From positions 1 through 64,000 of the forward strand of contig JACRDG010000006.1 in NCBI GenBank assembly GCA_016218715.1: DNA of 64,000 nucleotides, given 5' to 3'. The translations under genes were made by a program, and so were the position numbers. Positions 1 through 64,000 of the stretch are shown here, piece after piece. Under the pieces are notes generated by a model. It worked only from the letters and a program-made list of their open reading frames with translations. It searched no databases and was not told the DNA's origin. The stretch comes from Desulfomonile tiedjei. Its GTDB lineage: Bacteria; Desulfobacterota; Desulfomonilia; Desulfomonilales; Desulfomonilaceae. Position 1 is the stretch's first letter; each line of letters starts with the position of its first letter.

Positions 1-1
1 A

Positions 2-2050
2 ATCATGGGCGAAACGGGCGTCGGCAAGGAAGTGATCGCTCACGAGATCTTTCGGCAAAGTCACCACGGTAAAGAGGTTTTCTTGCAGATGGATCTGCTG
101 GAAAATCAACGAGACTTGCCGCTGTTCAAGAACCGTCTCAAGGAAGATCCTCCCGGAGACTCGGATCCCGCGGACGCCCAGATGGAACTGTTCTTCGGAG
201 TCGAGGAGCCTGATTCCAGGGGGGGCACGAAAGAGACACCAGGATATTTCGAACTGGCCGACGGGGGGACCCTGCTGGTGCGTGGCGTCGATAGGTTGGC
301 CCCTCGCGTCCAAATGGAATTGCTGGAAGCGGTAACGACCGAAAGCTTTCGAAGGCGTGGGGGGTTGATGCTCAGGAAGGCCAAGGTCCGACTCATAGCG
401 ACCACGAGACTGGACTCATCGGCGGTCGCCCTGGAAACCCTTCCGCTGCTTTTTGCCCTGCAGAAATTCGCCATTACCATTCCTCCCTTGCGCAAGAGAC
501 TGCGAGAGATCCCTTCCCTCGCGAAGCACTATATGGACCGATACTCTCGGCAACTGCAAAGAACTGTCCGCGTGATACCGGATGAGAGCATGAAAGTCCT
601 GGTCAGCTATCCCTGGCCGGGAAACGACTTCGAACTGGCAAACACCATGAAACGCGCGGTCCTGGTCGCTCAAGGGACGGAGCTTAAACCGCGTGATGTT
701 TCTCTGGATCTGGGACGAGCGGAAGGCCATAATCGGTACAATTTGATGAAATTCAGCCTGGTCCGGGGCTTGTTGTCCAGTCCGCTTTTCCCCGTGGCCC
801 TGCAAGCCGGCATGCTGGCGTTGTTCCTCATGTTCGTCGTCGGCCTATTCTACGGCCCTCCTGAGACGAGGCAGAACCCGTCCGCTCTACTCGGCTGGAC
901 CTTGGCCTGGCCGCTGTTCATCATCACCGCGTTTGTCGTTGCAAGGTTCTGGTGTGCGGTCTGCCCAATTCGAACGATCGCGGAACTCTGCACGAAAATT
1001 CTGGCATTAGAAAGGCCGCTTCCTCGGTTCGTTCGCGATCGCGGGGATTTCATTATCGCTGCCTCGGTTGTTTTCATCCTCTGGGTGGAAGCCGTCACCT
1101 CCATGAGGGACACTCCCTATCATTTAGGTCTGTTGCTCGTGTCTCTGGTGTTGTCGGCGGTTGTGGTCAGCGTCATGTACGAGAGGAACGCTTGGTGCGG
1201 GTACTTGTGCGGCCTCGGCGGGATTGCCGGGACCTTTGCCAAGTCCTCAATCCTCGAGCTGAGGATGGACAGGAATGTCTGCAGTTCACAATGCACGTCC
1301 AATGCATGCTACTCGGGAACGACTTTGGAACCCGGATGCTTGACCGGCAAGGCAGGTCCGAGGCTGCGCAGCAACCGCTCCTGCATTCTCTGCGGAAGTT
1401 GCGTCAAGAACTGCCCCCACGGTGCGGTGAACGTGAACCTGAGATTGCCCGGGGCCGAAATCTGGGAGCCGCCCCCCGTGAGTACAGGAACGGCATTCCT
1501 TGTGCTGGCCATGATAGGCGGTCTCATGGGGGAGATGATGGCAGGACACGCCCTGTTCGACGAAGTGAAACGAACCATGGGCGTACCGGAAAAGGTCTTC
1601 CTCACGGGCGTCTTTCTTGCCGCGGTCCTGGCAGTGAACCTGACAGGTCTGGGTGCTTCGACGATATCGGGCATGGTGTGCCGGGAGAGTACCATGGAGA
1701 ATTTCCGGAGATTCTCCATAGGGTTTCTTCCCCTGGCGCTCATGGGGTTCCTGGCTTTTCACTCGTACTACCTTGTCTCCCTTGGCGGGCATCTTCTAGA
1801 GTTGGTGGGTGGAATCTCGCCAGTGGAGATGGTCTTGTCTCCAGACTTCCCCGTACTGCCTCGCGTCACTGAGTTAATTCAACAGTCTTTGATCGGATTC
1901 GGGATGCTGTGGAGCGCTGTCTGCCTCTTCAAGATTGCGCGCCAAGTGGCTTTCCGGAACGCGGGCCGGTGGACAGGATGCTTTCCCCACCTTTGCGTAA
2001 TGTGCCTGTCCGGACTGGTTCTTCTTAAATGTATAACGGGTGCTCAGTGA
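2..2050 (+). CDS. Sigma-54-activator-like AAA+ domain fused to a membrane-bound polyferredoxin (5' truncated)
   Basis: The reading frame is open to the window edge, so the N-terminus is missing. Residues 1 to about 235 of the visible part resemble an NtrC-type AAA+ domain: Walker A GETGVGKE, the stretch PGYFELADGGTLL, the IPPLRKR segment and the SYPWPGNDFEL segment. The GAFTGA loop used to contact sigma-54 is absent, and the Walker B position reads LLVRGVD instead of the usual LFLDE. The C-terminus has no Fis-type DNA-binding helix. Instead there are several hydrophobic segments and cysteine motifs like those of NosR/CcoG-type proteins: CAVCP, CGYLCG, a CSSQC group and a ferredoxin motif CILCGSCVKNCP near residue 460. 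It is probably an inner-membrane iron-sulfur electron-transfer or redox-sensing protein whose AAA+ part no longer activates transcription. The fusion is seen directly; the role is inferred. Confidence 0.75.
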   Translation: MMGETGVGKEVIAHEIFRQSHHGKEVFLQMDLLENQRDLPLFKNRLKEDPPGDSDPADAQMELFFGVEEPDSRGGTKETPGYFELADGGTLLVRGVDRLAPRVQMELLEAVTTESFRRRGGLMLRKAKVRLIATTRLDSSAVALETLPLLFALQKFAITIPPLRKRLREIPSLAKHYMDRYSRQLQRTVRVIPDESMKVLVSYPWPGNDFELANTMKRAVLVAQGTELKPRDVSLDLGRAEGHNRYNLMKFSLVRGLLSSPLFPVALQAGMLALFLMFVVGLFYGPPETRQNPSALLGWTLAWPLFIITAFVVARFWCAVCPIRTIAELCTKILALERPLPRFVRDRGDFIIAASVVFILWVEAVTSMRDTPYHLGLLLVSLVLSAVVVSVMYERNAWCGYLCGLGGIAGTFAKSSILELRMDRNVCSSQCTSNACYSGTTLEPGCLTGKAGPRLRSNRSCILCGSCVKNCPHGAVNVNLRLPGAEIWEPPPVSTGTAFLVLAMIGGLMGEMMAGHALFDEVKRTMGVPEKVFLTGVFLAAVLAVNLTGLGASTISGMVCRESTMENFRRFSIGFLPLALMGFLAFHSYYLVSLGGHLLELVGGISPVEMVLSPDFPVLPRVTELIQQSLIGFGMLWSAVCLFKIARQVAFRNAGRWTGCFPHLCVMCLSGLVLLKCITGAQ

Positions 2051-2130
2051 GGCAAAAGGATTCGACGCCCTTCCCTCCCACGGCTCCAACACTGTTTGCC
2101 GTCACGCTCCCGTGAACGATCACTGCTTGA

Positions 2131-2289
2131 TACCAATTCGCTTTTAAACAAGTAATGTTCGAGAGAGCGCCAAAGGCTTTTCCTGGGAGATCTCCCCTGC
2201 TACGAACGGCAGGCACTGCCTGACTGCGCTCCGGAGACCTCCCAGGAGCGCCCATCGGCAGTACCATTTTTTGAATCGCGAGTTTGTAT
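2131..2289 (+). repeat. Palindromic MITE-like repeat, copy 1
   Basis: This 159-bp stretch begins TACCAATTCG and ends with an imperfect inverted copy (AATCGCGAGTTTGTAT). It aligns along its length with 49529-49686 in the same orientation and with 16548-16699 in the opposite orientation. The shared core has GGAGAYCTCC-like segments flanking GCTCCGGAGACCTCCC. There is no coding capacity, so it fits a non-autonomous inverted-repeat element. It ends directly before a receiver-domain remnant. Confidence 0.75.
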
Positions 2290-2291
2290 GA

Positions 2292-2615
2292 GGTGCTGGG
2301 GGCAAGGCAGAGCTTGTCGATCATGGTTCCGAGGCACTGAAGAAACGGAGATCCGATAGAGAAATGGTCCTGCTCGACGCCATGATGCCGGGAATGAATG
2401 GTTTCACGGTGGCAGAGCGCATCCGCAATGGCTCCGATGTTTCTAATGTGCCTATTATTATGGTGACCGTTCTTTCGAGCCCCGAGGATCGCCGCCGTGC
2501 CTTCGAGGCCGGGGTCAACGACTTCGTCGGCAAGCCCATCGACCGATGGGACCTCAAAGCCCGCATGGAATCTCTCTTCAAGTTGCAGGAAGGTCAGGCC
2601 GAGACTGGAGCGTGA
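2292..2615 (+). pseudogene. Response regulator receiver remnant (N-terminus missing)
   Basis: The frame encodes the second half of a CheY-like receiver: helix SEALKKRR, the phosphoacceptor region VLLDAMMPGMNGF, the PIIMVTVLSS strand with the switch Thr, and the conserved lysine in VGKPIDRWDL. The first strand and the acidic pair are absent because an in-frame stop at 2289-2291, at the edge of palindromic repeat copy 1, precedes it. No good start codon lies upstream of the ATG at 2364, which would begin only three residues before the phosphoacceptor Asp. It therefore looks like a receiver truncated at its 5' end, possibly by insertion of the repeat. Expression of an 83-residue fragment from 2364 cannot be excluded. 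Confidence 0.6.
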
Positions 2616-3073
2616 CATCGCCGAGGCACGAGCCCTCTGAGCCGGCCCCGCGTGATCCCAAGGCTACGAAAGGCCCGAAAACCCGATCGCCTCGGTGTCA
2701 GCATGCACCGGTGGGCTCCCGCTGAAAGACTACGAATTGTTGTTGCCCTGCCAGGAGTGCCGGCGCGTCCAAATTCACGTGACGGCGGGCGTGGCAAGGA
2801 GAACGGGGCACCGACCGGAAGACCTGCGCGGATAGGTGCTGACACCGTGCAAGTCGCGTCTTCCCGAGAGGCATTCGCCTGCTGCAGTTCTTCTTCTGCT
2901 TGACATGGCCGACCTCATCGGCCACTTTGAAGAAAGAGTTGAGCCGGGTGCTTCGAGGAAAGACCAGTGGCCACACAGAGGCGGGCATGGCACTACGGAT
3001 GACGGTGGACCCGGACTTCTGACCACTATGTTCCCAGCTCGGAACAGTCGCATTCGCCGGGAGGGACGTTGCG
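2616..3073. other. Intergenic stretch without a supported gene
   Basis: Open frames here are short, lack ribosome binding sites and show no recognisable domain. It may hold decayed coding sequence. The only signal I trust is the ribosome binding site GGGAGGGA just before the GNAT gene at 3074. Confidence 0.5.
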
Positions 3074-3721
3074 ATGACGATGCCGATGGAAAGAGACGGC
3101 CAAACCTATGCTCCTCTTGAGGCACAAGATCTGGACCGTGTCGCGAAGGTGGTAGCCCAAAGCTTTACGGACGGTTCGGAACCCGCTGCTCTCGCATTGG
3201 GAGTTACGGCCGGGGACTTCAAGCTATTCCTGAACGCACTCCTCCCCAAGTTCCTCAGTGAAGGGCTGTCGATTGTCGCTCGGGATTCCCGCACCGGTGA
3301 GATTTGCGGCGCCCAACTGAACGATGAGATGACGTTCGACCTGCCGGTCGATCCGAGTCCGTTTGTGTGGACAGGTCCTCTGCTGGCCCTCGCCAATGAA
3401 CTGTATCGGCAGTATTTTCAACAAAGACCCTGTGAACCCCACCACTGCGTACACGTCTTCATGATCGGCGTGTCGAGGTCCTCCCGTGGAAAGGGTATCT
3501 CACATCAGCTCGTCGATCTGTCCCTGAAGACCGCACGTGCCCGGGGTTACCGCCGGGCTGTAGTCGAAGCCTCGGGACTCGTGTCTCAGCACGTCCTGCG
3601 GAAAGCCGGGTTCACCGCCCGCGTAGAAATTCTCTATGCGACCTTCGAATTTGAAGGCACGCGGCCCTTTGAGCACACCGGAGGGCATCCCAGCATCATG
3701 TTAATGGACCGGGATCTTTGA
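3074..3721 (+). CDS. GNAT-family N-acetyltransferase
   Basis: The 215-residue protein has the GNAT fold pattern. The acetyl-CoA binding motif A appears as MIGVSRSSRGKGISHQLVD at about residues 133-151 (R-x-x-G-x-G type), followed by an alpha helix, TARARGYRRAVVEA and the C-terminal strand LYATFEFEG. The length is slightly above the usual 150-200 residues. The start at 3074 is preceded by GGGAGGGA at good spacing; nearby in-frame ATGs (3080, 3086) are less well placed. The substrate cannot be told from the sequence. Its neighbours are a receiver remnant upstream and a convergent OsmC gene, so there is no operon context. Confidence 0.85.
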   Translation: MTMPMERDGQTYAPLEAQDLDRVAKVVAQSFTDGSEPAALALGVTAGDFKLFLNALLPKFLSEGLSIVARDSRTGEICGAQLNDEMTFDLPVDPSPFVWTGPLLALANELYRQYFQQRPCEPHHCVHVFMIGVSRSSRGKGISHQLVDLSLKTARARGYRRAVVEASGLVSQHVLRKAGFTARVEILYATFEFEGTRPFEHTGGHPSIMLMDRDL

Positions 3722-3784
3722 CCTTAACCGCTCATCGGCATCCGTCAACCGGTTATTGTGTCTTCGGATTTCAGATTTCCCGGC

Positions 3785-4357
3785 TCATTTGTCCAGCTTC
3801 ACCTCCACTGCAACAGGCCGCGCCACAGAGTTGAAGACCGGCGAGTACTTCTGGGCGATTTGGATCAGTTCTTCTTTCTGTTCCTCAGAAATATCCGCAT
3901 CGATTTTGAAATACACGCGGATATTTTCGTATCCCACTTTGACGTCGGGAGACAAACCAAGAAAACCCCGGAGGTCCAGATCACCTTCGAGTCTGGATTC
4001 CACCCCTCGTATGCTTATCCCTCGTGCAGCCGCGTGGTAGGCGATGGAGCTGGTCATGCATCCCGCCAAAGCAGTGAGCAGGTACTCCACCGGGTTGGGG
4101 CCTTCATCCAGCCCAAGCAGGACCGGATGCTCGCCGGCCTCCAACTCGAACGCGGTCCCGTGTCGGTGATCTTCCCCAGCACCGTAGAAGTCGACAACGG
4201 TTGTGCGGTTATGTCCGCCATCGATCCATTTGTTCGTGGCGCGAAACCGAAACTTTGCGATGGAGGGACTCTCCTTGATAGCGTCTATGGTCGCAAACAA
4301 CCGGTCAACGTCCACTCCGTTTACCATATTTTGTTTCACCGCTGCTTGTGTCTCCAT
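3785..4357 (-). CDS. OsmC-like family protein
   Basis: This 190-residue protein matches the OsmC/Ohr superfamily: the central segment PNPVEYLLTALAGCMTSS carries the conserved cysteine that opens the long helix, and the C-terminal part has the alternating strand/helix pattern ending ARPVAVEVKL. Classical OsmC and Ohr are thiol peroxidases with two reactive cysteines. Here the second position reads SPVFNSV, so only one of the pair is present. It may be a one-cysteine OsmC relative with a different thiol chemistry. The start is preceded by a GGAGGAAT-like site. It is a single gene, convergent with the GNAT gene. Confidence 0.88.
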   Translation of the reverse strand: METQAAVKQNMVNGVDVDRLFATIDAIKESPSIAKFRFRATNKWIDGGHNRTTVVDFYGAGEDHRHGTAFELEAGEHPVLLGLDEGPNPVEYLLTALAGCMTSSIAYHAAARGISIRGVESRLEGDLDLRGFLGLSPDVKVGYENIRVYFKIDADISEEQKEELIQIAQKYSPVFNSVARPVAVEVKLDK

Positions 4358-4749
4358 CTTTTATTCCTCCAAGTTTGAGGTGCTCTTCGGCATGACGAAC
4401 ACCTCATAATCACGAAAACAGCCACACGGCATAGCCAACTACCTATTGAGTGAGTGCGGGAGGGCCTCACCTCTCTCTGAACAGTTGCCGGCTGTTCTCT
4501 CGCGTTACGATAGTACCCGCAAGATGAGGAGTCAACGCGGTCACAAAATATCAAGGTTCATAGTGGCGTTCTTCCATGACGGCGGCTTTAGAAACGATGG
4601 CGCTCCACCGCGTCCGGGGCCAGCAAATCCGGCTTCTCGACTCTTGTGGGCCCCTCGAGGGTTCTGTGTGGTCCCCTCGGCCCACATCCGCATGAATCCT
4701 ATGCACTGACCGAACGACCGATTGCGTGACCGGTTCGATTTCATTGAGA
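4358..4749. other. Intergenic region with an inverted repeat
   Basis: No gene is supported between the divergent OsmC and mazE genes. It contains an 8-bp perfect inverted repeat, TGTGGGCC at 4645-4652 and GGCCCACA at 4679-4686, with no T tract. It could be a protein-binding or hairpin structure; the role is unknown. Confidence 0.4.
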
Positions 4750-4788
4750 TTGACGTGATTTCCGCAACGGGCTTATAATGTAATTACA
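4750..4788 (+). promoter_or_regulatory. mazEF promoter with palindromic operator
   Basis: A TTGACG -35 box (4750-4755) and a perfect TATAAT -10 box (4774-4779) are separated by 18 bp. The perfect palindrome TGTAATTACA (4779-4788) starts inside the -10 box. This is the expected place for autorepression by the MazE-MazF complex. The boxes are seen; the regulation is inferred from the family. Confidence 0.7.
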
Positions 4789-4810
4789 GTACCGCAGAAA
4801 GGATGATTCG

Positions 4811-5059
4811 ATGAGGACTCGTTTAGTCCGTATCGGAAATTCACGAGGTGTCCGGCTGCCCAAGGCGCTCATTGCAGAAGCAGGTTTGAGCGATGAGGTG
4901 GAACTGCACGTACGCGACGGTGCTATCATCCTCGAACGTGCGACCGCCCCGAGGTCAGGCTGGGCCGAGGCAGCTGAAGAGATGAGCCGCCGCGATGAGG
5001 ATCGCCTACTCGACCCCCCTGCTTCCACTCACTTTGATGAGGAGGAATGGGAGTGGTGA
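4811..5059 (+). CDS. mazE: MazE-type antitoxin (AbrB/SpoVT fold)
   Basis: The 82-residue protein begins with the swapped-hairpin DNA-binding domain, seen as RIGNSRGVRLPKALI at about residues 7-21 followed by VELHVRDGAIILE. The acidic, tryptophan-containing tail (EEEWEW) is typical of antitoxins that wrap around the MazF toxin. AAAGGATGA lies at good spacing before the ATG. The gene sits directly behind a strong promoter with a palindromic operator, and its stop overlaps the next start as TGATG, which indicates translational coupling to the toxin. Confidence 0.9.
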   Translation: MRTRLVRIGNSRGVRLPKALIAEAGLSDEVELHVRDGAIILERATAPRSGWAEAAEEMSRRDEDRLLDPPASTHFDEEEWEW

Positions 5060-5388
5060 TGCCTGACGACGTCCGCCGTGGCGATGTCTTCCTGGTCAGC
5101 CTCGACCCGACTCGTGGGGACGAAATCCGAAAAACGCGTCCCTGTGTCATCATTTCGCCTGACGAACTCAACGCCCATCTGCGAACGTTCATTGTGGCGC
5201 CCCTGACGACGGGAGGCCATCCCTATCCATTCCGCGTATCCTGCAAGTTCGATGGCCGTGTGGGTCACGTGGTCCTTGACCAAATTCGCACCGTCGACCG
5301 CGAGCGCCTGGTGCGTCGCATGGGAAGCCTCTCGACATCCACGGTGCAGCGTGTACTGGTGATATTGCAGGAAATGTTCGCTCCGTGA
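5059..5388 (+). CDS. mazF: MazF/PemK-type endoribonuclease toxin
   Basis: The product is a single-domain PemK/MazF toxin that cleaves mRNA at short sequences. Diagnostic parts are VRRGDVFLVSLDPTRGDE near the N-terminus, the KTRPCVIISPD loop with the conserved arginine, FIVAPLTTG with the conserved Ser/Thr position, and the GHVVLDQIRTVDRERL strand. The start at 5059 overlaps the mazE stop; an in-frame ATG at 5047 would add four residues but sits only about two bases after its Shine-Dalgarno. It forms a two-gene operon with mazE. Confidence 0.9.
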   Translation: MPDDVRRGDVFLVSLDPTRGDEIRKTRPCVIISPDELNAHLRTFIVAPLTTGGHPYPFRVSCKFDGRVGHVVLDQIRTVDRERLVRRMGSLSTSTVQRVLVILQEMFAP

Positions 5389-5433
5389 TGAGGCGCTGCT
5401 ACCGCGCACGCCGGCCAACATCAGTCCTATGAG

Positions 5434-5940
5434 TCAGCATGCGCCAAGGGCAGACCCGACCAAACTGAACCAAAGCATTATCATAACCAAACAGTAACCC
5501 AGGTAGAGTAATCCCAGGCTGAATGCCGAGAGGCCCCTTCTCAGAAAGTGGGAGCCTGGGAAGCCATCCGGGTTCCTCGACGGGAAGAGGAGCAGATTGG
5601 GAGCCACAGCAAGTAGCGAATACAGGATAATAGCGAGAGGCACGCTGAACGAACTTACACACACCGTGGCAATAAGCGCACAACAAAATTCGCATACTGC
5701 CACCACACTCAGTCTTGCGACTGTCGGTCTTACCGTGCGTTTGATAATTAGGGCAAGGAGCAGCCATTTGGTAACAGCGGCGGGAATTGCCGCTGCAAAA
5801 TACGGGATAATTAGCATGAAAAATAATAAGCGTAGCTGTTCTTCTGGAGTTGGATCACCCAGGATATAGTACGCGTGAACAAGAGAGTGGGACGCCGGTA
5901 TGGCAATACCAATGAGACCCAGCGAAAAGATTTCCTTCAC
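5434..5940 (-). CDS. Multi-pass membrane protein of unknown function
   Basis: The 168-residue product is very hydrophobic, with about four or five membrane segments (for example LFFMLIIPYFAAAIPAAV and VPLAIILYSLLAVAPNLLL). I do not recognise a family. The start is GTG at 5940, with a G-rich stretch upstream that could serve as ribosome binding site. It lies between mazF, which converges with it, and a glycosyltransferase gene on the same strand about 100 bp downstream, so co-transcription is possible but unproven. Confidence 0.65.
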   Translation of the reverse strand: MKEIFSLGLIGIAIPASHSLVHAYYILGDPTPEEQLRLLFFMLIIPYFAAAIPAAVTKWLLLALIIKRTVRPTVARLSVVAVCEFCCALIATVCVSSFSVPLAIILYSLLAVAPNLLLFPSRNPDGFPGSHFLRRGLSAFSLGLLYLGYCLVMIMLWFSLVGSALGAC

Positions 5941-6039
5941 CAGGAGACCCCCCTTTCAGTTGTCCATCGCCTGTCGCGGTGAGTGGACAAGGGAAGCAGC
6001 TATAAAACCGTCTACTGTCAAAGAAGAAGGGTCACCGGC

Positions 6040-7299
6040 TCATTTCTCAGCCTCGGTCGGCTTCTTCATCAGTGACGCGAAGAGGAGGTCGAACTCCTCC
6101 GCGGTGGAATCCCAGCTCACTCCGGATCTCATGAGGAATTCATGCCCTGCCCTCCCCATCCTGCTTCGCAGATCCGCGTCGTTCACGAGCGGCCTCAGGC
6201 ATTGGCGCAACCCCTCGATGTCGCCGGGTTCGAAGAGCAGAGCGGTTTCACCTTCCCTGACCATGTCCGGCACGCCGCCGATTCGGGTCACGATCACCGG
6301 GAGCCCCGAAGCCATGGCCTCGTTCACCACGTTGGGCCGACCTTCCATGTAGCTGGGAAGACAGAGGATGTCGGATGAGCGCATGAGCCGCGCGACCTCG
6401 ACGGGCGGAACGATCCCCTTCCACTCCACCCTTTCCGTGAGCCCCAAACTCTCGGCCATGGCCTTCAATCTCGCCGCGTTGGGGCCGTCGCCGACCACCG
6501 TCAGGCGCACTTGCTTGAAAGCCGCGTCGGCCAGAGCATCCAGGAGGTCGTGAAGTCCTTTGCGATCGATGAGACTCCCGACGAACAAGACCCGCACGTC
6601 TTCCCGAGGTTCCTGCTGGAGCGAAGAAGGATGGAACATGTCGGTATCCACGCCGAACCGCGGGAGGTGGCACTTTTCTTCCGGGACACCCAGCTCGCGG
6701 ATGATCCTCAGCAATTCGCCGCTCACCGGCGCTACGATCCCGGCACGCCGAGTCACCCATCTGGTGAGGACACGCCACACCCATCGGTCCCGGGCGAGGT
6801 ACCCGTCGTCCCCTCGGAACGTTACGACCAGCGGCTTCCCGGTAAGTCGGTTGACCAGCGCGCCCACGATCCCCGCGCCCAGCCAGTTTGCATAGATCAG
6901 GTCGCAGCCTCTGACCTCGATCAGCGATACGATCAGAAAGGAGAGCATCATTGGAAGAACCTGGAGCCGGGCGAGAGAGCTTTCCGCCATGTTCTCCGGA
7001 ATGCCGCCACCGCCGGTCGTGAGCCGTTCAAGGGATCGCGGCCAGAAATACCCGAACCGGACCGTCTCGATCCCGTCAAGCTCGCGACGTCCGTGGAAAG
7101 TCCCGTTGGTGGGAGCGACCACTTTGACCCCGTACCCCCTCCGTTTGACCGCAGCGAGGAGCTTGGCAATGAAGATCCCTGAAGGATCGTCCGCGTCGGA
7201 AGGATAGGATGTGGTGAGGACCAGGATCTTCGGTCGCGCGGACGCGCGCTTCGCGCGATAGATGACACCGAACTTCCTGGTATTTCGCTCGTTGTTCAC
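6040..7299 (-). CDS. Glycosyltransferase family 4 (GT-B fold)
   Basis: The protein has the two-domain GT-B layout of retaining glycosyltransferases. The N-terminal domain contains PKILVLTTSYPSDADDPSG and the substrate-side VTFRGDD segment. The C-terminal nucleotide-sugar domain shows VRVLFVGSLIDRKGL, VVGDGPN, LCLPSYMEGRPNVVNEAMA with the E-x7-E type donor site, and VTRIGGVPDMV. It probably transfers a sugar to a cell-surface glycan or lipid. The GTG at 7299 follows AGGAG by eight bases; an upstream ATG at 7320 has no ribosome binding site. It directly follows the SAM hydroxide adenosyltransferase gene on the same strand. Confidence 0.9.
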   Translation of the reverse strand: MNNERNTRKFGVIYRAKRASARPKILVLTTSYPSDADDPSGIFIAKLLAAVKRRGYGVKVVAPTNGTFHGRRELDGIETVRFGYFWPRSLERLTTGGGGIPENMAESSLARLQVLPMMLSFLIVSLIEVRGCDLIYANWLGAGIVGALVNRLTGKPLVVTFRGDDGYLARDRWVWRVLTRWVTRRAGIVAPVSGELLRIIRELGVPEEKCHLPRFGVDTDMFHPSSLQQEPREDVRVLFVGSLIDRKGLHDLLDALADAAFKQVRLTVVGDGPNAARLKAMAESLGLTERVEWKGIVPPVEVARLMRSSDILCLPSYMEGRPNVVNEAMASGLPVIVTRIGGVPDMVREGETALLFEPGDIEGLRQCLRPLVNDADLRSRMGRAGHEFLMRSGVSWDSTAEEFDLLFASLMKKPTEAEK

Positions 7300-7335
7300 T
7301 GATGGAACTCCTGCGGTCATCAGAATGCGAGGCGC

Positions 7336-8115
7336 TCAGTCGAGGTGCTCCCACGTAACCGCGACGCGATCGCCGATCCTTATTCCCAGTATAGCCGAAG
7401 CATCCCCGCGGTTCACGGCTATTTCGAGTAGTCCGAAGCTGTTGAGCAACGCGAGCGGCGTACCCTCCGGGACCTCCTGGAAGTATCGCTTGATGCCGGG
7501 AAGCCGCACGTCCCCGCAAACAATCTCCTGCACCGACCGATCGAGCATGTTGGCCTCGACGTTGGTGGAGAGGTTCCCGAAGCGGTCACTGTAGATCACT
7601 TCCCCTTGAAGGCCTTCTGTGGTTCGGAGCACCGCGGGTATCGCGAGCCGGACCGGATCGTCCACCAGGGGGCCTACGAGATGAATCGGTGTTCCGAGCG
7701 ACAAATGCGCGGCCACCGCAGCGAAGATATCTCGGCCGTGAAAGGAGGGATGAACTTCAGGCAGCATGAATTCGGGATTGCGGATCTCGCGGACCTCCAC
7801 CTTCGCTGCCGGCGACATCACCAGGGAAACCAGCCCGTTGTCCGGTCCGACATAGATTCGCCCCTCCGCGCTGACCGCGATGCAGCGCCTATTGCTCCCG
7901 ACTCCAGGGTCCACCACGGCCACATGGATCGTCCCGATCGGAAAGTACCGGGCGATTCCTTTCAAGACCAGAGCACCTTCCAGGACCGCAAAAGGCCGAA
8001 TGTCGTGGGTTACGTCGATGAGGCGGGCACTTGGGTTGATACCGAGTATGACCCCTTTCATCTGGGCCACGAATCCGTCGCGGGTCCCGAAGTCCGTCGT
8101 TAGGGTAATGTCCAC
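7336..8115 (-). CDS. SAM hydroxide adenosyltransferase (DUF62 family)
   Basis: The sequence starts VDITLTTDFGTRDGFVAQMK, the hallmark of the DUF62 family related to fluorinase and chlorinase. Members that lack halogenase features hydrolyse S-adenosylmethionine to adenosine and methionine. Further matches are IDVTHDI, VAVVDPGVGS, YVGPDNGL and the C-terminal beta domain with YSDRFGNLSTNVE. The GTG at 8115 fits the family start and follows GAGGAGG by about 12 bases; an ATG at 8175 would add 20 residues unlike the family. The physiological role of this enzyme class is unsettled. Confidence 0.88.
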   Translation of the reverse strand: MDITLTTDFGTRDGFVAQMKGVILGINPSARLIDVTHDIRPFAVLEGALVLKGIARYFPIGTIHVAVVDPGVGSNRRCIAVSAEGRIYVGPDNGLVSLVMSPAAKVEVREIRNPEFMLPEVHPSFHGRDIFAAVAAHLSLGTPIHLVGPLVDDPVRLAIPAVLRTTEGLQGEVIYSDRFGNLSTNVEANMLDRSVQEIVCGDVRLPGIKRYFQEVPEGTPLALLNSFGLLEIAVNRGDASAILGIRIGDRVAVTWEHLD

Positions 8116-8358
8116 CGAAACAGCAAGCCTCCTCAGAACAAGGATCGGTTTAGTATACCCCAGGCACAGGCCCAACTCACCTCCGTTTTCTCTTGGGGAG
8201 TTCCAGTTCGTGGTGCATAAGGAGAGATCGGCCGGTTAGGGCAATTGTGGCAATCCCTTTCTTGTCCGGGCGTACTGTGATAAATTGATAACATATGTGT
8301 CGTCCGGTCGTATTCCCTCCATGATCCAGGTAACGAGCCGTCACAGGCGGATAAGTTA

Positions 8359-9144
8359 ATGATCCGTGCATACATTCGCGAGGTCAGAGAATCCTTTTCA
8401 TCACTGCTGTTTCCGCCTGTGTGCAGCTTCTGTGATGCCCTTGGCACGGAAGAACCGTTCGATCTGTGCCGGTCGTGCCAGTGCGCGCTCAAATGGGTTT
8501 CGCCGCCCTTTTGCGAGCACTGTGGTCGGCCGCTGGTGGGGTTGTCATCGGACGGGATCAACTATTGCGGACGCTGCCTGTCGGCCCCTCCCCCATACAC
8601 CAGGGCGCGCTACGCGGTCTTCTATGAAGGGGGGCTCCGAGACGGTCTATTGCGATTCAAGTATCACGCAGCATTGCACGTTGGCGGCACCCTCTCGGCC
8701 CTCCTGATCGAGGCGTTCGAGAAATACTGGCGCCCTGAGGACTTCCACCTGATCCTTCCCGTTCCGGTCCATCGCAAGCGGTTGGTGCAAAGAGGTTTCA
8801 ATCAGGCCCTGCTTCTCGCGAGAAAACTGTCTCGGGTCTCAGGTATTCCGGTAGCTCCGAGGACGCTGGTGAAGATCCGAGACACTCGGCCACAGGTCGG
8901 GCTCACCCTCAAGGAGCGCAAAATCAATCTCAGTAAGTCCTTCGGGATAGCCTGCGCTCAGGACGTTCGGGACCGGTCGATACTCCTCGTGGACGATGTG
9001 GCGACAACCGGAACGACGCTGGCTGAGGCGTCGAAAACCATCCTTGACGCGGGTGCGCAATCGGTTCAAGCACTGGCACTCGCGCTGAGGGCGGACGGTG
9101 CCGGAAGCTCACAGCCGTCGCACGTGCCGGAGACATCGGCATGA
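8359..9144 (+). CDS. comF: ComF-family phosphoribosyltransferase-like protein
   Basis: The N-terminal quarter holds paired cysteine motifs typical of the double zinc ribbon of ComF proteins (CSFCDALG, CRSCQ, CEHCGRPL, CGRCL). The remainder is a type I phosphoribosyltransferase fold with the PRPP motif ILLVDDVATTGTTL at about residues 210-223 and PVPVHRKRLVQRGFNQA upstream. ComF proteins function in DNA uptake and related DNA processes in competent bacteria; the precise activity is not established. The gene is divergent from the SAM hydroxide adenosyltransferase gene and stands alone. The 261-residue length is normal. Confidence 0.88.
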   Translation: MIRAYIREVRESFSSLLFPPVCSFCDALGTEEPFDLCRSCQCALKWVSPPFCEHCGRPLVGLSSDGINYCGRCLSAPPPYTRARYAVFYEGGLRDGLLRFKYHAALHVGGTLSALLIEAFEKYWRPEDFHLILPVPVHRKRLVQRGFNQALLLARKLSRVSGIPVAPRTLVKIRDTRPQVGLTLKERKINLSKSFGIACAQDVRDRSILLVDDVATTGTTLAEASKTILDAGAQSVQALALALRADGAGSSQPSHVPETSA

Positions 9145-9230
9145 TGGCTCTCGGACAATGCTCAACGTGATAGGGCTGGAGGCAAGTTCTGCGTCCGCCT
9201 CTCGGTTCTTCATACACACAGGAGGCTCAA

Positions 9231-10694
9231 ATGGCTCTAATGACACCGGAACAATTCGAGGCAAGTCTCGCAGAGAGGAAACCAAGGGTCTTCATGAATG
9301 GGAAGCGCGTGGAGAGCGTGCTGGAGAACCCGAATACCCGAACCGTGGTGGAAGCCAACAAAGCCAGCTACGAGTGGGCACTCGATCCGCGGTACCGGGA
9401 TATCATGACGTCCTACTCCCCTCTCATCGGCGAGACGGTCAACCGCTACACCTATGTGAGCGCAAGCAAAGAGGATCTTGAGGCAAAAGCCAAAGCGGGA
9501 ACTTTTACGGCCGAAATGTTGGGCACATGCATCTACCGCTGCGTGGGGTACGATGCGTTCCATGCACTGGCAGCCACCACATGGGAAATGGACCAAAAAC
9601 TTGGGACCCTCTATCACGGCAGATTCCTCGAATACCTGAAGATGGTCCAGAAGAACGATCTCTCGGTGGCCGGCGCGCTCACGGAACCGAGAGGGAGCCG
9701 CAAGAAGAGGACCCTGGAATGGTCGGACCCTTTCCTTTCGCTGAAGGTGACGGAACGCAGACCGGACGGCATCGTGGTCAGGGGGGCCAAAATCAATATC
9801 AGCGGCGCTTTTGCCAGCCACGAACTTGTCGTCCTGCCTCAGTCTTCCCACGCGGAAGGGGAGGAGGACTACGCGGTCGCGTTTGCCGTGCCGACTGACG
9901 CGGAAGGGATCACCTACATCTGCCAGTACTCGCCCTACTCCGCCGAGCGCGATCAGGCGGACGACCTCTACGAACTGGGCAACCCGCGTTTCGGCCAGCG
10001 GGAGACATCTATGGTCGTCTTCGACAACGTGTTCGTTCCGTGGGAACGAGTCTTCCACTGTGGTGAATACCCGTATTCCGGGAAGATCGTCACCCGGTTT
10101 GCCAGGACCCATCGCATGACCTGCGGAGGTACCTGCAAGGTCGGGTTCATGAACCAGATCATCGGCGCGTGCAAGCTCGTTCAGGAGTACAAGGGCCTGG
10201 AAAAGGTGCAACACATCAACGACCAGATCACGGAGATGGTGGTCCTGCGAGAGACCGGCCGCGCGTGCGGGATGGCCGCAGCGCGTCTCGGGACAGAGGA
10301 GCCTCCCGGGTCCGGCGTCTTCTTGCCGGACGAAGTCATGGGGAATGTTGCGAAGCTCAATATCTGCAATTCTTTCTGGCGCACTATGGCCCTGGCCGGA
10401 GATATCGGCGGCGGTCTCGTGGTGACCCTCCCGTCTCTCAAAGAGCTGAAAAACCCAGAGACTCAGGCATATGTGGAAGAATTTTACAGCTTCGGCTCGG
10501 ACGAGCCTACAGAGAATATCCTGAAGGTGCATAAGCTCCTCCAGCACTGGACCGCAGGGCAACACGGGGTCGGAACCTGGCACGGAGCCGGTCCGGTGGC
10601 GGCGCAAAGGATCATGCTCCAGAGAGTGGTGAAGTTCGACCACGAAAAGGAACTGGTGAAGCGAACGCTCAATATCAAAGACAAGGATTCTTAG
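9231..10694 (+). CDS. abfD: 4-hydroxybutyryl-CoA dehydratase / vinylacetyl-CoA delta-isomerase
   Basis: The 487-residue length and sequence match the FAD and [4Fe-4S] enzyme that dehydrates 4-hydroxybutyryl-CoA to crotonyl-CoA by a radical mechanism. C100 and C104 in GTCIYRCVGYDAF correspond to two cluster cysteines of the clostridial enzyme. H294 lies in RTHRMTCGGTCKVG, where the usual HxxxxGGC pattern has an extra residue, leaving C298 or C302 as the fourth ligand. FAD-side segments VPTDAEGITYICQ and ETSMVVFDNVFVPWERVF are present. It sits after a good AGGAGGC site. In an anaerobe this suggests 4-hydroxybutyrate or succinate-semialdehyde-linked metabolism feeding crotonyl-CoA into beta-oxidation, consistent with the etf genes further on. 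Confidence 0.87.
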   Translation: MALMTPEQFEASLAERKPRVFMNGKRVESVLENPNTRTVVEANKASYEWALDPRYRDIMTSYSPLIGETVNRYTYVSASKEDLEAKAKAGTFTAEMLGTCIYRCVGYDAFHALAATTWEMDQKLGTLYHGRFLEYLKMVQKNDLSVAGALTEPRGSRKKRTLEWSDPFLSLKVTERRPDGIVVRGAKINISGAFASHELVVLPQSSHAEGEEDYAVAFAVPTDAEGITYICQYSPYSAERDQADDLYELGNPRFGQRETSMVVFDNVFVPWERVFHCGEYPYSGKIVTRFARTHRMTCGGTCKVGFMNQIIGACKLVQEYKGLEKVQHINDQITEMVVLRETGRACGMAAARLGTEEPPGSGVFLPDEVMGNVAKLNICNSFWRTMALAGDIGGGLVVTLPSLKELKNPETQAYVEEFYSFGSDEPTENILKVHKLLQHWTAGQHGVGTWHGAGPVAAQRIMLQRVVKFDHEKELVKRTLNIKDKDS

Positions 10695-10805
10695 CGCCCT
10701 CAGATTCCGGCAAGAGGCTTCACACACAAACCGGCAAGGTGCCTCGCTGTTCCAGTAGGGCAGTCATCTTGCCGGTCACGTGGCTCCCTTTCCGCGCTTC
10801 GAGGC

Positions 10806-11606
10806 CTATTTCACCGAGGGATCGCGTCCCGCAAGACGCGTAAAACCGTACACAGCTTCCAGCGCCTGCTGCGGGCTCACCTGAGCGCCGTACGCGGATA
10901 TGGGATACCTGATCCCTCTCTTGTACAACGTCTCGAGATTCGTGACGATGCGGGAGCACTCCTCCGCTGGCAATCCGATCGCCAGCTCATCGTCCGCGGC
11001 ATGGCCGAAACGCCTCTCACCGTAACAGGGAATTGACAGGGCAGGCACTCGGTCCACAAAACACCGTCCGATCACGTCTGAACACGAGCTTTCGCCGACC
11101 GAGTAGAAGACCATCCGTTCGTACCGGTCGAACTGGATCGCATTGATCAGCAGCGACATCTGCGCGGGATTGGCGTACAGCAGAACTATGTCCGGTATAA
11201 ATGGATCGTACGCGAGCGGAGCGAGCAACACCGCCTCGTACTTCCCGCAAGGAATCCGCTGCATTATGGCTTCACACGCGGCCGCGTCTTCCTTCTTCTC
11301 CAGCCAGACGGTGCTCCTCATCGTGCCGTCGGTGACGAACTCGGGAAGCTCCGCAAGCCCGATCACTGAGGCACAGCCCGGGGTTGCGAGCTCATCCGCG
11401 GTAGCTCCCACCGTCCAGTCGAATGTCCGCACGATCGTGATCAACTGGCAGAGTGACAGCTTTTCCGGCGGCCGCCTGACCCACGGGTTCCCATCTAGTT
11501 CGGACCGGTTTTCGAGCATCTTCAGGCCGACCGGGAACGTCTTGAGCCTCAGGAGTCGCTCCATGTTTCTCGTCCAGACGGACCACTTCATCTCTTCGGG
11601 TTTCAT
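10806..11606 (-). CDS. DUF169-family protein
   Basis: The 266-residue protein looks like the DUF169 (COG2043) family found mostly in anaerobes and archaea. Typical parts are LRLKTFPVGLKML near the N-terminus, the cysteine in KLSLCQLITIVRTF, the central PGCASVIGL, and CGKYEAVLLAPLAYDPFIPDIVLLYANPAQ split over two strands. Several conserved cysteines hint at metal or thiol chemistry. No function is established for the family. The gene converges with the 4-hydroxybutyryl-CoA dehydratase gene and lies upstream of nothing obvious on its own strand, so context gives little help. Confidence 0.82.
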   Translation of the reverse strand: MKPEEMKWSVWTRNMERLLRLKTFPVGLKMLENRSELDGNPWVRRPPEKLSLCQLITIVRTFDWTVGATADELATPGCASVIGLAELPEFVTDGTMRSTVWLEKKEDAAACEAIMQRIPCGKYEAVLLAPLAYDPFIPDIVLLYANPAQMSLLINAIQFDRYERMVFYSVGESSCSDVIGRCFVDRVPALSIPCYGERRFGHAADDELAIGLPAEECSRIVTNLETLYKRGIRYPISAYGAQVSPQQALEAVYGFTRLAGRDPSVK

Positions 11607-11662
11607 TTCATCTCCTCAACGCGGCTCCGATGCGGCGTTCGATCCGCTTTCGAAGCAATAGC

Positions 11663-12292
11663 TCACTTCATCCGCTCCACAAGAAAACGACCGCTCAGGA
11701 TGGCCTGGATCAGATCCTTCTCGTCTCGCAGGGTATCCTCAAAGCGGGTAACGCAGGTGCCCACCGACGCGGCTTTGTGAGCGTCACTGCCACCGAACTT
11801 GATTAGCCCCAAGGCTTCAGCAGCCTGTTCGGCGAGTGCGCTCTCCTCGTCCGTCACCATGCCGTTGCAGACCTCGAGGCCATGCACGTGCGAAAAGGTC
11901 GGATTATCAAGTGATTGCTTCAGATCCGTTTGAAACGTACCGAAGCCGAACAGCAAAAAGCCGCGGAAGGGGTGTGCGGCAATGGCGATTCCGCCGGCAG
12001 AATCCACCTTTTGTTTCAGGACTGCTGGATTCCACAACTCGCCGCCGGGCTCTTCCTCCATACCAAATACCAGGATATCTCCACCTGTAGTGGTGACTTC
12101 CATCCCGCGGAAGACTGCAAGCCCGTATCGCTGACTCAGTTCCTCAGCCTCTTCCCGCGACCAGATGCGGTTGTGCTCGGTTATGCACACACCGTCCAGA
12201 TTCTCCGCAATGACAGCGAGCATCAGCTCGTCGGGAGACATGACGCTGCATGAAGAATACGCTGTGGTATGAATGTGTAGATCAAGGTTCAT
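11663..12292 (-). CDS. PHP-domain phosphoesterase
   Basis: The product begins MNLDLHIHTTAYSSCSVMS, the first metal-binding motif of the PHP (polymerase and histidinol phosphatase) superfamily. Later metal ligands are seen in CITEHN, FRGMEVTTTGGDI, AAHPFRG and GGSDAHKA. At about 209 residues it is a compact stand-alone PHP hydrolase, so it is more likely a small phosphatase or phosphodiesterase than a polymerase subunit. The ATG at 12292 gives the family start; an upstream ATG at 12484 would run through the preceding gene. It is the last gene of a three-gene minus-strand operon behind two DUF2889-like genes. Confidence 0.85.
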   Translation of the reverse strand: MNLDLHIHTTAYSSCSVMSPDELMLAVIAENLDGVCITEHNRIWSREEAEELSQRYGLAVFRGMEVTTTGGDILVFGMEEEPGGELWNPAVLKQKVDSAGGIAIAAHPFRGFLLFGFGTFQTDLKQSLDNPTFSHVHGLEVCNGMVTDEESALAEQAAEALGLIKFGGSDAHKAASVGTCVTRFEDTLRDEKDLIQAILSGRFLVERMK

Positions 12293-12309
12293 CGGGACTG
12301 CTCCGCTGC

Positions 12310-12759
12310 CTAACGAAATCGGAGATAGCCGGCAAGGTCCGGGTAGCGGCCGCAGAAGTCTTCCAGCAAGACCTTGGCGTCGAGGTTCGGTTCCTGCTCG
12401 CGTGCAGCGGTCAGATCCCGAGCGAATTCCGCCCGAGCGAGGGCACGACAGCAGTCGACCATGAGGATGGCCATATGACGGCACCCTGCCCGGCCCAGTT
12501 CTTTCTTAATCCTCGAATCCAGGTCGGGGCCCAGTTTCCATCCTTCGGCTTTGACAAAGACCTCTTCTGCCAGCGGGCACCGTTTGGTGGTGAAGCGTTT
12601 CATACGCGCCTGGACCGCCTCGATGGTGAGAGTCGACCAATTCACCGCGATTTCGCATTCCATCGCATAGAGTTCGTCCTCCAGGACGCCGCTCACGACG
12701 CGACGTTCCTCACCCTGCTTTTGGACGCCAACGGACTTCATCCGCGAATAAGTCAGCAT
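12310..12759 (-). CDS. DUF2889-like protein, second of a tandem pair
   Basis: About 150 residues. The sequence fits the DUF2889 pattern: a VVSGVLEDELYAME strand, LTIEAVQARMKR, and the terminal GRAGCRHMAILMVDCCRAL segment where DUF2889 proteins carry a conserved Gly-Cys-x-His. The start at 12759 follows AGGAAGGAGG. The function of the family is unknown. It lies 17 bp upstream of the PHP gene and 32 bp downstream of a second protein with the same layout, so the two look like diverged paralogues made together. Assignment to DUF2889 is from memory of the pattern and is moderately secure. Confidence 0.7.
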   Translation of the reverse strand: MLTYSRMKSVGVQKQGEERRVVSGVLEDELYAMECEIAVNWSTLTIEAVQARMKRFTTKRCPLAEEVFVKAEGWKLGPDLDSRIKKELGRAGCRHMAILMVDCCRALARAEFARDLTAAREQEPNLDAKVLLEDFCGRYPDLAGYLRFR

Positions 12760-12791
12760 CGATACCTCCTTCCTGGGAGCGTATTGGTGTA

Positions 12792-13307
12792 TTACGTATC
12801 GAGGCCTGCAAACGCTACGCAACTGTCCTTGAGCCTCGGGTTTTGCGCCATGAGCTTCACGGCATCGTCGCCCGTCACGCGGTCGTTCAGATACACCTTG
12901 GGTCCGTCCCGGTGGTATTGAATCTCGGTGCTTGCGACTTCCATGGCCTGTTTCAATTGAGGGACGGTCAGAGCGTTGATGAGCATTTCCATTGCTTCCA
13001 TCACGAGATCCGCGACGCGATCCGACCCGTCGCTGCCTCCGACGACCCCGCGAACGATTTTTGTCATGCCTTGTCCGACCCGTACGCCGACAAGGTTCGC
13101 CATCGCGTTGGACAGATCAGGCACCAGCCCGACAACGTCGCGCTTGACGTCAATGCCTGCTCGTTTGATGTCGAGTGCCGGCAACTGGATCTCGAGTCCC
13201 AGTTCCGCCGCGAAGAGGTTGTCGTCGTACCTCGCGGTCACGCGCCACAAGCCCTGACCGAGCGGCTCGACGGTTACAAGGCTGTTCATTTGAAAATCAA
13301 GAATCAA
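12792..13307 (-). CDS. DUF2889-like protein, first of a tandem pair
   Basis: The 171-residue protein follows the same pattern as its downstream neighbour: WRVTARYDDNLFAAELGLEIQLP, then IKRAGIDVKRDVVGLVPDLSNAM in two segments, LVGVRVGQGM, and VVGGSDGSDRVADLVMEAME. The Gly-Cys-x-His segment of the family is replaced here by GSDRVAD, so a possible metal or catalytic site is lost in this copy and retained in the other. The likely start is TTG at 13307, preceded by GAGG; an in-frame ATG at 13289 has no ribosome binding site. It is the first gene of an operon with the second DUF2889 gene and the PHP hydrolase. Confidence 0.68.
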   Translation of the reverse strand: MILDFQMNSLVTVEPLGQGLWRVTARYDDNLFAAELGLEIQLPALDIKRAGIDVKRDVVGLVPDLSNAMANLVGVRVGQGMTKIVRGVVGGSDGSDRVADLVMEAMEMLINALTVPQLKQAMEVASTEIQYHRDGPKVYLNDRVTGDDAVKLMAQNPRLKDSCVAFAGLDT

Positions 13308-13443
13308 GACGACCTCACTTTCATGGTTACGAGCTGATAAGCAGGACGAACTGCTTCAGAGTTGGAATCCAGAGCGAATGCCTGGTAGACGAGGGGTCTC
13401 CGCTCATCGGGGAATCGAAGATCTTGGCAGTTCGATCCTATAT

Positions 13444-14601
13444 TCAATCGAAATCCGACCCATTCCCCGTGCCGACCGGTTTCCCGAAGATGCGGTACCT
13501 CTTGTACACTCGCGCACCAAGGTCAATCTGAAACTGGATTATGTCATGATTGTCTTCGAGATTCCACCCCAGTTCCAGATATTCGTATTGGGTCTTCTGC
13601 ATGTGGAGCCGATTCAGCCAGTCGAAGGCTACCAGAGGCAGACCGAGTTGGCGGTGGGTCGGCTTGAATCCGAACAACAGTCCCCGCAATCCTTTTATCT
13701 CGTTGCGGTACAGGAGCGATGCCTTGAGCATTCCCAAAATGCCCAATTTGCCGTTCAAGCGCTTGAGAACCGGGTTGATGTCCGGGACAATCACGCAGAA
13801 TCCCACCGGCTCTTCCGAATAATATACGAAGAACAGGAGATCCGGATCGATGATCCGGACCAGGTTTTCGCCCATCTCCACGAGTTCGTCTGCAGACATG
13901 GGGACGAACCCCCAGTTTCGGCTCCAGGCTGCCTCGTACAAATCCTTCATCAGGGCTATTTCTGCACGAAAGTCTTTTATGTTGGCATTGCGGATGCGGA
14001 CATTCTCTTTTTCCACAATGCGCTGCGCGGTCCGGTTCAGCATCACCCGCATCTCGGCACCCGTGGCTCTGGTCACGACCATTGCCAGGAGGTCTTTCTC
14101 CTTGTAGAAGCCGTACGTTTCTGCGAGGGAAACGTAGTACGGCGGATTGTAGGTCATCATGAACGTGGGGGGGCGCTCGAAGCCTTGAATGAGCATCCCG
14201 ACCTCGTAGTTTGTCGAGGGATTGAGTGGCCCGCGGAGAAACGTCATCCCTTGAGCCCCGACCCATTCCTCTACGGCTGAGAAGAGAGCTGCGGCTGCCT
14301 CATGGTCGTTGTCGCATTCAAAGAAACCCCAGGCACCCGACTTCTCACGGTGGTATTGGTTGTAATTGTCGTCGACGATCCCGGCTATGCGGCCGACCGT
14401 CTGGGAGCCGCGTTTGGCAAGAAAGAGGGCTCGCTTCGAGAACTTCCAGAACGGATGCTTTGCCGGATCTAGGAGCCGACGGACGAACTTCTTTATAGGA
14501 GGCACCCAGTTCGGGTCACCGGAGTATATTCTCCAAGGCAGGTCAACGAACTCGTTCCAACCGCGGCGGTCCGAGACGTTAACAATTTCAACTCCCTGCA
14601 T
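13444..14601 (-). CDS. GNAT-superfamily-like conserved protein
   Basis: This 385-residue protein belongs to a widespread conserved family with an acyl-CoA N-acyltransferase-like fold. Recognisable parts are FVDLPWRIYSGDPNWVPP near the start, the VGRIAGIVDDNYNQYH strand, WGFFECDND, LRGPLNPSTNYEVGML, TYNPPYYVSL and the late YLELGWNLEDN. I know no confirmed reaction for the family. The ATG at 14601 has GGGAGAGGG upstream and gives the usual start; an ATG at 14688 would add 29 atypical residues. It is on the minus strand upstream of the DUF2889 operon, separated from it by about 140 bp. Confidence 0.75.
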   Translation of the reverse strand: MQGVEIVNVSDRRGWNEFVDLPWRIYSGDPNWVPPIKKFVRRLLDPAKHPFWKFSKRALFLAKRGSQTVGRIAGIVDDNYNQYHREKSGAWGFFECDNDHEAAAALFSAVEEWVGAQGMTFLRGPLNPSTNYEVGMLIQGFERPPTFMMTYNPPYYVSLAETYGFYKEKDLLAMVVTRATGAEMRVMLNRTAQRIVEKENVRIRNANIKDFRAEIALMKDLYEAAWSRNWGFVPMSADELVEMGENLVRIIDPDLLFFVYYSEEPVGFCVIVPDINPVLKRLNGKLGILGMLKASLLYRNEIKGLRGLLFGFKPTHRQLGLPLVAFDWLNRLHMQKTQYEYLELGWNLEDNHDIIQFQIDLGARVYKRYRIFGKPVGTGNGSDFD

Positions 14602-14764
14602 CAGCCCTCTCCCATTCCCCGGCTGAAACGATTCTGCAACGACGCCCACGATCCTTGCAGGGGAATCTCGAAGACAACGGTCCTCCACGGCGAGCGCTCA
14701 TCGCGCAGGCGTGAGCGTGTATGGAGACCTGAATACTTCGTATACTCGACCGACCATATTCGGG

Positions 14765-15400
14765 TCAAACGGCACCGCGTGTCAATGCAAAGATGCTGAC
14801 CTCGTGGTCAGGGAACCCTTCCAGAAGGACACGCGCGGTCGTCTCTCTGCATGCAAAACCCTTATCGATCATGCGCCCCAGGAAGCGGCTGACGCACAAC
14901 CGTTTCCGGTCGGCCAGGAGTATCCTGCCGCCAGGCCGCATCAGTACTTCCAGGAGTTTTACCAGGGCACCGTGAGAAAAGTAATCATACACGACCTCTG
15001 ACCCGAGGACCAGACTGAACTGCTCTCTTTTCCCCGGATGTTCCCAGTCAAGGACGGAAAAGCTCGTGCGGCCGCGGTTCAACCCATTGATTTCACTGTT
15101 GCGCCGAGCGTGCTTCAGCGCGTCCGCGACATAGTCCGTGAAAGTGACCGTAGCGCCCAAAAGCCCTGCCGTTATCCCGGCGAGCCCCAATCCGCATCCG
15201 AGTTCTACCACAGACTCACCTGCCAGACTCCCCATCCGTTCCAAATGCCGGGAGAGAACCACCGCCGCCGAGGTCACGCCCCACCAGAACGTGATTCTAT
15301 CGACGGAATCCTCTTGGCCGGCGGGAACGAGCACGCGCACGTCCAGACCGCCCACGGGAACCGTTAGCTCGCTGGGATTACTCGGCTTGACACAATTCAT
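14765..15400 (-). CDS. Class I SAM-dependent methyltransferase (METTL21/family 16-like)
   Basis: The 211-residue protein shows the SAM-binding core: VVELGCGLGLAGITAGLLGA (motif I) at about residues 64-83, VTFTDYVADAL (motif II), FSLVLGSEVVYDY with the acidic-Tyr post motif typical of family 16 lysine methyltransferases, and LMRPGGRILLADR. Such enzymes often methylate lysines on proteins, with EtfB a known target of bacterial and mitochondrial members. An etfB gene is present in the window, but a link is only speculation. GGAGG lies upstream of the ATG. It is divergent from ispE. Confidence 0.83.
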   Translation of the reverse strand: MNCVKPSNPSELTVPVGGLDVRVLVPAGQEDSVDRITFWWGVTSAAVVLSRHLERMGSLAGESVVELGCGLGLAGITAGLLGATVTFTDYVADALKHARRNSEINGLNRGRTSFSVLDWEHPGKREQFSLVLGSEVVYDYFSHGALVKLLEVLMRPGGRILLADRKRLCVSRFLGRMIDKGFACRETTARVLLEGFPDHEVSIFALTRGAV

Positions 15401-15493
15401 GAAAACCTCCAGGATCTGTCTAAACGAGAAAGCGCTTCGAGTCCCCGATTATCCCAGAAAAAATAGCCGCAGCAAGAGGCGCGGGCATGGGCC

Positions 15494-16351
15494 ATGACGA
15501 AAGTTCGAGTTAGATCTCCTGCAAAGATCAATCTGTTTCTCCGGGTGCTTGCCCGGCGCCCGGATGGATACCACGACATCGAAACCCTTTTTCAGGCGAT
15601 CGACGTCGAGGACCGGCTCACTATTTCGAAGAGTGACGGCGCGACCGCTATCGAAGTTCACGGATTTCCCGAACTGGAGACGGAAGACAACCTGGTTCTC
15701 CGCGCGGTCCGCTGCCTCGAGGAAAGGACCGGCGCCCGGTTTCCCGTCACGATCAGGCTGGACAAACGGATACCGGTGGCGGCCGGGCTGGGCGGAGGAA
15801 GTTCCAATGCGGCCGCGGCCCTCGTGGGGATATGTGCGCTGTTCGACCTGCCCCTTTCGACCGACGATCTGGCCTGTGCAGCCTTGCGCCTCGGCGCTGA
15901 CGTCCCCTTCTTCTTGGCCGGAGGTGCCGCGGTGGGAGAAGGGATCGGGGAACGACTCACCCCGGTCAATCTGCCGATTGACTACCCGTTGGTCCTGGTC
16001 AACCCGGGATTTCCTGTTTCCACTGCCGAGGTGTACCGCCAGTTCTCCAAGAACTTGACAGGCCAACCGAGGACGAGTACGGTGTGGACCGTCCTTGCAG
16101 AGGGTCGAGCGCCGACAGGCGTGCTCCATAATGATCTCCAGGAACCAGCGGAGCGTTTGTACCCGGAGATTACGGAACTTTGCCGGTTCTTGAGGGACTC
16201 GCGAATCGAAGCCGTGCTGATGAGCGGCAGTGGGCCAACCGTATTCGGCGTGGGTGCGCTCGATCGCGTGATCAGCCAGGCGGCAATTCAGCGGAACCGC
16301 TGGAACCTCATATCGGCGCGGCCCTTGAATCGCGGCGTGATGGTAGAGTGA
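15494..16351 (+). CDS. ispE: 4-diphosphocytidyl-2-C-methyl-D-erythritol kinase
   Basis: This GHMP kinase phosphorylates CDP-methylerythritol in the non-mevalonate isoprenoid pathway. It has the three family motifs: SPAKINLFLRVLARRPDGYH at the N-terminus, the ATP loop PVAAGLGGGSSNAAA at about residues 93-107, and SGSGPTVFG near residue 240. The 285-residue length is normal. A tRNA-Gln gene follows at 31 bp, an order common in bacteria, where prs often comes next; prs is not seen here. Confidence 0.95.
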   Translation: MTKVRVRSPAKINLFLRVLARRPDGYHDIETLFQAIDVEDRLTISKSDGATAIEVHGFPELETEDNLVLRAVRCLEERTGARFPVTIRLDKRIPVAAGLGGGSSNAAAALVGICALFDLPLSTDDLACAALRLGADVPFFLAGGAAVGEGIGERLTPVNLPIDYPLVLVNPGFPVSTAEVYRQFSKNLTGQPRTSTVWTVLAEGRAPTGVLHNDLQEPAERLYPEITELCRFLRDSRIEAVLMSGSGPTVFGVGALDRVISQAAIQRNRWNLISARPLNRGVMVE

Positions 16352-16381
16352 TCCCGCGAGATTCTGCTCCGACCGTCCTAC

Positions 16382-16456
16382 TGGGGCGTCGTCAAGTGGC
16401 AAGACACGGGTCTTTGGATCCCGCATTCGGAGGTTCGAATCCTCCCGCCCCAGCCA
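16382..16456 (+). tRNA. trnQ: tRNA-Gln (anticodon TTG)
   Basis: A full cloverleaf can be drawn: acceptor arms TGGGGCG and CGCCCCA, anticodon loop CTTTGGA with anticodon TTG, T arm GGAGG-TTCGAAT-CCTCC, and an encoded GCCA 3' end. The innermost anticodon-stem pair is a T-T mismatch, otherwise the stems are intact. It lies 31 bp after ispE, so it may be co-transcribed. Confidence 0.93.
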
Positions 16457-16547
16457 ATTCCTACCTTCGGTACTCTCGTCAGCTCAAGCACTCTCGTTCG
16501 GCTCGCTGTGACTTCTTCCCGCACCTTCAGACGAACAGGGACGCCTT

Positions 16548-16699
16548 AAACCAATTCGCGATTAAACAAGTGGTGCGGTGGGCGCTCGTGGGAGGTCTCC
16601 GGAGCTCGGTCAGGCTGTGCCGTCCGTAGCGGAGGAGACGTCCCGCGAAAAGCCCCTGGTATGCTCCTCAAATGTCACCTGCTATAAGGCGAATTGACA
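16548..16699 (-). repeat. Palindromic MITE-like repeat, copy 2 (inverted orientation)
   Basis: This stretch begins AAACCAATTCGCGATTAAAC and ends GGCGAATTGACA. Its reverse complement aligns with copies 1 and 3, including GGGAGGTCTCCGGAGC and CGTAGCGGAGGAGAC. It lies downstream of tRNA-Gln, where many genomes carry prs. It has no coding capacity. Confidence 0.72.
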
Positions 16700-16912
16700 T
16701 TAGATGCGATTTTCCACTCAGAGCCTTGAAGTTGGCCAACCCTCAACTTGTGTCACCGGGAGAGGGGAGTCTCAGTCGCCCCGGCCTCTTGCCTGTGTGA
16801 TTTTCCTTTCGCTCTGGGAGACGGTTGAGGTGAGGATGTCAGGATCCCTCGTTGACAGCGCAATCGTGTGAATTCCCACGCTTGACCGTGCTCTGCGGGA
16901 GGTCGAGGCTTC
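16700..16912. other. Intergenic repeat-like region, no gene
   Basis: No supported gene. On the minus strand the region around 16750-16850 would translate to a PQPSPRAKGK-like string, which resembles common extragenic repeat DNA rather than a protein gene. Confidence 0.4.
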
Positions 16913-16941
16913 TTGACTTCGCAGGCGTGCCATATTATGAT
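16913..16941 (+). promoter_or_regulatory. Sigma-70-type promoter for the gene at 16983
   Basis: TTGACT (16913-16918) and TATGAT (16936-16941) are separated by 17 bp, about 40 bp before the start codon of the basic-tailed protein gene. Confidence 0.6.
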
Positions 16942-16982
16942 AAGTTCTTTTGTTAGCCGAAGACGCATCTCAGAGGTGATTC

Positions 16983-17372
16983 ATGGGGTCTAAGAGTCTG
17001 AATACAAAAGAGAACCAAAAATCTGTCCTTTCGCAGCAGGTCGATGCGCGAATCTCCGCTTTGACGGAAAAGGGGCTCGACGAAAAGGCGATTGGAAGAG
17101 ATTCCAAGGTGAAACAGTTGAACGCGAAGATACGGCAGGTCAACGGAGCCATGGCACGCATCGCGTTCCTGGAACAGCAGAAACAACAGCTGCTGGAAAG
17201 GAAAGAGCAGCGTAAGGCCGAGGAAGCCGCTGCCAAACTTGAAGCCAAGCAGAGCGGCAAGAAAGCCAAGGCCAAGAAAGAAGAGCCGGAGCCGAAGAAG
17301 GCCGCTGCCGGGAAGAAGGCCAAGGCCAAGGGCGCGACGGGAGCTCAGGACGCGAAGAAGAAAGGCAAATAG
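16983..17372 (+). CDS. Small basic protein with Lys/Ala-rich tail
   Basis: The 129-residue product has a polar N-terminal half with a heptad-like helical segment (VKQLNAKIRQVNGAMARIAF, then EQQKQQLLERKEQRKAEE). Its C-terminal half is almost entirely Lys, Ala, Glu and Pro. Such tails are found in nucleic-acid-associated proteins of histone H1-like composition, so DNA or RNA binding is plausible. I do not recognise a named family. It has its own promoter and a GAGGTG site before the ATG, and is followed by the M50 protease gene about 70 bp on. Confidence 0.75.
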   Translation: MGSKSLNTKENQKSVLSQQVDARISALTEKGLDEKAIGRDSKVKQLNAKIRQVNGAMARIAFLEQQKQQLLERKEQRKAEEAAAKLEAKQSGKKAKAKKEEPEPKKAAAGKKAKAKGATGAQDAKKKGK

Positions 17373-17443
17373 CCTGCCCCTGCTCGGTGTCCCCCATGCA
17401 GAGGGTCCGGAGCATGTGAGAGGTCGATCGGTCTAAGGCGACG

Positions 17444-18091
17444 GTGAACGTGGATATTGCCAAAATCGTTCAAGAAATCGTGCTGCTGGTGCCGGGTTTC
17501 CTCCTGGCCATAACGGTCCATGAGTATACTCACGGGTACGTGGCTTATCGGCTAGGAGATCCCACCGCCAAAGACCAGGGACGGCTCACGTTCAACCCGA
17601 TCAGTCATCTGGATCCGATCGGCACGCTCGCACTGGTCCTGACCCGCATGATAGGGTGGGCCAAGCCGGTCCCGGTAGATCCTCGGTACCTCCGCAATCC
17701 CCGCAGAGACATGCTCTGGATAAGTCTCGGGGGCCCTGCAGCGAATCTTGTCACCGCGGTGGCACTGTCAGGGATTCTTCATGTCATCCTCGTGCTCACT
17801 GGAGGGAGTGTTCAGAGCCCGACCGCCAAGTTCGTACTTCCGCCTCTGGTCTGGATCATTCGGTACGGAATCCAGATAAATATCGGACTCGCGGTCTTCA
17901 ACATGATCCCGATTCCCCCGCTGGACGGGGCGAAGATTCTGGCAGGGCTGCTTCCCAGACGGCACGCGCATGAATTTGAAAAGTTGGAACCGTACGGATT
18001 CATCATCCTGCTCTTGTTAATCTTCACCAATGTAGTCAACTACGTCATAGTCCCCCCGATCAGGCTCCTAATGGGCTTGCTGCTGATCTAA
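17444..18091 (+). CDS. Site-2 protease-family (M50) membrane metalloprotease
   Basis: The 215-residue membrane protein carries the zinc motif HEYTHG at about residues 25-30 and the third ligand region NMIPIPPLDGAKIL at about 152-165. GGPAANLVTAVAL is the usual middle segment. It has about four to five membrane helices and no PDZ domain, matching the compact group of M50 peptidases usually found beside scpA or trpS. The start is GTG at 17444. It is separated by only 15 bp from scpA, the typical neighbour, so they form an operon. The substrate is unknown. Confidence 0.9.
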   Translation: MNVDIAKIVQEIVLLVPGFLLAITVHEYTHGYVAYRLGDPTAKDQGRLTFNPISHLDPIGTLALVLTRMIGWAKPVPVDPRYLRNPRRDMLWISLGGPAANLVTAVALSGILHVILVLTGGSVQSPTAKFVLPPLVWIIRYGIQINIGLAVFNMIPIPPLDGAKILAGLLPRRHAHEFEKLEPYGFIILLLLIFTNVVNYVIVPPIRLLMGLLLI

Positions 18092-18106
18092 CCGCGATGG
18101 TCCCCC

Positions 18107-18874
18107 ATGCCGTACGAGATAAAACTTGAGGTGTTCGAGGGACCCCTGGACCTCCTGCTCCACCTGATTCACCGCAACGAAGTCAGCATCACCGACATAC
18201 CCATCGCGCTCATAACCCAGCAATATTTGGATACCGTAGAATTGATGAAGTCGCTGAACCTCGACATCGCCGGCGAATACCTCCTTATGGCCGCTTACCT
18301 TACCCACATAAAATCTGTGATGCTCCTTCCGCGCGCGGAGGAAGACCAACACGATCCGGACGCTGAGCGAGACCCACGGGATGAACTCGTCTCGCATCTA
18401 TTGGAATACAAACGGTACAAGGAGGCGGCTGCCGATCTGGGTTCCAGGCCGCTTCTGGACCGGGACACCTTTGCGCGAGAACCCGCGGACGAGTTCATCG
18501 ATTCGGACAAGACTCGCCAACCGATCGCCGTGGCGATCGTCGACCTCGTTCAGGCCCTGCGGGAGCTTCTCGCCCGAACGCCGAGGCGGGACCTCATCGA
18601 ATTGGAACCGGACCGGCTGCTGGTCAAAGACAAGATGCGCGAGATTCTGGAACGACTCGAGCTGGACCCGATACTCACCTTCGGCAGCATCTTCGAGGAG
18701 AATCTATCCCGGCTGAACGTCCTGACCACCTTCCTCGCGTTGCTGGAACTCGTCAAGCTACACCTGGTCAGCGTATACCAGGACGTTCCTTTCGGCACGA
18801 TTCTCATATCGCGGCAAGACGCGGGGACCTCCGCGGTCGAAGAACAACGGGGTCCCGACAGCGATCAGAGCTGA
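18107..18874 (+). CDS. scpA: Segregation and condensation protein A
   Basis: ScpA is the kleisin subunit that bridges SMC heads in bacterial condensin and works in chromosome compaction. The N-terminal hallmark YEIKLEVFEGPLDLLLHLI and the following LDIAGEYLLMAAYLTHIKS are present. The C-terminal winged-helix part is seen in TFLALLELVKLHLVSVYQD. The length of 255 residues is typical. It is preceded by the M50 protease gene as in many genomes, but scpB does not follow; instead a minus-strand ferredoxin converges with it. Confidence 0.94.
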   Translation: MPYEIKLEVFEGPLDLLLHLIHRNEVSITDIPIALITQQYLDTVELMKSLNLDIAGEYLLMAAYLTHIKSVMLLPRAEEDQHDPDAERDPRDELVSHLLEYKRYKEAAADLGSRPLLDRDTFAREPADEFIDSDKTRQPIAVAIVDLVQALRELLARTPRRDLIELEPDRLLVKDKMREILERLELDPILTFGSIFEENLSRLNVLTTFLALLELVKLHLVSVYQDVPFGTILISRQDAGTSAVEEQRGPDSDQS

Positions 18875-18926
18875 TGAGGCGGTCTCCGGGACACGTATCA
18901 TGCGCCCCGGCGGCCCCTCGCCTGGT

Positions 18927-19112
18927 TCAAATCTCCTCGACGGATATGGCTTCCTCGGGGCAGACGGACACGCAGGATTCACATCCAAGGCAATCGGCCG
19001 GTTGAGCGACGGCTGTAGTACCGTCCGTAGCTTCGAGCACCTCTGCAGGGCAGACATCCACACATTCACCGCAGGAAGTACACTTTGTTTCGTCAATTCT
19101 CGGCAGGTACAT
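18927..19112 (-). CDS. 2[4Fe-4S] ferredoxin
   Basis: The 61-residue protein has two clostridial-type cluster motifs, CTSCGECVDVCP and CLGCESCVSVCP, separated by a short linker. It is a soluble low-potential electron carrier of the kind used by anaerobes. The start MYLPRIDETKC is family-like and has an AGGTGT-type site upstream. It converges with scpA and has no obvious enzyme partner next to it. Confidence 0.9.
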   Translation of the reverse strand: MYLPRIDETKCTSCGECVDVCPAEVLEATDGTTAVAQPADCLGCESCVSVCPEEAISVEEI

Positions 19113-19351
19113 GCGTACACCTCTTCTCGCAATCGTTCACCGGGCTCGAGGCGGCTCAGCGGCAGATGAACGGTCTTCATTTCTCGATCTTTCACCCAGC
19201 GCTAGCCGAGGGTGAGTCGGCTCGGCGGCGAGCGCGCCTATTGTGCTCATCCTGTACCGGAGATGTCAAGACGTCGACCTGTTCGTGATCGAAGCCCGCG
19301 CCGACAGCGGCTCCTGAACAAGGAACCGACCACGCGATCGTCGGTAACTCG

Positions 19352-19380
19352 TTGACAAGGAGCAGCCGCGGTGTTAACCT
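19352..19380 (+). promoter_or_regulatory. Sigma-70-type promoter for the bifunctional nuclease gene
   Basis: A perfect TTGACA (19352-19357) and TAACCT (19375-19380) lie 17 bp apart, about 85 bp before the start codon at 19464. Confidence 0.5.
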
Positions 19381-19463
19381 TCGATCAAATACTGGTAAGC
19401 TACGATTAGTATCGACTGGACAACACCATTCGCCTTCTTGCCCGCAAGAATCCGAGGTTTCCT

Positions 19464-19997
19464 ATGAAACGCGAGAAAGCTTTCAAAGAGATGACAATTG
19501 TGGGAATCGCTTCCGACAGCCGTAATATGCAGCCGGTGGTGATATTGAAAGAAAAGAGCGGAGAACGGGAGTTGTATATCTGGATTGGGCCGGTGGAAGC
19601 AATGGCGCTTCAGCGGGCCATGAATAAGGAGGTGTTCCAACGTCCGCTCACCCATGAATTGATGAGAAATATCATAGACAAGGCCGGGGTGAACATCGAA
19701 CACATCGAGATAGACGATTTGAGAGATCATACCTACTTCGCCACCATCTACCTCAAAGGGGCTGACACCAAACTCATTACCGTCGACGCGCGCCCCTCGG
19801 ATTCCTTGGTTCTCGCCACGTGGACCGGAGTCCCGATTTTCGTCAGCGAGAAGGTCATCGAAGGGATGACGCAACCGGAAGTCGACGAAGAATCCAAACA
19901 GAAGACGATCTTCACCCAGGAAGACATCGAGCGAACCGATGACGAGCTGACCAAGATCCTCGAGAGGATCAATCCGGACGATCTGGGAAATGCTTAG
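19464..19997 (+). CDS. Bifunctional nuclease (BFN/DUF151) family protein
   Basis: The 177-residue protein matches the BFN family over its N-terminal 135 residues: QPVVILKEKSGERELYIWIG, EAMALQRAMN, RPLTHELMRNII, YFATIYL and VDARPSDSLVLATWTGVPIF in pieces. Plant members cut RNA and DNA; bacterial roles are poorly defined. The C-terminal 40 residues are acidic and helical, similar to the UVR-like extension in many bacterial members. GAGG precedes the ATG. It stands alone behind a sigma-70-type promoter. Confidence 0.88.
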   Translation: MKREKAFKEMTIVGIASDSRNMQPVVILKEKSGERELYIWIGPVEAMALQRAMNKEVFQRPLTHELMRNIIDKAGVNIEHIEIDDLRDHTYFATIYLKGADTKLITVDARPSDSLVLATWTGVPIFVSEKVIEGMTQPEVDEESKQKTIFTQEDIERTDDELTKILERINPDDLGNA

Positions 19998-20112
19998 AAT
20001 CCCCTGTTGATAAGACGAATGGAACTCGATGTCGCCTGAGCTGATACGCTCATCCGTGCGTGGATCGCTCGTGTAAACTGCGCGGCCGCGGTTGAGCACA
20101 GGAAGCAACGCG

Positions 20113-20394
20113 GTGCTCACTCTTGACAGAGCCGCGAACGGTCACGCGGTCCTACACACGGAATCGTGGCTTGTCGCCATGAAGCTCTCTGCCATTCTGT
20201 GCCTCCAGCATGGTTTCAGAAGATGTGGGGAAAAGGTTGTCGGTTTTGAAGAGACTCTCTACCCCGACTTTGTTCGTGGCAATCTCCGCATCCTTGCAGG
20301 CTGGGACCATTGGATGGGGTATCACTTTCTCTCGGATGGGGCAGAGGCGGACCAGTTTCTGACGGCCTTTTTTCAGAGGCACGGGCCACCGTGA
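20113..20394 (+). CDS. Small hypothetical protein
   Basis: The frame encodes about 93 residues with a balanced amino-acid mix and a conserved-looking end (LAGWDHWMGYHFLSDG, then QFLTAFFQRH). GTG at 20113 follows AGGAAG at eight bases; a TTG at 20092 is also in frame. No domain is recognised and I cannot exclude a chance frame. An overlapping minus-strand frame (20152-20382) is less protein-like. Confidence 0.4.
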   Translation: MLTLDRAANGHAVLHTESWLVAMKLSAILCLQHGFRRCGEKVVGFEETLYPDFVRGNLRILAGWDHWMGYHFLSDGAEADQFLTAFFQRHGPP

Positions 20395-20609
20395 AAGGCC
20401 GTCTCAGGAACGAGCGACAAACGTGACGCTGAACTCGGCCGCGCCATCGGGAAGCCTGGCATCACCGGCCAACTCAAACGATCAGCTCAACACCTCCAGA
20501 TTCCCGCGTGTGGCGCCTCGATCGGCATGCATGTCGTCCCTTCCTCTTTACCGTGCAGGCACTAAATGATAGATTCCACTCCAATGAAGAACGTACGCCG
20601 GTGGAACTC

Positions 20610-22088
20610 ATGCGCAAGACTCTGATCCCCCCCTTCAAGGGGGAGGGACCGTTCAGGCTACTGAAATACTTTATCATCTCGGGATTCGTGGTCATCGCCA
20701 TTGTGACATTTCTCCTTGGGGCCTTCCTCTACACCACGAATGTGGATACCCTCGTTCAAAGTTCTGAGAATTATGCACGGTTGCTGGCGGAAAACCTGAA
20801 CTACAACATATTCATCGGCTTTTACGCACCTCTGAAGGCGCGAGGGATCGCCATGGACCTCCACAAGTGGGACCAGTTCGGCACCCTCGACTCGCTCGTC
20901 AAGGACTTCACGTACGGCCTGAAGATACAGCGGATCAAGGTTATAGACCGTCAGCGCAAGATTGTTTACAGCACCGAGTACGACTTGATCGGCAAGAAAG
21001 AACCAAAGAACTCCCCGGTGGGACAAGTGCTGCGGGGCAATGACAAGACGAGTATCCGTCGTGAGAAACAGGCGCAGGCATCGTGGTACGGCAACTGGTT
21101 TGTGGACACCTACTACCCGCTGCGGGAAGTCACGGGCAACCCGTGGATGCTCGGCAACATCTACGGCGTCATCCAAATTACCCAGGACGTGACCGACCGA
21201 TATCTGGGCGTGCAGCGCTCCATCATCGTCATCATTGCGGTAGCGGCGGTCCTGATGGTTTTTCTCTTCATCACCCTCACGCTGATCGTGAGGAGAGGGG
21301 AGAGGATACTCCTGGAACGGGCCGAGGACCAGAAGCGACTCGAGAACCAGCTCCAACAATCGGAGAAGCTGGCATCCATCGGGCAGATGGTGGCCACTAT
21401 AGCCCACGAGATCAGGAACCCGCTGGGGATTATTCGCTCTTCTGCGGAAATGCTCGTCAAGAAAGAGAACCCCGACCCTGCCCGCATAAGGAAATTCTCA
21501 GCCGTCATCGTTGAGGAGGCCACGCGATTGAGTAACATACTCAAAGACTTCCTCGAATTCGCCCGCCCGCGATCCCCCGCTTTGAGGCCGATCAACCTGC
21601 ACGACGCGATCTCCCGGGTAAAGAATAACCTGGACCACGAGATTCAAGCACGGGGAGTGCAGTGGGCCGATTCGAACTCCGACGGACCTGAACCGGTGAT
21701 CCAGGGAGATCCAGATCTTCTCTACCAGGCCTTCCTCAATGTGGCCATGAATGCTTTTGAAGCCATGCCGCAGGGGGGGAGTCTCTCGGTAACGGTGTAT
21801 GGGGAAAGTGATGGGGTCCGCGTCGACTTCTCCGACTCAGGTCACGGCATCAAGGAAGAAGAGCTGCCCCGAATATTCACTCCCTTCTTCACGACCCACG
21901 AAATGGGAACCGGCCTGGGACTCTGCGTGGTTCACAACATCATTACCGCGCACGGAGGGGTGATCTCCGTTGAAAGTAAACCCGATGAAGGCACAACCTT
22001 CAGCATCTACCTCCCGGCCCGTGAGGTCAGGGAGGACACCTCTCTCGAGCGTGTGAGTGGCAGACCATGGGTACAGTCCTCGTCGTAG
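20610..22088 (+). CDS. Membrane sensor histidine kinase
   Basis: The protein has one membrane helix near residues 18-40, an extracytoplasmic sensor region of about 165 residues containing VVIDRQ-like Cache strands (KVIDRQRKIVYSTEYDLIGK), a second helix at about 205-230, then the kinase core. The H-box is IAHEIRNPLGIIRSSAEML with the phosphorylated histidine, followed by the N-box NVAMNAFEAMPQGG, DSGHGI (G1), FTPFFTT (F) and GTGLGLCVVHNI (G2). The start at 20610 places the first helix at a normal distance. It overlaps the next gene by 22 bp, forming a kinase/regulator operon with an NtrC-type partner. Confidence 0.92.
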   Translation: MRKTLIPPFKGEGPFRLLKYFIISGFVVIAIVTFLLGAFLYTTNVDTLVQSSENYARLLAENLNYNIFIGFYAPLKARGIAMDLHKWDQFGTLDSLVKDFTYGLKIQRIKVIDRQRKIVYSTEYDLIGKKEPKNSPVGQVLRGNDKTSIRREKQAQASWYGNWFVDTYYPLREVTGNPWMLGNIYGVIQITQDVTDRYLGVQRSIIVIIAVAAVLMVFLFITLTLIVRRGERILLERAEDQKRLENQLQQSEKLASIGQMVATIAHEIRNPLGIIRSSAEMLVKKENPDPARIRKFSAVIVEEATRLSNILKDFLEFARPRSPALRPINLHDAISRVKNNLDHEIQARGVQWADSNSDGPEPVIQGDPDLLYQAFLNVAMNAFEAMPQGGSLSVTVYGESDGVRVDFSDSGHGIKEEELPRIFTPFFTTHEMGTGLGLCVVHNIITAHGGVISVESKPDEGTTFSIYLPAREVREDTSLERVSGRPWVQSSS

Positions 22089-23428
22089 ACGATGAAAAGA
22101 ACTATCTGCTGGTGATTCAGGACCTTCTCGAGGACGAGGGGCACCAGGTGCTGACCGCGTCCACGGCTCTGGAAGCACTGGAGATCATCGAAAAGAATCC
22201 TGTGGAGACCGTACTGTCGGACATCAAGATGCCGGGTGTGTCCGGAATTGAGCTGCTGGACCGGATCAAGGCGATCGACCCCGATCTGCCGGTGATCCTT
22301 ATGACCGCCTACGCGGAGGTGGACCAGGCGGTCAGCGCGATGAAAAAGGGAGCGTTGGATCACATCCAAAAGCCCTTCGACAACAAAGATGTCAGGAGGG
22401 CCGTGGCACGAGGAGTCGAAAAACGGTCGCTCATGAAGAACATCCGGTATCTGGAAACCGAACTCGGCACCGTGTGGGGAAACATCATCGGAAAGTCCAG
22501 GCCCATGGAGAATGTGTTCTCCATCATGAAGCGCGTGGCCGACACTCCCACGACGGTCCTCGTCGTCGGGGAGTCTGGTACGGGCAAAGAACTCGTTGCC
22601 CGCGGACTTCATCGTGCGTCCTCGCGAGCCAACGCGCCGTTTGTCTCTATCAACTGCGGGGCCGTGACCGAGACCCTTTTGGAATCGGAACTGTTCGGAT
22701 ACGAAAAAGGGGCCTTCACCGGAGCGACGAGCCTGAGACAGGGCAAGTTCGAATTTGCCGACGGAGGGGTCCTCTTTTTGGACGAAGTCGGGGAGATGTC
22801 CTTGACCCTTCAGGTGAAGCTGCTCCGCGTCCTTCAAGAGGCAGAGTTCCAACGAGTCGGTGGGACCAAAGACATCAAGGTGGACGTCCGCATCATCGCG
22901 GCCACTAACAAAGACCTGAAAGAAGAAGTCGAGGCGGGACGTTTCCGCGGAGATCTCTTTTTCAGGCTCAACGTAGTGCGCATCGAGGTTCCTCCCCTGC
23001 GCGAGCGACGGGAGGACATCCCGATCCTCGTGGCCCACTTCATAAAGAAATACGGGGAGAGACTGTGCCGCTCCCTCCCTGAGGTCGACCCCGAGGTCAT
23101 GCGTGCCTTCTATCGATACCCGTGGCCCGGGAACGTCCGGGAGTTGGAAAACGTGATCGAGCGCGCAATGGTGCTGTGCAGAGGCGACGGAATCAAGGCG
23201 GAGGATCTCGCGGAAGAGATCCGCGACTCCCCCGAGATCGACGAGAGTCTCGACCGGCTGATTTCCTGGGAAAAAGGCCTGGCAGAAACACTCGATGCCA
23301 TTGAAGCGAAAATGATCCGTCAAGCACTGGAGAAAGCGCACCACATTCAAGCACAGGCTGCCAAGACTCTTGGCATTTCGCGAAGCAATCTCCAGTACAA
23401 AATGAAAAAGTACGGCCTCCTCCCTTGA
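22067..23428 (+). CDS. NtrC-family sigma-54-dependent response regulator
   Basis: Three domains are complete. The receiver has VVDDEKNY, the phosphoacceptor in VLSDIKMPGVSG and lysine in IQKPFDNKD. The AAA+ domain has Walker A GESGTGKE, the sigma-54 contact loop GAFTGA and Walker B GGVLFLDEVGEM. The C-terminal Fis-type helix-turn-helix reads AAKTLGISRSNLQYKMKKYG. It should activate sigma-54 promoters when phosphorylated by the histidine kinase encoded just upstream. The next genes, an L,D-transpeptidase and exported proteins, are candidate targets but that is inference. It is a useful contrast to the degenerate AAA+ domain at the left window edge. Confidence 0.95.
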   Translation: MGTVLVVDDEKNYLLVIQDLLEDEGHQVLTASTALEALEIIEKNPVETVLSDIKMPGVSGIELLDRIKAIDPDLPVILMTAYAEVDQAVSAMKKGALDHIQKPFDNKDVRRAVARGVEKRSLMKNIRYLETELGTVWGNIIGKSRPMENVFSIMKRVADTPTTVLVVGESGTGKELVARGLHRASSRANAPFVSINCGAVTETLLESELFGYEKGAFTGATSLRQGKFEFADGGVLFLDEVGEMSLTLQVKLLRVLQEAEFQRVGGTKDIKVDVRIIAATNKDLKEEVEAGRFRGDLFFRLNVVRIEVPPLRERREDIPILVAHFIKKYGERLCRSLPEVDPEVMRAFYRYPWPGNVRELENVIERAMVLCRGDGIKAEDLAEEIRDSPEIDESLDRLISWEKGLAETLDAIEAKMIRQALEKAHHIQAQAAKTLGISRSNLQYKMKKYGLLP

Positions 23429-23582
23429 GGGTCCCTGGAGCAAGAAACCCCGGCAGACTGCGGCTGACTCTTCACAGATTCAGGGAACCAGTTTGGCCCC
23501 TGGGTGACTCATGAACCAACGGCTCGCCACATCTGGAATAACCCCGTCTCAGGAAATAACAGCGAGAAGAGACCCAGAATCC

Positions 23583-23611
23583 TTGACACGGCGAACCAAT
23601 TACATTACAGA
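23583..23611 (+). promoter_or_regulatory. Sigma-70-type promoter for the L,D-transpeptidase gene
   Basis: A perfect TTGACA (23583-23588) and TACAGA (23606-23611) lie 17 bp apart and about 37 bp before the start codon. Confidence 0.5.
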
Positions 23612-23647
23612 TGAAAGCGATTTCAGCGTGGTGAAGGAGTTTTCGCA

Positions 23648-24679
23648 GTGATGCGGGAGAAGAGACACCTAATTTGGCGTAATATCTGGATATTATCCAC
23701 TTTCCTTGTCGTCCTCACCGCCCAGGCTCGCTCGAGCGAGGCCCAGCAATACTATCCCGATGAGTACTATGCGAATGCTCAGAGGGGTTGGCCTGGGTAC
23801 CAGGATGCCCAGCCCCCACCTCTCCCTGCGAGACGGCACCGCGGCCAAACGAACAATTACCGGCGCCAACAGGCCCAGCCGAACCTGCAGTACGATCAGA
23901 GGGATGCGGAACGGATCATGAGGGAACAGATGGCAGCTGCCAACCCGTACGCTCAGCAGTACGATCCGGGTCCTCTGTCACAAATGTACGACCCCTATAA
24001 CGGAAATCCGCCGCCGGACGAGGGGCAGATTCGCCGAGTCATGGCCGAAGCGCGTCAGCTCGGCGCCTTCCTCCAGAATCGCAACGCTAAGCCATATATC
24101 GTGATAGACAAACGAAACTTTCAGTTCTACCTGTACAATCGCGATGGCGGATTGTTGCGGATAGGGCCGGTAGCCATCGGCAAAGGGAAAACCGAAGTGG
24201 GGGCTTTCGAGACCCCGGTCGGGATTTTTCCCATCAGAAGCAAGGTCCCGGTGGACGACTGGATCCGGCCTGACTGGTACTTCAAGGAAGAAGGCGAACC
24301 GATTCCCACGAGATGGGAAGACCGCAGAGTGCCGGGCTTCTTCCGGTACAAGCTCGTGTTTAACGAACAGCGTTACATCCACTATGCTGAAGCCACCGGA
24401 GGCCGGCTCACCCACGGATGCCTGGGCCTTGATTGGCAGGACGCGGAGGCGGTCTTTCACACGCTGGAGGTCGGCTCATACTGCATCGTAGTGGATCAGG
24501 GCTTGCTCGCTCGCTTGGCCAAAGGCGAGTTCCCGGTCAGTAAGCCTGCGCCGGTGAAGCCGAGTCAGCCTGATGAAATGGTAGTGACCGTAGCGCCAAA
24601 GCCTGACAATACGCGCAGTGCTGCGGCACCGCAGCCGAATCGGACGGAAGCTAGAGCGGCATTCCAGAACCTCTGGTGA
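23648..24679 (+). CDS. L,D-transpeptidase (YkuD domain), exported
   Basis: The 343-residue precursor starts with a basic stretch and a hydrophobic signal (IWILSTFLVVLTAQARSSEA). A Gln/Pro/Tyr-rich linker follows to about residue 135. The YkuD domain spans about 145-285: PYIVIDKRNFQFYLYNRDGG, IGKGKTEVGAFETPVGIFPI and the catalytic HYAEATGG-RLTHGCLGL with the active-site cysteine. The residue after the Cys-Leu/Ile pair is Gly instead of the usual Arg (SHGCIRL). It probably forms 3-3 cross-links in peptidoglycan or attaches proteins to it in the periplasm. GTG at 23648 has AAGGAG eight bases upstream; ATG at 23651 is the alternative. Confidence 0.87.
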   Translation: MMREKRHLIWRNIWILSTFLVVLTAQARSSEAQQYYPDEYYANAQRGWPGYQDAQPPPLPARRHRGQTNNYRRQQAQPNLQYDQRDAERIMREQMAAANPYAQQYDPGPLSQMYDPYNGNPPPDEGQIRRVMAEARQLGAFLQNRNAKPYIVIDKRNFQFYLYNRDGGLLRIGPVAIGKGKTEVGAFETPVGIFPIRSKVPVDDWIRPDWYFKEEGEPIPTRWEDRRVPGFFRYKLVFNEQRYIHYAEATGGRLTHGCLGLDWQDAEAVFHTLEVGSYCIVVDQGLLARLAKGEFPVSKPAPVKPSQPDEMVVTVAPKPDNTRSAAAPQPNRTEARAAFQNLW

Positions 24680-24751
24680 AGACGCCGGCCGGGCCGATCG
24701 GAACTCCGGGCACTTGGCGAGCGAATCCGGGCATTGGAGAGGTCAAGGTAC

Positions 24752-25207
24752 ATGGTATTTGCCCCCAAGCGAGTCGTTGGCCTGCTGGTGTGTCTCCTCT
24801 CCCTTCTGTGCGCTTCATGCCTGTCGATGACCGCTTCTAAGAGCCCTCGCGTCGAGGCCGGCCCTCGATCTGCATCCGCGTCCTCACCAGCGGACAGTCG
24901 CCTCGTGGACACCTGGGAACTCCTCTCGAAGGTTGGACCGAACGGGGTAGAAGAGCTTCCCACAGAAGGTACAAGGACACTGATCGAATTCACCGATAAA
25001 GGACATGTAATCTTCAACCGAATAGACAAAGATAGCTCGGGCCTCACACGAAGCCGAAAAGGCTCCTACACTGTCGATAAGGACGAGATCACCATCACCG
25101 ATGACGTGGGGAACACGGCGAAGTGGACGTACAATATTGCGGATGATAAATTGGTAATTGACGCCCCTGAGGCCAAAGAGAAATTCCAGCTCCGCCGATT
25201 CAGATGA
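24752..25207 (+). CDS. Putative lipoprotein with lipocalin-like C-terminal domain
   Basis: The 151-residue product starts with a signal ending LLSLLCASC, an acceptable lipobox although the -3 residue is Cys. The C-terminal 100 residues alternate short strands (LVDTWELLSK, RTLIEFTDKGHVIF, GSYTVDKDEITITDD, KWTYNIADDKLVID), resembling a lipocalin-like or copper-resistance-type beta barrel. GGAGAGG stands upstream of the ATG at 24752. It is probably anchored in the outer or inner membrane. The function is unknown. It follows the L,D-transpeptidase gene by 70 bp and could share its transcript. Confidence 0.7.
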   Translation: MVFAPKRVVGLLVCLLSLLCASCLSMTASKSPRVEAGPRSASASSPADSRLVDTWELLSKVGPNGVEELPTEGTRTLIEFTDKGHVIFNRIDKDSSGLTRSRKGSYTVDKDEITITDDVGNTAKWTYNIADDKLVIDAPEAKEKFQLRRFR

Positions 25208-25367
25208 GGGCGGCTGGGGAGCCGAGAACAGATCGTTTGCGTCAGCGAATGCCCCCTGTCTTGCCGATTGATCGAGGCTGGAGTCGGTTCACAGTTGCCC
25301 ATGTCGATGACGGGACATGCAGGCCCCAAACGAACCGGTCCGGTGGAGCGATACCCAGGATGAAGCG

Positions 25368-26123
25368 ATGTTGAGCCCCACTCAGCCAATTGCGCGAAAG
25401 TTTGCACCAATAGTCGCTGTGTTGTGCGTCTTCTCCCTATTCGGACTGTGCCGCGAACTGAACGCGTCCGGGCCGACGGAGCTGCTGAGATACGAAATTT
25501 CCTGGAACGGCAGCAAGGCCGGACACGGAGACATCACCGCAAAGAGAGAAGCCAATCAAGTCATGGTGACGGTGCAAGCCGTCTCCGATGGGGTGCTCAA
25601 GAAGATTATCGAAGCCTGGAGCAGAGTCCAGGCCACTTTTGCGGCCAAGACATTCCAGCCGAAGAAATACGACTTCGCATTCAGGTCCAATCTGGGAGAT
25701 CCGGAACTGGTCGCCCTCACCTTCGACCACGACAAGAGCATGGTACAGGTGAGCAAACAGAGAGGGACCGAATGTGAAAACCACCAGGAGAAATGCAGCG
25801 CGCTCTACGACCCCATTACGGCCACGTACCTCCTGAGGAGCCAAAAGGACCTTACTAAGCCTCTGTTCGTGGACATCTACGACGGCAAGGACAAAGCGCG
25901 ACTGTTCGTGACCCCGGCAGGTCAAGGCCCGGTTCAGATCAAGAAAGGCGCACACCAGGCCTTCCGCCTCGATTTGCGCCTGGTCAAGTTGGGAGGCGAC
26001 AAGAAAGAGATCGCGACCGGGAAGCTCTGGATCTCCAACGATGAGCACCGGATACCGTTGCTCCTGACGTCATCTCCGATTGTGGGGACCATTCGCTGTG
26101 AGCTGGTCGATTCTCAGCTTTGA
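25368..26123 (+). CDS. DUF3108-family exported protein
   Basis: About 251 residues. A hydrophobic segment near the start (FAPIVAVLCVFSLFGLC) is a probable signal peptide or anchor. The rest fits the DUF3108 pattern: LRYEISWNGSKAGHGDIT, SRVQATFAAKTFQPKKYDF, DPITATYLLRSQ, and the late IATGKLWISNDEHRIPLLLT strand. DUF3108 proteins are periplasmic and of unknown role, often near cell-envelope genes, as here. The ATG at 25368 follows AGGATGAAG; an ATG-like start at 25317 would add 17 residues. Confidence 0.75.
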   Translation: MLSPTQPIARKFAPIVAVLCVFSLFGLCRELNASGPTELLRYEISWNGSKAGHGDITAKREANQVMVTVQAVSDGVLKKIIEAWSRVQATFAAKTFQPKKYDFAFRSNLGDPELVALTFDHDKSMVQVSKQRGTECENHQEKCSALYDPITATYLLRSQKDLTKPLFVDIYDGKDKARLFVTPAGQGPVQIKKGAHQAFRLDLRLVKLGGDKKEIATGKLWISNDEHRIPLLLTSSPIVGTIRCELVDSQL

Positions 26124-26232
26124 GGGTTCCTCCTTTGTGCCGCCGCCCAACCGCTCCAGGTCAGGCAGCATCCAACAAACTCCTCCACGGCCCGAACGGC
26201 CATAGCTTGCCGAATAGTTGACTCGTCGCCTC

Positions 26233-27705
26233 ATGCCACAGACGCATCCGACCGTTCTCGTTTACTTATTTAATATCCTGGGCCGACTCGCCCCTGAGTC
26301 CTACCTCGTAGGGGGCGCCGTACGCGACGCCTTGTCCGGGGGGTACGAAAGCGCCGACCTGGACATAGCGGTGAGGGGGGACGGTTTTGAGGTAGCCCGT
26401 ACCGCGGCGGACATGCTCGGGGCTAAGGCCACCTTCGTCCCATTGGATGCGGCTCGCGGCACGGCGCGACTGGTGCTCGGCGGTGACGAGCCGATCACCG
26501 TTGACATCTCCTCTTTCAAGGGAGGGACCATCGTCGAGGATCTCGTCCTCCGGGATTTCACCGTGAACGCGATGGCCGTCTCCATCGAGGACTATCGTGA
26601 GTTCGGCTACGGTCACCTTATCGACCCATGCGGAGGACAGCAGGACCTGCGTAACAAGATCGTGCGCGTATGCTCAGCGGAGGCGTTCTCCGATGATCCC
26701 CTTCGTGTGCTTCGGGCGTTCCGATTTGCCGCAAGCCTGGGTTTCTCGATAGACCGTGAAGTCATGGATCTCATCCCTCCCAACCTGGAGAGGCTGCCGG
26801 CCGTCTCTCCCGAGCGAATAAGGGATGAATTGTTCGCTGTGCTGTCAGCCCCTTCTTCTTTTCCGGTACTCAAGATGATGAGCGACGCGCAGGTGTTCGA
26901 CGCGATCGTCCCGGAACTTAAGCCCATGAAAGGATGCGGCCAAAACGAGTACCATCACCTCGACGTCTGGGATCACTCTCTTGAAGCGGTCCGCGCCATA
27001 GAGGAAGTAGTGCCCCGGAAATTGTGGTGCTTCGGAGAGCCTGGAGGCAAGGTCGAACGCTATCTCCGCGAAGAACCTGTCAAAGGGCGGCCGCGCGTCG
27101 CATTACTCAAAGTGGCAGCGCTCTTTCACGATGCGGGCAAGCCTCAGGCGAGATTCGTAGACCCTACGGGGAGAGTCCGTTTCTTCGGCCACGAAAAGGT
27201 CTCGGAACAGCTTTTTCTTATGGTTGCCGAACGCCTTAAACTCGCGCACCGCGAAACGGAAACCGTGGCAAAGTGGATCCGGGGTCACATGAGGCCATCA
27301 GCCCTGTTGGCGAGGCCCACGGTATCGAAAAGGTCCATATATCGTTTGCATCAGAGGTTTGGCGAGGATCTGACAGGCCTGTTCGCCCTTTTTCTGGCAG
27401 ACCTGGCTGCTTCGCGCGGTCCCGCGCGGCCTGAGGGACTGGACGACGCCGCGTGCCTCCAGCTCCAAGAAGCCATGGAGATTAACGCGGAGATGACTCA
27501 ACCCCCTCCAAGCCCTCTGCTGAACGGACGGGACGTGATGGAGGCTTTCGGTCTCTCACCGGGCCCCCTCGTGGGATCGATACTCAAGCGGCTGGCTGTT
27601 TTGCAGGCGTGCGGGGAGATAAGCAACCGTGATCAGGCCCTGTCGGCTGCACAGCAGTTCTACCGGGAGCGGGCCGGTCAGCGCAAGACGCGGTCGGACG
27701 GGTAA
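26233..27705 (+). CDS. cca: CCA tRNA nucleotidyltransferase/poly(A) polymerase-type with HD domain
   Basis: The class II nucleotidyltransferase head has YLVGGAVRDALSGG and the two metal aspartates in SADLDIAVRGDGF, followed by DFTVNAMAV and DPLRVLRAFRFAASLGF. A metal-dependent HD domain follows in the second half (LFHDAGKPQARF, FFGHEKVSEQ, WIRGHMRPS). It adds or repairs the 3' CCA of tRNAs or polyadenylates RNA. No clear ribosome binding site is seen for either ATG 26233 or TTG 26218. The encoded tRNA-Gln here already has CCA, so repair is a likely role. The length of about 490 is normal for the HD type. Confidence 0.88.
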   Translation: MPQTHPTVLVYLFNILGRLAPESYLVGGAVRDALSGGYESADLDIAVRGDGFEVARTAADMLGAKATFVPLDAARGTARLVLGGDEPITVDISSFKGGTIVEDLVLRDFTVNAMAVSIEDYREFGYGHLIDPCGGQQDLRNKIVRVCSAEAFSDDPLRVLRAFRFAASLGFSIDREVMDLIPPNLERLPAVSPERIRDELFAVLSAPSSFPVLKMMSDAQVFDAIVPELKPMKGCGQNEYHHLDVWDHSLEAVRAIEEVVPRKLWCFGEPGGKVERYLREEPVKGRPRVALLKVAALFHDAGKPQARFVDPTGRVRFFGHEKVSEQLFLMVAERLKLAHRETETVAKWIRGHMRPSALLARPTVSKRSIYRLHQRFGEDLTGLFALFLADLAASRGPARPEGLDDAACLQLQEAMEINAEMTQPPPSPLLNGRDVMEAFGLSPGPLVGSILKRLAVLQACGEISNRDQALSAAQQFYRERAGQRKTRSDG

Positions 27706-27783
27706 AGCGGCCGCGCCCTCTTCTTCGCAAGTTCGGTGTCGTATTGGCGGACGGATAATCGCGCAGATGGTCTCGGGATCAGA

Positions 27784-27875
27784 TGTAGGGGCAGGGCTTG
27801 CCCTGCCCGCGAGGGAATGTCGGACCGTGTTGCGGTATTTTGTTTGCATGGGGCGCAAGAAGCGGCGCCCCTACA
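27784..27875. repeat. TGTAGGGGC-bounded inverted-repeat element, copy A
   Basis: The 92-bp stretch begins TGTAGGGGC and ends GCCCCTACA. The left end contains a perfect 9-2-9 hairpin, GGGCAGGGC-TT-GCCCTGCCC (27789-27808); the right end has GGGGCGC facing GCGCCCC. It lies between the convergent cca and rpsA genes. A related element is at 31969-32038. Confidence 0.6.
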
Positions 27876-27946
27876 GCTCAGAATCCGGTTTACTCGGCTG
27901 GCTCTACCACGTCAACCTATCGCATTGACGCGGTCGAATACCTGCC

Positions 27947-29755
27947 TCACTCTTTGCTTCCGAAGTTGGTCCCGAGGTTCTCCTTGAGAAGATCGCCGAG
28001 ATTGGACGCGACCACCTCTTGACTATGGGTGTAACCTCGCACCTGATCGTATTCGCCGGCCTTTTCCAGGCTCTTGATGGAAAGGGCTATCTTTTTCTCC
28101 TTCTTGTTGACCTTGAGCACCATGGCGGTCAGCTCTTCACCGACCTTGGTGAAGTCGGAAGGGGAATTGACCCGTTCTCTCGAGAGTTCCGAAACATGGA
28201 TCATCCCTTCGATGCCCTCCTCTATTTCCAGGAAAACACCGAAGTCGGTGACCGACGTGACCTTTCCGGTGACTTTTGTCCCGGACGGGTAGCGATCGGG
28301 GATAGTCTCCCACGGATCCTCGTACATTTGTTTGATGCCGAGAGAGAATCTTTCGTTTTCTTTGTCGATATTCAGGACGACCGCCTGTACGGTCTGTCCC
28401 TTCTTGAACAGCTCTCCCGGGTGTTTGATCCGCTGAGTCCACGAGATGTCGGAAATGTGAACGAGGCCGTCGATCCCTTCGTCAATCCCGACGAAGATGC
28501 CGAAGTCGGTCACGTTTCGGATCTTGCCTTCGATCTTGGTCCCCTCAGGATATCTTTCAGCGATCACGTCCCACGGATTGGGCTTAAGCTGCTTCATGCC
28601 GAGGGAGATGCGTTTCTGGGTCTTGTCGACGTTGAGCACCACCACTTCCACTTCTTCGCCTATTTGAACCATTTTGGAAGGGTGACGAGGCTTCTTGGTC
28701 CAGGTCATCTCAGAGACATGAACCAATCCCTCAATTCCTTTCTCCACCTCGACGAAGACCCCGTAGTCGGTGATGCTGACGACTTTTCCCGTCCATTTGG
28801 AACTGATGGGATAGGTCAGCTCCGCGTGCTCCCACGGGTCTGGTTGGAGCTGCTTGAGCCCGAGCGACACGCGCTCTTTGTCTTCGTCAAATTTCAGAAC
28901 CTTTACCTGGATCTCGTCTCCCACCTTGAGGATGTCCGCCGGGTGATTGATGCGTCCCCACGACATGTCAGTGATGTGGAGAAGTCCGTCAATCCCGCCG
29001 AGATCGATGAACGCGCCGTAGTCCGTGATGTTCTTTACCGTCCCGATGAACACGCCTGATCCTTCCATCGCATGGACGATAAGGTTCTTCTTGTCCTCTT
29101 TCATTTTCTGCAGCAGGGGTCTCCTGGATAGGACGATGTTTCCACGTTTCCGGTTATATTTCAGCACGTTAAAATCGAAAGTTTCGCCGATGTACTTTTC
29201 GAAATTCCTGACAGGCCTGAGATCGACCTGCGATCCGGGTAGAAAGGCGGCCACACCTATATCGACCTGCAGCCCCCCCTTAACACGGCTGACCACTTTC
29301 CCTTGTATCGTCTTCTCGGTCTCGCAGACTTCGGCGATCTGTTCCCAGATTCGGATTTTGTCGGCCTTGGACTTGGAGAGTCTCACCTCTCCCGAGGCTT
29401 CTTCAGTATCTTCCAGGAAGACCCTGACCTCGTCCCCGACCTTTACCGTCAGGTCTCCGTGTTCATCCGTAAACTGGTCAAGGGGGATCTGCCCCTCCAT
29501 TTTGGAGCCTACGTCCACCATGACGAATTCGGAGGTTACCTGCACTACCATGCCGGTCACAACTTCACCTTCTTGAACTTTGTGAAAACTGCTTTCGACC
29601 AGCTCGGCAAAATCCTCTTCTCGTGAAACCTCCTGCTCCATTTCTTCGACAGGGTTGTTGTTGGTTTGGGTTTCCAAGTTGTCCATCCGGTTGCCACCCC
29701 CAGACTCTCGTTCGTCGCTCATAAGGTGAGAAATCGACCCAGGATAATCGTTCAT
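27947..29755 (-). CDS. rpsA: 30S ribosomal protein S1
   Basis: The protein has six S1 RNA-binding repeats. Four are nearly perfect and recognisable by phrases such as ITDYGAFIDLGGIDGLLHIT, ITDYGVFVEVEKGIEGLVHV, VTDFGIFVGIDEGIDGLVHI and VTDFGVFLEIEEGIEGMIHV; two diverged repeats lie nearer the N-terminus. S1 binds mRNA leaders on the small subunit and helps initiation. The start chosen (29755) follows AGAAAGG; a second in-frame ATG at 29686 follows GGGGGTGG and is also possible, as the first 45 residues are not conserved. It is the last gene of a hisC-cmk-rpsA operon. Confidence 0.95.
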   Translation of the reverse strand: MNDYPGSISHLMSDERESGGGNRMDNLETQTNNNPVEEMEQEVSREEDFAELVESSFHKVQEGEVVTGMVVQVTSEFVMVDVGSKMEGQIPLDQFTDEHGDLTVKVGDEVRVFLEDTEEASGEVRLSKSKADKIRIWEQIAEVCETEKTIQGKVVSRVKGGLQVDIGVAAFLPGSQVDLRPVRNFEKYIGETFDFNVLKYNRKRGNIVLSRRPLLQKMKEDKKNLIVHAMEGSGVFIGTVKNITDYGAFIDLGGIDGLLHITDMSWGRINHPADILKVGDEIQVKVLKFDEDKERVSLGLKQLQPDPWEHAELTYPISSKWTGKVVSITDYGVFVEVEKGIEGLVHVSEMTWTKKPRHPSKMVQIGEEVEVVVLNVDKTQKRISLGMKQLKPNPWDVIAERYPEGTKIEGKIRNVTDFGIFVGIDEGIDGLVHISDISWTQRIKHPGELFKKGQTVQAVVLNIDKENERFSLGIKQMYEDPWETIPDRYPSGTKVTGKVTSVTDFGVFLEIEEGIEGMIHVSELSRERVNSPSDFTKVGEELTAMVLKVNKKEKKIALSIKSLEKAGEYDQVRGYTHSQEVVASNLGDLLKENLGTNFGSKE

Positions 29756-29839
29756 ATATACCTTTCTTTTTGTTTTCTGACAACAAAAACTTTGTCGCCC
29801 GCGTGCGACCACCTCCAGAGCCGTTGTCCCGGACCGTCG

Positions 29840-30544
29840 TCACCTCGCCGCGTTCAGACTCGACGCTTCTCCTTCGATCGCGCACATGATCCGATCGACA
29901 ACCTCGTCGGGGCTCAAAGCGCCGGCATCTATAGCCAACGCGTCAGACGCCATGACGAGCGGAGAAGCCTTTCTCGTCGCGTCGCGCTGATCCCGCTCGA
30001 TCATCTGCGAACGGACTTGATCGAAATCCGCACGCTCTCCTCGTTCTATTAACTCAAGATATCTCCTCCGGGCCCGTTCGTCCAGATCCGCGATGAGGAA
30101 GAACTTGAACCGCGCATGAGGAAAGACCACAGTCCCCATATCTCGGCCTTCGGCAACGAGATTCCATTGTTCACCCGTGGATCTCTGCAGGTCCAGCAGA
30201 GCCTGCCTGACTTCGGGCAACGCAGAAAACCGGGATGCTGCCTCGCTGATAGACTCGTGCCGCAGGAGTGCGGTGACGTCCTCGCCGTTGAGAAGGACCT
30301 TCATGGTAACGGCTGCCGGCTCGACCGCAATCTCCAATGCTGAAATCGCTTCCTCGGGAATCCGCACGGCATTCGGAGGAATCTTTCGGCGAAGCAAATG
30401 CAATGCCACGCACCGATAGAGCGCTCCGCTGTCGAGCAGAACGAAACCGAGACGCTGGGCCAGCAAGCGCGCGGCGGTCGACTTCCCTGCAGCGGCAGGA
30501 CCGTCTATGGTTATGATGGAAGTTCTCTTCGCAGGATCGGTCAA
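29840..30544 (-). CDS. cmk: Cytidylate kinase
   Basis: The enzyme phosphorylates CMP and dCMP. The P-loop is IDGPAAAGKSTAARLLAQRL at about residues 13-32, followed by LDSGALYRCVALHLL, a CMP-binding WNLVAEGRDMGTVVFP region and the lid IADLDERARRRYLEL. The length of 234 residues is normal. The only in-frame start near the P-loop is TTG at 30544. It lies between hisC and rpsA on the same strand; in many bacteria cmk stands directly before rpsA. The ispH gene often found between them is absent. Confidence 0.93.
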   Translation of the reverse strand: MTDPAKRTSIITIDGPAAAGKSTAARLLAQRLGFVLLDSGALYRCVALHLLRRKIPPNAVRIPEEAISALEIAVEPAAVTMKVLLNGEDVTALLRHESISEAASRFSALPEVRQALLDLQRSTGEQWNLVAEGRDMGTVVFPHARFKFFLIADLDERARRRYLELIERGERADFDQVRSQMIERDQRDATRKASPLVMASDALAIDAGALSPDEVVDRIMCAIEGEASSLNAAR

Positions 30545-30628
30545 TCTCTCGGGTCACTCCCTATAGTGTCCGCGGCAGCGGCCGATGGCCAATCGGCTCA
30601 GCAGCCCACGAGCTTCAGTGATAAGCTT

Positions 30629-31753
30629 CTAAGACGCGGCTTTCAGGACTTGCCTCAATGCCTCGATAAAACGCCGGTTGTCTTCGGGTTTGCCCACCGT
30701 GACACGGATGCAGTCATCCAGGCCGAATGAACCCAGATGCCGCACAATCACCCCTCGCCTCAGCAAGGCCTCATAAGTCCCTCTCGCGGGCCTGCCCAAG
30801 CAGAAGGTGAGGAAATTTGCGTGGGACGGGACCACTTTCACACCCAGGGAAGCCAGTTCTTCGGACAGATACCGCATTCCTTCCCGGTTCGTTTGCAGGG
30901 ACCGCTCGAGGTGATCGCGGTCGTCCAGCGCGGCCAGTGCGGCCTTCTGAGCCAGGGAATTGACGTTGAACGGGGGTTTGATCCGATTGAGGAGTTCGAC
31001 AAGCCACGGGGCTCCAATACCGTACCCCACCCGTAACCCTGCCAGTCCGTAGATCTTCGAAAAAGTCCGAAGGACGAGCACCGGGATCTCCATGGCTACA
31101 TAGTTCGTCCCACACGGGCAATCGGCTGCGGCAACGTACTCTCGATAAGCCTCATCCACTACAAGGAGCAAGCGCTCTTTCGGGAGATCCGCGAGAAAGG
31201 ACTCGAAGTCAGCGCGGGAGACGATCGTGCCGGTTGGACTGTTGGGGATCGCCAGAAAGATAATCCTGGTCCGTTCCGTCACCGCGCGCGCCATGGCAGG
31301 CAGGTCCATGGCGTAATCCTTGAGCGGTACCCGAACGGCCGCACCGCCGAACGCTTCCACACAAATGCGGTACATGGAGAAGCTGATTTCTCCCATTATG
31401 GCTTCACAACCCGGTCCGATAAACACATGGGCGCACATCTCCATGAGTTCGTCAGATCCATTTCCCAGTATCACGGAATCGGGAGATACGCCCGTCCGTT
31501 CTGCCAGCGCGGATCGGAGTTCCGGCGCCGAGGACTCCGGGTACACATGCAGCTCCTGCAAGCTTTCGCGCACAGCCTGCACTGCCAGTGGCGAGGGTCC
31601 CAGAGGGTTCTCGTTGGAGGCCATCTTGATCGCGTGCGTGACACCGAGTTCTCGCTGCAGTTCCGCCACTGGTTTTCCGGCCACGTAGGGCGGGACAGCG
31701 AAAATCCTCGCATCTACAACACGCTTCACCCAGGGGGGCGCCGTTCCGTCCAT
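30629..31753 (-). CDS. hisC: Histidinol-phosphate aminotransferase
   Basis: This fold-type I PLP aminotransferase of about 374 residues makes histidinol phosphate and often also acts on aromatic amino-acid precursors. Seen are KMASNENPLGPSPLA, LGNGSDELMEM, IFLAIPNSPTGTIV, VVDEAYREY and the PLP lysine in LRTFSKIYGLAGLRVGYG. The ATG at 31753 follows GAGGAG at five bases. An ATG-type start at 31876 would add 41 unrelated residues. Being upstream of cmk and rpsA and away from other his genes, it may serve aromatic amino-acid synthesis. Confidence 0.92.
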   Translation of the reverse strand: MDGTAPPWVKRVVDARIFAVPPYVAGKPVAELQRELGVTHAIKMASNENPLGPSPLAVQAVRESLQELHVYPESSAPELRSALAERTGVSPDSVILGNGSDELMEMCAHVFIGPGCEAIMGEISFSMYRICVEAFGGAAVRVPLKDYAMDLPAMARAVTERTRIIFLAIPNSPTGTIVSRADFESFLADLPKERLLLVVDEAYREYVAAADCPCGTNYVAMEIPVLVLRTFSKIYGLAGLRVGYGIGAPWLVELLNRIKPPFNVNSLAQKAALAALDDRDHLERSLQTNREGMRYLSEELASLGVKVVPSHANFLTFCLGRPARGTYEALLRRGVIVRHLGSFGLDDCIRVTVGKPEDNRRFIEALRQVLKAAS

Positions 31754-31968
31754 TGGTCTCCTCGCGATTGAAGTGGTCGCTCGCAGGTTCGGGTGCGCCG
31801 GCAGACCGACGCCGAGCTGTCGAGACTCACTGAGCCAAAGAGAACTCTTATACCCCTTGTACGAGAGGAACGTCAACCGCTCCCGATCAAAAAAACAATT
31901 TGGAGTCTCTACGTTGCTCGGTTTCTATTGACCTTGAAAATCCGGTGTAGTCCGTGGAAATTGATTTT

Positions 31969-32038
31969 ATTAGGAGCAGTCCCCCGTGGCCGATCCGGAT
32001 CATACAGATCCGGCCCGGTGCGGGGACCTGCCCCTACA
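31969..32038. repeat. TGTAGGGGC-bounded inverted-repeat element, copy B
   Basis: The right end reads GGGGACCTGCCCCTACA and the left end TTAGGAGCAGTCCCC is an imperfect inverted match. The centre holds GATCCGGATC near AGATCCGGCC, giving a long hairpin. It lies upstream of hisC on the far side of its start. Confidence 0.5.
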
Positions 32039-32382
32039 TCGCTCCGGTCTTTCGCTCGGGCCGCGTACTTGGGTTCGGGATCCGACGCGCACCATGAGTG
32101 AACTGCTCATGAAGAACAGGGCAGCATTCTGCAGCCTTGGAGGCGGTTGAGACTACTGGCCTTTTGCCGGCCCGTTCCCTACCGGGCGTCAGAGAATATC
32201 CGACAAACGCTGCGGGATCCGGTGCTTCGGTTATACGCACAACGCATCGTTCTCATAATAGTTTTTGGGTCGAATCATATTGAAGTGTCATTGCGAACAG
32301 GATCGTTCTGATTGCGGTTCAGCATAAATCTTGCCAGAACCCACCCGGTTCATGGTAAATTGGAACCAAGGGGCAATTCAGC
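32039..32382. other. Intergenic region upstream of the PilZ gene
   Basis: No gene is supported. Open frames are short and unlike proteins. It should hold the PilZ gene promoter but I see no strong match. Confidence 0.4.
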
Positions 32383-32769
32383 ATGTCGCCAAAAGTGAAG
32401 ATCGAATCGTCTGCAGACGAGAGACTCAGTCACAAAGACGGGCGTCGCATCCCTCGGTCTTATCCTGTCGTTCAACTCCCCATATATGATGTGGACGACC
32501 CCACGGTGGAGGGTCGCGTCCAGGACCTGTCGGAGAAAGGAGTACAAGTTTCCGGTATTCTGACAGAAGTGGATCAGCGTAAGACCTTCTTCATCCAGGC
32601 AAATGAATTTGCGGCGGTAAACCCCTTTTCATTCGAGGCGGAGTGCCGATGGGTACGGGCCTCCTCGGGTGCCGACCAGTGCGTCTCCGGTTTCGAGATA
32701 ACGTGGATATCCGACAAGGATTTGGAAGAACTCAGATCTGCAATTGACCTGCTGGCCCTCTCCGATTGA
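32383..32769 (+). CDS. PilZ-domain protein (probable cyclic-di-GMP receptor)
   Basis: The 128-residue protein has a PilZ-like layout. An RRIPR motif (R-x-x-x-R type) lies at about residues 21-25. VEGRVQDLSEKGVQVSGI carries the second motif (D-x-S-x-x-G) at about residues 48-54. Strands FSFEAECRWVRA and CVSGFEITWIS and a C-terminal helix follow. Such proteins bind c-di-GMP and regulate surface behaviour. No partner domain is fused. The start has AGGGG upstream. Confidence 0.75.
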   Translation: MSPKVKIESSADERLSHKDGRRIPRSYPVVQLPIYDVDDPTVEGRVQDLSEKGVQVSGILTEVDQRKTFFIQANEFAAVNPFSFEAECRWVRASSGADQCVSGFEITWISDKDLEELRSAIDLLALSD

Positions 32770-33087
32770 ATCATACCCCGACGTTTCGCGCTGAAAGGCC
32801 GGCTCGGATCGCGGGCCGCTTTCGCTCAATCCCAATCATCATTCTTATGGTTCATGAACGTTTAAGGGCGGCTTCCGACAATGGCGCGATTCCGTGACGG
32901 TTTCGCCAAGAACGACGAAGCGACGCTGGAGATGGCAGGATGACCACTTCCGAACCCATGCCCATTCCCATTTCGGAAGACGCGGCAGCGAACCTCGAAA
33001 AACGTGCAGTTGTTCACGGGGATAGGCAACTCGGTCCAAAATGTGTTCTTCATGATCGTGTCAGGGAGGGGAGTTGCTCGTTTTTTC
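32770..33087. other. Intergenic region, no supported gene
   Basis: No convincing coding frame lies between the PilZ gene and the etf promoter. Short frames here lack ribosome binding sites and family features. Confidence 0.4.
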
Positions 33088-33116
33088 TTGACTCACGAGT
33101 CAACCACATCTAGACT
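33088..33116 (+). promoter_or_regulatory. etfBA promoter with inverted-repeat operator
   Basis: TTGACT (33088-33093) and TAGACT (33111-33116) are spaced 17 bp. The perfect inverted repeat TTGACTC-AC-GAGTCAA (33088-33103) covers the -35 box and the start of the spacer, a typical repressor position. The leader to the start codon of etfB is about 170 nt. Confidence 0.6.
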
Positions 33117-33296
33117 CAGTAAGTTCTTGCGCGGCATGGGTGTTGTTCTTCACTTTGTTGCAGTTGGGCCGAGATCCCCTGAAAAGGTGTTCAAGCCGTT
33201 GGTTTTTGAGAGGGATGCGGGGCTCTCTTGCTTCCCCTCGGACACCCGGGCCATGACAGGCGCCTCACCGGATATCAAACGAAAGGAGGAGTGTCC

Positions 33297-34076
33297 GTGA
33301 AATCGTTGGTTTGCTTGAAGCAAGTCCCTGACACGGAAACCCAGATCAAAGTCAATCCCGATGGGACCGGTATCGTCACCGAGGGCATTAAGTACGTTAT
33401 CAATCCGTACGACGAATTCAGCGTCGAAGAAGCCCTCCGCCTCAAAGAGAAATTCAAAGCCGGCGAAGTGCTCATCCTGAGCATCGGCCCGGACAGGGCT
33501 ACCGAAGCCATTCGCACAGCGCTGGCCATGGGCGCCGACAAGGGGATTCACATCAGTGATGAGTCCCTGAACAACAGCGACCCGTTTGTGATCGCCCAAG
33601 CCCTGGCGGCGGCGGCAGCCCAGACCGAATACGACATTATATTCTGCGGTCACCGTGCCATCGACGACGATTTCGGCGAAGCCGGCGCCATGCTGGCCGA
33701 GCTTCTGAAGCTCCCTCAGGTCACCCTCGTGACCAAGGTGGACATCGCGGATGACAAGACAAAAGCGATCGTGGAGCGAGACGTGGAAGGGGGCAAGGAG
33801 ACAGTTGAAGTACCCCTCCCCTGCGTGCTTACTTCCCAGAAAGGCCTCAACGAGCCGCGTTACGCCTCTCTGCCTGGAATCATGAAGGCCAAGAAGAAAC
33901 CCATCGATAAGAAGACGGCAGCAGACCTGGGTATTTCACCGGAGCCGAAGTTGCGGTCCAATGCCTATTCCATGCCCCCCGAAAGGACGGCGGGGAAGAA
34001 ATTCGAAGGGATGGAGCCGCCGGACGTGGCCAAAGCTGTCGTGCAGGCGCTGCGCAACGAGGCCAAAGTGATTTGA
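33297..34076 (+). CDS. etfB: Electron transfer flavoprotein, beta subunit
   Basis: The 259-residue protein matches EtfB: the N-terminal VKSLVCLKQVPDTETQIKVN, the NPYDEFSVEEALRLKEK segment, ATEAIRTALAMGADKGIHI, the AMP-binding CGHRAIDDDFGEAGAMLAEL and the loop VPLPCVLTSQKGLNEPRYAS. It carries electrons from acyl-CoA dehydrogenases to the membrane. GTG at 33297 follows AAAGGAGGA and gives the family start. The gene forms an operon with etfA after a 43-bp gap. Confidence 0.95.
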   Translation: MKSLVCLKQVPDTETQIKVNPDGTGIVTEGIKYVINPYDEFSVEEALRLKEKFKAGEVLILSIGPDRATEAIRTALAMGADKGIHISDESLNNSDPFVIAQALAAAAAQTEYDIIFCGHRAIDDDFGEAGAMLAELLKLPQVTLVTKVDIADDKTKAIVERDVEGGKETVEVPLPCVLTSQKGLNEPRYASLPGIMKAKKKPIDKKTAADLGISPEPKLRSNAYSMPPERTAGKKFEGMEPPDVAKAVVQALRNEAKVI

Positions 34077-34119
34077 CGTTCCACGATCCACTAAGAAACG
34101 ACTATGAAGGGGATAACAG

Positions 34120-35100
34120 ATGTCCAAGGTGATGATATATGGAGAGATCAAAGGCGGAAAGATCAAGAAGACCGCCTTTGAACTGGCCAGTGAGGGACGC
34201 AAGTTGGCCGACGGCCTCGGAGGTGAACTATCTGCCGTGTTGATGGGGGCCCAGGCCGAACAATTCGCTTCAGACCTCGGGCGATACGGTGTGGATACGG
34301 TCTATGTGGTGGAGGCTCCCGAGCTGGAAGGGTACAATTCGGAGTACTACGCCCAGGCCCTTGCACAGGTTATAGCGGAAAAGAAGCCGGAAGTTGTGCT
34401 GCTGAGCCACACGATGCAAGGCAAGGACCTCGCTCCACGCACGGCTGCAAAGCTGGGGGTCGCGACGGTAGCAGATTGCGTCTCTTTTCGTCTGGACGGA
34501 TCTACCCTCGTGGGGAAACGTCCCATGTATGCAGGCAAATGCTACGCGGAATGGACAGCGATGGCGTCTCCGCAGATGTTCTCAGCGCGGCCCAACGTGC
34601 TGGAAACCGCTGAGAATGCAAAGGCCGGTGCGGTGGAGAAGATCGCCTTCACTGTGGATTCTTCACGAACAACCTACTCTACCAAGGAACTCAGCCTCGA
34701 CACGAGCGGCAAAGTGGACCTGACGGAAGCGGAAATTATTGTGTCCGGCGGCCGCGGCATGGGTGGCTCCGACTACACGCTTCTGGAAGAGATGGCCTCC
34801 ATCTTCGGTCCCACCGCGACGGTCGGCGCGTCCCGAGCTGCCGTGGACGCGGGCTGGCGACCGCACTCCGACCAGGTGGGACAGACCGGCAAGACCGTGA
34901 CCCCCAACCTGTACGTGGCCTGCGGGATCTCCGGCTCGATCCAGCATCTTGCTGGCATGGGCTCGTCCAAGGTCATCGTGGCCATTAACAAGGACCCGGA
35001 GGCTCCCATTTTCACCAAGGCCGACTACGGTATCGTGAGCGACCTTTTCAAGGTAGTACCGGAAATGAACAAGGAACTCCGGGCACTGCTCGCCGAATAG
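34120..35100 (+). CDS. etfA: Electron transfer flavoprotein, alpha subunit
   Basis: The 326-residue partner of EtfB has an N-terminal Rossmann-like domain ([20 protein letters not shown]) and the C-terminal FAD domain with [39 protein letters not shown] and [11 protein letters not shown]. In anaerobic syntrophs and sulfate reducers such ETFs link beta-oxidation to membrane oxidoreductases, and some are bifurcating; this subunit does not by itself show which. A strong hairpin follows the stop. The next gene, an acyl-CoA ligase, fits fatty-acid or carboxylate oxidation. Confidence 0.95.
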
Positions 35101-35119
35101 CGCTCTCCATTCGTGGGTT

Positions 35120-35150
35120 GGTGAGAGGAACCCGCCAGGGTCCTCTCACC
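35120..35150 (+). terminator. Hairpin after etfA
   Basis: GGTGAGAGG (35120-35128) pairs perfectly with CCTCTCACC (35142-35150), with further pairing ACC/GGT inside. There is no T tract after the hairpin, so it may be a weak or factor-assisted terminator or an mRNA-stabilising stem. Confidence 0.5.
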
Positions 35151-35316
35151 GGCTCCTCGTTCCGCCTGTTTGAACGGCCCGCCTCAGCTCGCTCTTGCTC
35201 TTTGACGTAATCACTCAAAAACCGCGATTGTCTGGCAATTCAGGCTCTGGTAAAATTCCTAATCACGTGCTTCGGAATTCGCAACAAACCCCTTCCCTTT
35301 GCCATTGGAGGCTCGA

Positions 35317-36999
35317 ATGGAAAAGATCTGGCTCAAGTCGTATGCCCCCGGAGTGCCCGAGTCCATCGATTTCAGGCAACTCACCTTGCAGGAGGCCCTG
35401 ACGCAAACAGCGGCAAAGTATCCGCAAAACCGGGCCCTGATCTTTCAAGGTAAGGCCGTCAGCTATGCGGAACTGGATCAGATGGTTTCGCGGTTCGCGT
35501 CCGCGCTGAAGGCACTCGGGGTCAAGCCCGGCGATCGGGTCGCTCTCTTGCTCCCGAATCTGGTTCAAACGGTGGTGGGGATCTACGGGGCTCTACGTCT
35601 TGGCGCGTTGGCGGTACCGAACAATCCCCTCTACACGGACCGCGAACTTGAGCACCAGTTGAACGATTCCGGGTCAGAGGTCTTGTTGTGCCTGGACATT
35701 ATCATTCCCAGGATGCTGAAGTTACGGGATCGGACAAGGGTCAAGCAGATCATCTCCTGCCACGTGAGGGACTATCTCCCCTTTCCGCTCAAGCAGCTCT
35801 TCCCTTTCGTAAAACGCGACATGCACCTGAAGACGCCTCAGGGGAAGGACATCTACGAGTTCACCGACCTCCTGTGGAATCACGGTCCCATCGAGGGGAA
35901 TTACCCCGCGCACATGGACGACACCGCGGTGCTCATCTATACCGGAGGGACCACCGGCGTGTCGAAAGGGGTGGAACTTACCCAGCGGAATCTTTCCTAC
36001 AATTGCCAGCAGGGTCGAGCGTGGTGCCCGACTTTTGAGGACGGCAAAGAAGTGGTGCTCGGTTGCCTCCCGTTTTTCCATTCGTACGGCATGACCGGCG
36101 CAATGAACATGTCGATCGTCCACGGATGGGCCAACGTGCTCATCGCCAAGCCTGAGGCGAAAGCCATATTGGAAGCGGTTCACAAGCAGCGGGTCACGTT
36201 CATTCCTGGAGTCCCTACCCTGTTCAACGCGATGATCAATTACCCTGAGACCAAGAAGTACGATCTCAGCAGCGTCAAGGCGTGCTTGTCCGGGGCCGCT
36301 CCTTTGGCGTTGGAGACCATTCGCGGATTCAAGGATCTCACCGGAATCATGATCTCCGAAGCGTACGGCCTGACCGAGACTTCGCCATGCACCCACGGCA
36401 TTCCCTTTGGCGGGAAGGAAAAGCCCGGATGTATTGGCCTCCCCGTTCCCGATACCGACGCTAAACTCGTGGACGTGGATGATTACACGAGAGAAATCAC
36501 TGCCTTCGGAGAACCTGGCGAGCTGTGCATTAAAGGCCCCCAGGTTATGAAAGGATATCTCAATCGACCTGACGAGACCGCTGCAGTGATCAAGGACGGG
36601 TGGCTGCTGACCGGCGACATCGCGACCGTGGACGAGGAAGGATACTTCACCATAGTGGATCGGAAGAAGGACCTGATCATCTCTGGTGGGTTCAACATCT
36701 TTCCCAGAGAAGTGGATGAGATTCTCTTCGCTCATCCAAAGATCAGCGAGGCGTGTGCCATCGGGGTGCCGGACAGCCATTCCGGAGAACGGGTGAAAGC
36801 CTACGTGGTCCTGAAAGCCGGCCAAACCGCCACGGAGGAGGAAATCATCGAGTTCTGCCGAGAGAAACTGGCTCGGTACAAGGTGCCGAAGTACGTGGAA
36901 TTCATGACTGAATTGCCCAAGAGCGCGGTGGGAAAGATTTTGCGCAAAGAACTCCGGGCTGCGGAAGCGGCCAAGGGCAAAGGCGATACCGCACGTTGA
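35317..36999 (+). CDS. Acyl-CoA ligase (long-chain fatty-acid-CoA ligase type)
   Basis: The 560-residue ANL-superfamily enzyme activates a carboxylic acid through an acyl-adenylate. Motifs in order: the P-loop LIYTGGTTGVSKGVELT at about residue 210, FFHSYGMTGA, ISEAYGLTETSPCTHG, GWLLTGDIATVDEEGYFTIV, DRKKDLIISGGFNIFPREVD and the catalytic lysine in PKSAVGKILRKEL. It is closest in look to FadD-type ligases. The ATG at 35317 follows GGAGG. It lies 216 bp after etfA on the same strand, supporting fatty-acid or related carboxylate activation before beta-oxidation. The exact chain length cannot be told. Confidence 0.92.
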   Translation: MEKIWLKSYAPGVPESIDFRQLTLQEALTQTAAKYPQNRALIFQGKAVSYAELDQMVSRFASALKALGVKPGDRVALLLPNLVQTVVGIYGALRLGALAVPNNPLYTDRELEHQLNDSGSEVLLCLDIIIPRMLKLRDRTRVKQIISCHVRDYLPFPLKQLFPFVKRDMHLKTPQGKDIYEFTDLLWNHGPIEGNYPAHMDDTAVLIYTGGTTGVSKGVELTQRNLSYNCQQGRAWCPTFEDGKEVVLGCLPFFHSYGMTGAMNMSIVHGWANVLIAKPEAKAILEAVHKQRVTFIPGVPTLFNAMINYPETKKYDLSSVKACLSGAAPLALETIRGFKDLTGIMISEAYGLTETSPCTHGIPFGGKEKPGCIGLPVPDTDAKLVDVDDYTREITAFGEPGELCIKGPQVMKGYLNRPDETAAVIKDGWLLTGDIATVDEEGYFTIVDRKKDLIISGGFNIFPREVDEILFAHPKISEACAIGVPDSHSGERVKAYVVLKAGQTATEEEIIEFCREKLARYKVPKYVEFMTELPKSAVGKILRKELRAAEAAKGKGDTAR

Positions 37000-37125
37000 C
37001 GTGGGGCAGTATTAACCAGCGTTCCAAGGAGCACCTACCCCGTATGATGCGGCTTGCTTCCTGCGCCGTATCCCACCTACTCGGGGTGAGCGGCAGACCG
37101 TTGTCTGAAGAAAGCGTGTGACCCG

Positions 37126-37977
37126 TTGAGAACCTATCTCGAATGCGTGCCGTGTCTCGTACGTCAGGCTCTCGAAGCAGCGAGGCATGGCAGCCGAGAG
37201 GAAACGGTTCACAAGAAGGTGCTGGGCAGGGTCCTGTCTTCACTGGCAGGGGCCGACCTGAGCCAACCACCGCCGGTTCTGGGTGGTATGATACATCGCA
37301 CGGTCAGAGAGATCACGGGCGATCCTGACCCGTACGCCGAAGCGAAGACTCGTTTCGATCTCATGATTCTGGAACTGCTCGACAGCTTCAGGCGGCTTGT
37401 CGAGATCTCCGATTCACCCTTGGAAACAGCCGTACGACTCGCGATCGCGGGGAATATCATCGATTTCTCGGTCAATGCGGCCCCGAACAGCTCGGACATC
37501 CGAAACGGAGTGAAAGAGTCGCTGTCGTTGCCCCTCTCCGCGGTTTCGGTGCGGCAACTGGGTGATGCAGTGACGCGTGCCCGAAATATCCTCTATCTCG
37601 GAGACAACGCGGGCGAGATCGTTCTGGATAGGCTGTTGATCGAACAATTCCCGCACGAAAGACTGACTTTTGTAGTTAAAGGGACGCCGGTCATAAACGA
37701 TGTTACGTGCCTAGACGCGGATACCTCCGGCATGTCGGAACTCGTAGAAGTCATCGACAATGGCTCCGACGTTCCAGGGACGTTTCTGCCGTCCTGTTCC
37801 CCATCGTTCCGCGAGCGCTTCGACCGTGCCGACCTGATCATTTCCAAGGGTCAGGGAAACTATGAAACATTGAGCGAAGTGCCCAAGACCATTTTCTTCC
37901 TGTTCAAGGCCAAGTGCCCGGTAATCACCATGGACACCGGTATGGAACCAGGGAGTCTGGTATTGATGAAACACTAA
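37126..37977 (+). CDS. DUF89/ARMT1-like metal-dependent phosphatase
   Basis: The 283-residue protein begins RTYLECVPCLVRQALEAARH, the usual start of the DUF89 family of AF1104 type. Metal and phosphate-binding phrases are YLGDNAGEIVLDRLLIE, VKGTPVINDVT, and ISKGQGNYETLSE near residue 245. DUF89 proteins are metal-dependent phosphatases that remove harmful sugar or cofactor phosphates. The start must be TTG at 37126, since no ATG or GTG fits. It lies 127 bp after the acyl-CoA ligase gene. Confidence 0.83.
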   Translation: MRTYLECVPCLVRQALEAARHGSREETVHKKVLGRVLSSLAGADLSQPPPVLGGMIHRTVREITGDPDPYAEAKTRFDLMILELLDSFRRLVEISDSPLETAVRLAIAGNIIDFSVNAAPNSSDIRNGVKESLSLPLSAVSVRQLGDAVTRARNILYLGDNAGEIVLDRLLIEQFPHERLTFVVKGTPVINDVTCLDADTSGMSELVEVIDNGSDVPGTFLPSCSPSFRERFDRADLIISKGQGNYETLSEVPKTIFFLFKAKCPVITMDTGMEPGSLVLMKH

Positions 37978-38042
37978 CTCCGGTCCGCTTTCCGACGGCA
38001 AAGATTCCGTATCTTCGATTTACCGCTGCCGAAGGGTCTTCC

Positions 38043-38071
38043 TTGACACCCGAGGGTGCAGACGGTATAAT
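38043..38071 (+). promoter_or_regulatory. Perfect consensus sigma-70 promoter
   Basis: TTGACA (38043-38048), 17 bp, TATAAT (38066-38071): both boxes and the spacer match consensus exactly. The downstream leader is about 175 nt before the receiver-like gene at 38252. Confidence 0.7.
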
Positions 38072-38251
38072 TCTCTTGTTTTTCCGTGCCCTTCCTTCAA
38101 CAGAATGCGAAGGCTGAACTCGCCTCTTCCAATCGGGCAGACGCTTGGGGAATCGTGCGCCCGCACACTCCAGCAGGCTTTTGACATCGAAGGCTTCGGA
38201 CAGACCCGGCTCACCGGAGAGTGGGACGAGAAAAGAGCGAGGTAGCCGCCC

Positions 38252-38614
38252 ATGAGGATCCTAGTCGCAGAGCATGATACGGCCACGATGGACTTGCTCG
38301 GAAGCAACCTGAATGCGTGGGGCTACGAGTTGCTCCAATGTTCCAACGGCACGGAAGCCTGGCAGGTACTGGATCGCGAAAGCCCTCCCAAACTGGCCAT
38401 CTTGGAATGGGACCTGCCGGAGATAAGCGGAGCCCAGATATGCAGAAGAGTCCGAGAACTCCAAGGCCGGCCACGTTTGGACCTGGAGTGGATCCGGATA
38501 GAAATAGCCGCGCGGATCATCCCCGGAGAAGGTCGCAAGCGTGACCGAACGCATGAGACGTCGAATGGCAATCAATACGCCGGCTATTGCAGAAGCAAGC
38601 TTGCCGGAATGTGA
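38252..38614 (+). pseudogene. Receiver-domain fragment (C-terminal half missing)
   Basis: The first 70 residues follow a CheY-like receiver: RILVAEHDTATMDLLGSNL, YELLQCSNGTEAWQVL, and LAILEWDLPEISGAQICRRV. The phosphoacceptor aspartate position (usually LLDWMLP) is Glu here, and the switch Thr and conserved Lys are missing because homology stops at about residue 72. The next 50 residues (GEGRKRDRTHETSNGNQ and on) look like out-of-frame or fused DNA. GAGGTAGCC stands upstream of the ATG. It may be a decayed gene, or a short constitutive receiver-like protein, as Glu can mimic phospho-Asp. Confidence 0.5.
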
Positions 38615-38773
38615 TACGGTGCAGTTGGGATCGTCTTGGCCTGGAGCGGCCACCTACAGGATCACGCGAGGATGCGGTCTAGATCTCCGCCAACGGAGAC
38701 AGTACGAGAAGATCTCGTCCTGGGCTACCGCAGCTGTCCAACTCCCATCAACCACACGGTGGCGACCGGCTCT

Positions 38774-40882
38774 ATGAAGGTAAAGATCGCCCTTCTGGTC
38801 TTTCTAGGACTCGTCCATATCTCAGTGACGCTGCTCACGGTTGTTCCCGGGTACCTCAGTATTGATGAGGCACTCTTTCACTGGATGACCAACAGCTTCT
38901 CAAGGACAGGCGGGCTCGCTCTCCCCAACGGCTACCAGGAGTATCCTTCCGAGGAATTGGTCCACCCGTACCTGCGCTTACATGCAGGCGAGCTGTTCTC
39001 GCCTATCCCATACCTGTTTCCAATCCTGGCTACCCCGTTCTATCGTGTTTTCGGGTTCTTCGGCCTTTTCTTCCTCAACGCGCTCGGGTTCATGGCCGTA
39101 GTGGGCCTGGTCTTCCTGATCGCTCGAGAGCTTTTTCGCGATCGGGATCTGGCTCTGAATGCTTGCCTGATTTTGGCGCTTGCCACCTTTGCATGGGAGT
39201 ATTCGCAGGCCGCGTGGCCTCATGCCACGAGTCTTGTGTTCGTGACCGCTTCATATTTTCTCTGTGTCCTCGCATACGGATCGAGAACGCGCGGCCGGGC
39301 TGCGCTGTTCGCACTTGCTGCGGGATTTGTCGCCGCCTGCGGTGCCGGGGTGAGGATAGATACACTCCTGGTGATACCGGGGCTAATTTTGCCCTTCCTG
39401 TTTGCGAGACCGTGGCGTCCCGCGGACGCGGCCCTAGTGGTGCTGGGTGCAGTCCCCGGTCTGGCGATGCTGGCCATAACGAACTTCATAAAATTTGGAT
39501 CGTACAATCCACTCTCCTATGGCCAGGATGCATCGAGACCGCTGCTCAATACACCCTTGGCGCCGCCCGTAGAGATTATCGTTGCCGCCCTGGGGGTGAT
39601 CCTTCTCGTATGGATTCTCACACGATCCTCGGTGGAGGAGTTGGCTCGTAAACACGCCCTCGCACTAATCACGGCCGTCGTTGCCGTGGCCGTTGTCACG
39701 GTGGTTCTGGTTCCAGGAATGTCCGATTTCGTCGAAGGGTTTCTTACCAATGCGTATACCGCCCTGGTCGATATCAGGTCCCTCGATCCCAGCATAGTCT
39801 GGGCGCCTGGCGTGAGAACGGCAGGCGGCGGTGTAGTCTACATTGGAGCGCACAAGAAGGCGCTCCTGCAGAGCCTGCCTTTTCTCCCGCTGCTTCTCGT
39901 TCCCATTGCAAGGCTTGCCCGCGGAGGAAAGGACTTCTCCGCTCTGGCCATGCTTCTGGTCGTGCCTCTCACGGTCATGGCGTACAGTTCCTACTCTTTC
40001 CTCCAAGGTGAAGGAGGGGGAGGATTGTGCCTCAACAGCCGGTACCTCCTGCCATGCCTGCCGTTTGTAGCAATTCTATGCGCGTATGCGCTGAAGGAAT
40101 TGAAGATGTGCTGGGGTGCGAAAGGGAGCCGCCTGGTACCGGCAGCAGCGATGCTGCTGACCGTCGTCGCCTACCTCCTTTTGATTGAGAAACTGTTTCC
40201 GACGCCGGACTTGCTGGAGTTCCCATTGCTCAGACTGCCGTTGCTCGTCGGTTTCTGTCTCCTGGTGCTGCTGGCGGCCGTTCTCGCAGCAGAGAACCGC
40301 AACATCCGGTGGCTCCGTGGGACCGCGTCGGCGGCGGTGGTTGTTGCCTTGACCTGGGCCTGCCTGGTGGCCTTCCTGTATGACTATCCCCACCACAGGC
40401 ACGTGCGGAGGGTGCACTACGACTTTGGGGTCAAGCTTCTTGAAGTGGTCCCCGCTCATTCGATCTTCTTTGCCGGTTACGGATTCTTTACCGCGTCGGT
40501 CAATCTCATCGAGAAGGGAGACGTGTACCTGGCGTTCCCTGAAAGGGACCGCTTCAGAGACTTCCCGGAGCTACTGAAGTTCTCTCTGAACGAGGGGAGG
40601 CGATCCTTTGCGATTCTGCCCGAAACGTTGTGGGAACAACTTCAGGCAGGACCCTTGAAGGGTCTGGAGATCAAGCCGCTGGTGGTATACGGGACATCAG
40701 TGATGGCTGAAATTTCGTTGCCTCGTGAAGGCCGAGGGGAGGCTCGTTTTGGTTCTCCGGTAAACCCGGCGCATCAGATGTCTTTGAAATCCGTGTCCCT
40801 CAGGACAGCGCCGATCTTCCTGAGCTCTTGGCCGAACTCGCCGACGAGACGTTTCAGGATCTCTTCGTGTTCACTACGATAG
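38774..40882 (+). CDS. Polytopic membrane glycosyltransferase-like protein (GT39/ArnT type)
   Basis: About 702 residues with many membrane helices. The first large loop after helix 1 contains PGYLSIDEALFHWM, resembling the acidic motif of lipid-linked-sugar-dependent glycosyltransferases of the GT39/GT83 type. A second half has further helices and a soluble C-terminal domain (SIFFAGYGFFTASVNLI). The start at 38774 (MKVKIALLVFLGLVHISV) gives a proper first helix; earlier in-frame starts would add unrelated residues. The last 36 codons overlap the 3' end of the convergent kinase gene by 109 bp. Donor and acceptor are unknown. Confidence 0.75.
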   Translation: MKVKIALLVFLGLVHISVTLLTVVPGYLSIDEALFHWMTNSFSRTGGLALPNGYQEYPSEELVHPYLRLHAGELFSPIPYLFPILATPFYRVFGFFGLFFLNALGFMAVVGLVFLIARELFRDRDLALNACLILALATFAWEYSQAAWPHATSLVFVTASYFLCVLAYGSRTRGRAALFALAAGFVAACGAGVRIDTLLVIPGLILPFLFARPWRPADAALVVLGAVPGLAMLAITNFIKFGSYNPLSYGQDASRPLLNTPLAPPVEIIVAALGVILLVWILTRSSVEELARKHALALITAVVAVAVVTVVLVPGMSDFVEGFLTNAYTALVDIRSLDPSIVWAPGVRTAGGGVVYIGAHKKALLQSLPFLPLLLVPIARLARGGKDFSALAMLLVVPLTVMAYSSYSFLQGEGGGGLCLNSRYLLPCLPFVAILCAYALKELKMCWGAKGSRLVPAAAMLLTVVAYLLLIEKLFPTPDLLEFPLLRLPLLVGFCLLVLLAAVLAAENRNIRWLRGTASAAVVVALTWACLVAFLYDYPHHRHVRRVHYDFGVKLLEVVPAHSIFFAGYGFFTASVNLIEKGDVYLAFPERDRFRDFPELLKFSLNEGRRSFAILPETLWEQLQAGPLKGLEIKPLVVYGTSVMAEISLPREGRGEARFGSPVNPAHQMSLKSVSLRTAPIFLSSWPNSPTRRFRISSCSLR

Positions 40883-42216
40883 AACAAGAACAGCCCCATC
40901 ATGTTGACATGCCGTTCCGGTTCCGCGAGAGGCGCCACCCCTAGTTGCCGAGAAAGCGGCTGGAGATCGTGAATGATCTCCTCCATGCTTTGATACCGGA
41001 GTGTCGGGTCTTTTTCGGATGATTTTACGAGAAACCTGTGCAGTTCGTCCGGGAGGTCCGGGATCACGAGACGCGGATCGGGGATATGTTCGTACAAGTG
41101 GCACTGCAGCAGGTTGGCAATATCGTTATCAGGAAAGGCCTCCTGACCGGTGATTATGCGGTATGCGGAGATCCCGAGCGAGTAGATGTCGGACCGTTCA
41201 TCGAGCAGGCCCATGCGGATCTGTTCCGGAGAGAAATACCGCGGGGTGCCCACCAGCCGATCCCCCTTGGTCCCGGGCCGGCGAGCCAATCCGAAATCAA
41301 GGATCTTGGCTTTGTCGTTCTTCTGAATAAAGATGTTTCCCGGTTTGACATCGCCGTGAATGATCCCCTTTTCGTGAGCGTATCCGAGGCCGTGGCATAC
41401 CTGGAGCAGAATATTGAGGGCTCTGGGCAGAGGCACCCGTGTGACTTCCCGCAGCATCTCGACCAGCGATACCCCTTCCAGCTGTTCCATGATGATGAAG
41501 ACCGTGCGATACAGTTGCTCGATGTCATATACCTTGACAATATTCTCGTGGTTCAGATTCGCGATGACCCGCGCCTCATTCTGAAATTTCTCAAGGAAAT
41601 CCGGGTCCATGGCCATGTTGTGCTTGAGCATCTTGATGGCCACAGGCATGTTCAGCATCGTGTGGACCCCTTTGTACACGATACTCCAACCACCTCTCCC
41701 CAGTACTTCGGTGATGACGTACTTCCCGACCGTGCGGTCCGCTGTGAGGGTTGCGCGGGCGAATCGGTCGGTCACGACCTGAGTGAGAAAATGCCGTATC
41801 TCAGGATACTGGTTACAAATCCCTTCGAATGCAGTCCTGCTCAGGCGCCAGAGGTCCATGTCGGTCTGGGCGTCGACGTGAGCGTTGCGGTGCTCACCCG
41901 TCAGGATAGCCATCTCCCCCACCAGGTCGCCTGGACCGAGGACCGCAAGCGGGCGTACAATGCCTGCCTTTTCAAGGCTGACGGAGCACGATCCGTTCTG
42001 AATGATGTAGAAGCTGTCCCCCTCGTCGCCTTGAGCTATGAGGCGCTCTCCGGAAGGCAAATGGACGGGCTTCATGGCTACCATCAGGTGGAATCTCGCG
42101 TCTTCGGGTATTGCCGCGAAAAAAGGAGTTTGAAGCAGGAACTGGTAATCCTGATCAGACATCCTGTCCTTCTTGGTCAAGAGTTCCTTCTTGCCCATGT
42201 CCTCCGGTTCTTTCAT
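40774..42216 (-). CDS. Cyclic-nucleotide-binding domain fused to a Hanks-type Ser/Thr kinase
   Basis: Residues about 30-145 form a CNB domain: GERLIAQGDEGDSFYIIQNG and the phosphate-binding cassette GEMAILTGEHRNAHV with E101 and R110 conserved. A kinase domain spans about 165-425: Gly loop GRGGWSIVYKG, VAIK (K195), E214, catalytic loop IIHGDVKPGNIFI (D289, K291, N294), DFG at 307 and YFSPEQ. The usual HRD is HGD. No membrane segment is seen, so it is cytoplasmic. The order CNB-kinase makes direct control by cAMP or cGMP plausible, as in eukaryotic PKG. GAGGGATTC precedes the ATG. A DUF4384 gene, often tied to such kinases, is divergent from it. Confidence 0.92.
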   Translation of the reverse strand: MKEPEDMGKKELLTKKDRMSDQDYQFLLQTPFFAAIPEDARFHLMVAMKPVHLPSGERLIAQGDEGDSFYIIQNGSCSVSLEKAGIVRPLAVLGPGDLVGEMAILTGEHRNAHVDAQTDMDLWRLSRTAFEGICNQYPEIRHFLTQVVTDRFARATLTADRTVGKYVITEVLGRGGWSIVYKGVHTMLNMPVAIKMLKHNMAMDPDFLEKFQNEARVIANLNHENIVKVYDIEQLYRTVFIIMEQLEGVSLVEMLREVTRVPLPRALNILLQVCHGLGYAHEKGIIHGDVKPGNIFIQKNDKAKILDFGLARRPGTKGDRLVGTPRYFSPEQIRMGLLDERSDIYSLGISAYRIITGQEAFPDNDIANLLQCHLYEHIPDPRLVIPDLPDELHRFLVKSSEKDPTLRYQSMEEIIHDLQPLSRQLGVAPLAEPERHVNMMGLFLFYRSEHEEILKRLVGEFGQELRKIGAVLRDTDFKDI

Positions 42217-42460
42217 GAATCCCTCGCGCGTTTTCGTCGGACATGACCGAGGTGGTCACGGGATCGGGGGGAGCCTATTCCGTCTCGTTTTCACGGCATA
42301 CCATTACCACAAAAGAGTAAGTGAATAAAGTTTGGAAGCCGGAAAAGTAGACGATGACCCGTGCGTGTCACCATCATAGCCGCAGGACAGGGATGACGCA
42401 CGGGGTTGGCTATGCCTCGGGCGCTTCAATGCGGCGACTCTCGCGGGGACGCAACATAAC

Positions 42461-42510
42461 GGGTAATCGTCAGTTCGACGGACTGTATTTGTCGCGGTGA
42501 ACGATTACCC
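42461..42510. other. Long-spaced inverted repeat between the kinase and DUF4384 genes
   Basis: GGGTAATCGT (42461-42470) and ACGATTACCC (42501-42510) form a perfect 10-bp inverted repeat with a 30-bp loop. It lies upstream of both divergent genes. It may be a regulator site or an RNA hairpin; the rest of the 423-bp intergenic region shows only the promoter noted separately. Confidence 0.5.
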
Positions 42511-42551
42511 TACCGGCTTGACCGGTCTCTCCGGATGGACGTCATCTTGTC

Positions 42552-42581
42552 TTGCAACCCCGTTGGATCAAGTGCTAGAAT
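42552..42581 (+). promoter_or_regulatory. Promoter for the DUF4384 gene
   Basis: TTGCAA (42552-42557) and TAGAAT (42576-42581) are spaced 18 bp, about 58 bp before the ATG at 42640. GAGGAGGGA is the ribosome binding site. Confidence 0.5.
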
Positions 42582-42639
42582 GGAAGCGCAAGGAAGGACC
42601 AGTTGAGCCGTACCTGGCGTACGGGACGAGGAGGGACCC

Positions 42640-43341
42640 ATGTCCACCCCATTGTGTCGGAGGATCGCTACTCTTGCGACCATCGTCGGATTTTCCGTCT
42701 TGACCTTTTCCCCGGCACTTGGCGCAGCGAGCGATCTCCCAAAAGATGCAGCGGCACTGCTGAATATCGGCAAAACAGGACCCAAGGCAATTGCCTTGAG
42801 CATTCGCACCGACAAGCCGGAGGACCATGCGTTCAAACCGGGCGATTCCCTGGTGCTGAATCTGAAAACCGCGAAGGAAGCGTACCTGAGCGCAATCTAC
42901 GTCTCATCTACCGGGGACGCGGTCGTCCTGCTTCCCAACAACGAGAATCCGAATGCTTTGGTGCCGGCTGACAAAGAATTCACGCTCTTCGGGAATGAGT
43001 CGTGCATCAAGGTCAAAATCAGCGACAAGATGAAAGAAGGGCAAATTGTCTTTTACGTCGCATCGAAGCCGCTCCGCTTAGAACCGCTCAGGCCTGCCGA
43101 AGGTCAACCGTGCGTGCAGATCTCGCATTCGGACACAAAGGACCTGCAACTCCTGGGCGAGAAGCTCGAGGGTTTGGCCAAAGACGAAGGATTCAACCGA
43201 GTGGTTATGCGCCTAAAGACCACGAGCGAAGCAGGCCTGTCCTTGAAGCTCATGGGGCTCCCCACCGCGGTCAAGAGTGAGAAGCCCGAGACCATCACCG
43301 GAGTTCAGGGGGCAAGACCGGAGAAAGGCAAGCCTGAGTAA
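42640..43341 (+). CDS. Exported DUF4384-domain protein
   Basis: The 233-residue protein starts with a signal peptide (RRIATLATIVGFSVLTFSPALGA). The mature part fits DUF4384: FKPGDSLVLNLKTAKEAYLS, AIYVSSTGDAVVLLPN, FTLFGNESCIKVKISDKMKE and GQIVFYVASKPL. DUF4384 is commonly found attached to or beside bacterial Ser/Thr kinases and is thought to be an extracytoplasmic domain of such systems. Here it is divergent from the CNB-kinase gene across a 423-bp region. No catalytic site is visible. Confidence 0.8.
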   Translation: MSTPLCRRIATLATIVGFSVLTFSPALGAASDLPKDAAALLNIGKTGPKAIALSIRTDKPEDHAFKPGDSLVLNLKTAKEAYLSAIYVSSTGDAVVLLPNNENPNALVPADKEFTLFGNESCIKVKISDKMKEGQIVFYVASKPLRLEPLRPAEGQPCVQISHSDTKDLQLLGEKLEGLAKDEGFNRVVMRLKTTSEAGLSLKLMGLPTAVKSEKPETITGVQGARPEKGKPE

Positions 43342-43442
43342 ACCGATCCGCGTGGGACGATCTCATCGAAGTATGACGGCAAGCGGGGGGCTGATTCGCG
43401 TCGGGAAGGTGGCTCGCGTGGTCAGTTGGAGAGAAACCGATC

Positions 43443-45359
43443 TCAGCCCATACTGCGGGCGGTGACAACGCTGTATAGGGTCTTGCTCAGTTCGGAAATC
43501 TTGTACGGCTTCGGGACGACCCCCTTGAAACCGTATTTCCTGAATTCGGCCATAATGGGATCGTTGGCATAACCACTGGAGACGATGGCCTTCGCACAGG
43601 GATCGATGGCCAGGATCTTTTCGATTGCCTCTTTTCCTCCCATGCCTCCGGGAACCGTCAGGTCCATGATGACCGCGGCATAGGGCTGCCCCGCATCCAT
43701 GGCTTTCTCGTAATACTCAACCGCCAGTCGCCCTTCCGAAACGAAATCGCCGCTGTAGCCGATGACTTCGAGCATTTCACGACACACGTCCAGGATGCTC
43801 GGCTCGTCATCCATCACGAGGATCCTTCCGCTCCCCTGCTCGAGGCTCTCAGCCACGCAAGTCCGCGCTCGAATGACCCCGGTGCACGCAACAAGGTACA
43901 GGTGGAAGGTGGTGCCTTTCCCAAGAACCGACTCCGCGAGGATGCGGCCGCCGTGCTTCTCGACGATGGAGTGGGCTATGGCAAGTCCGAGACCGCTCCC
44001 TTTCGGTTTGGTCGTGAAGTAGGGGTCGAATATCCGGGGAAGATGTTGTTCCGAAATCCCGACTCCCTGGTCGCATACGGAAATCTTCACATACCGACCG
44101 TCGGCCAGATGCAGCTCCGGGAACGACTTCGCACCATCTACGGTCACGTTCTCCGCACTCAGTTCGATCTGGCCGCCCTGAGGCATGGCCTGATCCGCAT
44201 TGATGACGAGGTTGTTGATCACCTGACTGATCTGGCCTTCATCAACCTCTACAGGCCAGAGATCTTCGGGAATGGAGCATTCGGCTCTTACGTTCGACCC
44301 TGCGAGTGAGAAATTCACCGTATCCCGCAGCAATTCGCCGATAGAGGTCTTCTGCTTGATCGGCGCTCCGCCTTTGGCGAAGGTGAGCAGTTGCCGCGTC
44401 AGTTCCTGGGCCCGAGCAGCGCCCTTCTCCGCCTCGTTGAGTTTCGCGCGCACCTTCTCTTGAGCGCCGGCGTACATGCGGGCCAGACTGATGTTCCCCA
44501 GAATGGCCGTGAGTATGTTGTTGAAATCATGCGCCAGCCCGCCGGCCATGATGCCGATTGACTCGAGCTTCCTGACCCTCAACAATTCGTCCTCCATCTT
44601 CTTGCGCTTGGTGACATCGAGGAGCGAAACCACCCAGTTCTTTGTTCCCGGAATGGCTGTCGTGGTCGCGAAGACATGTTTGATAGTACCCAAGGCATCT
44701 ACGAACTTGAAATCGTAGGTCTTGGGCGTTGGCTCTCCATCGTGCTCGTCAGACTGTTCGAGCTGAAGCAGGACCCGGACCTTTTCGTCCGGCACAAAAT
44801 CCGTCCACCTCTGCTTCCCTTCGAGGTCTCGTTTTCTGCATCCGGAGAGCTTTTCAAACTCCGCGTTCGCCAACACGATTCGCGCGTTCTCCTCCACCAC
44901 CAGCGTTGCAGTGCCCGTGGCCTCGAAGAGTGTGCGGTATCTCTTCTCGCTTTGCCGAAGTGCTTCCTCGACTTTTTTCCGTTCGATGGCATAGCGGATC
45001 GCGCCGGCGAGGAGTTTACTGTCCACCTCCCCCTTCACGAGGTAGTCCTGAGCTCCGGCGCGCAATGCGTTGACCGCGACCATCTCGTCATCGATACCGG
45101 TCAGAGGGATGATGGGGACGAGGGTATTCTGCGCATGCATCCTGGTGAAGGTTTCCAGTCCGCTGCTGTCGGGCATGGTCAGGTCGAGCAACACTACATC
45201 GATGCCGCCGCGCTGGAGGCGGTCCAATCCTTTGCCCAGACGATCGACCCACTCCCACTGGAAGGACGTACTCTTCACGTCCACCAGCATCTCACGAATC
45301 AGGCGCGCATCGCCGGGGTTGTCTTCGACAAGCAGAACTCTGATCGGCTGATCGTTCAA
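43443..45359 (-). CDS. Hybrid histidine kinase (REC-PAS-HisKA-HATPase-REC)
   Basis: The 638-residue cytoplasmic protein has an N-terminal receiver ([13 protein letters not shown], phosphoacceptor in VVLLDLTMPDSSGL, lysine in YLVKGEVD). A PAS domain follows (YRTLFEATGTATLVVEENAR), then HisKA with GGLAHDFNNILTAILGNISL, an HATPase with NLVINADQAMPQGG and GSGLGLAIAHSIVEKHGG, and a C-terminal receiver (LVMDDEPSILDV, VIMDLTVPGGMGG, VPKPYKISEL). No membrane segment is present. It is the third gene of a minus-strand operon of signalling proteins, starting 11 bp after the single-domain receiver gene. Confidence 0.93.
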   Translation of the reverse strand: MNDQPIRVLLVEDNPGDARLIREMLVDVKSTSFQWEWVDRLGKGLDRLQRGGIDVVLLDLTMPDSSGLETFTRMHAQNTLVPIIPLTGIDDEMVAVNALRAGAQDYLVKGEVDSKLLAGAIRYAIERKKVEEALRQSEKRYRTLFEATGTATLVVEENARIVLANAEFEKLSGCRKRDLEGKQRWTDFVPDEKVRVLLQLEQSDEHDGEPTPKTYDFKFVDALGTIKHVFATTTAIPGTKNWVVSLLDVTKRKKMEDELLRVRKLESIGIMAGGLAHDFNNILTAILGNISLARMYAGAQEKVRAKLNEAEKGAARAQELTRQLLTFAKGGAPIKQKTSIGELLRDTVNFSLAGSNVRAECSIPEDLWPVEVDEGQISQVINNLVINADQAMPQGGQIELSAENVTVDGAKSFPELHLADGRYVKISVCDQGVGISEQHLPRIFDPYFTTKPKGSGLGLAIAHSIVEKHGGRILAESVLGKGTTFHLYLVACTGVIRARTCVAESLEQGSGRILVMDDEPSILDVCREMLEVIGYSGDFVSEGRLAVEYYEKAMDAGQPYAAVIMDLTVPGGMGGKEAIEKILAIDPCAKAIVSSGYANDPIMAEFRKYGFKGVVPKPYKISELSKTLYSVVTARSMG

Positions 45360-45370
45360 GTTATCGGATG

Positions 45371-45808
45371 CTACTCCTTGGGCAATTCGGCAAAGGTGAG
45401 CCAGAACTCTTCTATCGCGGTCAGAAGACTGGCGAACTGCTCAAACTCAACCGGTTTGGTCAGGAAGCAATTCGCGTTGAGATCGTAGGCCTGCTTGATG
45501 TCTTCCTGGTCACGGGAGGTGGTCAGGACCACCACCGGGATTCGTCTCAGGTTCTCGTCCTTCTTGATCGCGGCCAGCACCTGGCGCCCGTCTTTCTTGG
45601 GCAGGTTCAGGTCGAGGAGTATGAGGTCAGGTCTGGGAGCGTCCGCGTATTTCCCTTCCTGGCGCAAATACGCCAATGCTTCAACTCCGTCTTCCACCAC
45701 GTCCAGCAACTTCGGCAACTTATTGTTATATTTGAAAACTTCAGCAGTCAGGCGCGCGTCTCCCGGGTTGTCTTCCACCAGAAGGATGCGAACAGGCCTG
45801 TCCGTCAT
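45371..45808 (-). CDS. Single-domain response regulator (Rcp1-like)
   Basis: The 145-residue receiver has [18 protein letters not shown], the phosphoacceptor in [31 protein letters not shown] and the lysine in [12 protein letters not shown]. This is the pattern of receivers that pair with bacteriophytochrome-type kinases. The ATG overlaps the stop of the upstream kinase gene as ATGA, so translation is coupled. It probably shuttles phosphate between the kinase upstream and the hybrid kinase downstream. Confidence 0.93.
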
Positions 45809-47163
45809 TTGCTCTCTCCCGTTGAGGCGGTCGTGTCGGCGATCGTGAAATGAAATGCGCATCCTTTTCCTGGTGAAGATTCCACCCAGATACGTCCGCC
45901 GTGACGTTCAACGATCTTCTTACAGATAGCGAGCCCAATCCCTGTGCCGGCATATTCCGTCCGGCTGTGAAGTCGCTGAAAGATCTCGAAGATCCGATCG
46001 GCGTGATCAGGTTCGATTCCGATCCCGTTGTCACGGACGCAAAAGAGCCACTCGCTCCCGTTCTTCTCGGCAGAGACGTGAACTGCCGGTGGAGAATCGC
46101 CTCGGAACTTTACTGCATTGCCGATCAAGTTCTGGAGCAGTTGACCGAGTTGAGTAGCATCACCGTATACGGTTGGCAGCGGCGAGTGAGTTACGGTGGC
46201 ACCGTTGTCCTCGATGGATCCCTGCAGGTTGGCGAGAGTCGTCTTGAGCACTTCTTCGCAATCGGTCGAGGTCAGTTCCTTGCCGCGCGTCCCGACACGG
46301 GAATAGGCCAGCAGATCGTTGATGAGTGCCCTCATGCGAACGACTCCATCCACCGCGTAATTGATGAACTCATCGGCATCTGAATCAAGCTTGCCCTGGT
46401 ACCGCTTTGCCAGGAGTTGGGTGTAACTACCCACCATGCGGAGCGGCTCCTGCAGATCGTGGGACGCGACATAGGCGAATTGTGCGAGATCCGCATTGGA
46501 TCGTGAAAGCTCCTCCGCTTTCAGGGCGAGGGCTGATTGGGCCTGTTTGCGCTCCGCTATTTCTTTCCGAAGCGCTGCCGTCCTGTCAGCGACCATTTTC
46601 TCGAGTTTCTCGTTGAGTACCACTAGTTTTTCGCGCATTTTTTCGAGGCGACGGTTCTGAAGAATCGCATCCTGATAGGTGGAGAGGAGGAACTGCAATA
46701 TTTGTTGCCGACCGGCTTCCAGGAGGTAGCGGTTTCGGCCCAGGATCACTTCAAGTTTCTTCTTGGGACCGGGCTCTCCGTCCACAGGCGAGGTAGAGAC
46801 CACTGTCTGGATACGGGTCAACAACATCTTTCCATCGCAAGGCTTGCTGATGTAGCTGTCCGCGCCAGCTTCCAGCCCGCGGAGGATGTCACCGGTATGC
46901 GAAAGCGTGGTGAGGAGTATTACGGGGATGTCCTTGAAATCCTTGTCAGTCTTGATGGCACGGCACATCTCGAAACCGTCCATTTGCGGCATGACAATAT
47001 CGCTGATAATGAGCGCGGGTCTGCGTTCCCGGATCGCCAGCAGTCCTTCCTTGCCATGAGCAGCAAGCCTTACGCGATAACCGTGTTTCTGGAGGAAGTC
47101 CCTCAGGCGCTTGGCCTGAAATCGGCTGTCTTCTACCACCAAGATATCGCCGTTGGTGACCAT
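45805..47163 (-). CDS. Receiver-coiled-coil-histidine kinase
   Basis: The protein starts with a receiver ([40 protein letters not shown]). A long coiled-coil follows at about residues 165-235 ([20 protein letters not shown]), then a HisKA domain with [20 protein letters not shown], the form typical of phytochrome-like kinases, and an HATPase with [19 protein letters not shown] and [18 protein letters not shown]. It lacks a chromophore or PAS module, so its input is the receiver itself. GAGGAACC lies before the ATG at 47163. It is the first gene of the three-gene signalling operon. Confidence 0.92.
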
Positions 47164-47244
47164 GGTTCCTCTTCGCTGCAAACTTTCCCTGAAGCGGCCG
47201 CAAGCGGAGAAAGCTCTTGCGAGTGGTTCGGCGTGAGTAACTAA

Positions 47245-47660
47245 TAGTATGCGGTAGTGTCACCACGACATGACAGACGCTGGTCGCCGCCAGGCAACCA
47301 ACAGCTCACGCTCCGTGCCGTGCCTTGTCGAGGAATGTGCAGCCGCTGATTCGCAAGGGGCAATCAATCGGCGCTGCGTGGACTCGACAGAAGGATTTGC
47401 TTTCAGCGTACACAATAAGGCCTTTTGTGGCAAGCAGAATGTGATCTTTCCGGTAACCCGGTGCCAACACAAGGGGAGAGGTGCCTCAAGCGCAGCATTG
47501 CTGCCTGAAGCAGACTCTCCGAGCCGATCGTAGCCCGTGTCGCCTCCGCTGCCCATCCCGAGCGGAGTCGGACTTGACGGCCTCTGGGTCTCATGCTAAT
47601 TGATGGACTGACTCTCTTTGAGTCAACGAACATGAAGGAGTAGGATTTCTTCCACAGCAT
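47245..47660. other. Intergenic region upstream of gmd
   Basis: No supported gene. Near 47610-47627 there is an inverted repeat TGACTC-TCTTT-GAGTCA, about 35 bp before the start of gmd, similar in its half-site to the repeat in the etfBA promoter. Confidence 0.4.
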
Positions 47661-48734
47661 ATGAAAGAAAAACGTGCCCTGGTCACCGGAATCACAGGCC
47701 AAGACGGAGCATACCTCGCCAAGTTTCTCCTGGGAAAAGGCTATGCGGTGTGCGGAGTCAAGAGACGAAGTTCCCTGATCAATACTCAGAGGATCGACCC
47801 TCTTTACGAGGATCCGCACGTGGAGGATCGGCACTTCTTCTTGGAATACGGCGACATGACCGATTCGACGAATCTCATCCGAGTGATTCAGGAATTCCAG
47901 CCCACGGAGATTTACAATCTCGCTGCCCAGAGCCACGTGAAGGTCTCGTTCGAAACCCCGGAGTATACGGCAAACTCCGACGCCCTCGGTGCATTACGGT
48001 TGCTCGAGGCGATACGCATTCTCAAACTGGAAGACAGGGTCCGCTTCTACCAGGCTTCGACCAGCGAACTCTACGGCCTGGTCCAGGAAACTCCCCAGAC
48101 CGAGACCACACCCTTCTATCCTCGCAGTCCCTATGCGGTCGCAAAATTGTACGCCTACTGGATTGCTAAGAATTATCGAGAAGCGTACGGCATGTTCGCA
48201 TCCAACGGAATACTTTTCAACCATGAGTCGCCGTTGCGCGGGGAGACCTTCGTGACCCGCAAGATCACCCGAGCTGTTGCGCGGATCAAACTCGAAATGC
48301 AGGATACGATGTATTTGGGCAATCTGAATGCCAAACGCGACTGGGGCTACGCCGGAGACTACGTAGAGGCGATGTGGTTGATCCTCCAGCATCATCAGCC
48401 CGATGATTTTGTCATTGCCACCGGTGAGAACCATTCGGTGAGGGAATTCATTGAGGCAGCCTTCCGACACGTAGGCATTTCGGTCGCATGGCAGGGTGAG
48501 GGGATCGGAGAACGCGGCGTCGACACGGAAACCGGCCGCGTCCTGGTCGCAGTCCATCCCCGTTACTTTCGCCCCACCGAGGTGGACGAGTTGCTGGGCA
48601 GCCCTACCAAAGCGCGAGAACTCCTTGGCTGGCAGCCCCGGGTGACCTTCCACGAACTCGTACGGCGGATGGTGGTCGCGGATCTCAAGGAGGCGGAGAT
48701 GGAACGCCTGTGCCGGACCGCGGGGTTCAATTGA
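47661..48734 (+). CDS. gmd: GDP-mannose 4,6-dehydratase
   Basis: The extended short-chain dehydrogenase makes GDP-4-keto-6-deoxymannose for fucose, rhamnose or perosamine synthesis. It has the NADP-binding [24 protein letters not shown], the catalytic Thr-Ser region STSELYG, and the Tyr-Lys pair in [15 protein letters not shown], then [17 protein letters not shown]. The length of 357 residues is normal. It is the first of several surface-polysaccharide genes to the right. Confidence 0.95.
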
Positions 48735-48825
48735 GCGTACGACACTCGCCGACGGGGCCGAGCGCCTCTCTACTCCAGCGGGACCGTGACGGAACCGCTT
48801 CTCATTCGCTGCCTTCAGTTGTGCA

Positions 48826-49554
48826 ATGATGCAATGGGACCTTTTCCAATTCAAGAAGACGATCTCCTGGATCCTTCACCCACTCAATTTCTGGCTCGTC
48901 ATTACCGCACTCGGTGTCGTCGTCTGTCTGTGGAAGCCACGAAAGGCTGCAGGCTGGACGATCGTCCTGGCCGGATTCGTATGGTTGTTCGTGACCTCGC
49001 TCCCCGGAACAGGATACCTCCTCTTCAAGTCGCTGGAACTGCGAGCCGGTTGCACTCCGGATGCTGAGACCCTGCGCAGGGAAGGGATTCGCTTCATCGT
49101 GGTGCTCGGGAACGAGGTCGAAGGGGCGCGACTGTGGCAAGAGCTGCCGGACAGCAAGCTCGTGCTCTCGTCGGGACAGTACGCTCTGGCCATGGCCGAC
49201 AAGGTACGCGTGTTGGGTATCCCTCACGATTCCCTAGTCCTTGAAACCGAAGCGAGAGACACCGAGGAGCAGGCCCGGAAGTTGCAACCGCTCCTTCGGG
49301 GAGAGCGGTTCGTTCTGTGCACGTGGGCCATTCACATGCCAAGGGCACTCATGGCGTTCAGGCTTGTCGGGCTCAATCCCGTCCCCGCGCCGACCGATTT
49401 TGTCACCTTCCCCGCGCCGCTGCGGCACGCCTTCTTCCCTTGTTCCAGCGGACAAGCGGTTACAGCAATGGCTTTCAAAGAGTACTGGGGAACCGTGTGG
49501 CTCGCCTTGAAATCTGCCGTTGCGCATTACACCAATTCGCTTCTTAACCGGTGA
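48826..49554 (+). CDS. DUF218 (YdcF/ElyC-like) membrane protein
   Basis: Two membrane helices near the N-terminus (NFWLVITALGVVVCLW and WTIVLAGFVWLFVTSL) are followed by a DUF218 Rossmann-like domain: FIVVLGNEVEGARL, KLVLSSGQYALAMADKV and CTWAIHMPRALMAFRLVG. ElyC and SanA relatives act in envelope biogenesis. The final residues (about from Tyr-Thr-Asn to LLNR) are encoded within the left end of palindromic repeat copy 3, so the natural C-terminus may have been altered. An ATG at 48829 is an alternative start. Confidence 0.78.
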   Translation: MMQWDLFQFKKTISWILHPLNFWLVITALGVVVCLWKPRKAAGWTIVLAGFVWLFVTSLPGTGYLLFKSLELRAGCTPDAETLRREGIRFIVVLGNEVEGARLWQELPDSKLVLSSGQYALAMADKVRVLGIPHDSLVLETEARDTEEQARKLQPLLRGERFVLCTWAIHMPRALMAFRLVGLNPVPAPTDFVTFPAPLRHAFFPCSSGQAVTAMAFKEYWGTVWLALKSAVAHYTNSLLNR

Positions 49555-49686
49555 TATTCGAGGAGCCTACCAAGCGCTTCTCCTGGGAGGTCTCCTCCGC
49601 TACGGCCGGCACAGCCGGACTGCGCTCCGGAGACCTCCCGGGAACGCCTACCGGCAGTACCACTTGTTTAATCGCGAATTGGTATT
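49529..49686 (+). repeat. Palindromic MITE-like repeat, copy 3
   Basis: The stretch begins CACCAATTCGCTTCTTAA and ends TTAATCGCGAATTGGTA, giving near-perfect terminal inverted repeats. It aligns with copy 1 in the same orientation, sharing CTCCGGAGACCTCCC, CGGCAGTACCA and TTCTCCTGGGAG in order. It overlaps the last 26 bp of the DUF218 gene. Confidence 0.78.
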
Positions 49687-49773
49687 AGTCTGCTGCCGGG
49701 AGCGGGTTGCAATCCAAGGACGCTGGTGGCAGGGCCTCTCGCACCCAGCCCCGACAGAGGCCGCGCAACAGCG

Positions 49774-50973
49774 TCAAAGACCCTTACCGGCCTTGGTGAA
49801 AGGCCGGATCATGAGTCGGAGCGGGCGCAATGCGAACAGGAGGAACGACAGATTGGCCGGAAGTTTCCAGAATTCACAATCACCAGCGTCCGGGATTACG
49901 AAGCGTTCCAGAGTGAAACGGATCTTGTCTGCGAGCGATTCTCGGGCAGCCAGACGGAACCATAAGGCAAACCATGTCCCGGAAGAATCATTGGGCCGGG
50001 AGAGCAGTCGCTGCACCACCTGTGAAGCGAGGCGATCCACGCCCGGATAGTTCCGCGCGGTCGCAGCTACCGAGTCGGGAAGTCGCGCGTCCACGAGTTG
50101 CCGTGCCAGAAGGAAGCCGAGGAAGAGCATTCGGCGGCAACCGAGATCCCTCGCCTGGTCCACCACCACTTCCCAGTCCAAGGCAGGCGTCCGGGCCACA
50201 TGCTCCGCCACATCGCAGATCCACCCAAAGCGGTCCCAACAGTGGCTTGTCCCGTGAAGGCAGAGCAGCACCAGGGTATCCTCCGCAGAGAGCGTAGGCA
50301 CGGTTCTGCCCTCGAGGGATACCTTTGCCGGTCGGCCCCAGATCTGTTCGTCGCAAAAACGGAGGCAGTTCGTTATTGGTTCCACGGTCCAATGCAGTTC
50401 CGTCGTGATGTGTTTTGCGCGCGACACGAGGAGAAAATGCTTTTGATACCGGATCACCGTTGTTTCCTGTTTCGGTGTCAACCCGTACGGACTGATATAC
50501 CCCTTCTCGGCCAGGAGCAGTCTCGCCCGCGGAGCGTCGTCCCGGTGGATCAGGACGTCCAGGTCGTCGAACTGCCTCAGTGCAACATCCCCATATGCAC
50601 TCGCAGCCAGTGTCGGGCCCTTGAACGGCAGGGCAGGAATGTGGTGAGAGTCGAAAAGGTCGAGAATTTCCATCAATTCGAGGGTTAACTGGTGATTTCG
50701 CGCTGCATTCCCGAGGAACATGCGCCGGAGCCTCTCACGAACATCCGACGGGACGCATTCCCATGCGTGGAGGTTCACATTCCGATAGATCAGGGGAAAA
50801 ACGCCATGGTTGATGGCAGTCTTGATCAGTAGTTCCCAGTCCATGCCCTGCAGGAGCTGAACTGCCACGTCACCTCTCCATTGAGGGTCACGGTGGCTGC
50901 GAGCCAGGTACAGCAGGACGCGCATCTCGGCGCTCACCGTGTTTAGCGGTACCTCGTCCAATCGCTCCGGCAC
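49774..50973 (-). CDS. Nucleotidyltransferase-family protein (PF14907 type)
   Basis: The 399-residue protein matches the uncharacterised nucleotidyltransferase family (NTP_transf_5). ALPFKGPTLAASAYGDVALR is followed by QFDDLDVLIHRDDAPRAR, with the D-x-D metal pair, and by TELHWTVEP and CLHGTSHCWDRFGWICDVAE. Such genes are frequent companions of RiPP and lasso-type peptide clusters and of exopolysaccharide clusters. GTG at 50973 follows GGAGG. It is divergent from the ABC exporter gene across 130 bp and I count it as the left edge of the peptide cassette. The substrate is unknown. Confidence 0.82.
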   Translation of the reverse strand: MPERLDEVPLNTVSAEMRVLLYLARSHRDPQWRGDVAVQLLQGMDWELLIKTAINHGVFPLIYRNVNLHAWECVPSDVRERLRRMFLGNAARNHQLTLELMEILDLFDSHHIPALPFKGPTLAASAYGDVALRQFDDLDVLIHRDDAPRARLLLAEKGYISPYGLTPKQETTVIRYQKHFLLVSRAKHITTELHWTVEPITNCLRFCDEQIWGRPAKVSLEGRTVPTLSAEDTLVLLCLHGTSHCWDRFGWICDVAEHVARTPALDWEVVVDQARDLGCRRMLFLGFLLARQLVDARLPDSVAATARNYPGVDRLASQVVQRLLSRPNDSSGTWFALWFRLAARESLADKIRFTLERFVIPDAGDCEFWKLPANLSFLLFALRPLRLMIRPFTKAGKGL

Positions 50974-51103
50974 TACTCGACCTCCACCACTCGCGTCCGG
51001 GAGAAGCCTAGATGCATCTCAGGCCATTGTCAATTCTCCCCCTCGCAGGCATGGTTGCGAAATTGCTCCCCGAAGCAACGACCACGTGGTATAAGCTCCG
51101 CCT

Positions 51104-52921
51104 ATGAGCCGACTGGAATCGCTGAGAACGAAGCTGAGGACTTTCCTGCTCGTGCGGGTGGCCTTTCACCATGTGTGGCAGTCCGGTCCACGTTGGATGG
51201 TGGCTACGGTCGCCCTCCTGTTTGCCCAGGGACTCGTTCCCCTCTTCGCTCTCTATCTCATGAAGCTGGTTGTCGACGGAGTGGCCGGAGGGATAGCCTC
51301 TCCTGACAAGACGGCCGCGTTCGGTCACGTTGCGTGGCTGATAATCCTTGCCGCAGCGGTAGGGTTGTTTGCCGCGGCCCTGACTGCTCTTTCAGGCATC
51401 GTGCGGGAGTTTCAGAGCGCGGCTTTCCAGGACCACATGCAGGAGATCATCCTGAAACGGTCCGTGGAGCTGGATCTCGAATACTACGAAAACTCGCGGT
51501 ACTATGATGCTCTGGTGCGAGCGCAGCAGGAAGGTTCGTCCCGCCCGGTGAGCATCGTTCATGGGCTTGTTCAGATCGGCCAGAACAGCATCTCCCTCCT
51601 GGCCGTGGCCTCGCTACTGGCCGCCACACACTGGATGGTCACGGCGATCCTCCTGGTCGCAATAGTCCCAGGACTGATCGTGAGGTTCCGGTACGCGGAT
51701 ACCCTCTATGGTTGGCATCGTCGCCACAGCGCGACGCAACGTCTGGCCGCGTATTTCCACTCGCTGCTCACCACCGCGCCCTCGGCCAAAGAGGTCCGCA
51801 TGTTCGGACTCGGACCTACATTCATGCGACGACATCGGGAGCTGCGAACCCAACTCCGGCAGGAGCGTTTCAGACTGTCTGCAACGCTCTCATTGAACGA
51901 ACTCGTCACCCAGGGTTTCGGGATCGTTGCCGTCTTCGGCGTGTTTGCGGTCCTGTCGCGTCGGGTGTTTCAGGGGGAGATGACTCTTGGCGACCTGGTC
52001 ATGTACTACCAGGGGATTCAGTACGGGCTCGGGTACATGCGAGGGATGTTGGCCAGCTTCACGCGAATCTACGAGGACGCGCTGTTCCTCTCTAACCTCC
52101 AGGAATTCCTGGCACTTCGAAATATCGTAGCCGAACCGGACGATCCGGTTCCGGTACCTCGGCCCATACGAGAAGGGATTGCCTTCGAGCAGGTCAGTTT
52201 CCGCTATCCCGGTGACGAGAGGAATGTCCTTCGAGACGTATCACTCAAGATCGGCCCGGGTGAAGTCGTCGCCCTTGTGGGGGAGAACGGCGCCGGCAAG
52301 ACCACCTTGATCAAGCTGCTCTGCAGACTGTACAACCCGGATCGCGGCAGCATCACCATCGACGGAGTGGACCTGGGACGATTGACCACCGCAGCTTTGC
52401 GGAAAGAGGTTTGCCCGATCTTCCAGGACTACGCGAGGTATCATTTGACCGCAAGTGAAAACATCCGACTGGGAGACGTGGAATCGCCCGAAGACCCCGA
52501 GCGTGTCTCGCGATTGGCCCGTTTCGCCGGTGCGGATGAGTTCATACGACGCCTTCCACGCTCCTATGAGACCCAGTTGGGGCGCCTGTTCGCCGAGGGT
52601 GCTGAATTGAGCGTCGGGCAGTGGCAGCGGATCGCCTTGGCTCGTGCGTTCTACCGCGACGGCCAGGTGATCATCCTTGATGAACCGACCAGCGCCTTGG
52701 ACCCGAAGGCGGAGTACGACTTCTTCCAGCGCTTTCGCGAAATGGTGCACGGTCGGCTGGCGATAATCGTGAGCCACCGTTTCTCTACGGTTAGGATGGC
52801 GGACCGGATATACGTGCTCGAGGGCGGAACGGTAATTGAGCATGGCTCACACGAAGAGCTGATGCGTTTGAATGGAACGTATGCCGGGCTGTACAAGCTC
52901 CAGGCGAAGGTGTGGCTGTAG
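51104..52921 (+). CDS. ABC exporter (fused permease and ATPase)
   Basis: The 605-residue half-transporter has six membrane helices over residues about 25-320 and an ATPase domain. Walker A is VGENGAGKTTLIKLLC at about residue 391; the signature is LSVGQWQRIALARAF (Val for the usual first Gly); Walker B is VIILDEPTSALDPKA; the H-loop is VSHRFSTV. There is no N-terminal C39 peptidase domain, so it cannot itself cut a leader. It would act as a homodimer exporting a peptide or lipid. It lies upstream of the PqqD/radical SAM genes and is a likely exporter for their product. Confidence 0.9.
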   Translation: MSRLESLRTKLRTFLLVRVAFHHVWQSGPRWMVATVALLFAQGLVPLFALYLMKLVVDGVAGGIASPDKTAAFGHVAWLIILAAAVGLFAAALTALSGIVREFQSAAFQDHMQEIILKRSVELDLEYYENSRYYDALVRAQQEGSSRPVSIVHGLVQIGQNSISLLAVASLLAATHWMVTAILLVAIVPGLIVRFRYADTLYGWHRRHSATQRLAAYFHSLLTTAPSAKEVRMFGLGPTFMRRHRELRTQLRQERFRLSATLSLNELVTQGFGIVAVFGVFAVLSRRVFQGEMTLGDLVMYYQGIQYGLGYMRGMLASFTRIYEDALFLSNLQEFLALRNIVAEPDDPVPVPRPIREGIAFEQVSFRYPGDERNVLRDVSLKIGPGEVVALVGENGAGKTTLIKLLCRLYNPDRGSITIDGVDLGRLTTAALRKEVCPIFQDYARYHLTASENIRLGDVESPEDPERVSRLARFAGADEFIRRLPRSYETQLGRLFAEGAELSVGQWQRIALARAFYRDGQVIILDEPTSALDPKAEYDFFQRFREMVHGRLAIIVSHRFSTVRMADRIYVLEGGTVIEHGSHEELMRLNGTYAGLYKLQAKVWL

Positions 52922-53090
52922 CGTGGCCCACTTGGACATTCGCTGCGCTCGTCGGATAGATGCCATGATGCAGCGCCGTCATAGCAGGGGATCGACTCGA
53001 CACGCATTCCAAACCGTTTCTGAGGCAAAACATCGACTTCAAGACCGCCGGCCAACGGGGTTCCTGCAGGACAATTCCACCGTGAAATCC

Positions 53091-53119
53091 TTGACTTCTT
53101 GGCTCGCGTATCCTAGTGT
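53091..53119 (+). promoter_or_regulatory. Promoter of the PqqD-radical SAM operon
   Basis: TTGACT (53091-53096) and TAGTGT (53114-53119) are spaced 17 bp in the 390-bp gap between the ABC exporter gene and the pqqD-like gene. The leader is about 185 nt. The rest of the gap shows no gene. Confidence 0.5.
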
Positions 53120-53311
53120 TGTAAGCAGGATGCGACAGGCCAGCCACGCTTCGGCCCGGCAATCCGCGGCAAAACCTTTGGCATAGTAACCATCGGCTCG
53201 GCTGCCTTCCCGGCGCGTCGTGAATGGGCGCGTGAGCCTGTGTGCTTCCGAGATACCGTTGGGCCACGAGGATCGGCCTGGCGGGCTTTGATGCTTCGGA
53301 GGAGACGCCTG

Positions 53312-53608
53312 GTGACGGAACAACCCAAGCCGGTTGCAAACCCCTTGTTGGTCTTGCGGGAAGAATTCGACGATTGGGCGGTGCTGTTCGATCCCGATTC
53401 CGGCGAGGCTTTCGGATTGAACCCCGTGGGCGTCTTTATTTGGAAGCGCCTCGACGGTTTACATACGGAAGAAGACATTTTGAAGGAACTTACTGAAGAA
53501 TGTGAGGACATTCCCGAGGACGCGGCAACCCATGTCTCGGAATTTATCGAAGACCTCGTGAGCCGCGGGTTTGCCGGGTACGAGGTGGGCAAGGACGTGA
53601 TTCCATAA
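53312..53608 (+). CDS. PqqD-like RiPP recognition protein (ScmD-like)
   Basis: The 98-residue protein has the PqqD/RRE fold pattern: VLREEFDDWAVLFDPDSGEA, FGLNPVGVFIWKRLDGLHT, EEDILKELTEECEDIPEDAA and FIEDLVSRGFA. Such proteins bind the leader of a ribosomal precursor peptide and present it to radical SAM enzymes. GTG at 53312 follows GGAGGA by eight bases; an ATG at 53291 has no site. The stop overlaps the next start (TAATG), coupling it to the first radical SAM gene. From memory, the SynChlorMet cassette contains such a PqqD homologue with two radical SAM/SPASM proteins. Confidence 0.88.
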   Translation: MTEQPKPVANPLLVLREEFDDWAVLFDPDSGEAFGLNPVGVFIWKRLDGLHTEEDILKELTEECEDIPEDAATHVSEFIEDLVSRGFAGYEVGKDVIP

Positions 53609-54759
53609 TGAGGTTGATGAAGACCCCTCGTTCGCTCGACCTTCTGCTGACAAGCCGCTGCAACTTGCGCTGCATGTATTGCAGCCATTTCTCCAGTGGA
53701 GGTGAGGTCGATCACGATCTGCCCACTGACCAGTGGCTTGGTTTTTTCGAGGAGTTGACCCGCTGTGCGGTGATGGACGTCTGTCTTCAGGGTGGAGAAC
53801 CTTTCATCCGGTCAGACCTGAGGGAACTTGTACAGGGCATTGTTCGGAACCGCATGCGATTTTCCATTCTGAGCAACGGTACGCTCATCACCGACGAAAT
53901 GGCCGAATTCCTTGCTTCTACGGGCCGGTGCAACAGTGTGCAGGTCTCTATTGATGGGTCCACCCCCTTTGCCCACGATGCATTCAGAGGAGAAGGGAAT
54001 TTCCGCCGGGCGGTGGACGGTCTGAAGCGATTGATAAAACACGGGATCTCGGCCACAGTTCGCGTAACGATCCATCGCAAGAATGTTCGGGAACTCGAGG
54101 CGATTGCGAGGCTGCTCCTGGAGGATATCGGACTCCCATCGTTTTCGACGAATGCGGCCTCTCATTTAGGTCTGTGCCGGAAGAACGCGGAACAGGTGCA
54201 GTTGACGGCCGAAGAACGCTCGCTTGCCATGGAAACCCTTGGGAGGCTGGCCAGAACCTACAGCGGGAGGATAAGCGCTACGGCCGGCCCGCTCGCGGAA
54301 GCTCGGCACTGGTCCCAGATCGAAGAGGCCCGTCGCTGCGGGCTCGAAAGCTTGCCGGGTGGCGGTTATCTCACCGGATGCGGCGGTCCGACGAACAAAC
54401 TGGCCATCCGCGCGGACGGTGTCATGCTCCCGTGCTCGCAGATACCGGATCTGGAATTGGGCCGCATCAACAAAGACGATCTACGGCAGGTCTGGACGGA
54501 GCATCCGATCCTCAACCGGTTCAGGGAACGTGTGAGTATTCCCCTGAAGGAGTTCGCATTTTGCCGAGGCTGCCCGTACGTGAACTACTGCACCGGCAAC
54601 TGCCCTGCCCTCTCGTACACATTGGTGCAGGATGCCTGGCATCCAAGTCCGGACGCGTGTTACCGGAGATTCCTGGAAGCCGGTGGCAGGCTCCCCCGTT
54701 CGGACGGCAATCCCGCTTCTTGGGCTTCCGAAGAAGCAACCCAGCAAGCGGAATGCTGA
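53608..54759 (+). CDS. Radical SAM/SPASM peptide maturase 1
   Basis: The 383-residue enzyme has the radical SAM cluster motif at C18, C22 and C25 (SRCNLRCMYC), the GGEPF motif (CLQGGEPFIRSDL) and VQVSIDGST. The C-terminal SPASM region carries auxiliary-cluster cysteines: TGCGG, VMLPCSQI, FCRGCPYVNYCTGNCPA and a final Cys-Tyr-Arg-Arg. PqqE-like enzymes of this type make thioether or carbon-carbon links in RiPP precursors. It is translationally coupled to the pqqD-like gene. Its sequence differs clearly from the second radical SAM protein, so each may install a different bond or act in sequence. Confidence 0.93.
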   Translation: MRLMKTPRSLDLLLTSRCNLRCMYCSHFSSGGEVDHDLPTDQWLGFFEELTRCAVMDVCLQGGEPFIRSDLRELVQGIVRNRMRFSILSNGTLITDEMAEFLASTGRCNSVQVSIDGSTPFAHDAFRGEGNFRRAVDGLKRLIKHGISATVRVTIHRKNVRELEAIARLLLEDIGLPSFSTNAASHLGLCRKNAEQVQLTAEERSLAMETLGRLARTYSGRISATAGPLAEARHWSQIEEARRCGLESLPGGGYLTGCGGPTNKLAIRADGVMLPCSQIPDLELGRINKDDLRQVWTEHPILNRFRERVSIPLKEFAFCRGCPYVNYCTGNCPALSYTLVQDAWHPSPDACYRRFLEAGGRLPRSDGNPASWASEEATQQAEC

Positions 54760-54846
54760 GCGGAAACGCTTGAAAAGAGATCTTTACACGAACATCGAAA
54801 AAGCGAACAGAGTGCGGTCCCTATCCAGCGCCCGCTGCGGACAAGA

Positions 54847-55998
54847 ATGATGACGGAAACGGAAATGAACCCGCGGAGCCAATTCCCTCTGCATCAGCTC
54901 TACTTTTACCTGACCTCCGGCTGCAACCTGAGGTGCAGACACTGCTGGATAGCACCGACCTTCGAGGAAACAGAGCATTCCACTCGATCGCTCGACCCGG
55001 ATTTGTTTCGGTCCGTCATCGCCCAGGCCAAGCCGCTGGGGCTTAGCGCGGTCAAGCTCACCGGCGGGGAACCGCTCTTACATCCGGACATCGAAGGTAT
55101 TCTGGACCATATTCGGCAGGAAGAACTCAGTCTCACGGTGGAGACCAACGGGACGCGATGCACTCCCGAGGTGGCCGCCAAGTTACACGCGTGCAACACT
55201 CCGTTCGTGTCGGTGAGCCTCGACGGCTCGGACGCAGAGACTCACGAGTGGATTCGCGGGGTCCCCGGCTGCTTCGATTCGGCGCTGGAAGGGGTGAAGA
55301 ATCTTGTAGCCGCGGGATTTCATCCTCAAATCATCATGACGGTCATGCGCCGAAACCACCACCAGATGGAGTCTCTGGTGAGGCTGGCCGAATCCGTCGG
55401 GGCCGGCTCGGTGAAATTCAACCTGGTCCAGCCCACGTCACGAGGAGAGCGGATGCACGAGCGGGGAGAGACCCTCGATGTGTCCCAACTCGTGGCGCTG
55501 GGAAGATGGGTGGAACGAGAGCTTGCGCCTCAGGCCCGGGTGAAGATCTTCTACAGTCATCCGCCCGCGTTTCGTCCCCTGGGGCGGATGTACGGCGACA
55601 ACGGAGACGGCGCGGGAATTTGCGGCATCTTCGGCATCCTGGGTGTTTTGGGGGACGGTAGTTATGCGCTCTGCGGGATAGGAGAGAGCGTCCGGGAACT
55701 TATCTTCGGGCACGCGGAATCGGATCGACTCGAGGAAGTGTGGAACCACCACCCGATCTTGACCGAAATCCGGGAAGGGCTACCAGCCAAATTGGAAGGT
55801 ATCTGCTCGCGGTGTCTCATGCGGTCTCAGTGTCTTGGGAATTGCATTGCCCAGAACTACTACCGGTCGAAGCACCTCTGGGCGCCGTTCTGGTACTGCG
55901 AAGAGGCCGAAAAATCGGGATTGTTCCCGGAAACGCGGGCTGCGCTCGAAAAGACCAGCGGGGGCCGAGAATTGAGCGTCTGCGAGCTGAGTGGATGA
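54847..55998 (+). CDS. Radical SAM/SPASM peptide maturase 2
   Basis: The second 383-residue radical SAM protein has C26, C30 and C33 in SGCNLRCRHCWIAP, LTGGEPLLHPDIEGIL, VSVSLDGSDAETH and IIMTVMRRNHHQME. Its SPASM part shows ICGIFGILG, YALCGIG and ICSRCLMRSQCLGNCIAQNY. The start is at 54847 or a few codons later (ATG at 54850 also in frame). It lies 87 bp after the first radical SAM gene and 157 bp before the candidate precursor. The pair of PqqE-like enzymes with a PqqD is the defining set of the SynChlorMet cassette as I remember it (ScmE and ScmF); which is which I cannot tell. Confidence 0.93.
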   Translation: MMTETEMNPRSQFPLHQLYFYLTSGCNLRCRHCWIAPTFEETEHSTRSLDPDLFRSVIAQAKPLGLSAVKLTGGEPLLHPDIEGILDHIRQEELSLTVETNGTRCTPEVAAKLHACNTPFVSVSLDGSDAETHEWIRGVPGCFDSALEGVKNLVAAGFHPQIIMTVMRRNHHQMESLVRLAESVGAGSVKFNLVQPTSRGERMHERGETLDVSQLVALGRWVERELAPQARVKIFYSHPPAFRPLGRMYGDNGDGAGICGIFGILGVLGDGSYALCGIGESVRELIFGHAESDRLEEVWNHHPILTEIREGLPAKLEGICSRCLMRSQCLGNCIAQNYYRSKHLWAPFWYCEEAEKSGLFPETRAALEKTSGGRELSVCELSG

Positions 55999-56155
55999 AT
56001 GCCCACCCCAAACCCTGTTGCTTCTTCGGAAGGTCTTCGTGCGCCGGTCCGAGGGCGCGAAGCCACCGGCCGAGGAGGCTGCCCGCGACGAATGCGAACC
56101 ACGATAGAATCTGTTCTTGCCGTCTGGCATGGCTTGGACGTGACGAGGGGGTAAA

Positions 56156-56455
56156 ATGACTTACGAAAGACCGAAGCTCATAACGCTGACCGGAGGCGCC
56201 TGGAAAACGGCGGGACAGTGCGCGTCAGGAGGAAGCAACCCCGACCCCGCAGGGTGTGTGACCGGCATCGGCGCGAGGCAAGGACCCTGCAGCACCGGAG
56301 CGGTCCCGAGCGCGAGTGCGACTTGCGGCTACGGCCCCGGCGCGGCTGGCTGCAATACAGGTGACTCGGCCACCTCACCCGGATGCACGAACGGTTTTTC
56401 CGCGACGGGCGGCGGCGCGAACTCCTGCAACGGCGGATTGAGCCCGACGCCGTAG
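56156..56455 (+). CDS. Candidate RiPP precursor peptide with seven Cys-x-x-Gly units
   Basis: The 99-residue peptide starts with a short charged segment (MTYERPKLITLTGG, residues 1-14) and a linker AWKTAGQ. The rest is almost only Gly, Ala, Ser, Thr, Pro, Asn and Cys. Cysteines lie at 22, 34, 45, 57, 66, 77 and 91, each followed by two residues and Gly: CASG, CVTG, CSTG, CGYG, CNTG, CTNG, CNGG. The spacing is 9-14 residues. GAGGGGG precedes the ATG at five bases. It lies directly after two radical SAM/SPASM genes and a PqqD-like gene and before HprK-like and peptidase genes, so a modified-peptide precursor is the best reading. A Gly-Gly at 13-14 could mark leader cleavage. Its function is inferred. 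Confidence 0.85.
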   Translation: MTYERPKLITLTGGAWKTAGQCASGGSNPDPAGCVTGIGARQGPCSTGAVPSASATCGYGPGAAGCNTGDSATSPGCTNGFSATGGGANSCNGGLSPTP

Positions 56456-56664
56456 CTCCGCAAGAATTGTTTCTGTCGTCCGCGCGTGGTGTACGGCATG
56501 GAGAGCCCCACGACGGCAAGAGTCTTTCTTCCCGACCACGCAGGAACGGCAAAGAATCACTGTGCCCGACACCACTCTCGCGAGGAACCGTGGTGCTCAT
56601 ATTTCGTCCCCCGGGAACGCAGGTACGCTCGCGATCGGAGTTTTCCCAAATTTGAGAGAAGAGC
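56456..56664. other. Gap between the precursor and the HprK-like gene
   Basis: No supported gene. Short frames crossing this gap lack ribosome binding sites and are arginine-rich shadows. There is no T-tract terminator, so read-through into the downstream genes is possible. Confidence 0.4.
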
Positions 56665-57576
56665 ATGCCCGATGCCGCAGCCAGGTCCTATTCTTTGACG
56701 CTGGCAAACAGCCAGTCATGGCAGCTTGTGCCCGCCGCATCTGCCGAAAACCTCGTGCGGGACTTTGCGGCAGTCATGAGGCTCGCACCATCGGACCCCT
56801 CCGACCGATGCAAAGTCATATTCACGTGCCAGGTACCACAGCAAGACGGGGACTCGTTGTGGCGAGCCTCTGACGACGTTGCCGAAGTCTGCGAAGCCGT
56901 CCCTCGTCCCGGTTGGCGGAAAGAGGATTTCGGGCGATTCTGGATCTTGTCGCATCCCGACGTTCATGATGTGGTCTGCTACATTGACCGCCGAATTTCC
57001 GGCAATACGATCATGCCGGACATGGGGAAGGCCCTGATTCCGGTGTTTATCCGTGCACAGCAGGCCGGCGGCATCGTAGCTCATGCAGCGCTTATAGCCG
57101 TCGAAGGGAACGGCGTCCTGCTCGTTGGACCGAGCGGAATGGGGAAGTCGACGTGCGCACGGCGCTTGGGCGCTCCCTGGCGGGCACTCTGCGACGACGA
57201 GGTCCTTGTAGTCCCGGTGGCGGAAGGACCCTACCACGGCCATCCGTTGCCGACCTGGAGCGAACTCTTCGCCCCAGAGATACGCAGGACCTGGGATGTG
57301 GAAGAACATGTTCCCCTCAGGGCAGTATGTTTTCTGGAACGCTCGACGGAGAACAAGCTCGAACCCATAGGACCTGGGCAAGCGGCGATCCTCATCAATA
57401 AATCGCTCCAGACGATGAGCACACCATACGGCTATGCCTCAAGGAAAGAGGAACACCAGGCCGGCAGGCGTGCCGTGTTCGCGAACGCCTGCCGGCTCGT
57501 GGAGTCGGTCCCGTCTTTCATGCTCCGAGCCGGTCTCACGACCCGATTTTGGGAGATGATTGAAGAGGTCCTGTGA
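56665..57576 (+). CDS. HPr-kinase-like protein of the peptide cassette (ScmC-like)
   Basis: The 303-residue protein has a Walker A motif VGPSGMGKSTCARRLG at about residues 153-168 and an acidic pair in RALCDDEVLVV, the layout of HPr-kinase-related proteins that accompany PqqD genes in peptide and polysaccharide clusters. The N-terminal 130 residues are unlike HprK and resemble no domain I know. It lacks the second HprK signature. In lasso-type clusters such kinases modify the peptide, for example by phosphorylating a C-terminal residue, but for SynChlorMet the role is unknown. It overlaps the next gene as TGATG. Confidence 0.78.
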   Translation: MPDAAARSYSLTLANSQSWQLVPAASAENLVRDFAAVMRLAPSDPSDRCKVIFTCQVPQQDGDSLWRASDDVAEVCEAVPRPGWRKEDFGRFWILSHPDVHDVVCYIDRRISGNTIMPDMGKALIPVFIRAQQAGGIVAHAALIAVEGNGVLLVGPSGMGKSTCARRLGAPWRALCDDEVLVVPVAEGPYHGHPLPTWSELFAPEIRRTWDVEEHVPLRAVCFLERSTENKLEPIGPGQAAILINKSLQTMSTPYGYASRKEEHQAGRRAVFANACRLVESVPSFMLRAGLTTRFWEMIEEVL

Positions 57577-58283
57577 TGATCCCTCTCGAAAGGTCTCAGG
57601 ATAAGTCCCTACAACTCCGGCAGCCGTCGGACCGGGGTCCCTCGACCGCTGCAGGGATCACGAAATTCGATCGAGGGGAAATGATCTTCTACACCGGACC
57701 GAGCATGAATCCGACGCTCAGGGCGAAAGACCTCCTTCGGGTAACCTCTTACGAAGGGGTGCGGATTCGTCTTGGCGACGTGATCGTCTTCACCTCTCCT
57801 CAAGACGGACGAAATGTTACGCATAGGGTCGTGTGGGTCGATGCGCGAGGCCTCCTTGGAACCCGTGGCGATAACAACTCGGCCGGCGATCCCTGGACTC
57901 TGACCCGTGACCAGGTGCAAGGCAAGGTGACTCATGCACAAAATGGGGAACGACTCCGACCGGTGCGGGGAGGTACGCCAGGCCTTGTCATCCACCTATT
58001 GCTCAGAGGCCGGCGACTATTGCTGAGCCCCTTGTGGTCGTTCGCCCGAGCAGCCTATTATTGGCTCGCCAGGACCGGCGTCGTGAGGAGATTGTGCCGC
58101 GATCGAATGAACTTCAGAGTTGTTTCATTCCGACGTCCTGATGGCAAGGATGAACTCCATCTCCTGCTCGGGGCCCGCCTTGTCGGCCGGCTCCGGCCCG
58201 GCCAGTCGGAATGGTATATCGCGCCGCCCTTTCGCCTGGTGGTGGACGAAACGTCGCTCCCGCGAACAGGTTCGCCCCAATGA
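57576..58283 (+). CDS. Signal-peptidase-like (S26) protease, Ser/His type
   Basis: The 235-residue protein has the S26 catalytic serine in TGPSMNPTLRAKD at about residue 43, RLGDVIVFTSP, and NVTHRVVWVD where bacterial signal peptidase I would have Lys. GTRGDNNSAGDPW is box E. A histidine in place of lysine points to the Ser/His (S26B) form known from ER and archaeal signal peptidases. A hydrophobic stretch at about 145-172 could anchor it. Translationally coupled to the HprK-like gene, it is a candidate leader peptidase for the Cys-rich precursor. That role is inferred. An in-frame GTG at 57573 adds one residue. Confidence 0.83.
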   Translation: MIPLERSQDKSLQLRQPSDRGPSTAAGITKFDRGEMIFYTGPSMNPTLRAKDLLRVTSYEGVRIRLGDVIVFTSPQDGRNVTHRVVWVDARGLLGTRGDNNSAGDPWTLTRDQVQGKVTHAQNGERLRPVRGGTPGLVIHLLLRGRRLLLSPLWSFARAAYYWLARTGVVRRLCRDRMNFRVVSFRRPDGKDELHLLLGARLVGRLRPGQSEWYIAPPFRLVVDETSLPRTGSPQ

Positions 58284-58295
58284 CCTCTCCCACCG

Positions 58296-60494
58296 TCATG
58301 ACTCCCGGCGGTACTGAGGGGTGTACGCTCCGCGATAATAAGCTCGGGAGTACTTGTACCCGTACCAGCGACCAGGCGAACGGACCTTGTTGAGAACAAC
58401 GCCGAGGAGACGAGGTTTTCGGGAAGATCCGGTCAGTCTGAGAGATTCCTCGAATTCCCGTCGGTCTATCCGCCCGTCCTGAACTACCAGGACCGTTCCG
58501 TCAGTAAGGTCGCTCAGAAGCAGGGCATCAGGGAGACCGAGCAGTGGCGGCGCGTCGACCACCACATAATCAAAGGCACCCTTCAATTCGTAGAGCAACT
58601 CACGTGTGCGGCTGGACCCGAGGATCGCCACCGGGTCGTTCGGGAGGGGTCCGGACATCATAATGAAGAGTCGCGGCAGGTGGCTGGGGTGAACCATTCG
58701 CCTCCAGTCTCGGTTGCCTTCGGAGACAAGAGTCGCCAACCCAGCCCCAACATGTTCCTGTCCGAATAGCTTGTGGATTCTGGGTCTGCGCAGGTCCGCG
58801 TCCAGAAGGAGAACCCTCTTGGTCGGATCGAGGGACAGTACCGCGGCGAGAGAGACCGCGATGAGGGTCTTCCCCTCACCCGGGATTGAACTCGAGATCA
58901 CGATACTCCTGATGGGGCGCCCGTAGTCGGACAGGAGAATCGAAGACTCGACGTTCCTCACCGCTTCGTAGATAGGGGAACGAGGGTCGTGATGCGCAAG
59001 AAACTCGTAACGGCTCGCCGCCCCTCCCGGCGGGTTCCAGCCATGGGTTTGGTCCAAGTCGGGTATGCTGCCGAGGATGCGGCACCGGAATTGCCGCTGG
59101 ATGTCCCGTGCCCCTCTCAGGCTCGGATCGATTCCGTCCAGAAGGAGGGCCAGCAGAATTGCAGCGATAGTGCTCGCGCCGAATCCTATAGTTATTTGTC
59201 GCAGGTACCGGGGAGGGACAACGTCCGTGGTAGGCGCATGGGTTACCGTGAAGTCGTTGGACTCACTTTCGGCCCTCTGGGTAGCCTTTTTGTACTCACT
59301 GAGAAGCAGGTCGTACAACAATTCATCGCTCTGCAGTTCCATCGTAAGGAATCGATGCTGGGGTCCCAGTGCCCTCACCCGCGTCAGGTCATCTTCCGCC
59401 TTCTCGATCTCTTCCTTGAGACGGGCCTCCTCCTGGTGCCGGAGGTTCTCGGCCGATGAGGCAGCGTCTTGTTCATGTTCGGAGATAGTGTTTCGGAGGA
59501 AGTCCATCTTCTTACGGAGCGCGGCCATTTTCACAGAATCCGCATCGTAGGTCTGTCCCAGTTGGCCGTATCGGGCTTCCAGAGCAACGAGTCGTTGCTT
59601 CAAGGCCCCGATGGTCCTGCCGTCCCGGGGCTGATCCTGACCGGACGCGAAGGCCGATTCTGCCGCGTCGGTACCGGTCGGCCCGACAAGCGAACTGCGT
59701 AGTCGTTGGAGCCATCGTTCCGTCGAATCTTCCGGGAGTCCTTCTCCTCGTTCTCCGGAAAGGTACCCTTCCTGTTCGGCCAACTCAAGGACTGAAGCCT
59801 TGGATTTGCTGAGGTTTTTCTCTGCTTCTACGAGTTCCACATGGAGCCAGGCCTTGGCTTTAAGCGCGTCGGCACGTTTCTTTTCTTGGTAGTATTCCCC
59901 AACAACATTGAGATACCCTTCCAAACTCCAGGCCGCGAGGTGAGGATCCGTTGACATAGTGCTCAAGACTATTTCCGGGCGGTCCTTCAGGGCAACGCAG
60001 AACGCGGGAGGTATAGCGATCGGTAGGCTGAGCTTCTCCGGGATTCGTTCTTCTACGGGAGATGTTCGTCCCACGGCCGCATCGGTTCCGTGAGCTGCGC
60101 GCTCCCGGACGTAGTCCTCGACCGCTCCGCGGACACGTATGGAATTCAGAATTTCCTTCAGGGTGTTGGTACGAAAAAAAATGTAGGACTTGTAGTACTT
60201 ATACCCAGATTCGGTCCGAGAATCGGGTCCGTAGATGTGTCTTTCGGCCGGGTCCAGCAGCGTGACGGTTGCGATCGAGAAATACTTCGGTGGGCGTCGA
60301 GAGACCAGATAAACCGTTGCGCACAGGCCTATGGCAATGACCGCGAGCACCAGCCATTTTCGTCTCAAAATGCTTTCAACGCGATCGCGGACAGTCTTGT
60401 CGTAGTCCGGCTCGAAGCCGTCGAAATAGCCGTCCGGCGGATTGTCCGATTGTGCGGATGGCCTTGGCCTCTGATTGTCGTGAAACGTTGCCAT
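58296..60494 (-). CDS. Wzz-type polysaccharide co-polymerase with BY-kinase domain
   Basis: The 732-residue protein has an N-terminal membrane helix (LVLAVIAIGLCATVYLV), a Wzz chain-length region, long coiled coils, a second helix at about 450-470 and a C-terminal bacterial tyrosine kinase: Walker A' SSSIPGEGKTLIAVSLAAVL, VLLLDADLRRPRIHKLFG and VVVDAPPLLGLPDAL. The tail WYGYKYSRAYYRGAYTPQY is tyrosine-rich, the usual autophosphorylation cluster. It controls export or chain length of an exopolysaccharide. ATG 60494 is preferred; TTG 60533 would add 13 residues. It converges with the peptidase gene, leaving 12 bp. Confidence 0.92.
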   Translation of the reverse strand: MATFHDNQRPRPSAQSDNPPDGYFDGFEPDYDKTVRDRVESILRRKWLVLAVIAIGLCATVYLVSRRPPKYFSIATVTLLDPAERHIYGPDSRTESGYKYYKSYIFFRTNTLKEILNSIRVRGAVEDYVRERAAHGTDAAVGRTSPVEERIPEKLSLPIAIPPAFCVALKDRPEIVLSTMSTDPHLAAWSLEGYLNVVGEYYQEKKRADALKAKAWLHVELVEAEKNLSKSKASVLELAEQEGYLSGERGEGLPEDSTERWLQRLRSSLVGPTGTDAAESAFASGQDQPRDGRTIGALKQRLVALEARYGQLGQTYDADSVKMAALRKKMDFLRNTISEHEQDAASSAENLRHQEEARLKEEIEKAEDDLTRVRALGPQHRFLTMELQSDELLYDLLLSEYKKATQRAESESNDFTVTHAPTTDVVPPRYLRQITIGFGASTIAAILLALLLDGIDPSLRGARDIQRQFRCRILGSIPDLDQTHGWNPPGGAASRYEFLAHHDPRSPIYEAVRNVESSILLSDYGRPIRSIVISSSIPGEGKTLIAVSLAAVLSLDPTKRVLLLDADLRRPRIHKLFGQEHVGAGLATLVSEGNRDWRRMVHPSHLPRLFIMMSGPLPNDPVAILGSSRTRELLYELKGAFDYVVVDAPPLLGLPDALLLSDLTDGTVLVVQDGRIDRREFEESLRLTGSSRKPRLLGVVLNKVRSPGRWYGYKYSRAYYRGAYTPQYRRES

Positions 60495-61023
60495 GCTTCC
60501 AAATAGCTCGTCGGGTTGTAGGCGCTCCCGCAAGAGCGTCAGGCGGAGCGGCCGACGACTCTACGTCGCGGCAGCTGTGCCAATGCCCAAGAGTACCGAT
60601 AGCATACTCAGCTGGTACTGGCAAATCGAGGCGAGGATTCTGGAGCGCGGATCAGTGAAACTCGCGGCGCTGTGTCGCTGCGGAACGGGCAACCGTTGAG
60701 TCATCCGGGGCAACAACTCAACGCTGTTTACTCAACGACAATTCCGTGATCGCACATAATCGCTACACCGAGGACTCTGGTCCGGACGTCGTCCCGACTG
60801 AGGTCGGGAACCAGTCTTTCCTGCATGGATTCCAACCTCCACGGGAATTACGGAACGGGAACTGCTCTCTTTGGTGGTCCAGATCGAGCACTCGCGCGCC
60901 CGAGCGCACGTGAATGGATACCGGAAGGCATTTTGCGTGGCTTTGGAAAAGAAGGAGTGATATCATAGGCCTTCTTGATGCCGACCAAGAACCTACTGTT
61001 GCCTTGCATTGGGGACACCAAGC
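60495..61023. other. Intergenic region with extragenic repeat hairpin
   Basis: No gene is supported. A perfect 7-4-7 hairpin TCCCGAC-TGAG-GTCGGGA lies at 60792-60809, within DNA that translates on the minus strand to RKDWFPTSVGTTSG, a string typical of dispersed extragenic repeats rather than of proteins. Confidence 0.45.
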
Positions 61024-62454
61024 ATGACTGCTCTAGAAATTGAGTATCAGCGAGATCGCCGGGCTCATTGGGATTCTCTCGCGCTGAAACGAGACGGTGA
61101 CCGCAGTTGGGGACGATTCTATCACCAACGTATAACGGAGATCTTTCGGTTTCTCGTCTTACCCGGTCAGCGAGTGATCGAGATCGGGTGCGGGCGAGGC
61201 GATCTTCTCGCTGCGCTCCGGCCGTCGGTGGGCGTTGGGGTAGACTTCTCTGCGGAGATGATCCGCCTCGCCGAGGCTCGGCATCCGGAACTTCGCTTCA
61301 TCCAGGCGGATGCCCATGAACTGGAGTTGCAGGAGACATTTGATGTCATCATCATGTCCGATCTGGTCAATGATCTCTGGGACGTTCAGACGGTTTTCCA
61401 GAAGGTGGCCGCACTGGCAGGGCCCCATACACGGGTTATCATCAACAGCTACAGCCGGCTCTGGGAGATACCGCTGTCCATTACCCGGCGGCTCCAGTTG
61501 GCGTCACCCACTCTGTATCAGAATTGGCTAACCGTTGAGGATATCCACAATATTCTGGAATTGTCCGACTTCCAGGTAGTGCGACACTGGAGCGAGATAC
61601 TCTTCCCATTGGACGTACCGCTCTTGGAGCCGGTCTTGAACCGGTTTCTCGTCAAGCTGTGGCCCTTCCGCATAGCGGCTCTGACCAATTTCGTGGTTGC
61701 CAGACCCGTACCTACTGACCTGCCAAGGAAAGAAGAACCGCTCGTCTCAGTGATCGTGCCGGCGCGAAACGAGGCCGGCCACATTTCCGAAATTCTCAAA
61801 CGGACACCGGAAATGGGGGGCGGAACCGAGATCGTCTTCGTGGAAGGGCACTCAACTGACGGTACGTACGAAGCGATCCAGCAGGCGGTGGCCGAAAACC
61901 CCGAACGGAAGTGCAAGATTTTCAAGCAACCCGGAGCGGGAAAAGGGGACGCGGTGCGAACGGGTTTCGCCAATGCAGATGGCGAGATCCTTATGATTCT
62001 CGACGCGGATATGACCGTTCCGCCGGAAGATTTGTCGCGGTTCTACGAGGCCATTCTGTTCGGAAAAGGGGAGTTCGTGAATGGAGTCAGACTGGTCTAC
62101 CCCATGGAGGACAGGGCGATGCGTTTCTTCAACCTCCTGGGCAACAAGTTGTTCAGTCTGGTCTTCTCGGGTCTGCTCGGCCAGCCCATCAAGGACACGC
62201 TGTGCGGCACCAAGGTCCTCTGGAAAAAGCACTACGAACTCATAGCCGCCAACCGAGCCTACTTCGGCGAAATAGATCCCTTTGGGGATTTCGACCTGAT
62301 CCTCGGCGCCGCGCGTTTGAACCTGAAAATCGTCGATCTGCCCATTCGCTATCGCGAGCGCCGGTACGGCACGACCAACATTCAACGCTGGAAACACGGG
62401 ATCATTCTCTTGAAGATGGCTTATCTTGCCGCATGGCGCCTCAAGTTCATCTAG
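61024..62454 (+). CDS. SAM-dependent methyltransferase fused to a family 2 glycosyltransferase
   Basis: About 476 residues in two domains. The N-terminal domain has VIEIGCGRGDLLAALRPSVG, GVDFSAEMIRLAEARHPELR, and FDVIIMSDLVNDLWDVQ, a class I methyltransferase core up to about residue 230. The second half, from about residue 240, is a GT2 domain of the dolichol-phosphate-mannose-synthase type: VSVIVPARNEAGHISEIL, FVEGHSTDGTYEAI, GKGDAVRTGFANADGEILMI, the metal site LDADMTV and FGDFDLILGAARL. There is no C-terminal membrane domain. The start at 61024 follows GGGGA; a TTG at 61009 is in frame. It lies in a surface-glycan neighbourhood. Confidence 0.9.
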   Translation: MTALEIEYQRDRRAHWDSLALKRDGDRSWGRFYHQRITEIFRFLVLPGQRVIEIGCGRGDLLAALRPSVGVGVDFSAEMIRLAEARHPELRFIQADAHELELQETFDVIIMSDLVNDLWDVQTVFQKVAALAGPHTRVIINSYSRLWEIPLSITRRLQLASPTLYQNWLTVEDIHNILELSDFQVVRHWSEILFPLDVPLLEPVLNRFLVKLWPFRIAALTNFVVARPVPTDLPRKEEPLVSVIVPARNEAGHISEILKRTPEMGGGTEIVFVEGHSTDGTYEAIQQAVAENPERKCKIFKQPGAGKGDAVRTGFANADGEILMILDADMTVPPEDLSRFYEAILFGKGEFVNGVRLVYPMEDRAMRFFNLLGNKLFSLVFSGLLGQPIKDTLCGTKVLWKKHYELIAANRAYFGEIDPFGDFDLILGAARLNLKIVDLPIRYRERRYGTTNIQRWKHGIILLKMAYLAAWRLKFI

Positions 62455-62553
62455 CGCGCTCTCGCCAAAGCTCAACCATTCCTGGGGCCAGGAACCGAGG
62501 TAAGCGACCGCATCTCTGAAACCTTGTAATTATAGATTGATACAGCAAGACCC

Positions 62554-62582
62554 TTGAGCTGAGACCTGAACCGGGCTATAGT
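62554..62582 (+). promoter_or_regulatory. Promoter of the rhodanese-MauE pair
   Basis: TTGAGC (62554-62559) and TATAGT (62577-62582) are spaced 17 bp, about 66 bp before the rhodanese start codon. Confidence 0.5.
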
Positions 62583-62648
62583 GACTTGGCGTGCAATGGC
62601 GAGCCTCGCGTCGCGCTGGCCGCGGGAGAACCGGAGAACCGAAGGAAA

Positions 62649-63245
62649 ATGATGAAAGCATGCTTTGGTGTGGCCTTGCGAGCAATGGCGATCCTGCTGC
62701 TCTGGAGTTCAGTCGGAATTTCGCTGAATCTTTTTTCCGCAAATGCAATCCCGTGGGTATACGTTCCGCCTCCGGATTTGGAAATCTCCGGCGTGAAGAT
62801 CCCATTGATTGATGAGAAGGAAGCACGGAAACTCCTTGATGACCCCTCAGTCGTCTTCGTGGACACCCGGACTGCGAAAGACTATGCAAAAAGCACCGTA
62901 AAGGGCGCACAGTCTTTGCCCCGCAAGGAGATGGAAGAACGATTCATTCTCATCCAACCGCTCCTCCCGGAAGAAGCACGGCTCGTGCTCTTCTGCTACG
63001 GGCCCCAGTGCGAGGATGCGGAACGAGTAGCTGAATTCCTGATCCCCATGGGTTACCGAAATCTCGTGATCATGTCCCCCGGCTTTCCCGGATGGGAGAA
63101 GGCCGGCTATCCCGTTGATTCCGGCCCTGACAAAGAGCTGGGCGGGAAACAACCGGACCCCACCTCGGCCACCGGCGGAGACAACTCAGGCCCAACCTCC
63201 GGTCCTTCGACAGGCTCCGCGCAGAGCACCAGAGGCGACAAATGA
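62649..63245 (+). CDS. Exported rhodanese-like protein
   Basis: The product has an N-terminal hydrophobic segment (RAMAILLLWSSVGISLNLF) and a rhodanese domain: IDEKEARKLLDDPSVVFVDT, VKGAQSLP, and the active loop LVLFCYGPQCEDAERVAEFL with Cys as first loop residue. The C-terminal 40 residues are Gly/Ser/Thr-rich and disordered. It is likely a periplasmic sulfur-transfer or sulfur-binding protein. The start at 62649 follows AAGGAAA. Its stop overlaps the MauE-like start by 4 bp (ATGA), so the two are made together. Confidence 0.82.
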   Translation: MMKACFGVALRAMAILLLWSSVGISLNLFSANAIPWVYVPPPDLEISGVKIPLIDEKEARKLLDDPSVVFVDTRTAKDYAKSTVKGAQSLPRKEMEERFILIQPLLPEEARLVLFCYGPQCEDAERVAEFLIPMGYRNLVIMSPGFPGWEKAGYPVDSGPDKELGGKQPDPTSATGGDNSGPTSGPSTGSAQSTRGDK

Positions 63246-63697
63246 AATATCTCACGTTCGCCGCGCGACTCTTCATCGGAGGCTTGTTCGTCTACGCCAG
63301 CATCCACAAGATAACCGATCCGGCGCAATTCGCCGTAAGTATCAGAAACTACATGATACTGCCGCCGGAGTGGAGTCACTTGGTAGCGCTCGCGCTCCCC
63401 TGGGTGGAAATAGGCGCCGGGGCGTTCCTCATCCTTGGCATCCAGACCAAACCGTCCGCGCTCCTCACTACCGGAATGCTGGCCGTATTCCTGGTCGCGA
63501 TAGCGCGAGCATATGCCACGGGACTCGACATCGATTGCGGCTGCTTTTCGTCAGCGGCCGCCTCCCATGGCCGCGTTGATATCTATCACCTCGTGAGAGA
63601 CTCGCTCATTCTCCTCGTGTCTCTCTTCGTGCTGCTCGCAGACCGGGGTGATTTCTGCATCTCCGGATTGTTCTCTTTGCGCGGCCGCCCTGTTTGA
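63242..63697 (+). CDS. MauE/DoxX-like membrane protein
   Basis: The 151-residue protein has four membrane helices of the MauE/DoxX type: LTFAARLFIGGLFVYASIHK with the conserved Lys, WSHLVALALPWVEIGAGAFL, a third helix and LILLVSLFVLLAD. A cysteine pair stands in DIDCGCFSS after helix 3, as in methylamine-utilisation MauE, where the family acts in electron transfer or disulfide handling. Coupling to the exported rhodanese suggests a membrane step in periplasmic thiol or sulfur chemistry. Confidence 0.85.
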   Translation: MKYLTFAARLFIGGLFVYASIHKITDPAQFAVSIRNYMILPPEWSHLVALALPWVEIGAGAFLILGIQTKPSALLTTGMLAVFLVAIARAYATGLDIDCGCFSSAAASHGRVDIYHLVRDSLILLVSLFVLLADRGDFCISGLFSLRGRPV

Positions 63698-63930
63698 CGA
63701 AGGGGCCGGCACAATGCCGATCATTGGGCAAACTGCACCGCCGGAAGACCTTCAACGAGACACGGCACAAGCAATCGCGGCGTTGACTGTTCATGACCCA
63801 GGGAGCCGAATTCCCGAGGCAAGGGGAAAATTTTCCAACAAGGGGCTTTACTTTTTCAAAGAACCATATTATTTTATTGATAAATTTGTAGGGCCGTGCG
63901 CTCATCGAGGTCTGCAGTCCTTAAGGAAAA
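63698..63930. other. Intergenic region, locally AT-rich
   Basis: No gene is supported. The stretch 63825-63895 is markedly AT-rich compared with the rest of the window and may hold promoter elements for a gene starting at the right edge. Confidence 0.4.
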
Positions 63931-64000
63931 ATGGGCATGATTGGCATTGACAATATAAGAGCGGAGTTCCGCCGCAACGGAACGCGAGCGATAAGAGAAC
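63931..64000 (+). CDS. Possible start of a further gene (3' truncated by window)
   Basis: ATG at 63931, with a second in-frame ATG at 63937, follows AAGGA. The visible residues MGMIGIDNIRAEFRRNGTRA give no family. The frame stays open to the window end. Confidence 0.3.
   Translation, partial: MGMIGIDNIRAEFRRNGTRAIRE

Follow-up and report, generated by a model that had tools for sequence, protein, structure and literature searches.

Does the region between positions 49774 and 58283 of the 64,000-nt stretch of Desulfomonile tiedjei DNA analysed here (the window) encode a complete SynChlorMet (Scm) RiPP pathway, from the precursor peptide to its export? By combining the list of open reading frames with the sequence, we found a compact block of plus-strand genes ending at 58283, which codes for an ABC exporter, ScmD, ScmE, ScmF, a 99-aa peptide, ScmC and an S26 peptidase. 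A preliminary description had read here a PqqD-like protein, two radical SAM/SPASM enzymes, a Cys-rich peptide, an HprK-like protein, an S26 peptidase, an ABC exporter and a nucleotidyltransferase, and all of these were found with the boundaries that it gave. We consider it rather probable that the locus is a complete Scm cassette having a processing half like that of linear polyphosphorylated peptide (LPP) and phosphorylated lasso systems, with ScmD, ScmE, ScmF and ScmC, together with the S26, nucleotidyltransferase and ABC proteins, acting as proposed below.

Gene families of the cassette

The gene for ScmD, a PqqD-like RiPP recognition element (53312-53608, plus strand), starts with GTG at 53312 in a frame open from 53240, and its product scored 138 bits with TIGR04248 (cut-off 100). 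It overlaps by one base the gene for ScmE (53608-54759, plus strand; TIGR04250, 589.8 bits, cut-off 400), followed by that for ScmF (54847-55998, plus strand; TIGR04251, 614.8 bits, cut-off 400), both being radical SAM/SPASM maturases. Downstream of the peptide gene (56156-56455, plus strand) lie the genes for ScmC, a kinase-like protein with an HprK/PEPCK fold (56665-57576, plus strand; TIGR04249, 228.3 bits, cut-off 125), and, overlapping it by four bases, for an archaeal-type signal-peptidase-like S26 protein (57573-58283, plus strand; TIGR02228, 54.7 bits, cut-off 51.85). Upstream of scmD, an MsbA-type ABC exporter with transmembrane and nucleotide-binding domains (51104-52921, plus strand; PF00664 and PF00005) matched TIGR02203 with an E-value of 2.8e-84, under the cut-off of that model, and a gene divergent from the cassette (49774-50973, minus strand) codes for an NTP_transf_5 nucleotidyltransferase-like protein (NTP5; PF14907, 215.7 bits, E = 9.9e-64).

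The Scm identity offered in the preliminary description was borne out by the family-model search that it had proposed, as the proteins starting at 53312, 53608, 54847 and 56665 exceed the curated NCBIfam cut-offs for ScmD, ScmE, ScmF and ScmC, each scoring far above the runner-up family. By sequence, the window cassette is a SynChlorMet cassette. That the radical SAM proteins belong to another named family with a known substrate, or that the neighbouring genes are not conserved, does not apply here, since the Scm models match and both the gene neighbourhood and a co-occurring CxxG peptide were conserved in relatives. The suggestion that the window supplies substrate, processing and export together also holds; the window is not special in this respect, because the same set is present at many other Scm loci. 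A literature search for SynChlorMet, the Scm names and the TIGR accessions returned no relevant paper in the collection covered; with no paper found there that names the cassette or its models, the Scm product appears to be uncharacterised.

Polysaccharide-type genes flank the cassette, namely a Wzc-like chain-length protein/kinase (58296-60533, minus strand), a methyltransferase fused to a GT2 domain (61009-62454, plus strand) and a GDP-mannose 4,6-dehydratase (47661-48734, plus strand). Farther downstream, genes for a rhodanese-domain protein and then a MauE/DoxX membrane protein overlap by four bases (62586-63697, plus strand).

The precursor family and its association with the Scm enzymes

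The substrate of the Scm cassette had been described as unidentified; this is wrong at the level of databases, as NCBIfam has a model for the precursor, TIGR04252 ("SCM_precur_ScmA"), and we rejected that reading. The window peptide gave no match to TIGR04252 at E <= 1, and the model matches 30 of 75 homologous precursors. Given this miss, we built the precursor family independently, seeding an HMM on peptides picked by eye in a first set of loci; it then found homologues at most new loci. When the HMM was trained on the 74 other precursors with the window left out, the window peptide was the sole significant match among the 840 ORFs of the window (E = 7.6e-11, the next-best ORF being at 0.14), and its leader alone reached 1.7e-7. 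Going by these profile matches, the 99-aa peptide is a member of the same family as the ScmA precursors, beyond the reach of TIGR04252. Many precursors escape the published ScmA model and are recovered by a profile that combines repeat and leader. Searches of the precursors against Pfam gave nothing meaningful.

The window precursor, with GAGGGGG directly upstream of its ATG, consists of a leader, MTYERPKLITLTGGAWKTAGQ, followed by seven CxxGxx[A/P/N] units (CASGGSN, CVTGIGA, CSTGAVP, CGYGPGA, CNTGDSA, CTNGFSA and CNGGLSP). All seven of its Cys lie in CxxG, a number that shuffling the core of this peptide reproduced at a frequency of 1e-5; this shuffle test and the leave-window-out HMM led us to reject a chance Cys-rich ORF. 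With the 74 relatives, the consensus is YExPxLxxL...AxGxC followed by CxxGxxAxxx repeats, and precursors across the 93 Scm loci analysed are alike in having a leader with YxxPxL and a CxxGxx[A/P] repeat of 10-11 residues. In the family, 397 of 483 Cys fall in CxxG, where shuffles gave 96 on average and at most 121. Successive Cys are most often 10 or 11 residues apart, a Gly at +3 is found in 83% and an Ala/Pro at +6 in 59%, and a precursor has between 1 and 17 Cys, in step with its repeats. The leader motif [Y/W]xxPx[L/V/I/F/A], the same that had guided the first hand-picked seeds, is present in 85 of 86 Scm peptides, and at loci with ScmC its Tyr/Trp is mostly 17-20 residues from the first Cys.

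By searching 395 genomes of the same phylum, we found 18 with ScmE above the cut-off, and 79 loci, partly overlapping with these, came from scanning GTDB genome contigs; since the scan covered the best 80 matches, the frequencies below describe close relatives of ScmE. After removal of duplicates, 93 loci were analysed, window included, using thresholds for neighbouring genes that the analyst set from score gaps; the loci are not independent of each other. Among the 56 near-complete loci (8 kb or more of sequence after ScmE), the precursor was present at 46, ScmC at 34, NTP5 at 33, S26 at 28 and a close homologue of the MsbA-type exporter at 11, and the canonical order D-E-F-A-C recurs in relatives. 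S26 was found at 28 of the 34 loci with ScmC and at none of the 22 without it, a p-value of 3.5e-10 that is indicative only because the loci are related. A precursor without ScmC was present at 15/56 loci, so that phosphorylation would not be universal. Many anaerobic lineages of both bacteria and archaea carry Scm cassettes, among them Desulfobacterota-type bacteria, Chlorobi, Nitrospirae, Omnitrophota, Aminicenantes, Verrucomicrobia, Methanofollis and Methanotrichaceae.

A variant architecture was seen at seven loci (L027, L037, L054, L064, L099, L111 and L112), where ScmE is accompanied by a ScmF-like protein encoded on the opposite strand (the two that were scanned scored 300-335 bits, under the 400-bit cut-off) and a nucleotidyltransferase. 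Their precursors are longer, with a leader PYEPPxxxDL...AyA, and ScmC and S26 are absent; these loci possibly represent a sister family without phosphorylation. At three further loci (L042, L043 and L044), a tandem pair of PqqD-like genes adjoins divergent ScmE/ScmF-like proteins.

The genome of the window holds one ScmE above the cut-off versus three precursor loci and two ScmC genes. The second ScmA-ScmC pair (L133:7571-8906; contig C29 of genome G000, about 40573-41905) consists of a precursor gene followed by scmC (TIGR04249, 242 bits). None of ScmD, ScmE and ScmF adjoins this pair, which is followed by a giant DUF4347/FG-GAP repeat ORF (L133:9490 onward). A third, weaker precursor-like ORF lies on contig C88 (region of L134:6572-6925 and L134:5915-6553, both minus strand), with no ScmC beside it, and adjoins a BamHI-like restriction endonuclease (PF02923) and pilin-like genes. 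Elsewhere, at locus L056, a single ScmD/E/F set is surrounded by seven precursor genes and three copies of scmC. Most simply read, these arrangements suggest that ScmC acts on the precursor next to it and that ScmD, ScmE and ScmF can serve several precursors in trans, and the remote pair supports ScmA as the substrate of ScmC.

Proposed roles of the enzymes

By sequence comparison with solved structures, the best matches of ScmD were a PqqD family protein (9x8z) and the lasso recognition proteins TfuB1 and TbiB1. Such lasso proteins bind leaders with a [Y/W]xxPx[L/V/I/F/A] motif (PMC13381572), and ScmD, as an RRE, would likewise grip the YxxPxL leader and present the peptide to its partners. 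The CxxxCxxC motif and the SPASM cysteines of ScmE are invariant across 19 relatives. From the repeated Cys and from what other SPASM maturases do, we infer that ScmE and ScmF would install radical-derived links on the CxxGxx[A/P] repeats, most likely thioethers on Cys, one per repeat; this analogy is the weakest step of the proposal. SPASM enzymes catalyse several reactions, including C-C and C-O linking and alpha-carbon epimerisation or oxidation, and two distinct maturases suggest two reactions. The Gly at +3 and the Ala/Pro at +6 are as regular as the Cys and could themselves be the modified positions, the Cys later becoming disulfides or metal ligands. The chances are nevertheless against such other chemistry, appreciable as it is, since Cys is the invariant element of the repeat, its number tracks that of the repeats, and no other side chain capable of crosslinking recurs.

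The AlphaFold model of ScmC, of high predicted confidence (pLDDT 89.5), matched PEPCK with a Z-score of 14.8 over 254 residues and also matched HprK/P, the fit to PEPCK structures being better than that to HprK. We take this match, which comes from a predicted model, as reflecting the shared HprK/PEPCK kinase fold and not carboxykinase activity. ScmC would phosphorylate Ser/Thr of the precursor and thereby license removal of the leader by S26. It is unlikely, in our view, that ScmC is instead a nucleotide-binding scaffold or the kinase of another protein. HprK itself phosphorylates HPr, the ScmC match to Pfam Hpr_kinase_C is under the cut-off (26.6 vs 33.3) and sequence identity to the fold match is low, at about 10%, all of which suits a scaffold or another target. 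Against this, 35 of 56 ScmC genes follow a same-strand precursor gene at a distance of at most 700 nt, the remote pair found in this genome is made up of ScmA and ScmC alone, residues H140, K161, D177 and D178 of the nucleotide site are conserved in 54-56 of 56 proteins, and LppK and PadeK provide precedents (PMC13381572, PMC9266682). A Ser four residues after the first Cys was found in 35/59 precursors at ScmC loci vs 7/27 (p = 0.005), and first and later repeats also differed at this position (p = 3e-10). In the window precursor, this position is a Gly with a Ser adjoining; absent at the exact position and confounded by phylogeny, this Ser is left as a lead to the ScmC target.

In S26, residues S44, H84 and D106 were conserved in 41/41 relatives, the best Foldseek matches were signal peptidases, and the structure model had no predicted N-terminal membrane helix. 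This makes S26 the probable leader peptidase as far as sequence and fold can indicate: the soluble enzyme would cut close to the conserved Gly that immediately precedes the first Cys. That S26 never occurs without ScmC is expected if phosphorylation precedes cleavage. We rejected an unrelated housekeeping signal peptidase, as this is the sole such gene in the genome and always accompanies ScmC. NTP5 residues G119, R133, D137 and D139 were conserved in 43/43; the nucleotidyltransferase may decorate the phosphate, with PsmK/PsmN as a precedent for a kinase paired with a nucleotidyltransferase (PMC9266682), and the ABC protein would export the product. The S26, ABC and nucleotidyltransferase genes might alternatively belong to a neighbouring polysaccharide locus, as the GDP-mannose 4,6-dehydratase gene at 47661, a Wzc-like gene on the opposite strand that starts 13 nt beyond S26 and an ABC homologue at so few of the near-complete loci could suggest. 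We regard this as very improbable and, for S26, as largely refuted: its gene overlaps that of ScmC, is found only with ScmC and is single-copy in the 5.55 Mb genome. NTP5 has only one other copy there and recurs at its 33 near-complete loci across phyla.

Relation to known systems

Compared with the SynChlorMet models (TIGR04248-TIGR04252), the cassette agrees in its four enzymes above curated cut-offs and in the order D-E-F-A-C, and differs in that the precursor is missed by TIGR04252 and that S26, NTP5 and the ABC protein are not covered by matching Scm models. The closest likeness of the processing half is with the LPP systems of Bacillota (PMC13381572, May 2026), in which LppB is an RRE that binds YxxP, LppK repeatedly phosphorylates a Ser of the core, and the SpI-like LppS removes the leader, needs LppB and cleaves the unphosphorylated precursor poorly; genes for an NTP transferase and an MsbA-like exporter accompany them in polysaccharide loci. 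The window has all five core classes (SpI peptidase, RRE, HprK-like kinase, NTP transferase and MsbA-like exporter; PMC13381572), including a discrete RRE that would bind YxxP and a soluble archaeal-type signal peptidase with Ser/His/Asp, and it likewise has a neighbourhood of polysaccharide genes. In contrast to LPPs, which are reported as restricted to Bacillota (PMC13381572), Scm precursors are Cys-repeat-rich and lack the motif YxxPxVLxHQxIxFETxxS, the window leader having only YxxPx[L] in common with it, and Scm adds two radical SAM/SPASM enzymes. The term radical SAM is absent from the text of the LPP paper, which does not link the module with such enzymes (PMC13381572). Lacking the LPP motif in its precursor, the window cassette is by definition not an LPP cluster, and the likeness is confined to the processing half. 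The LPP-like accessory set and the adjoining polysaccharide genes lead us to propose that in Scm two radical SAM maturases are joined to an LPP-like module.

The cassette also resembles the phosphorylated lasso systems of paeninodin and pseudomycoidin (PMC9266682, PMC5067487) in its YxxP-type leader, PqqD-like B1 protein, HprK-like kinase, nucleotidyltransferase and ABC transporter, but has radical SAM enzymes in place of a macrolactam synthetase and a B2 cysteine protease. We rejected a lasso cluster, as Pfam and NCBIfam searches found no cyclase and no B2 among the cassette proteins. With sactipeptides and ranthipeptides (ruminococcin C, PMC8188230; thuricin CD, PMC12093266), the cassette has in common a Cys-rich precursor and one or two SPASM maturases, two of them in thuricin CD and ruminococcin C as in Scm. 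It differs in its separate PqqD, kinase and S26 peptidase and in its long CxxG decapeptide-like repeats, and ScmE and ScmF score far below the models of those families (e.g. 92 and 56 vs 340 bits for NF047865 PapB).

Taking these likenesses together, we tentatively propose, as a possible though doubtful generalization, that Scm is a merged RiPP class in which repeat peptides would be crosslinked by two radical SAM enzymes and carry (poly)phosphate or phospho-sugar. In such a class, the kinase would license a signal-peptidase-like leader cleavage, and one ScmD/E/F set would serve scattered ScmA-ScmC pairs. The link to the experimentally dissected LPP module makes the product testable in terms of the kinase substrate, the leader peptidase, the cut site and the number of crosslinks.
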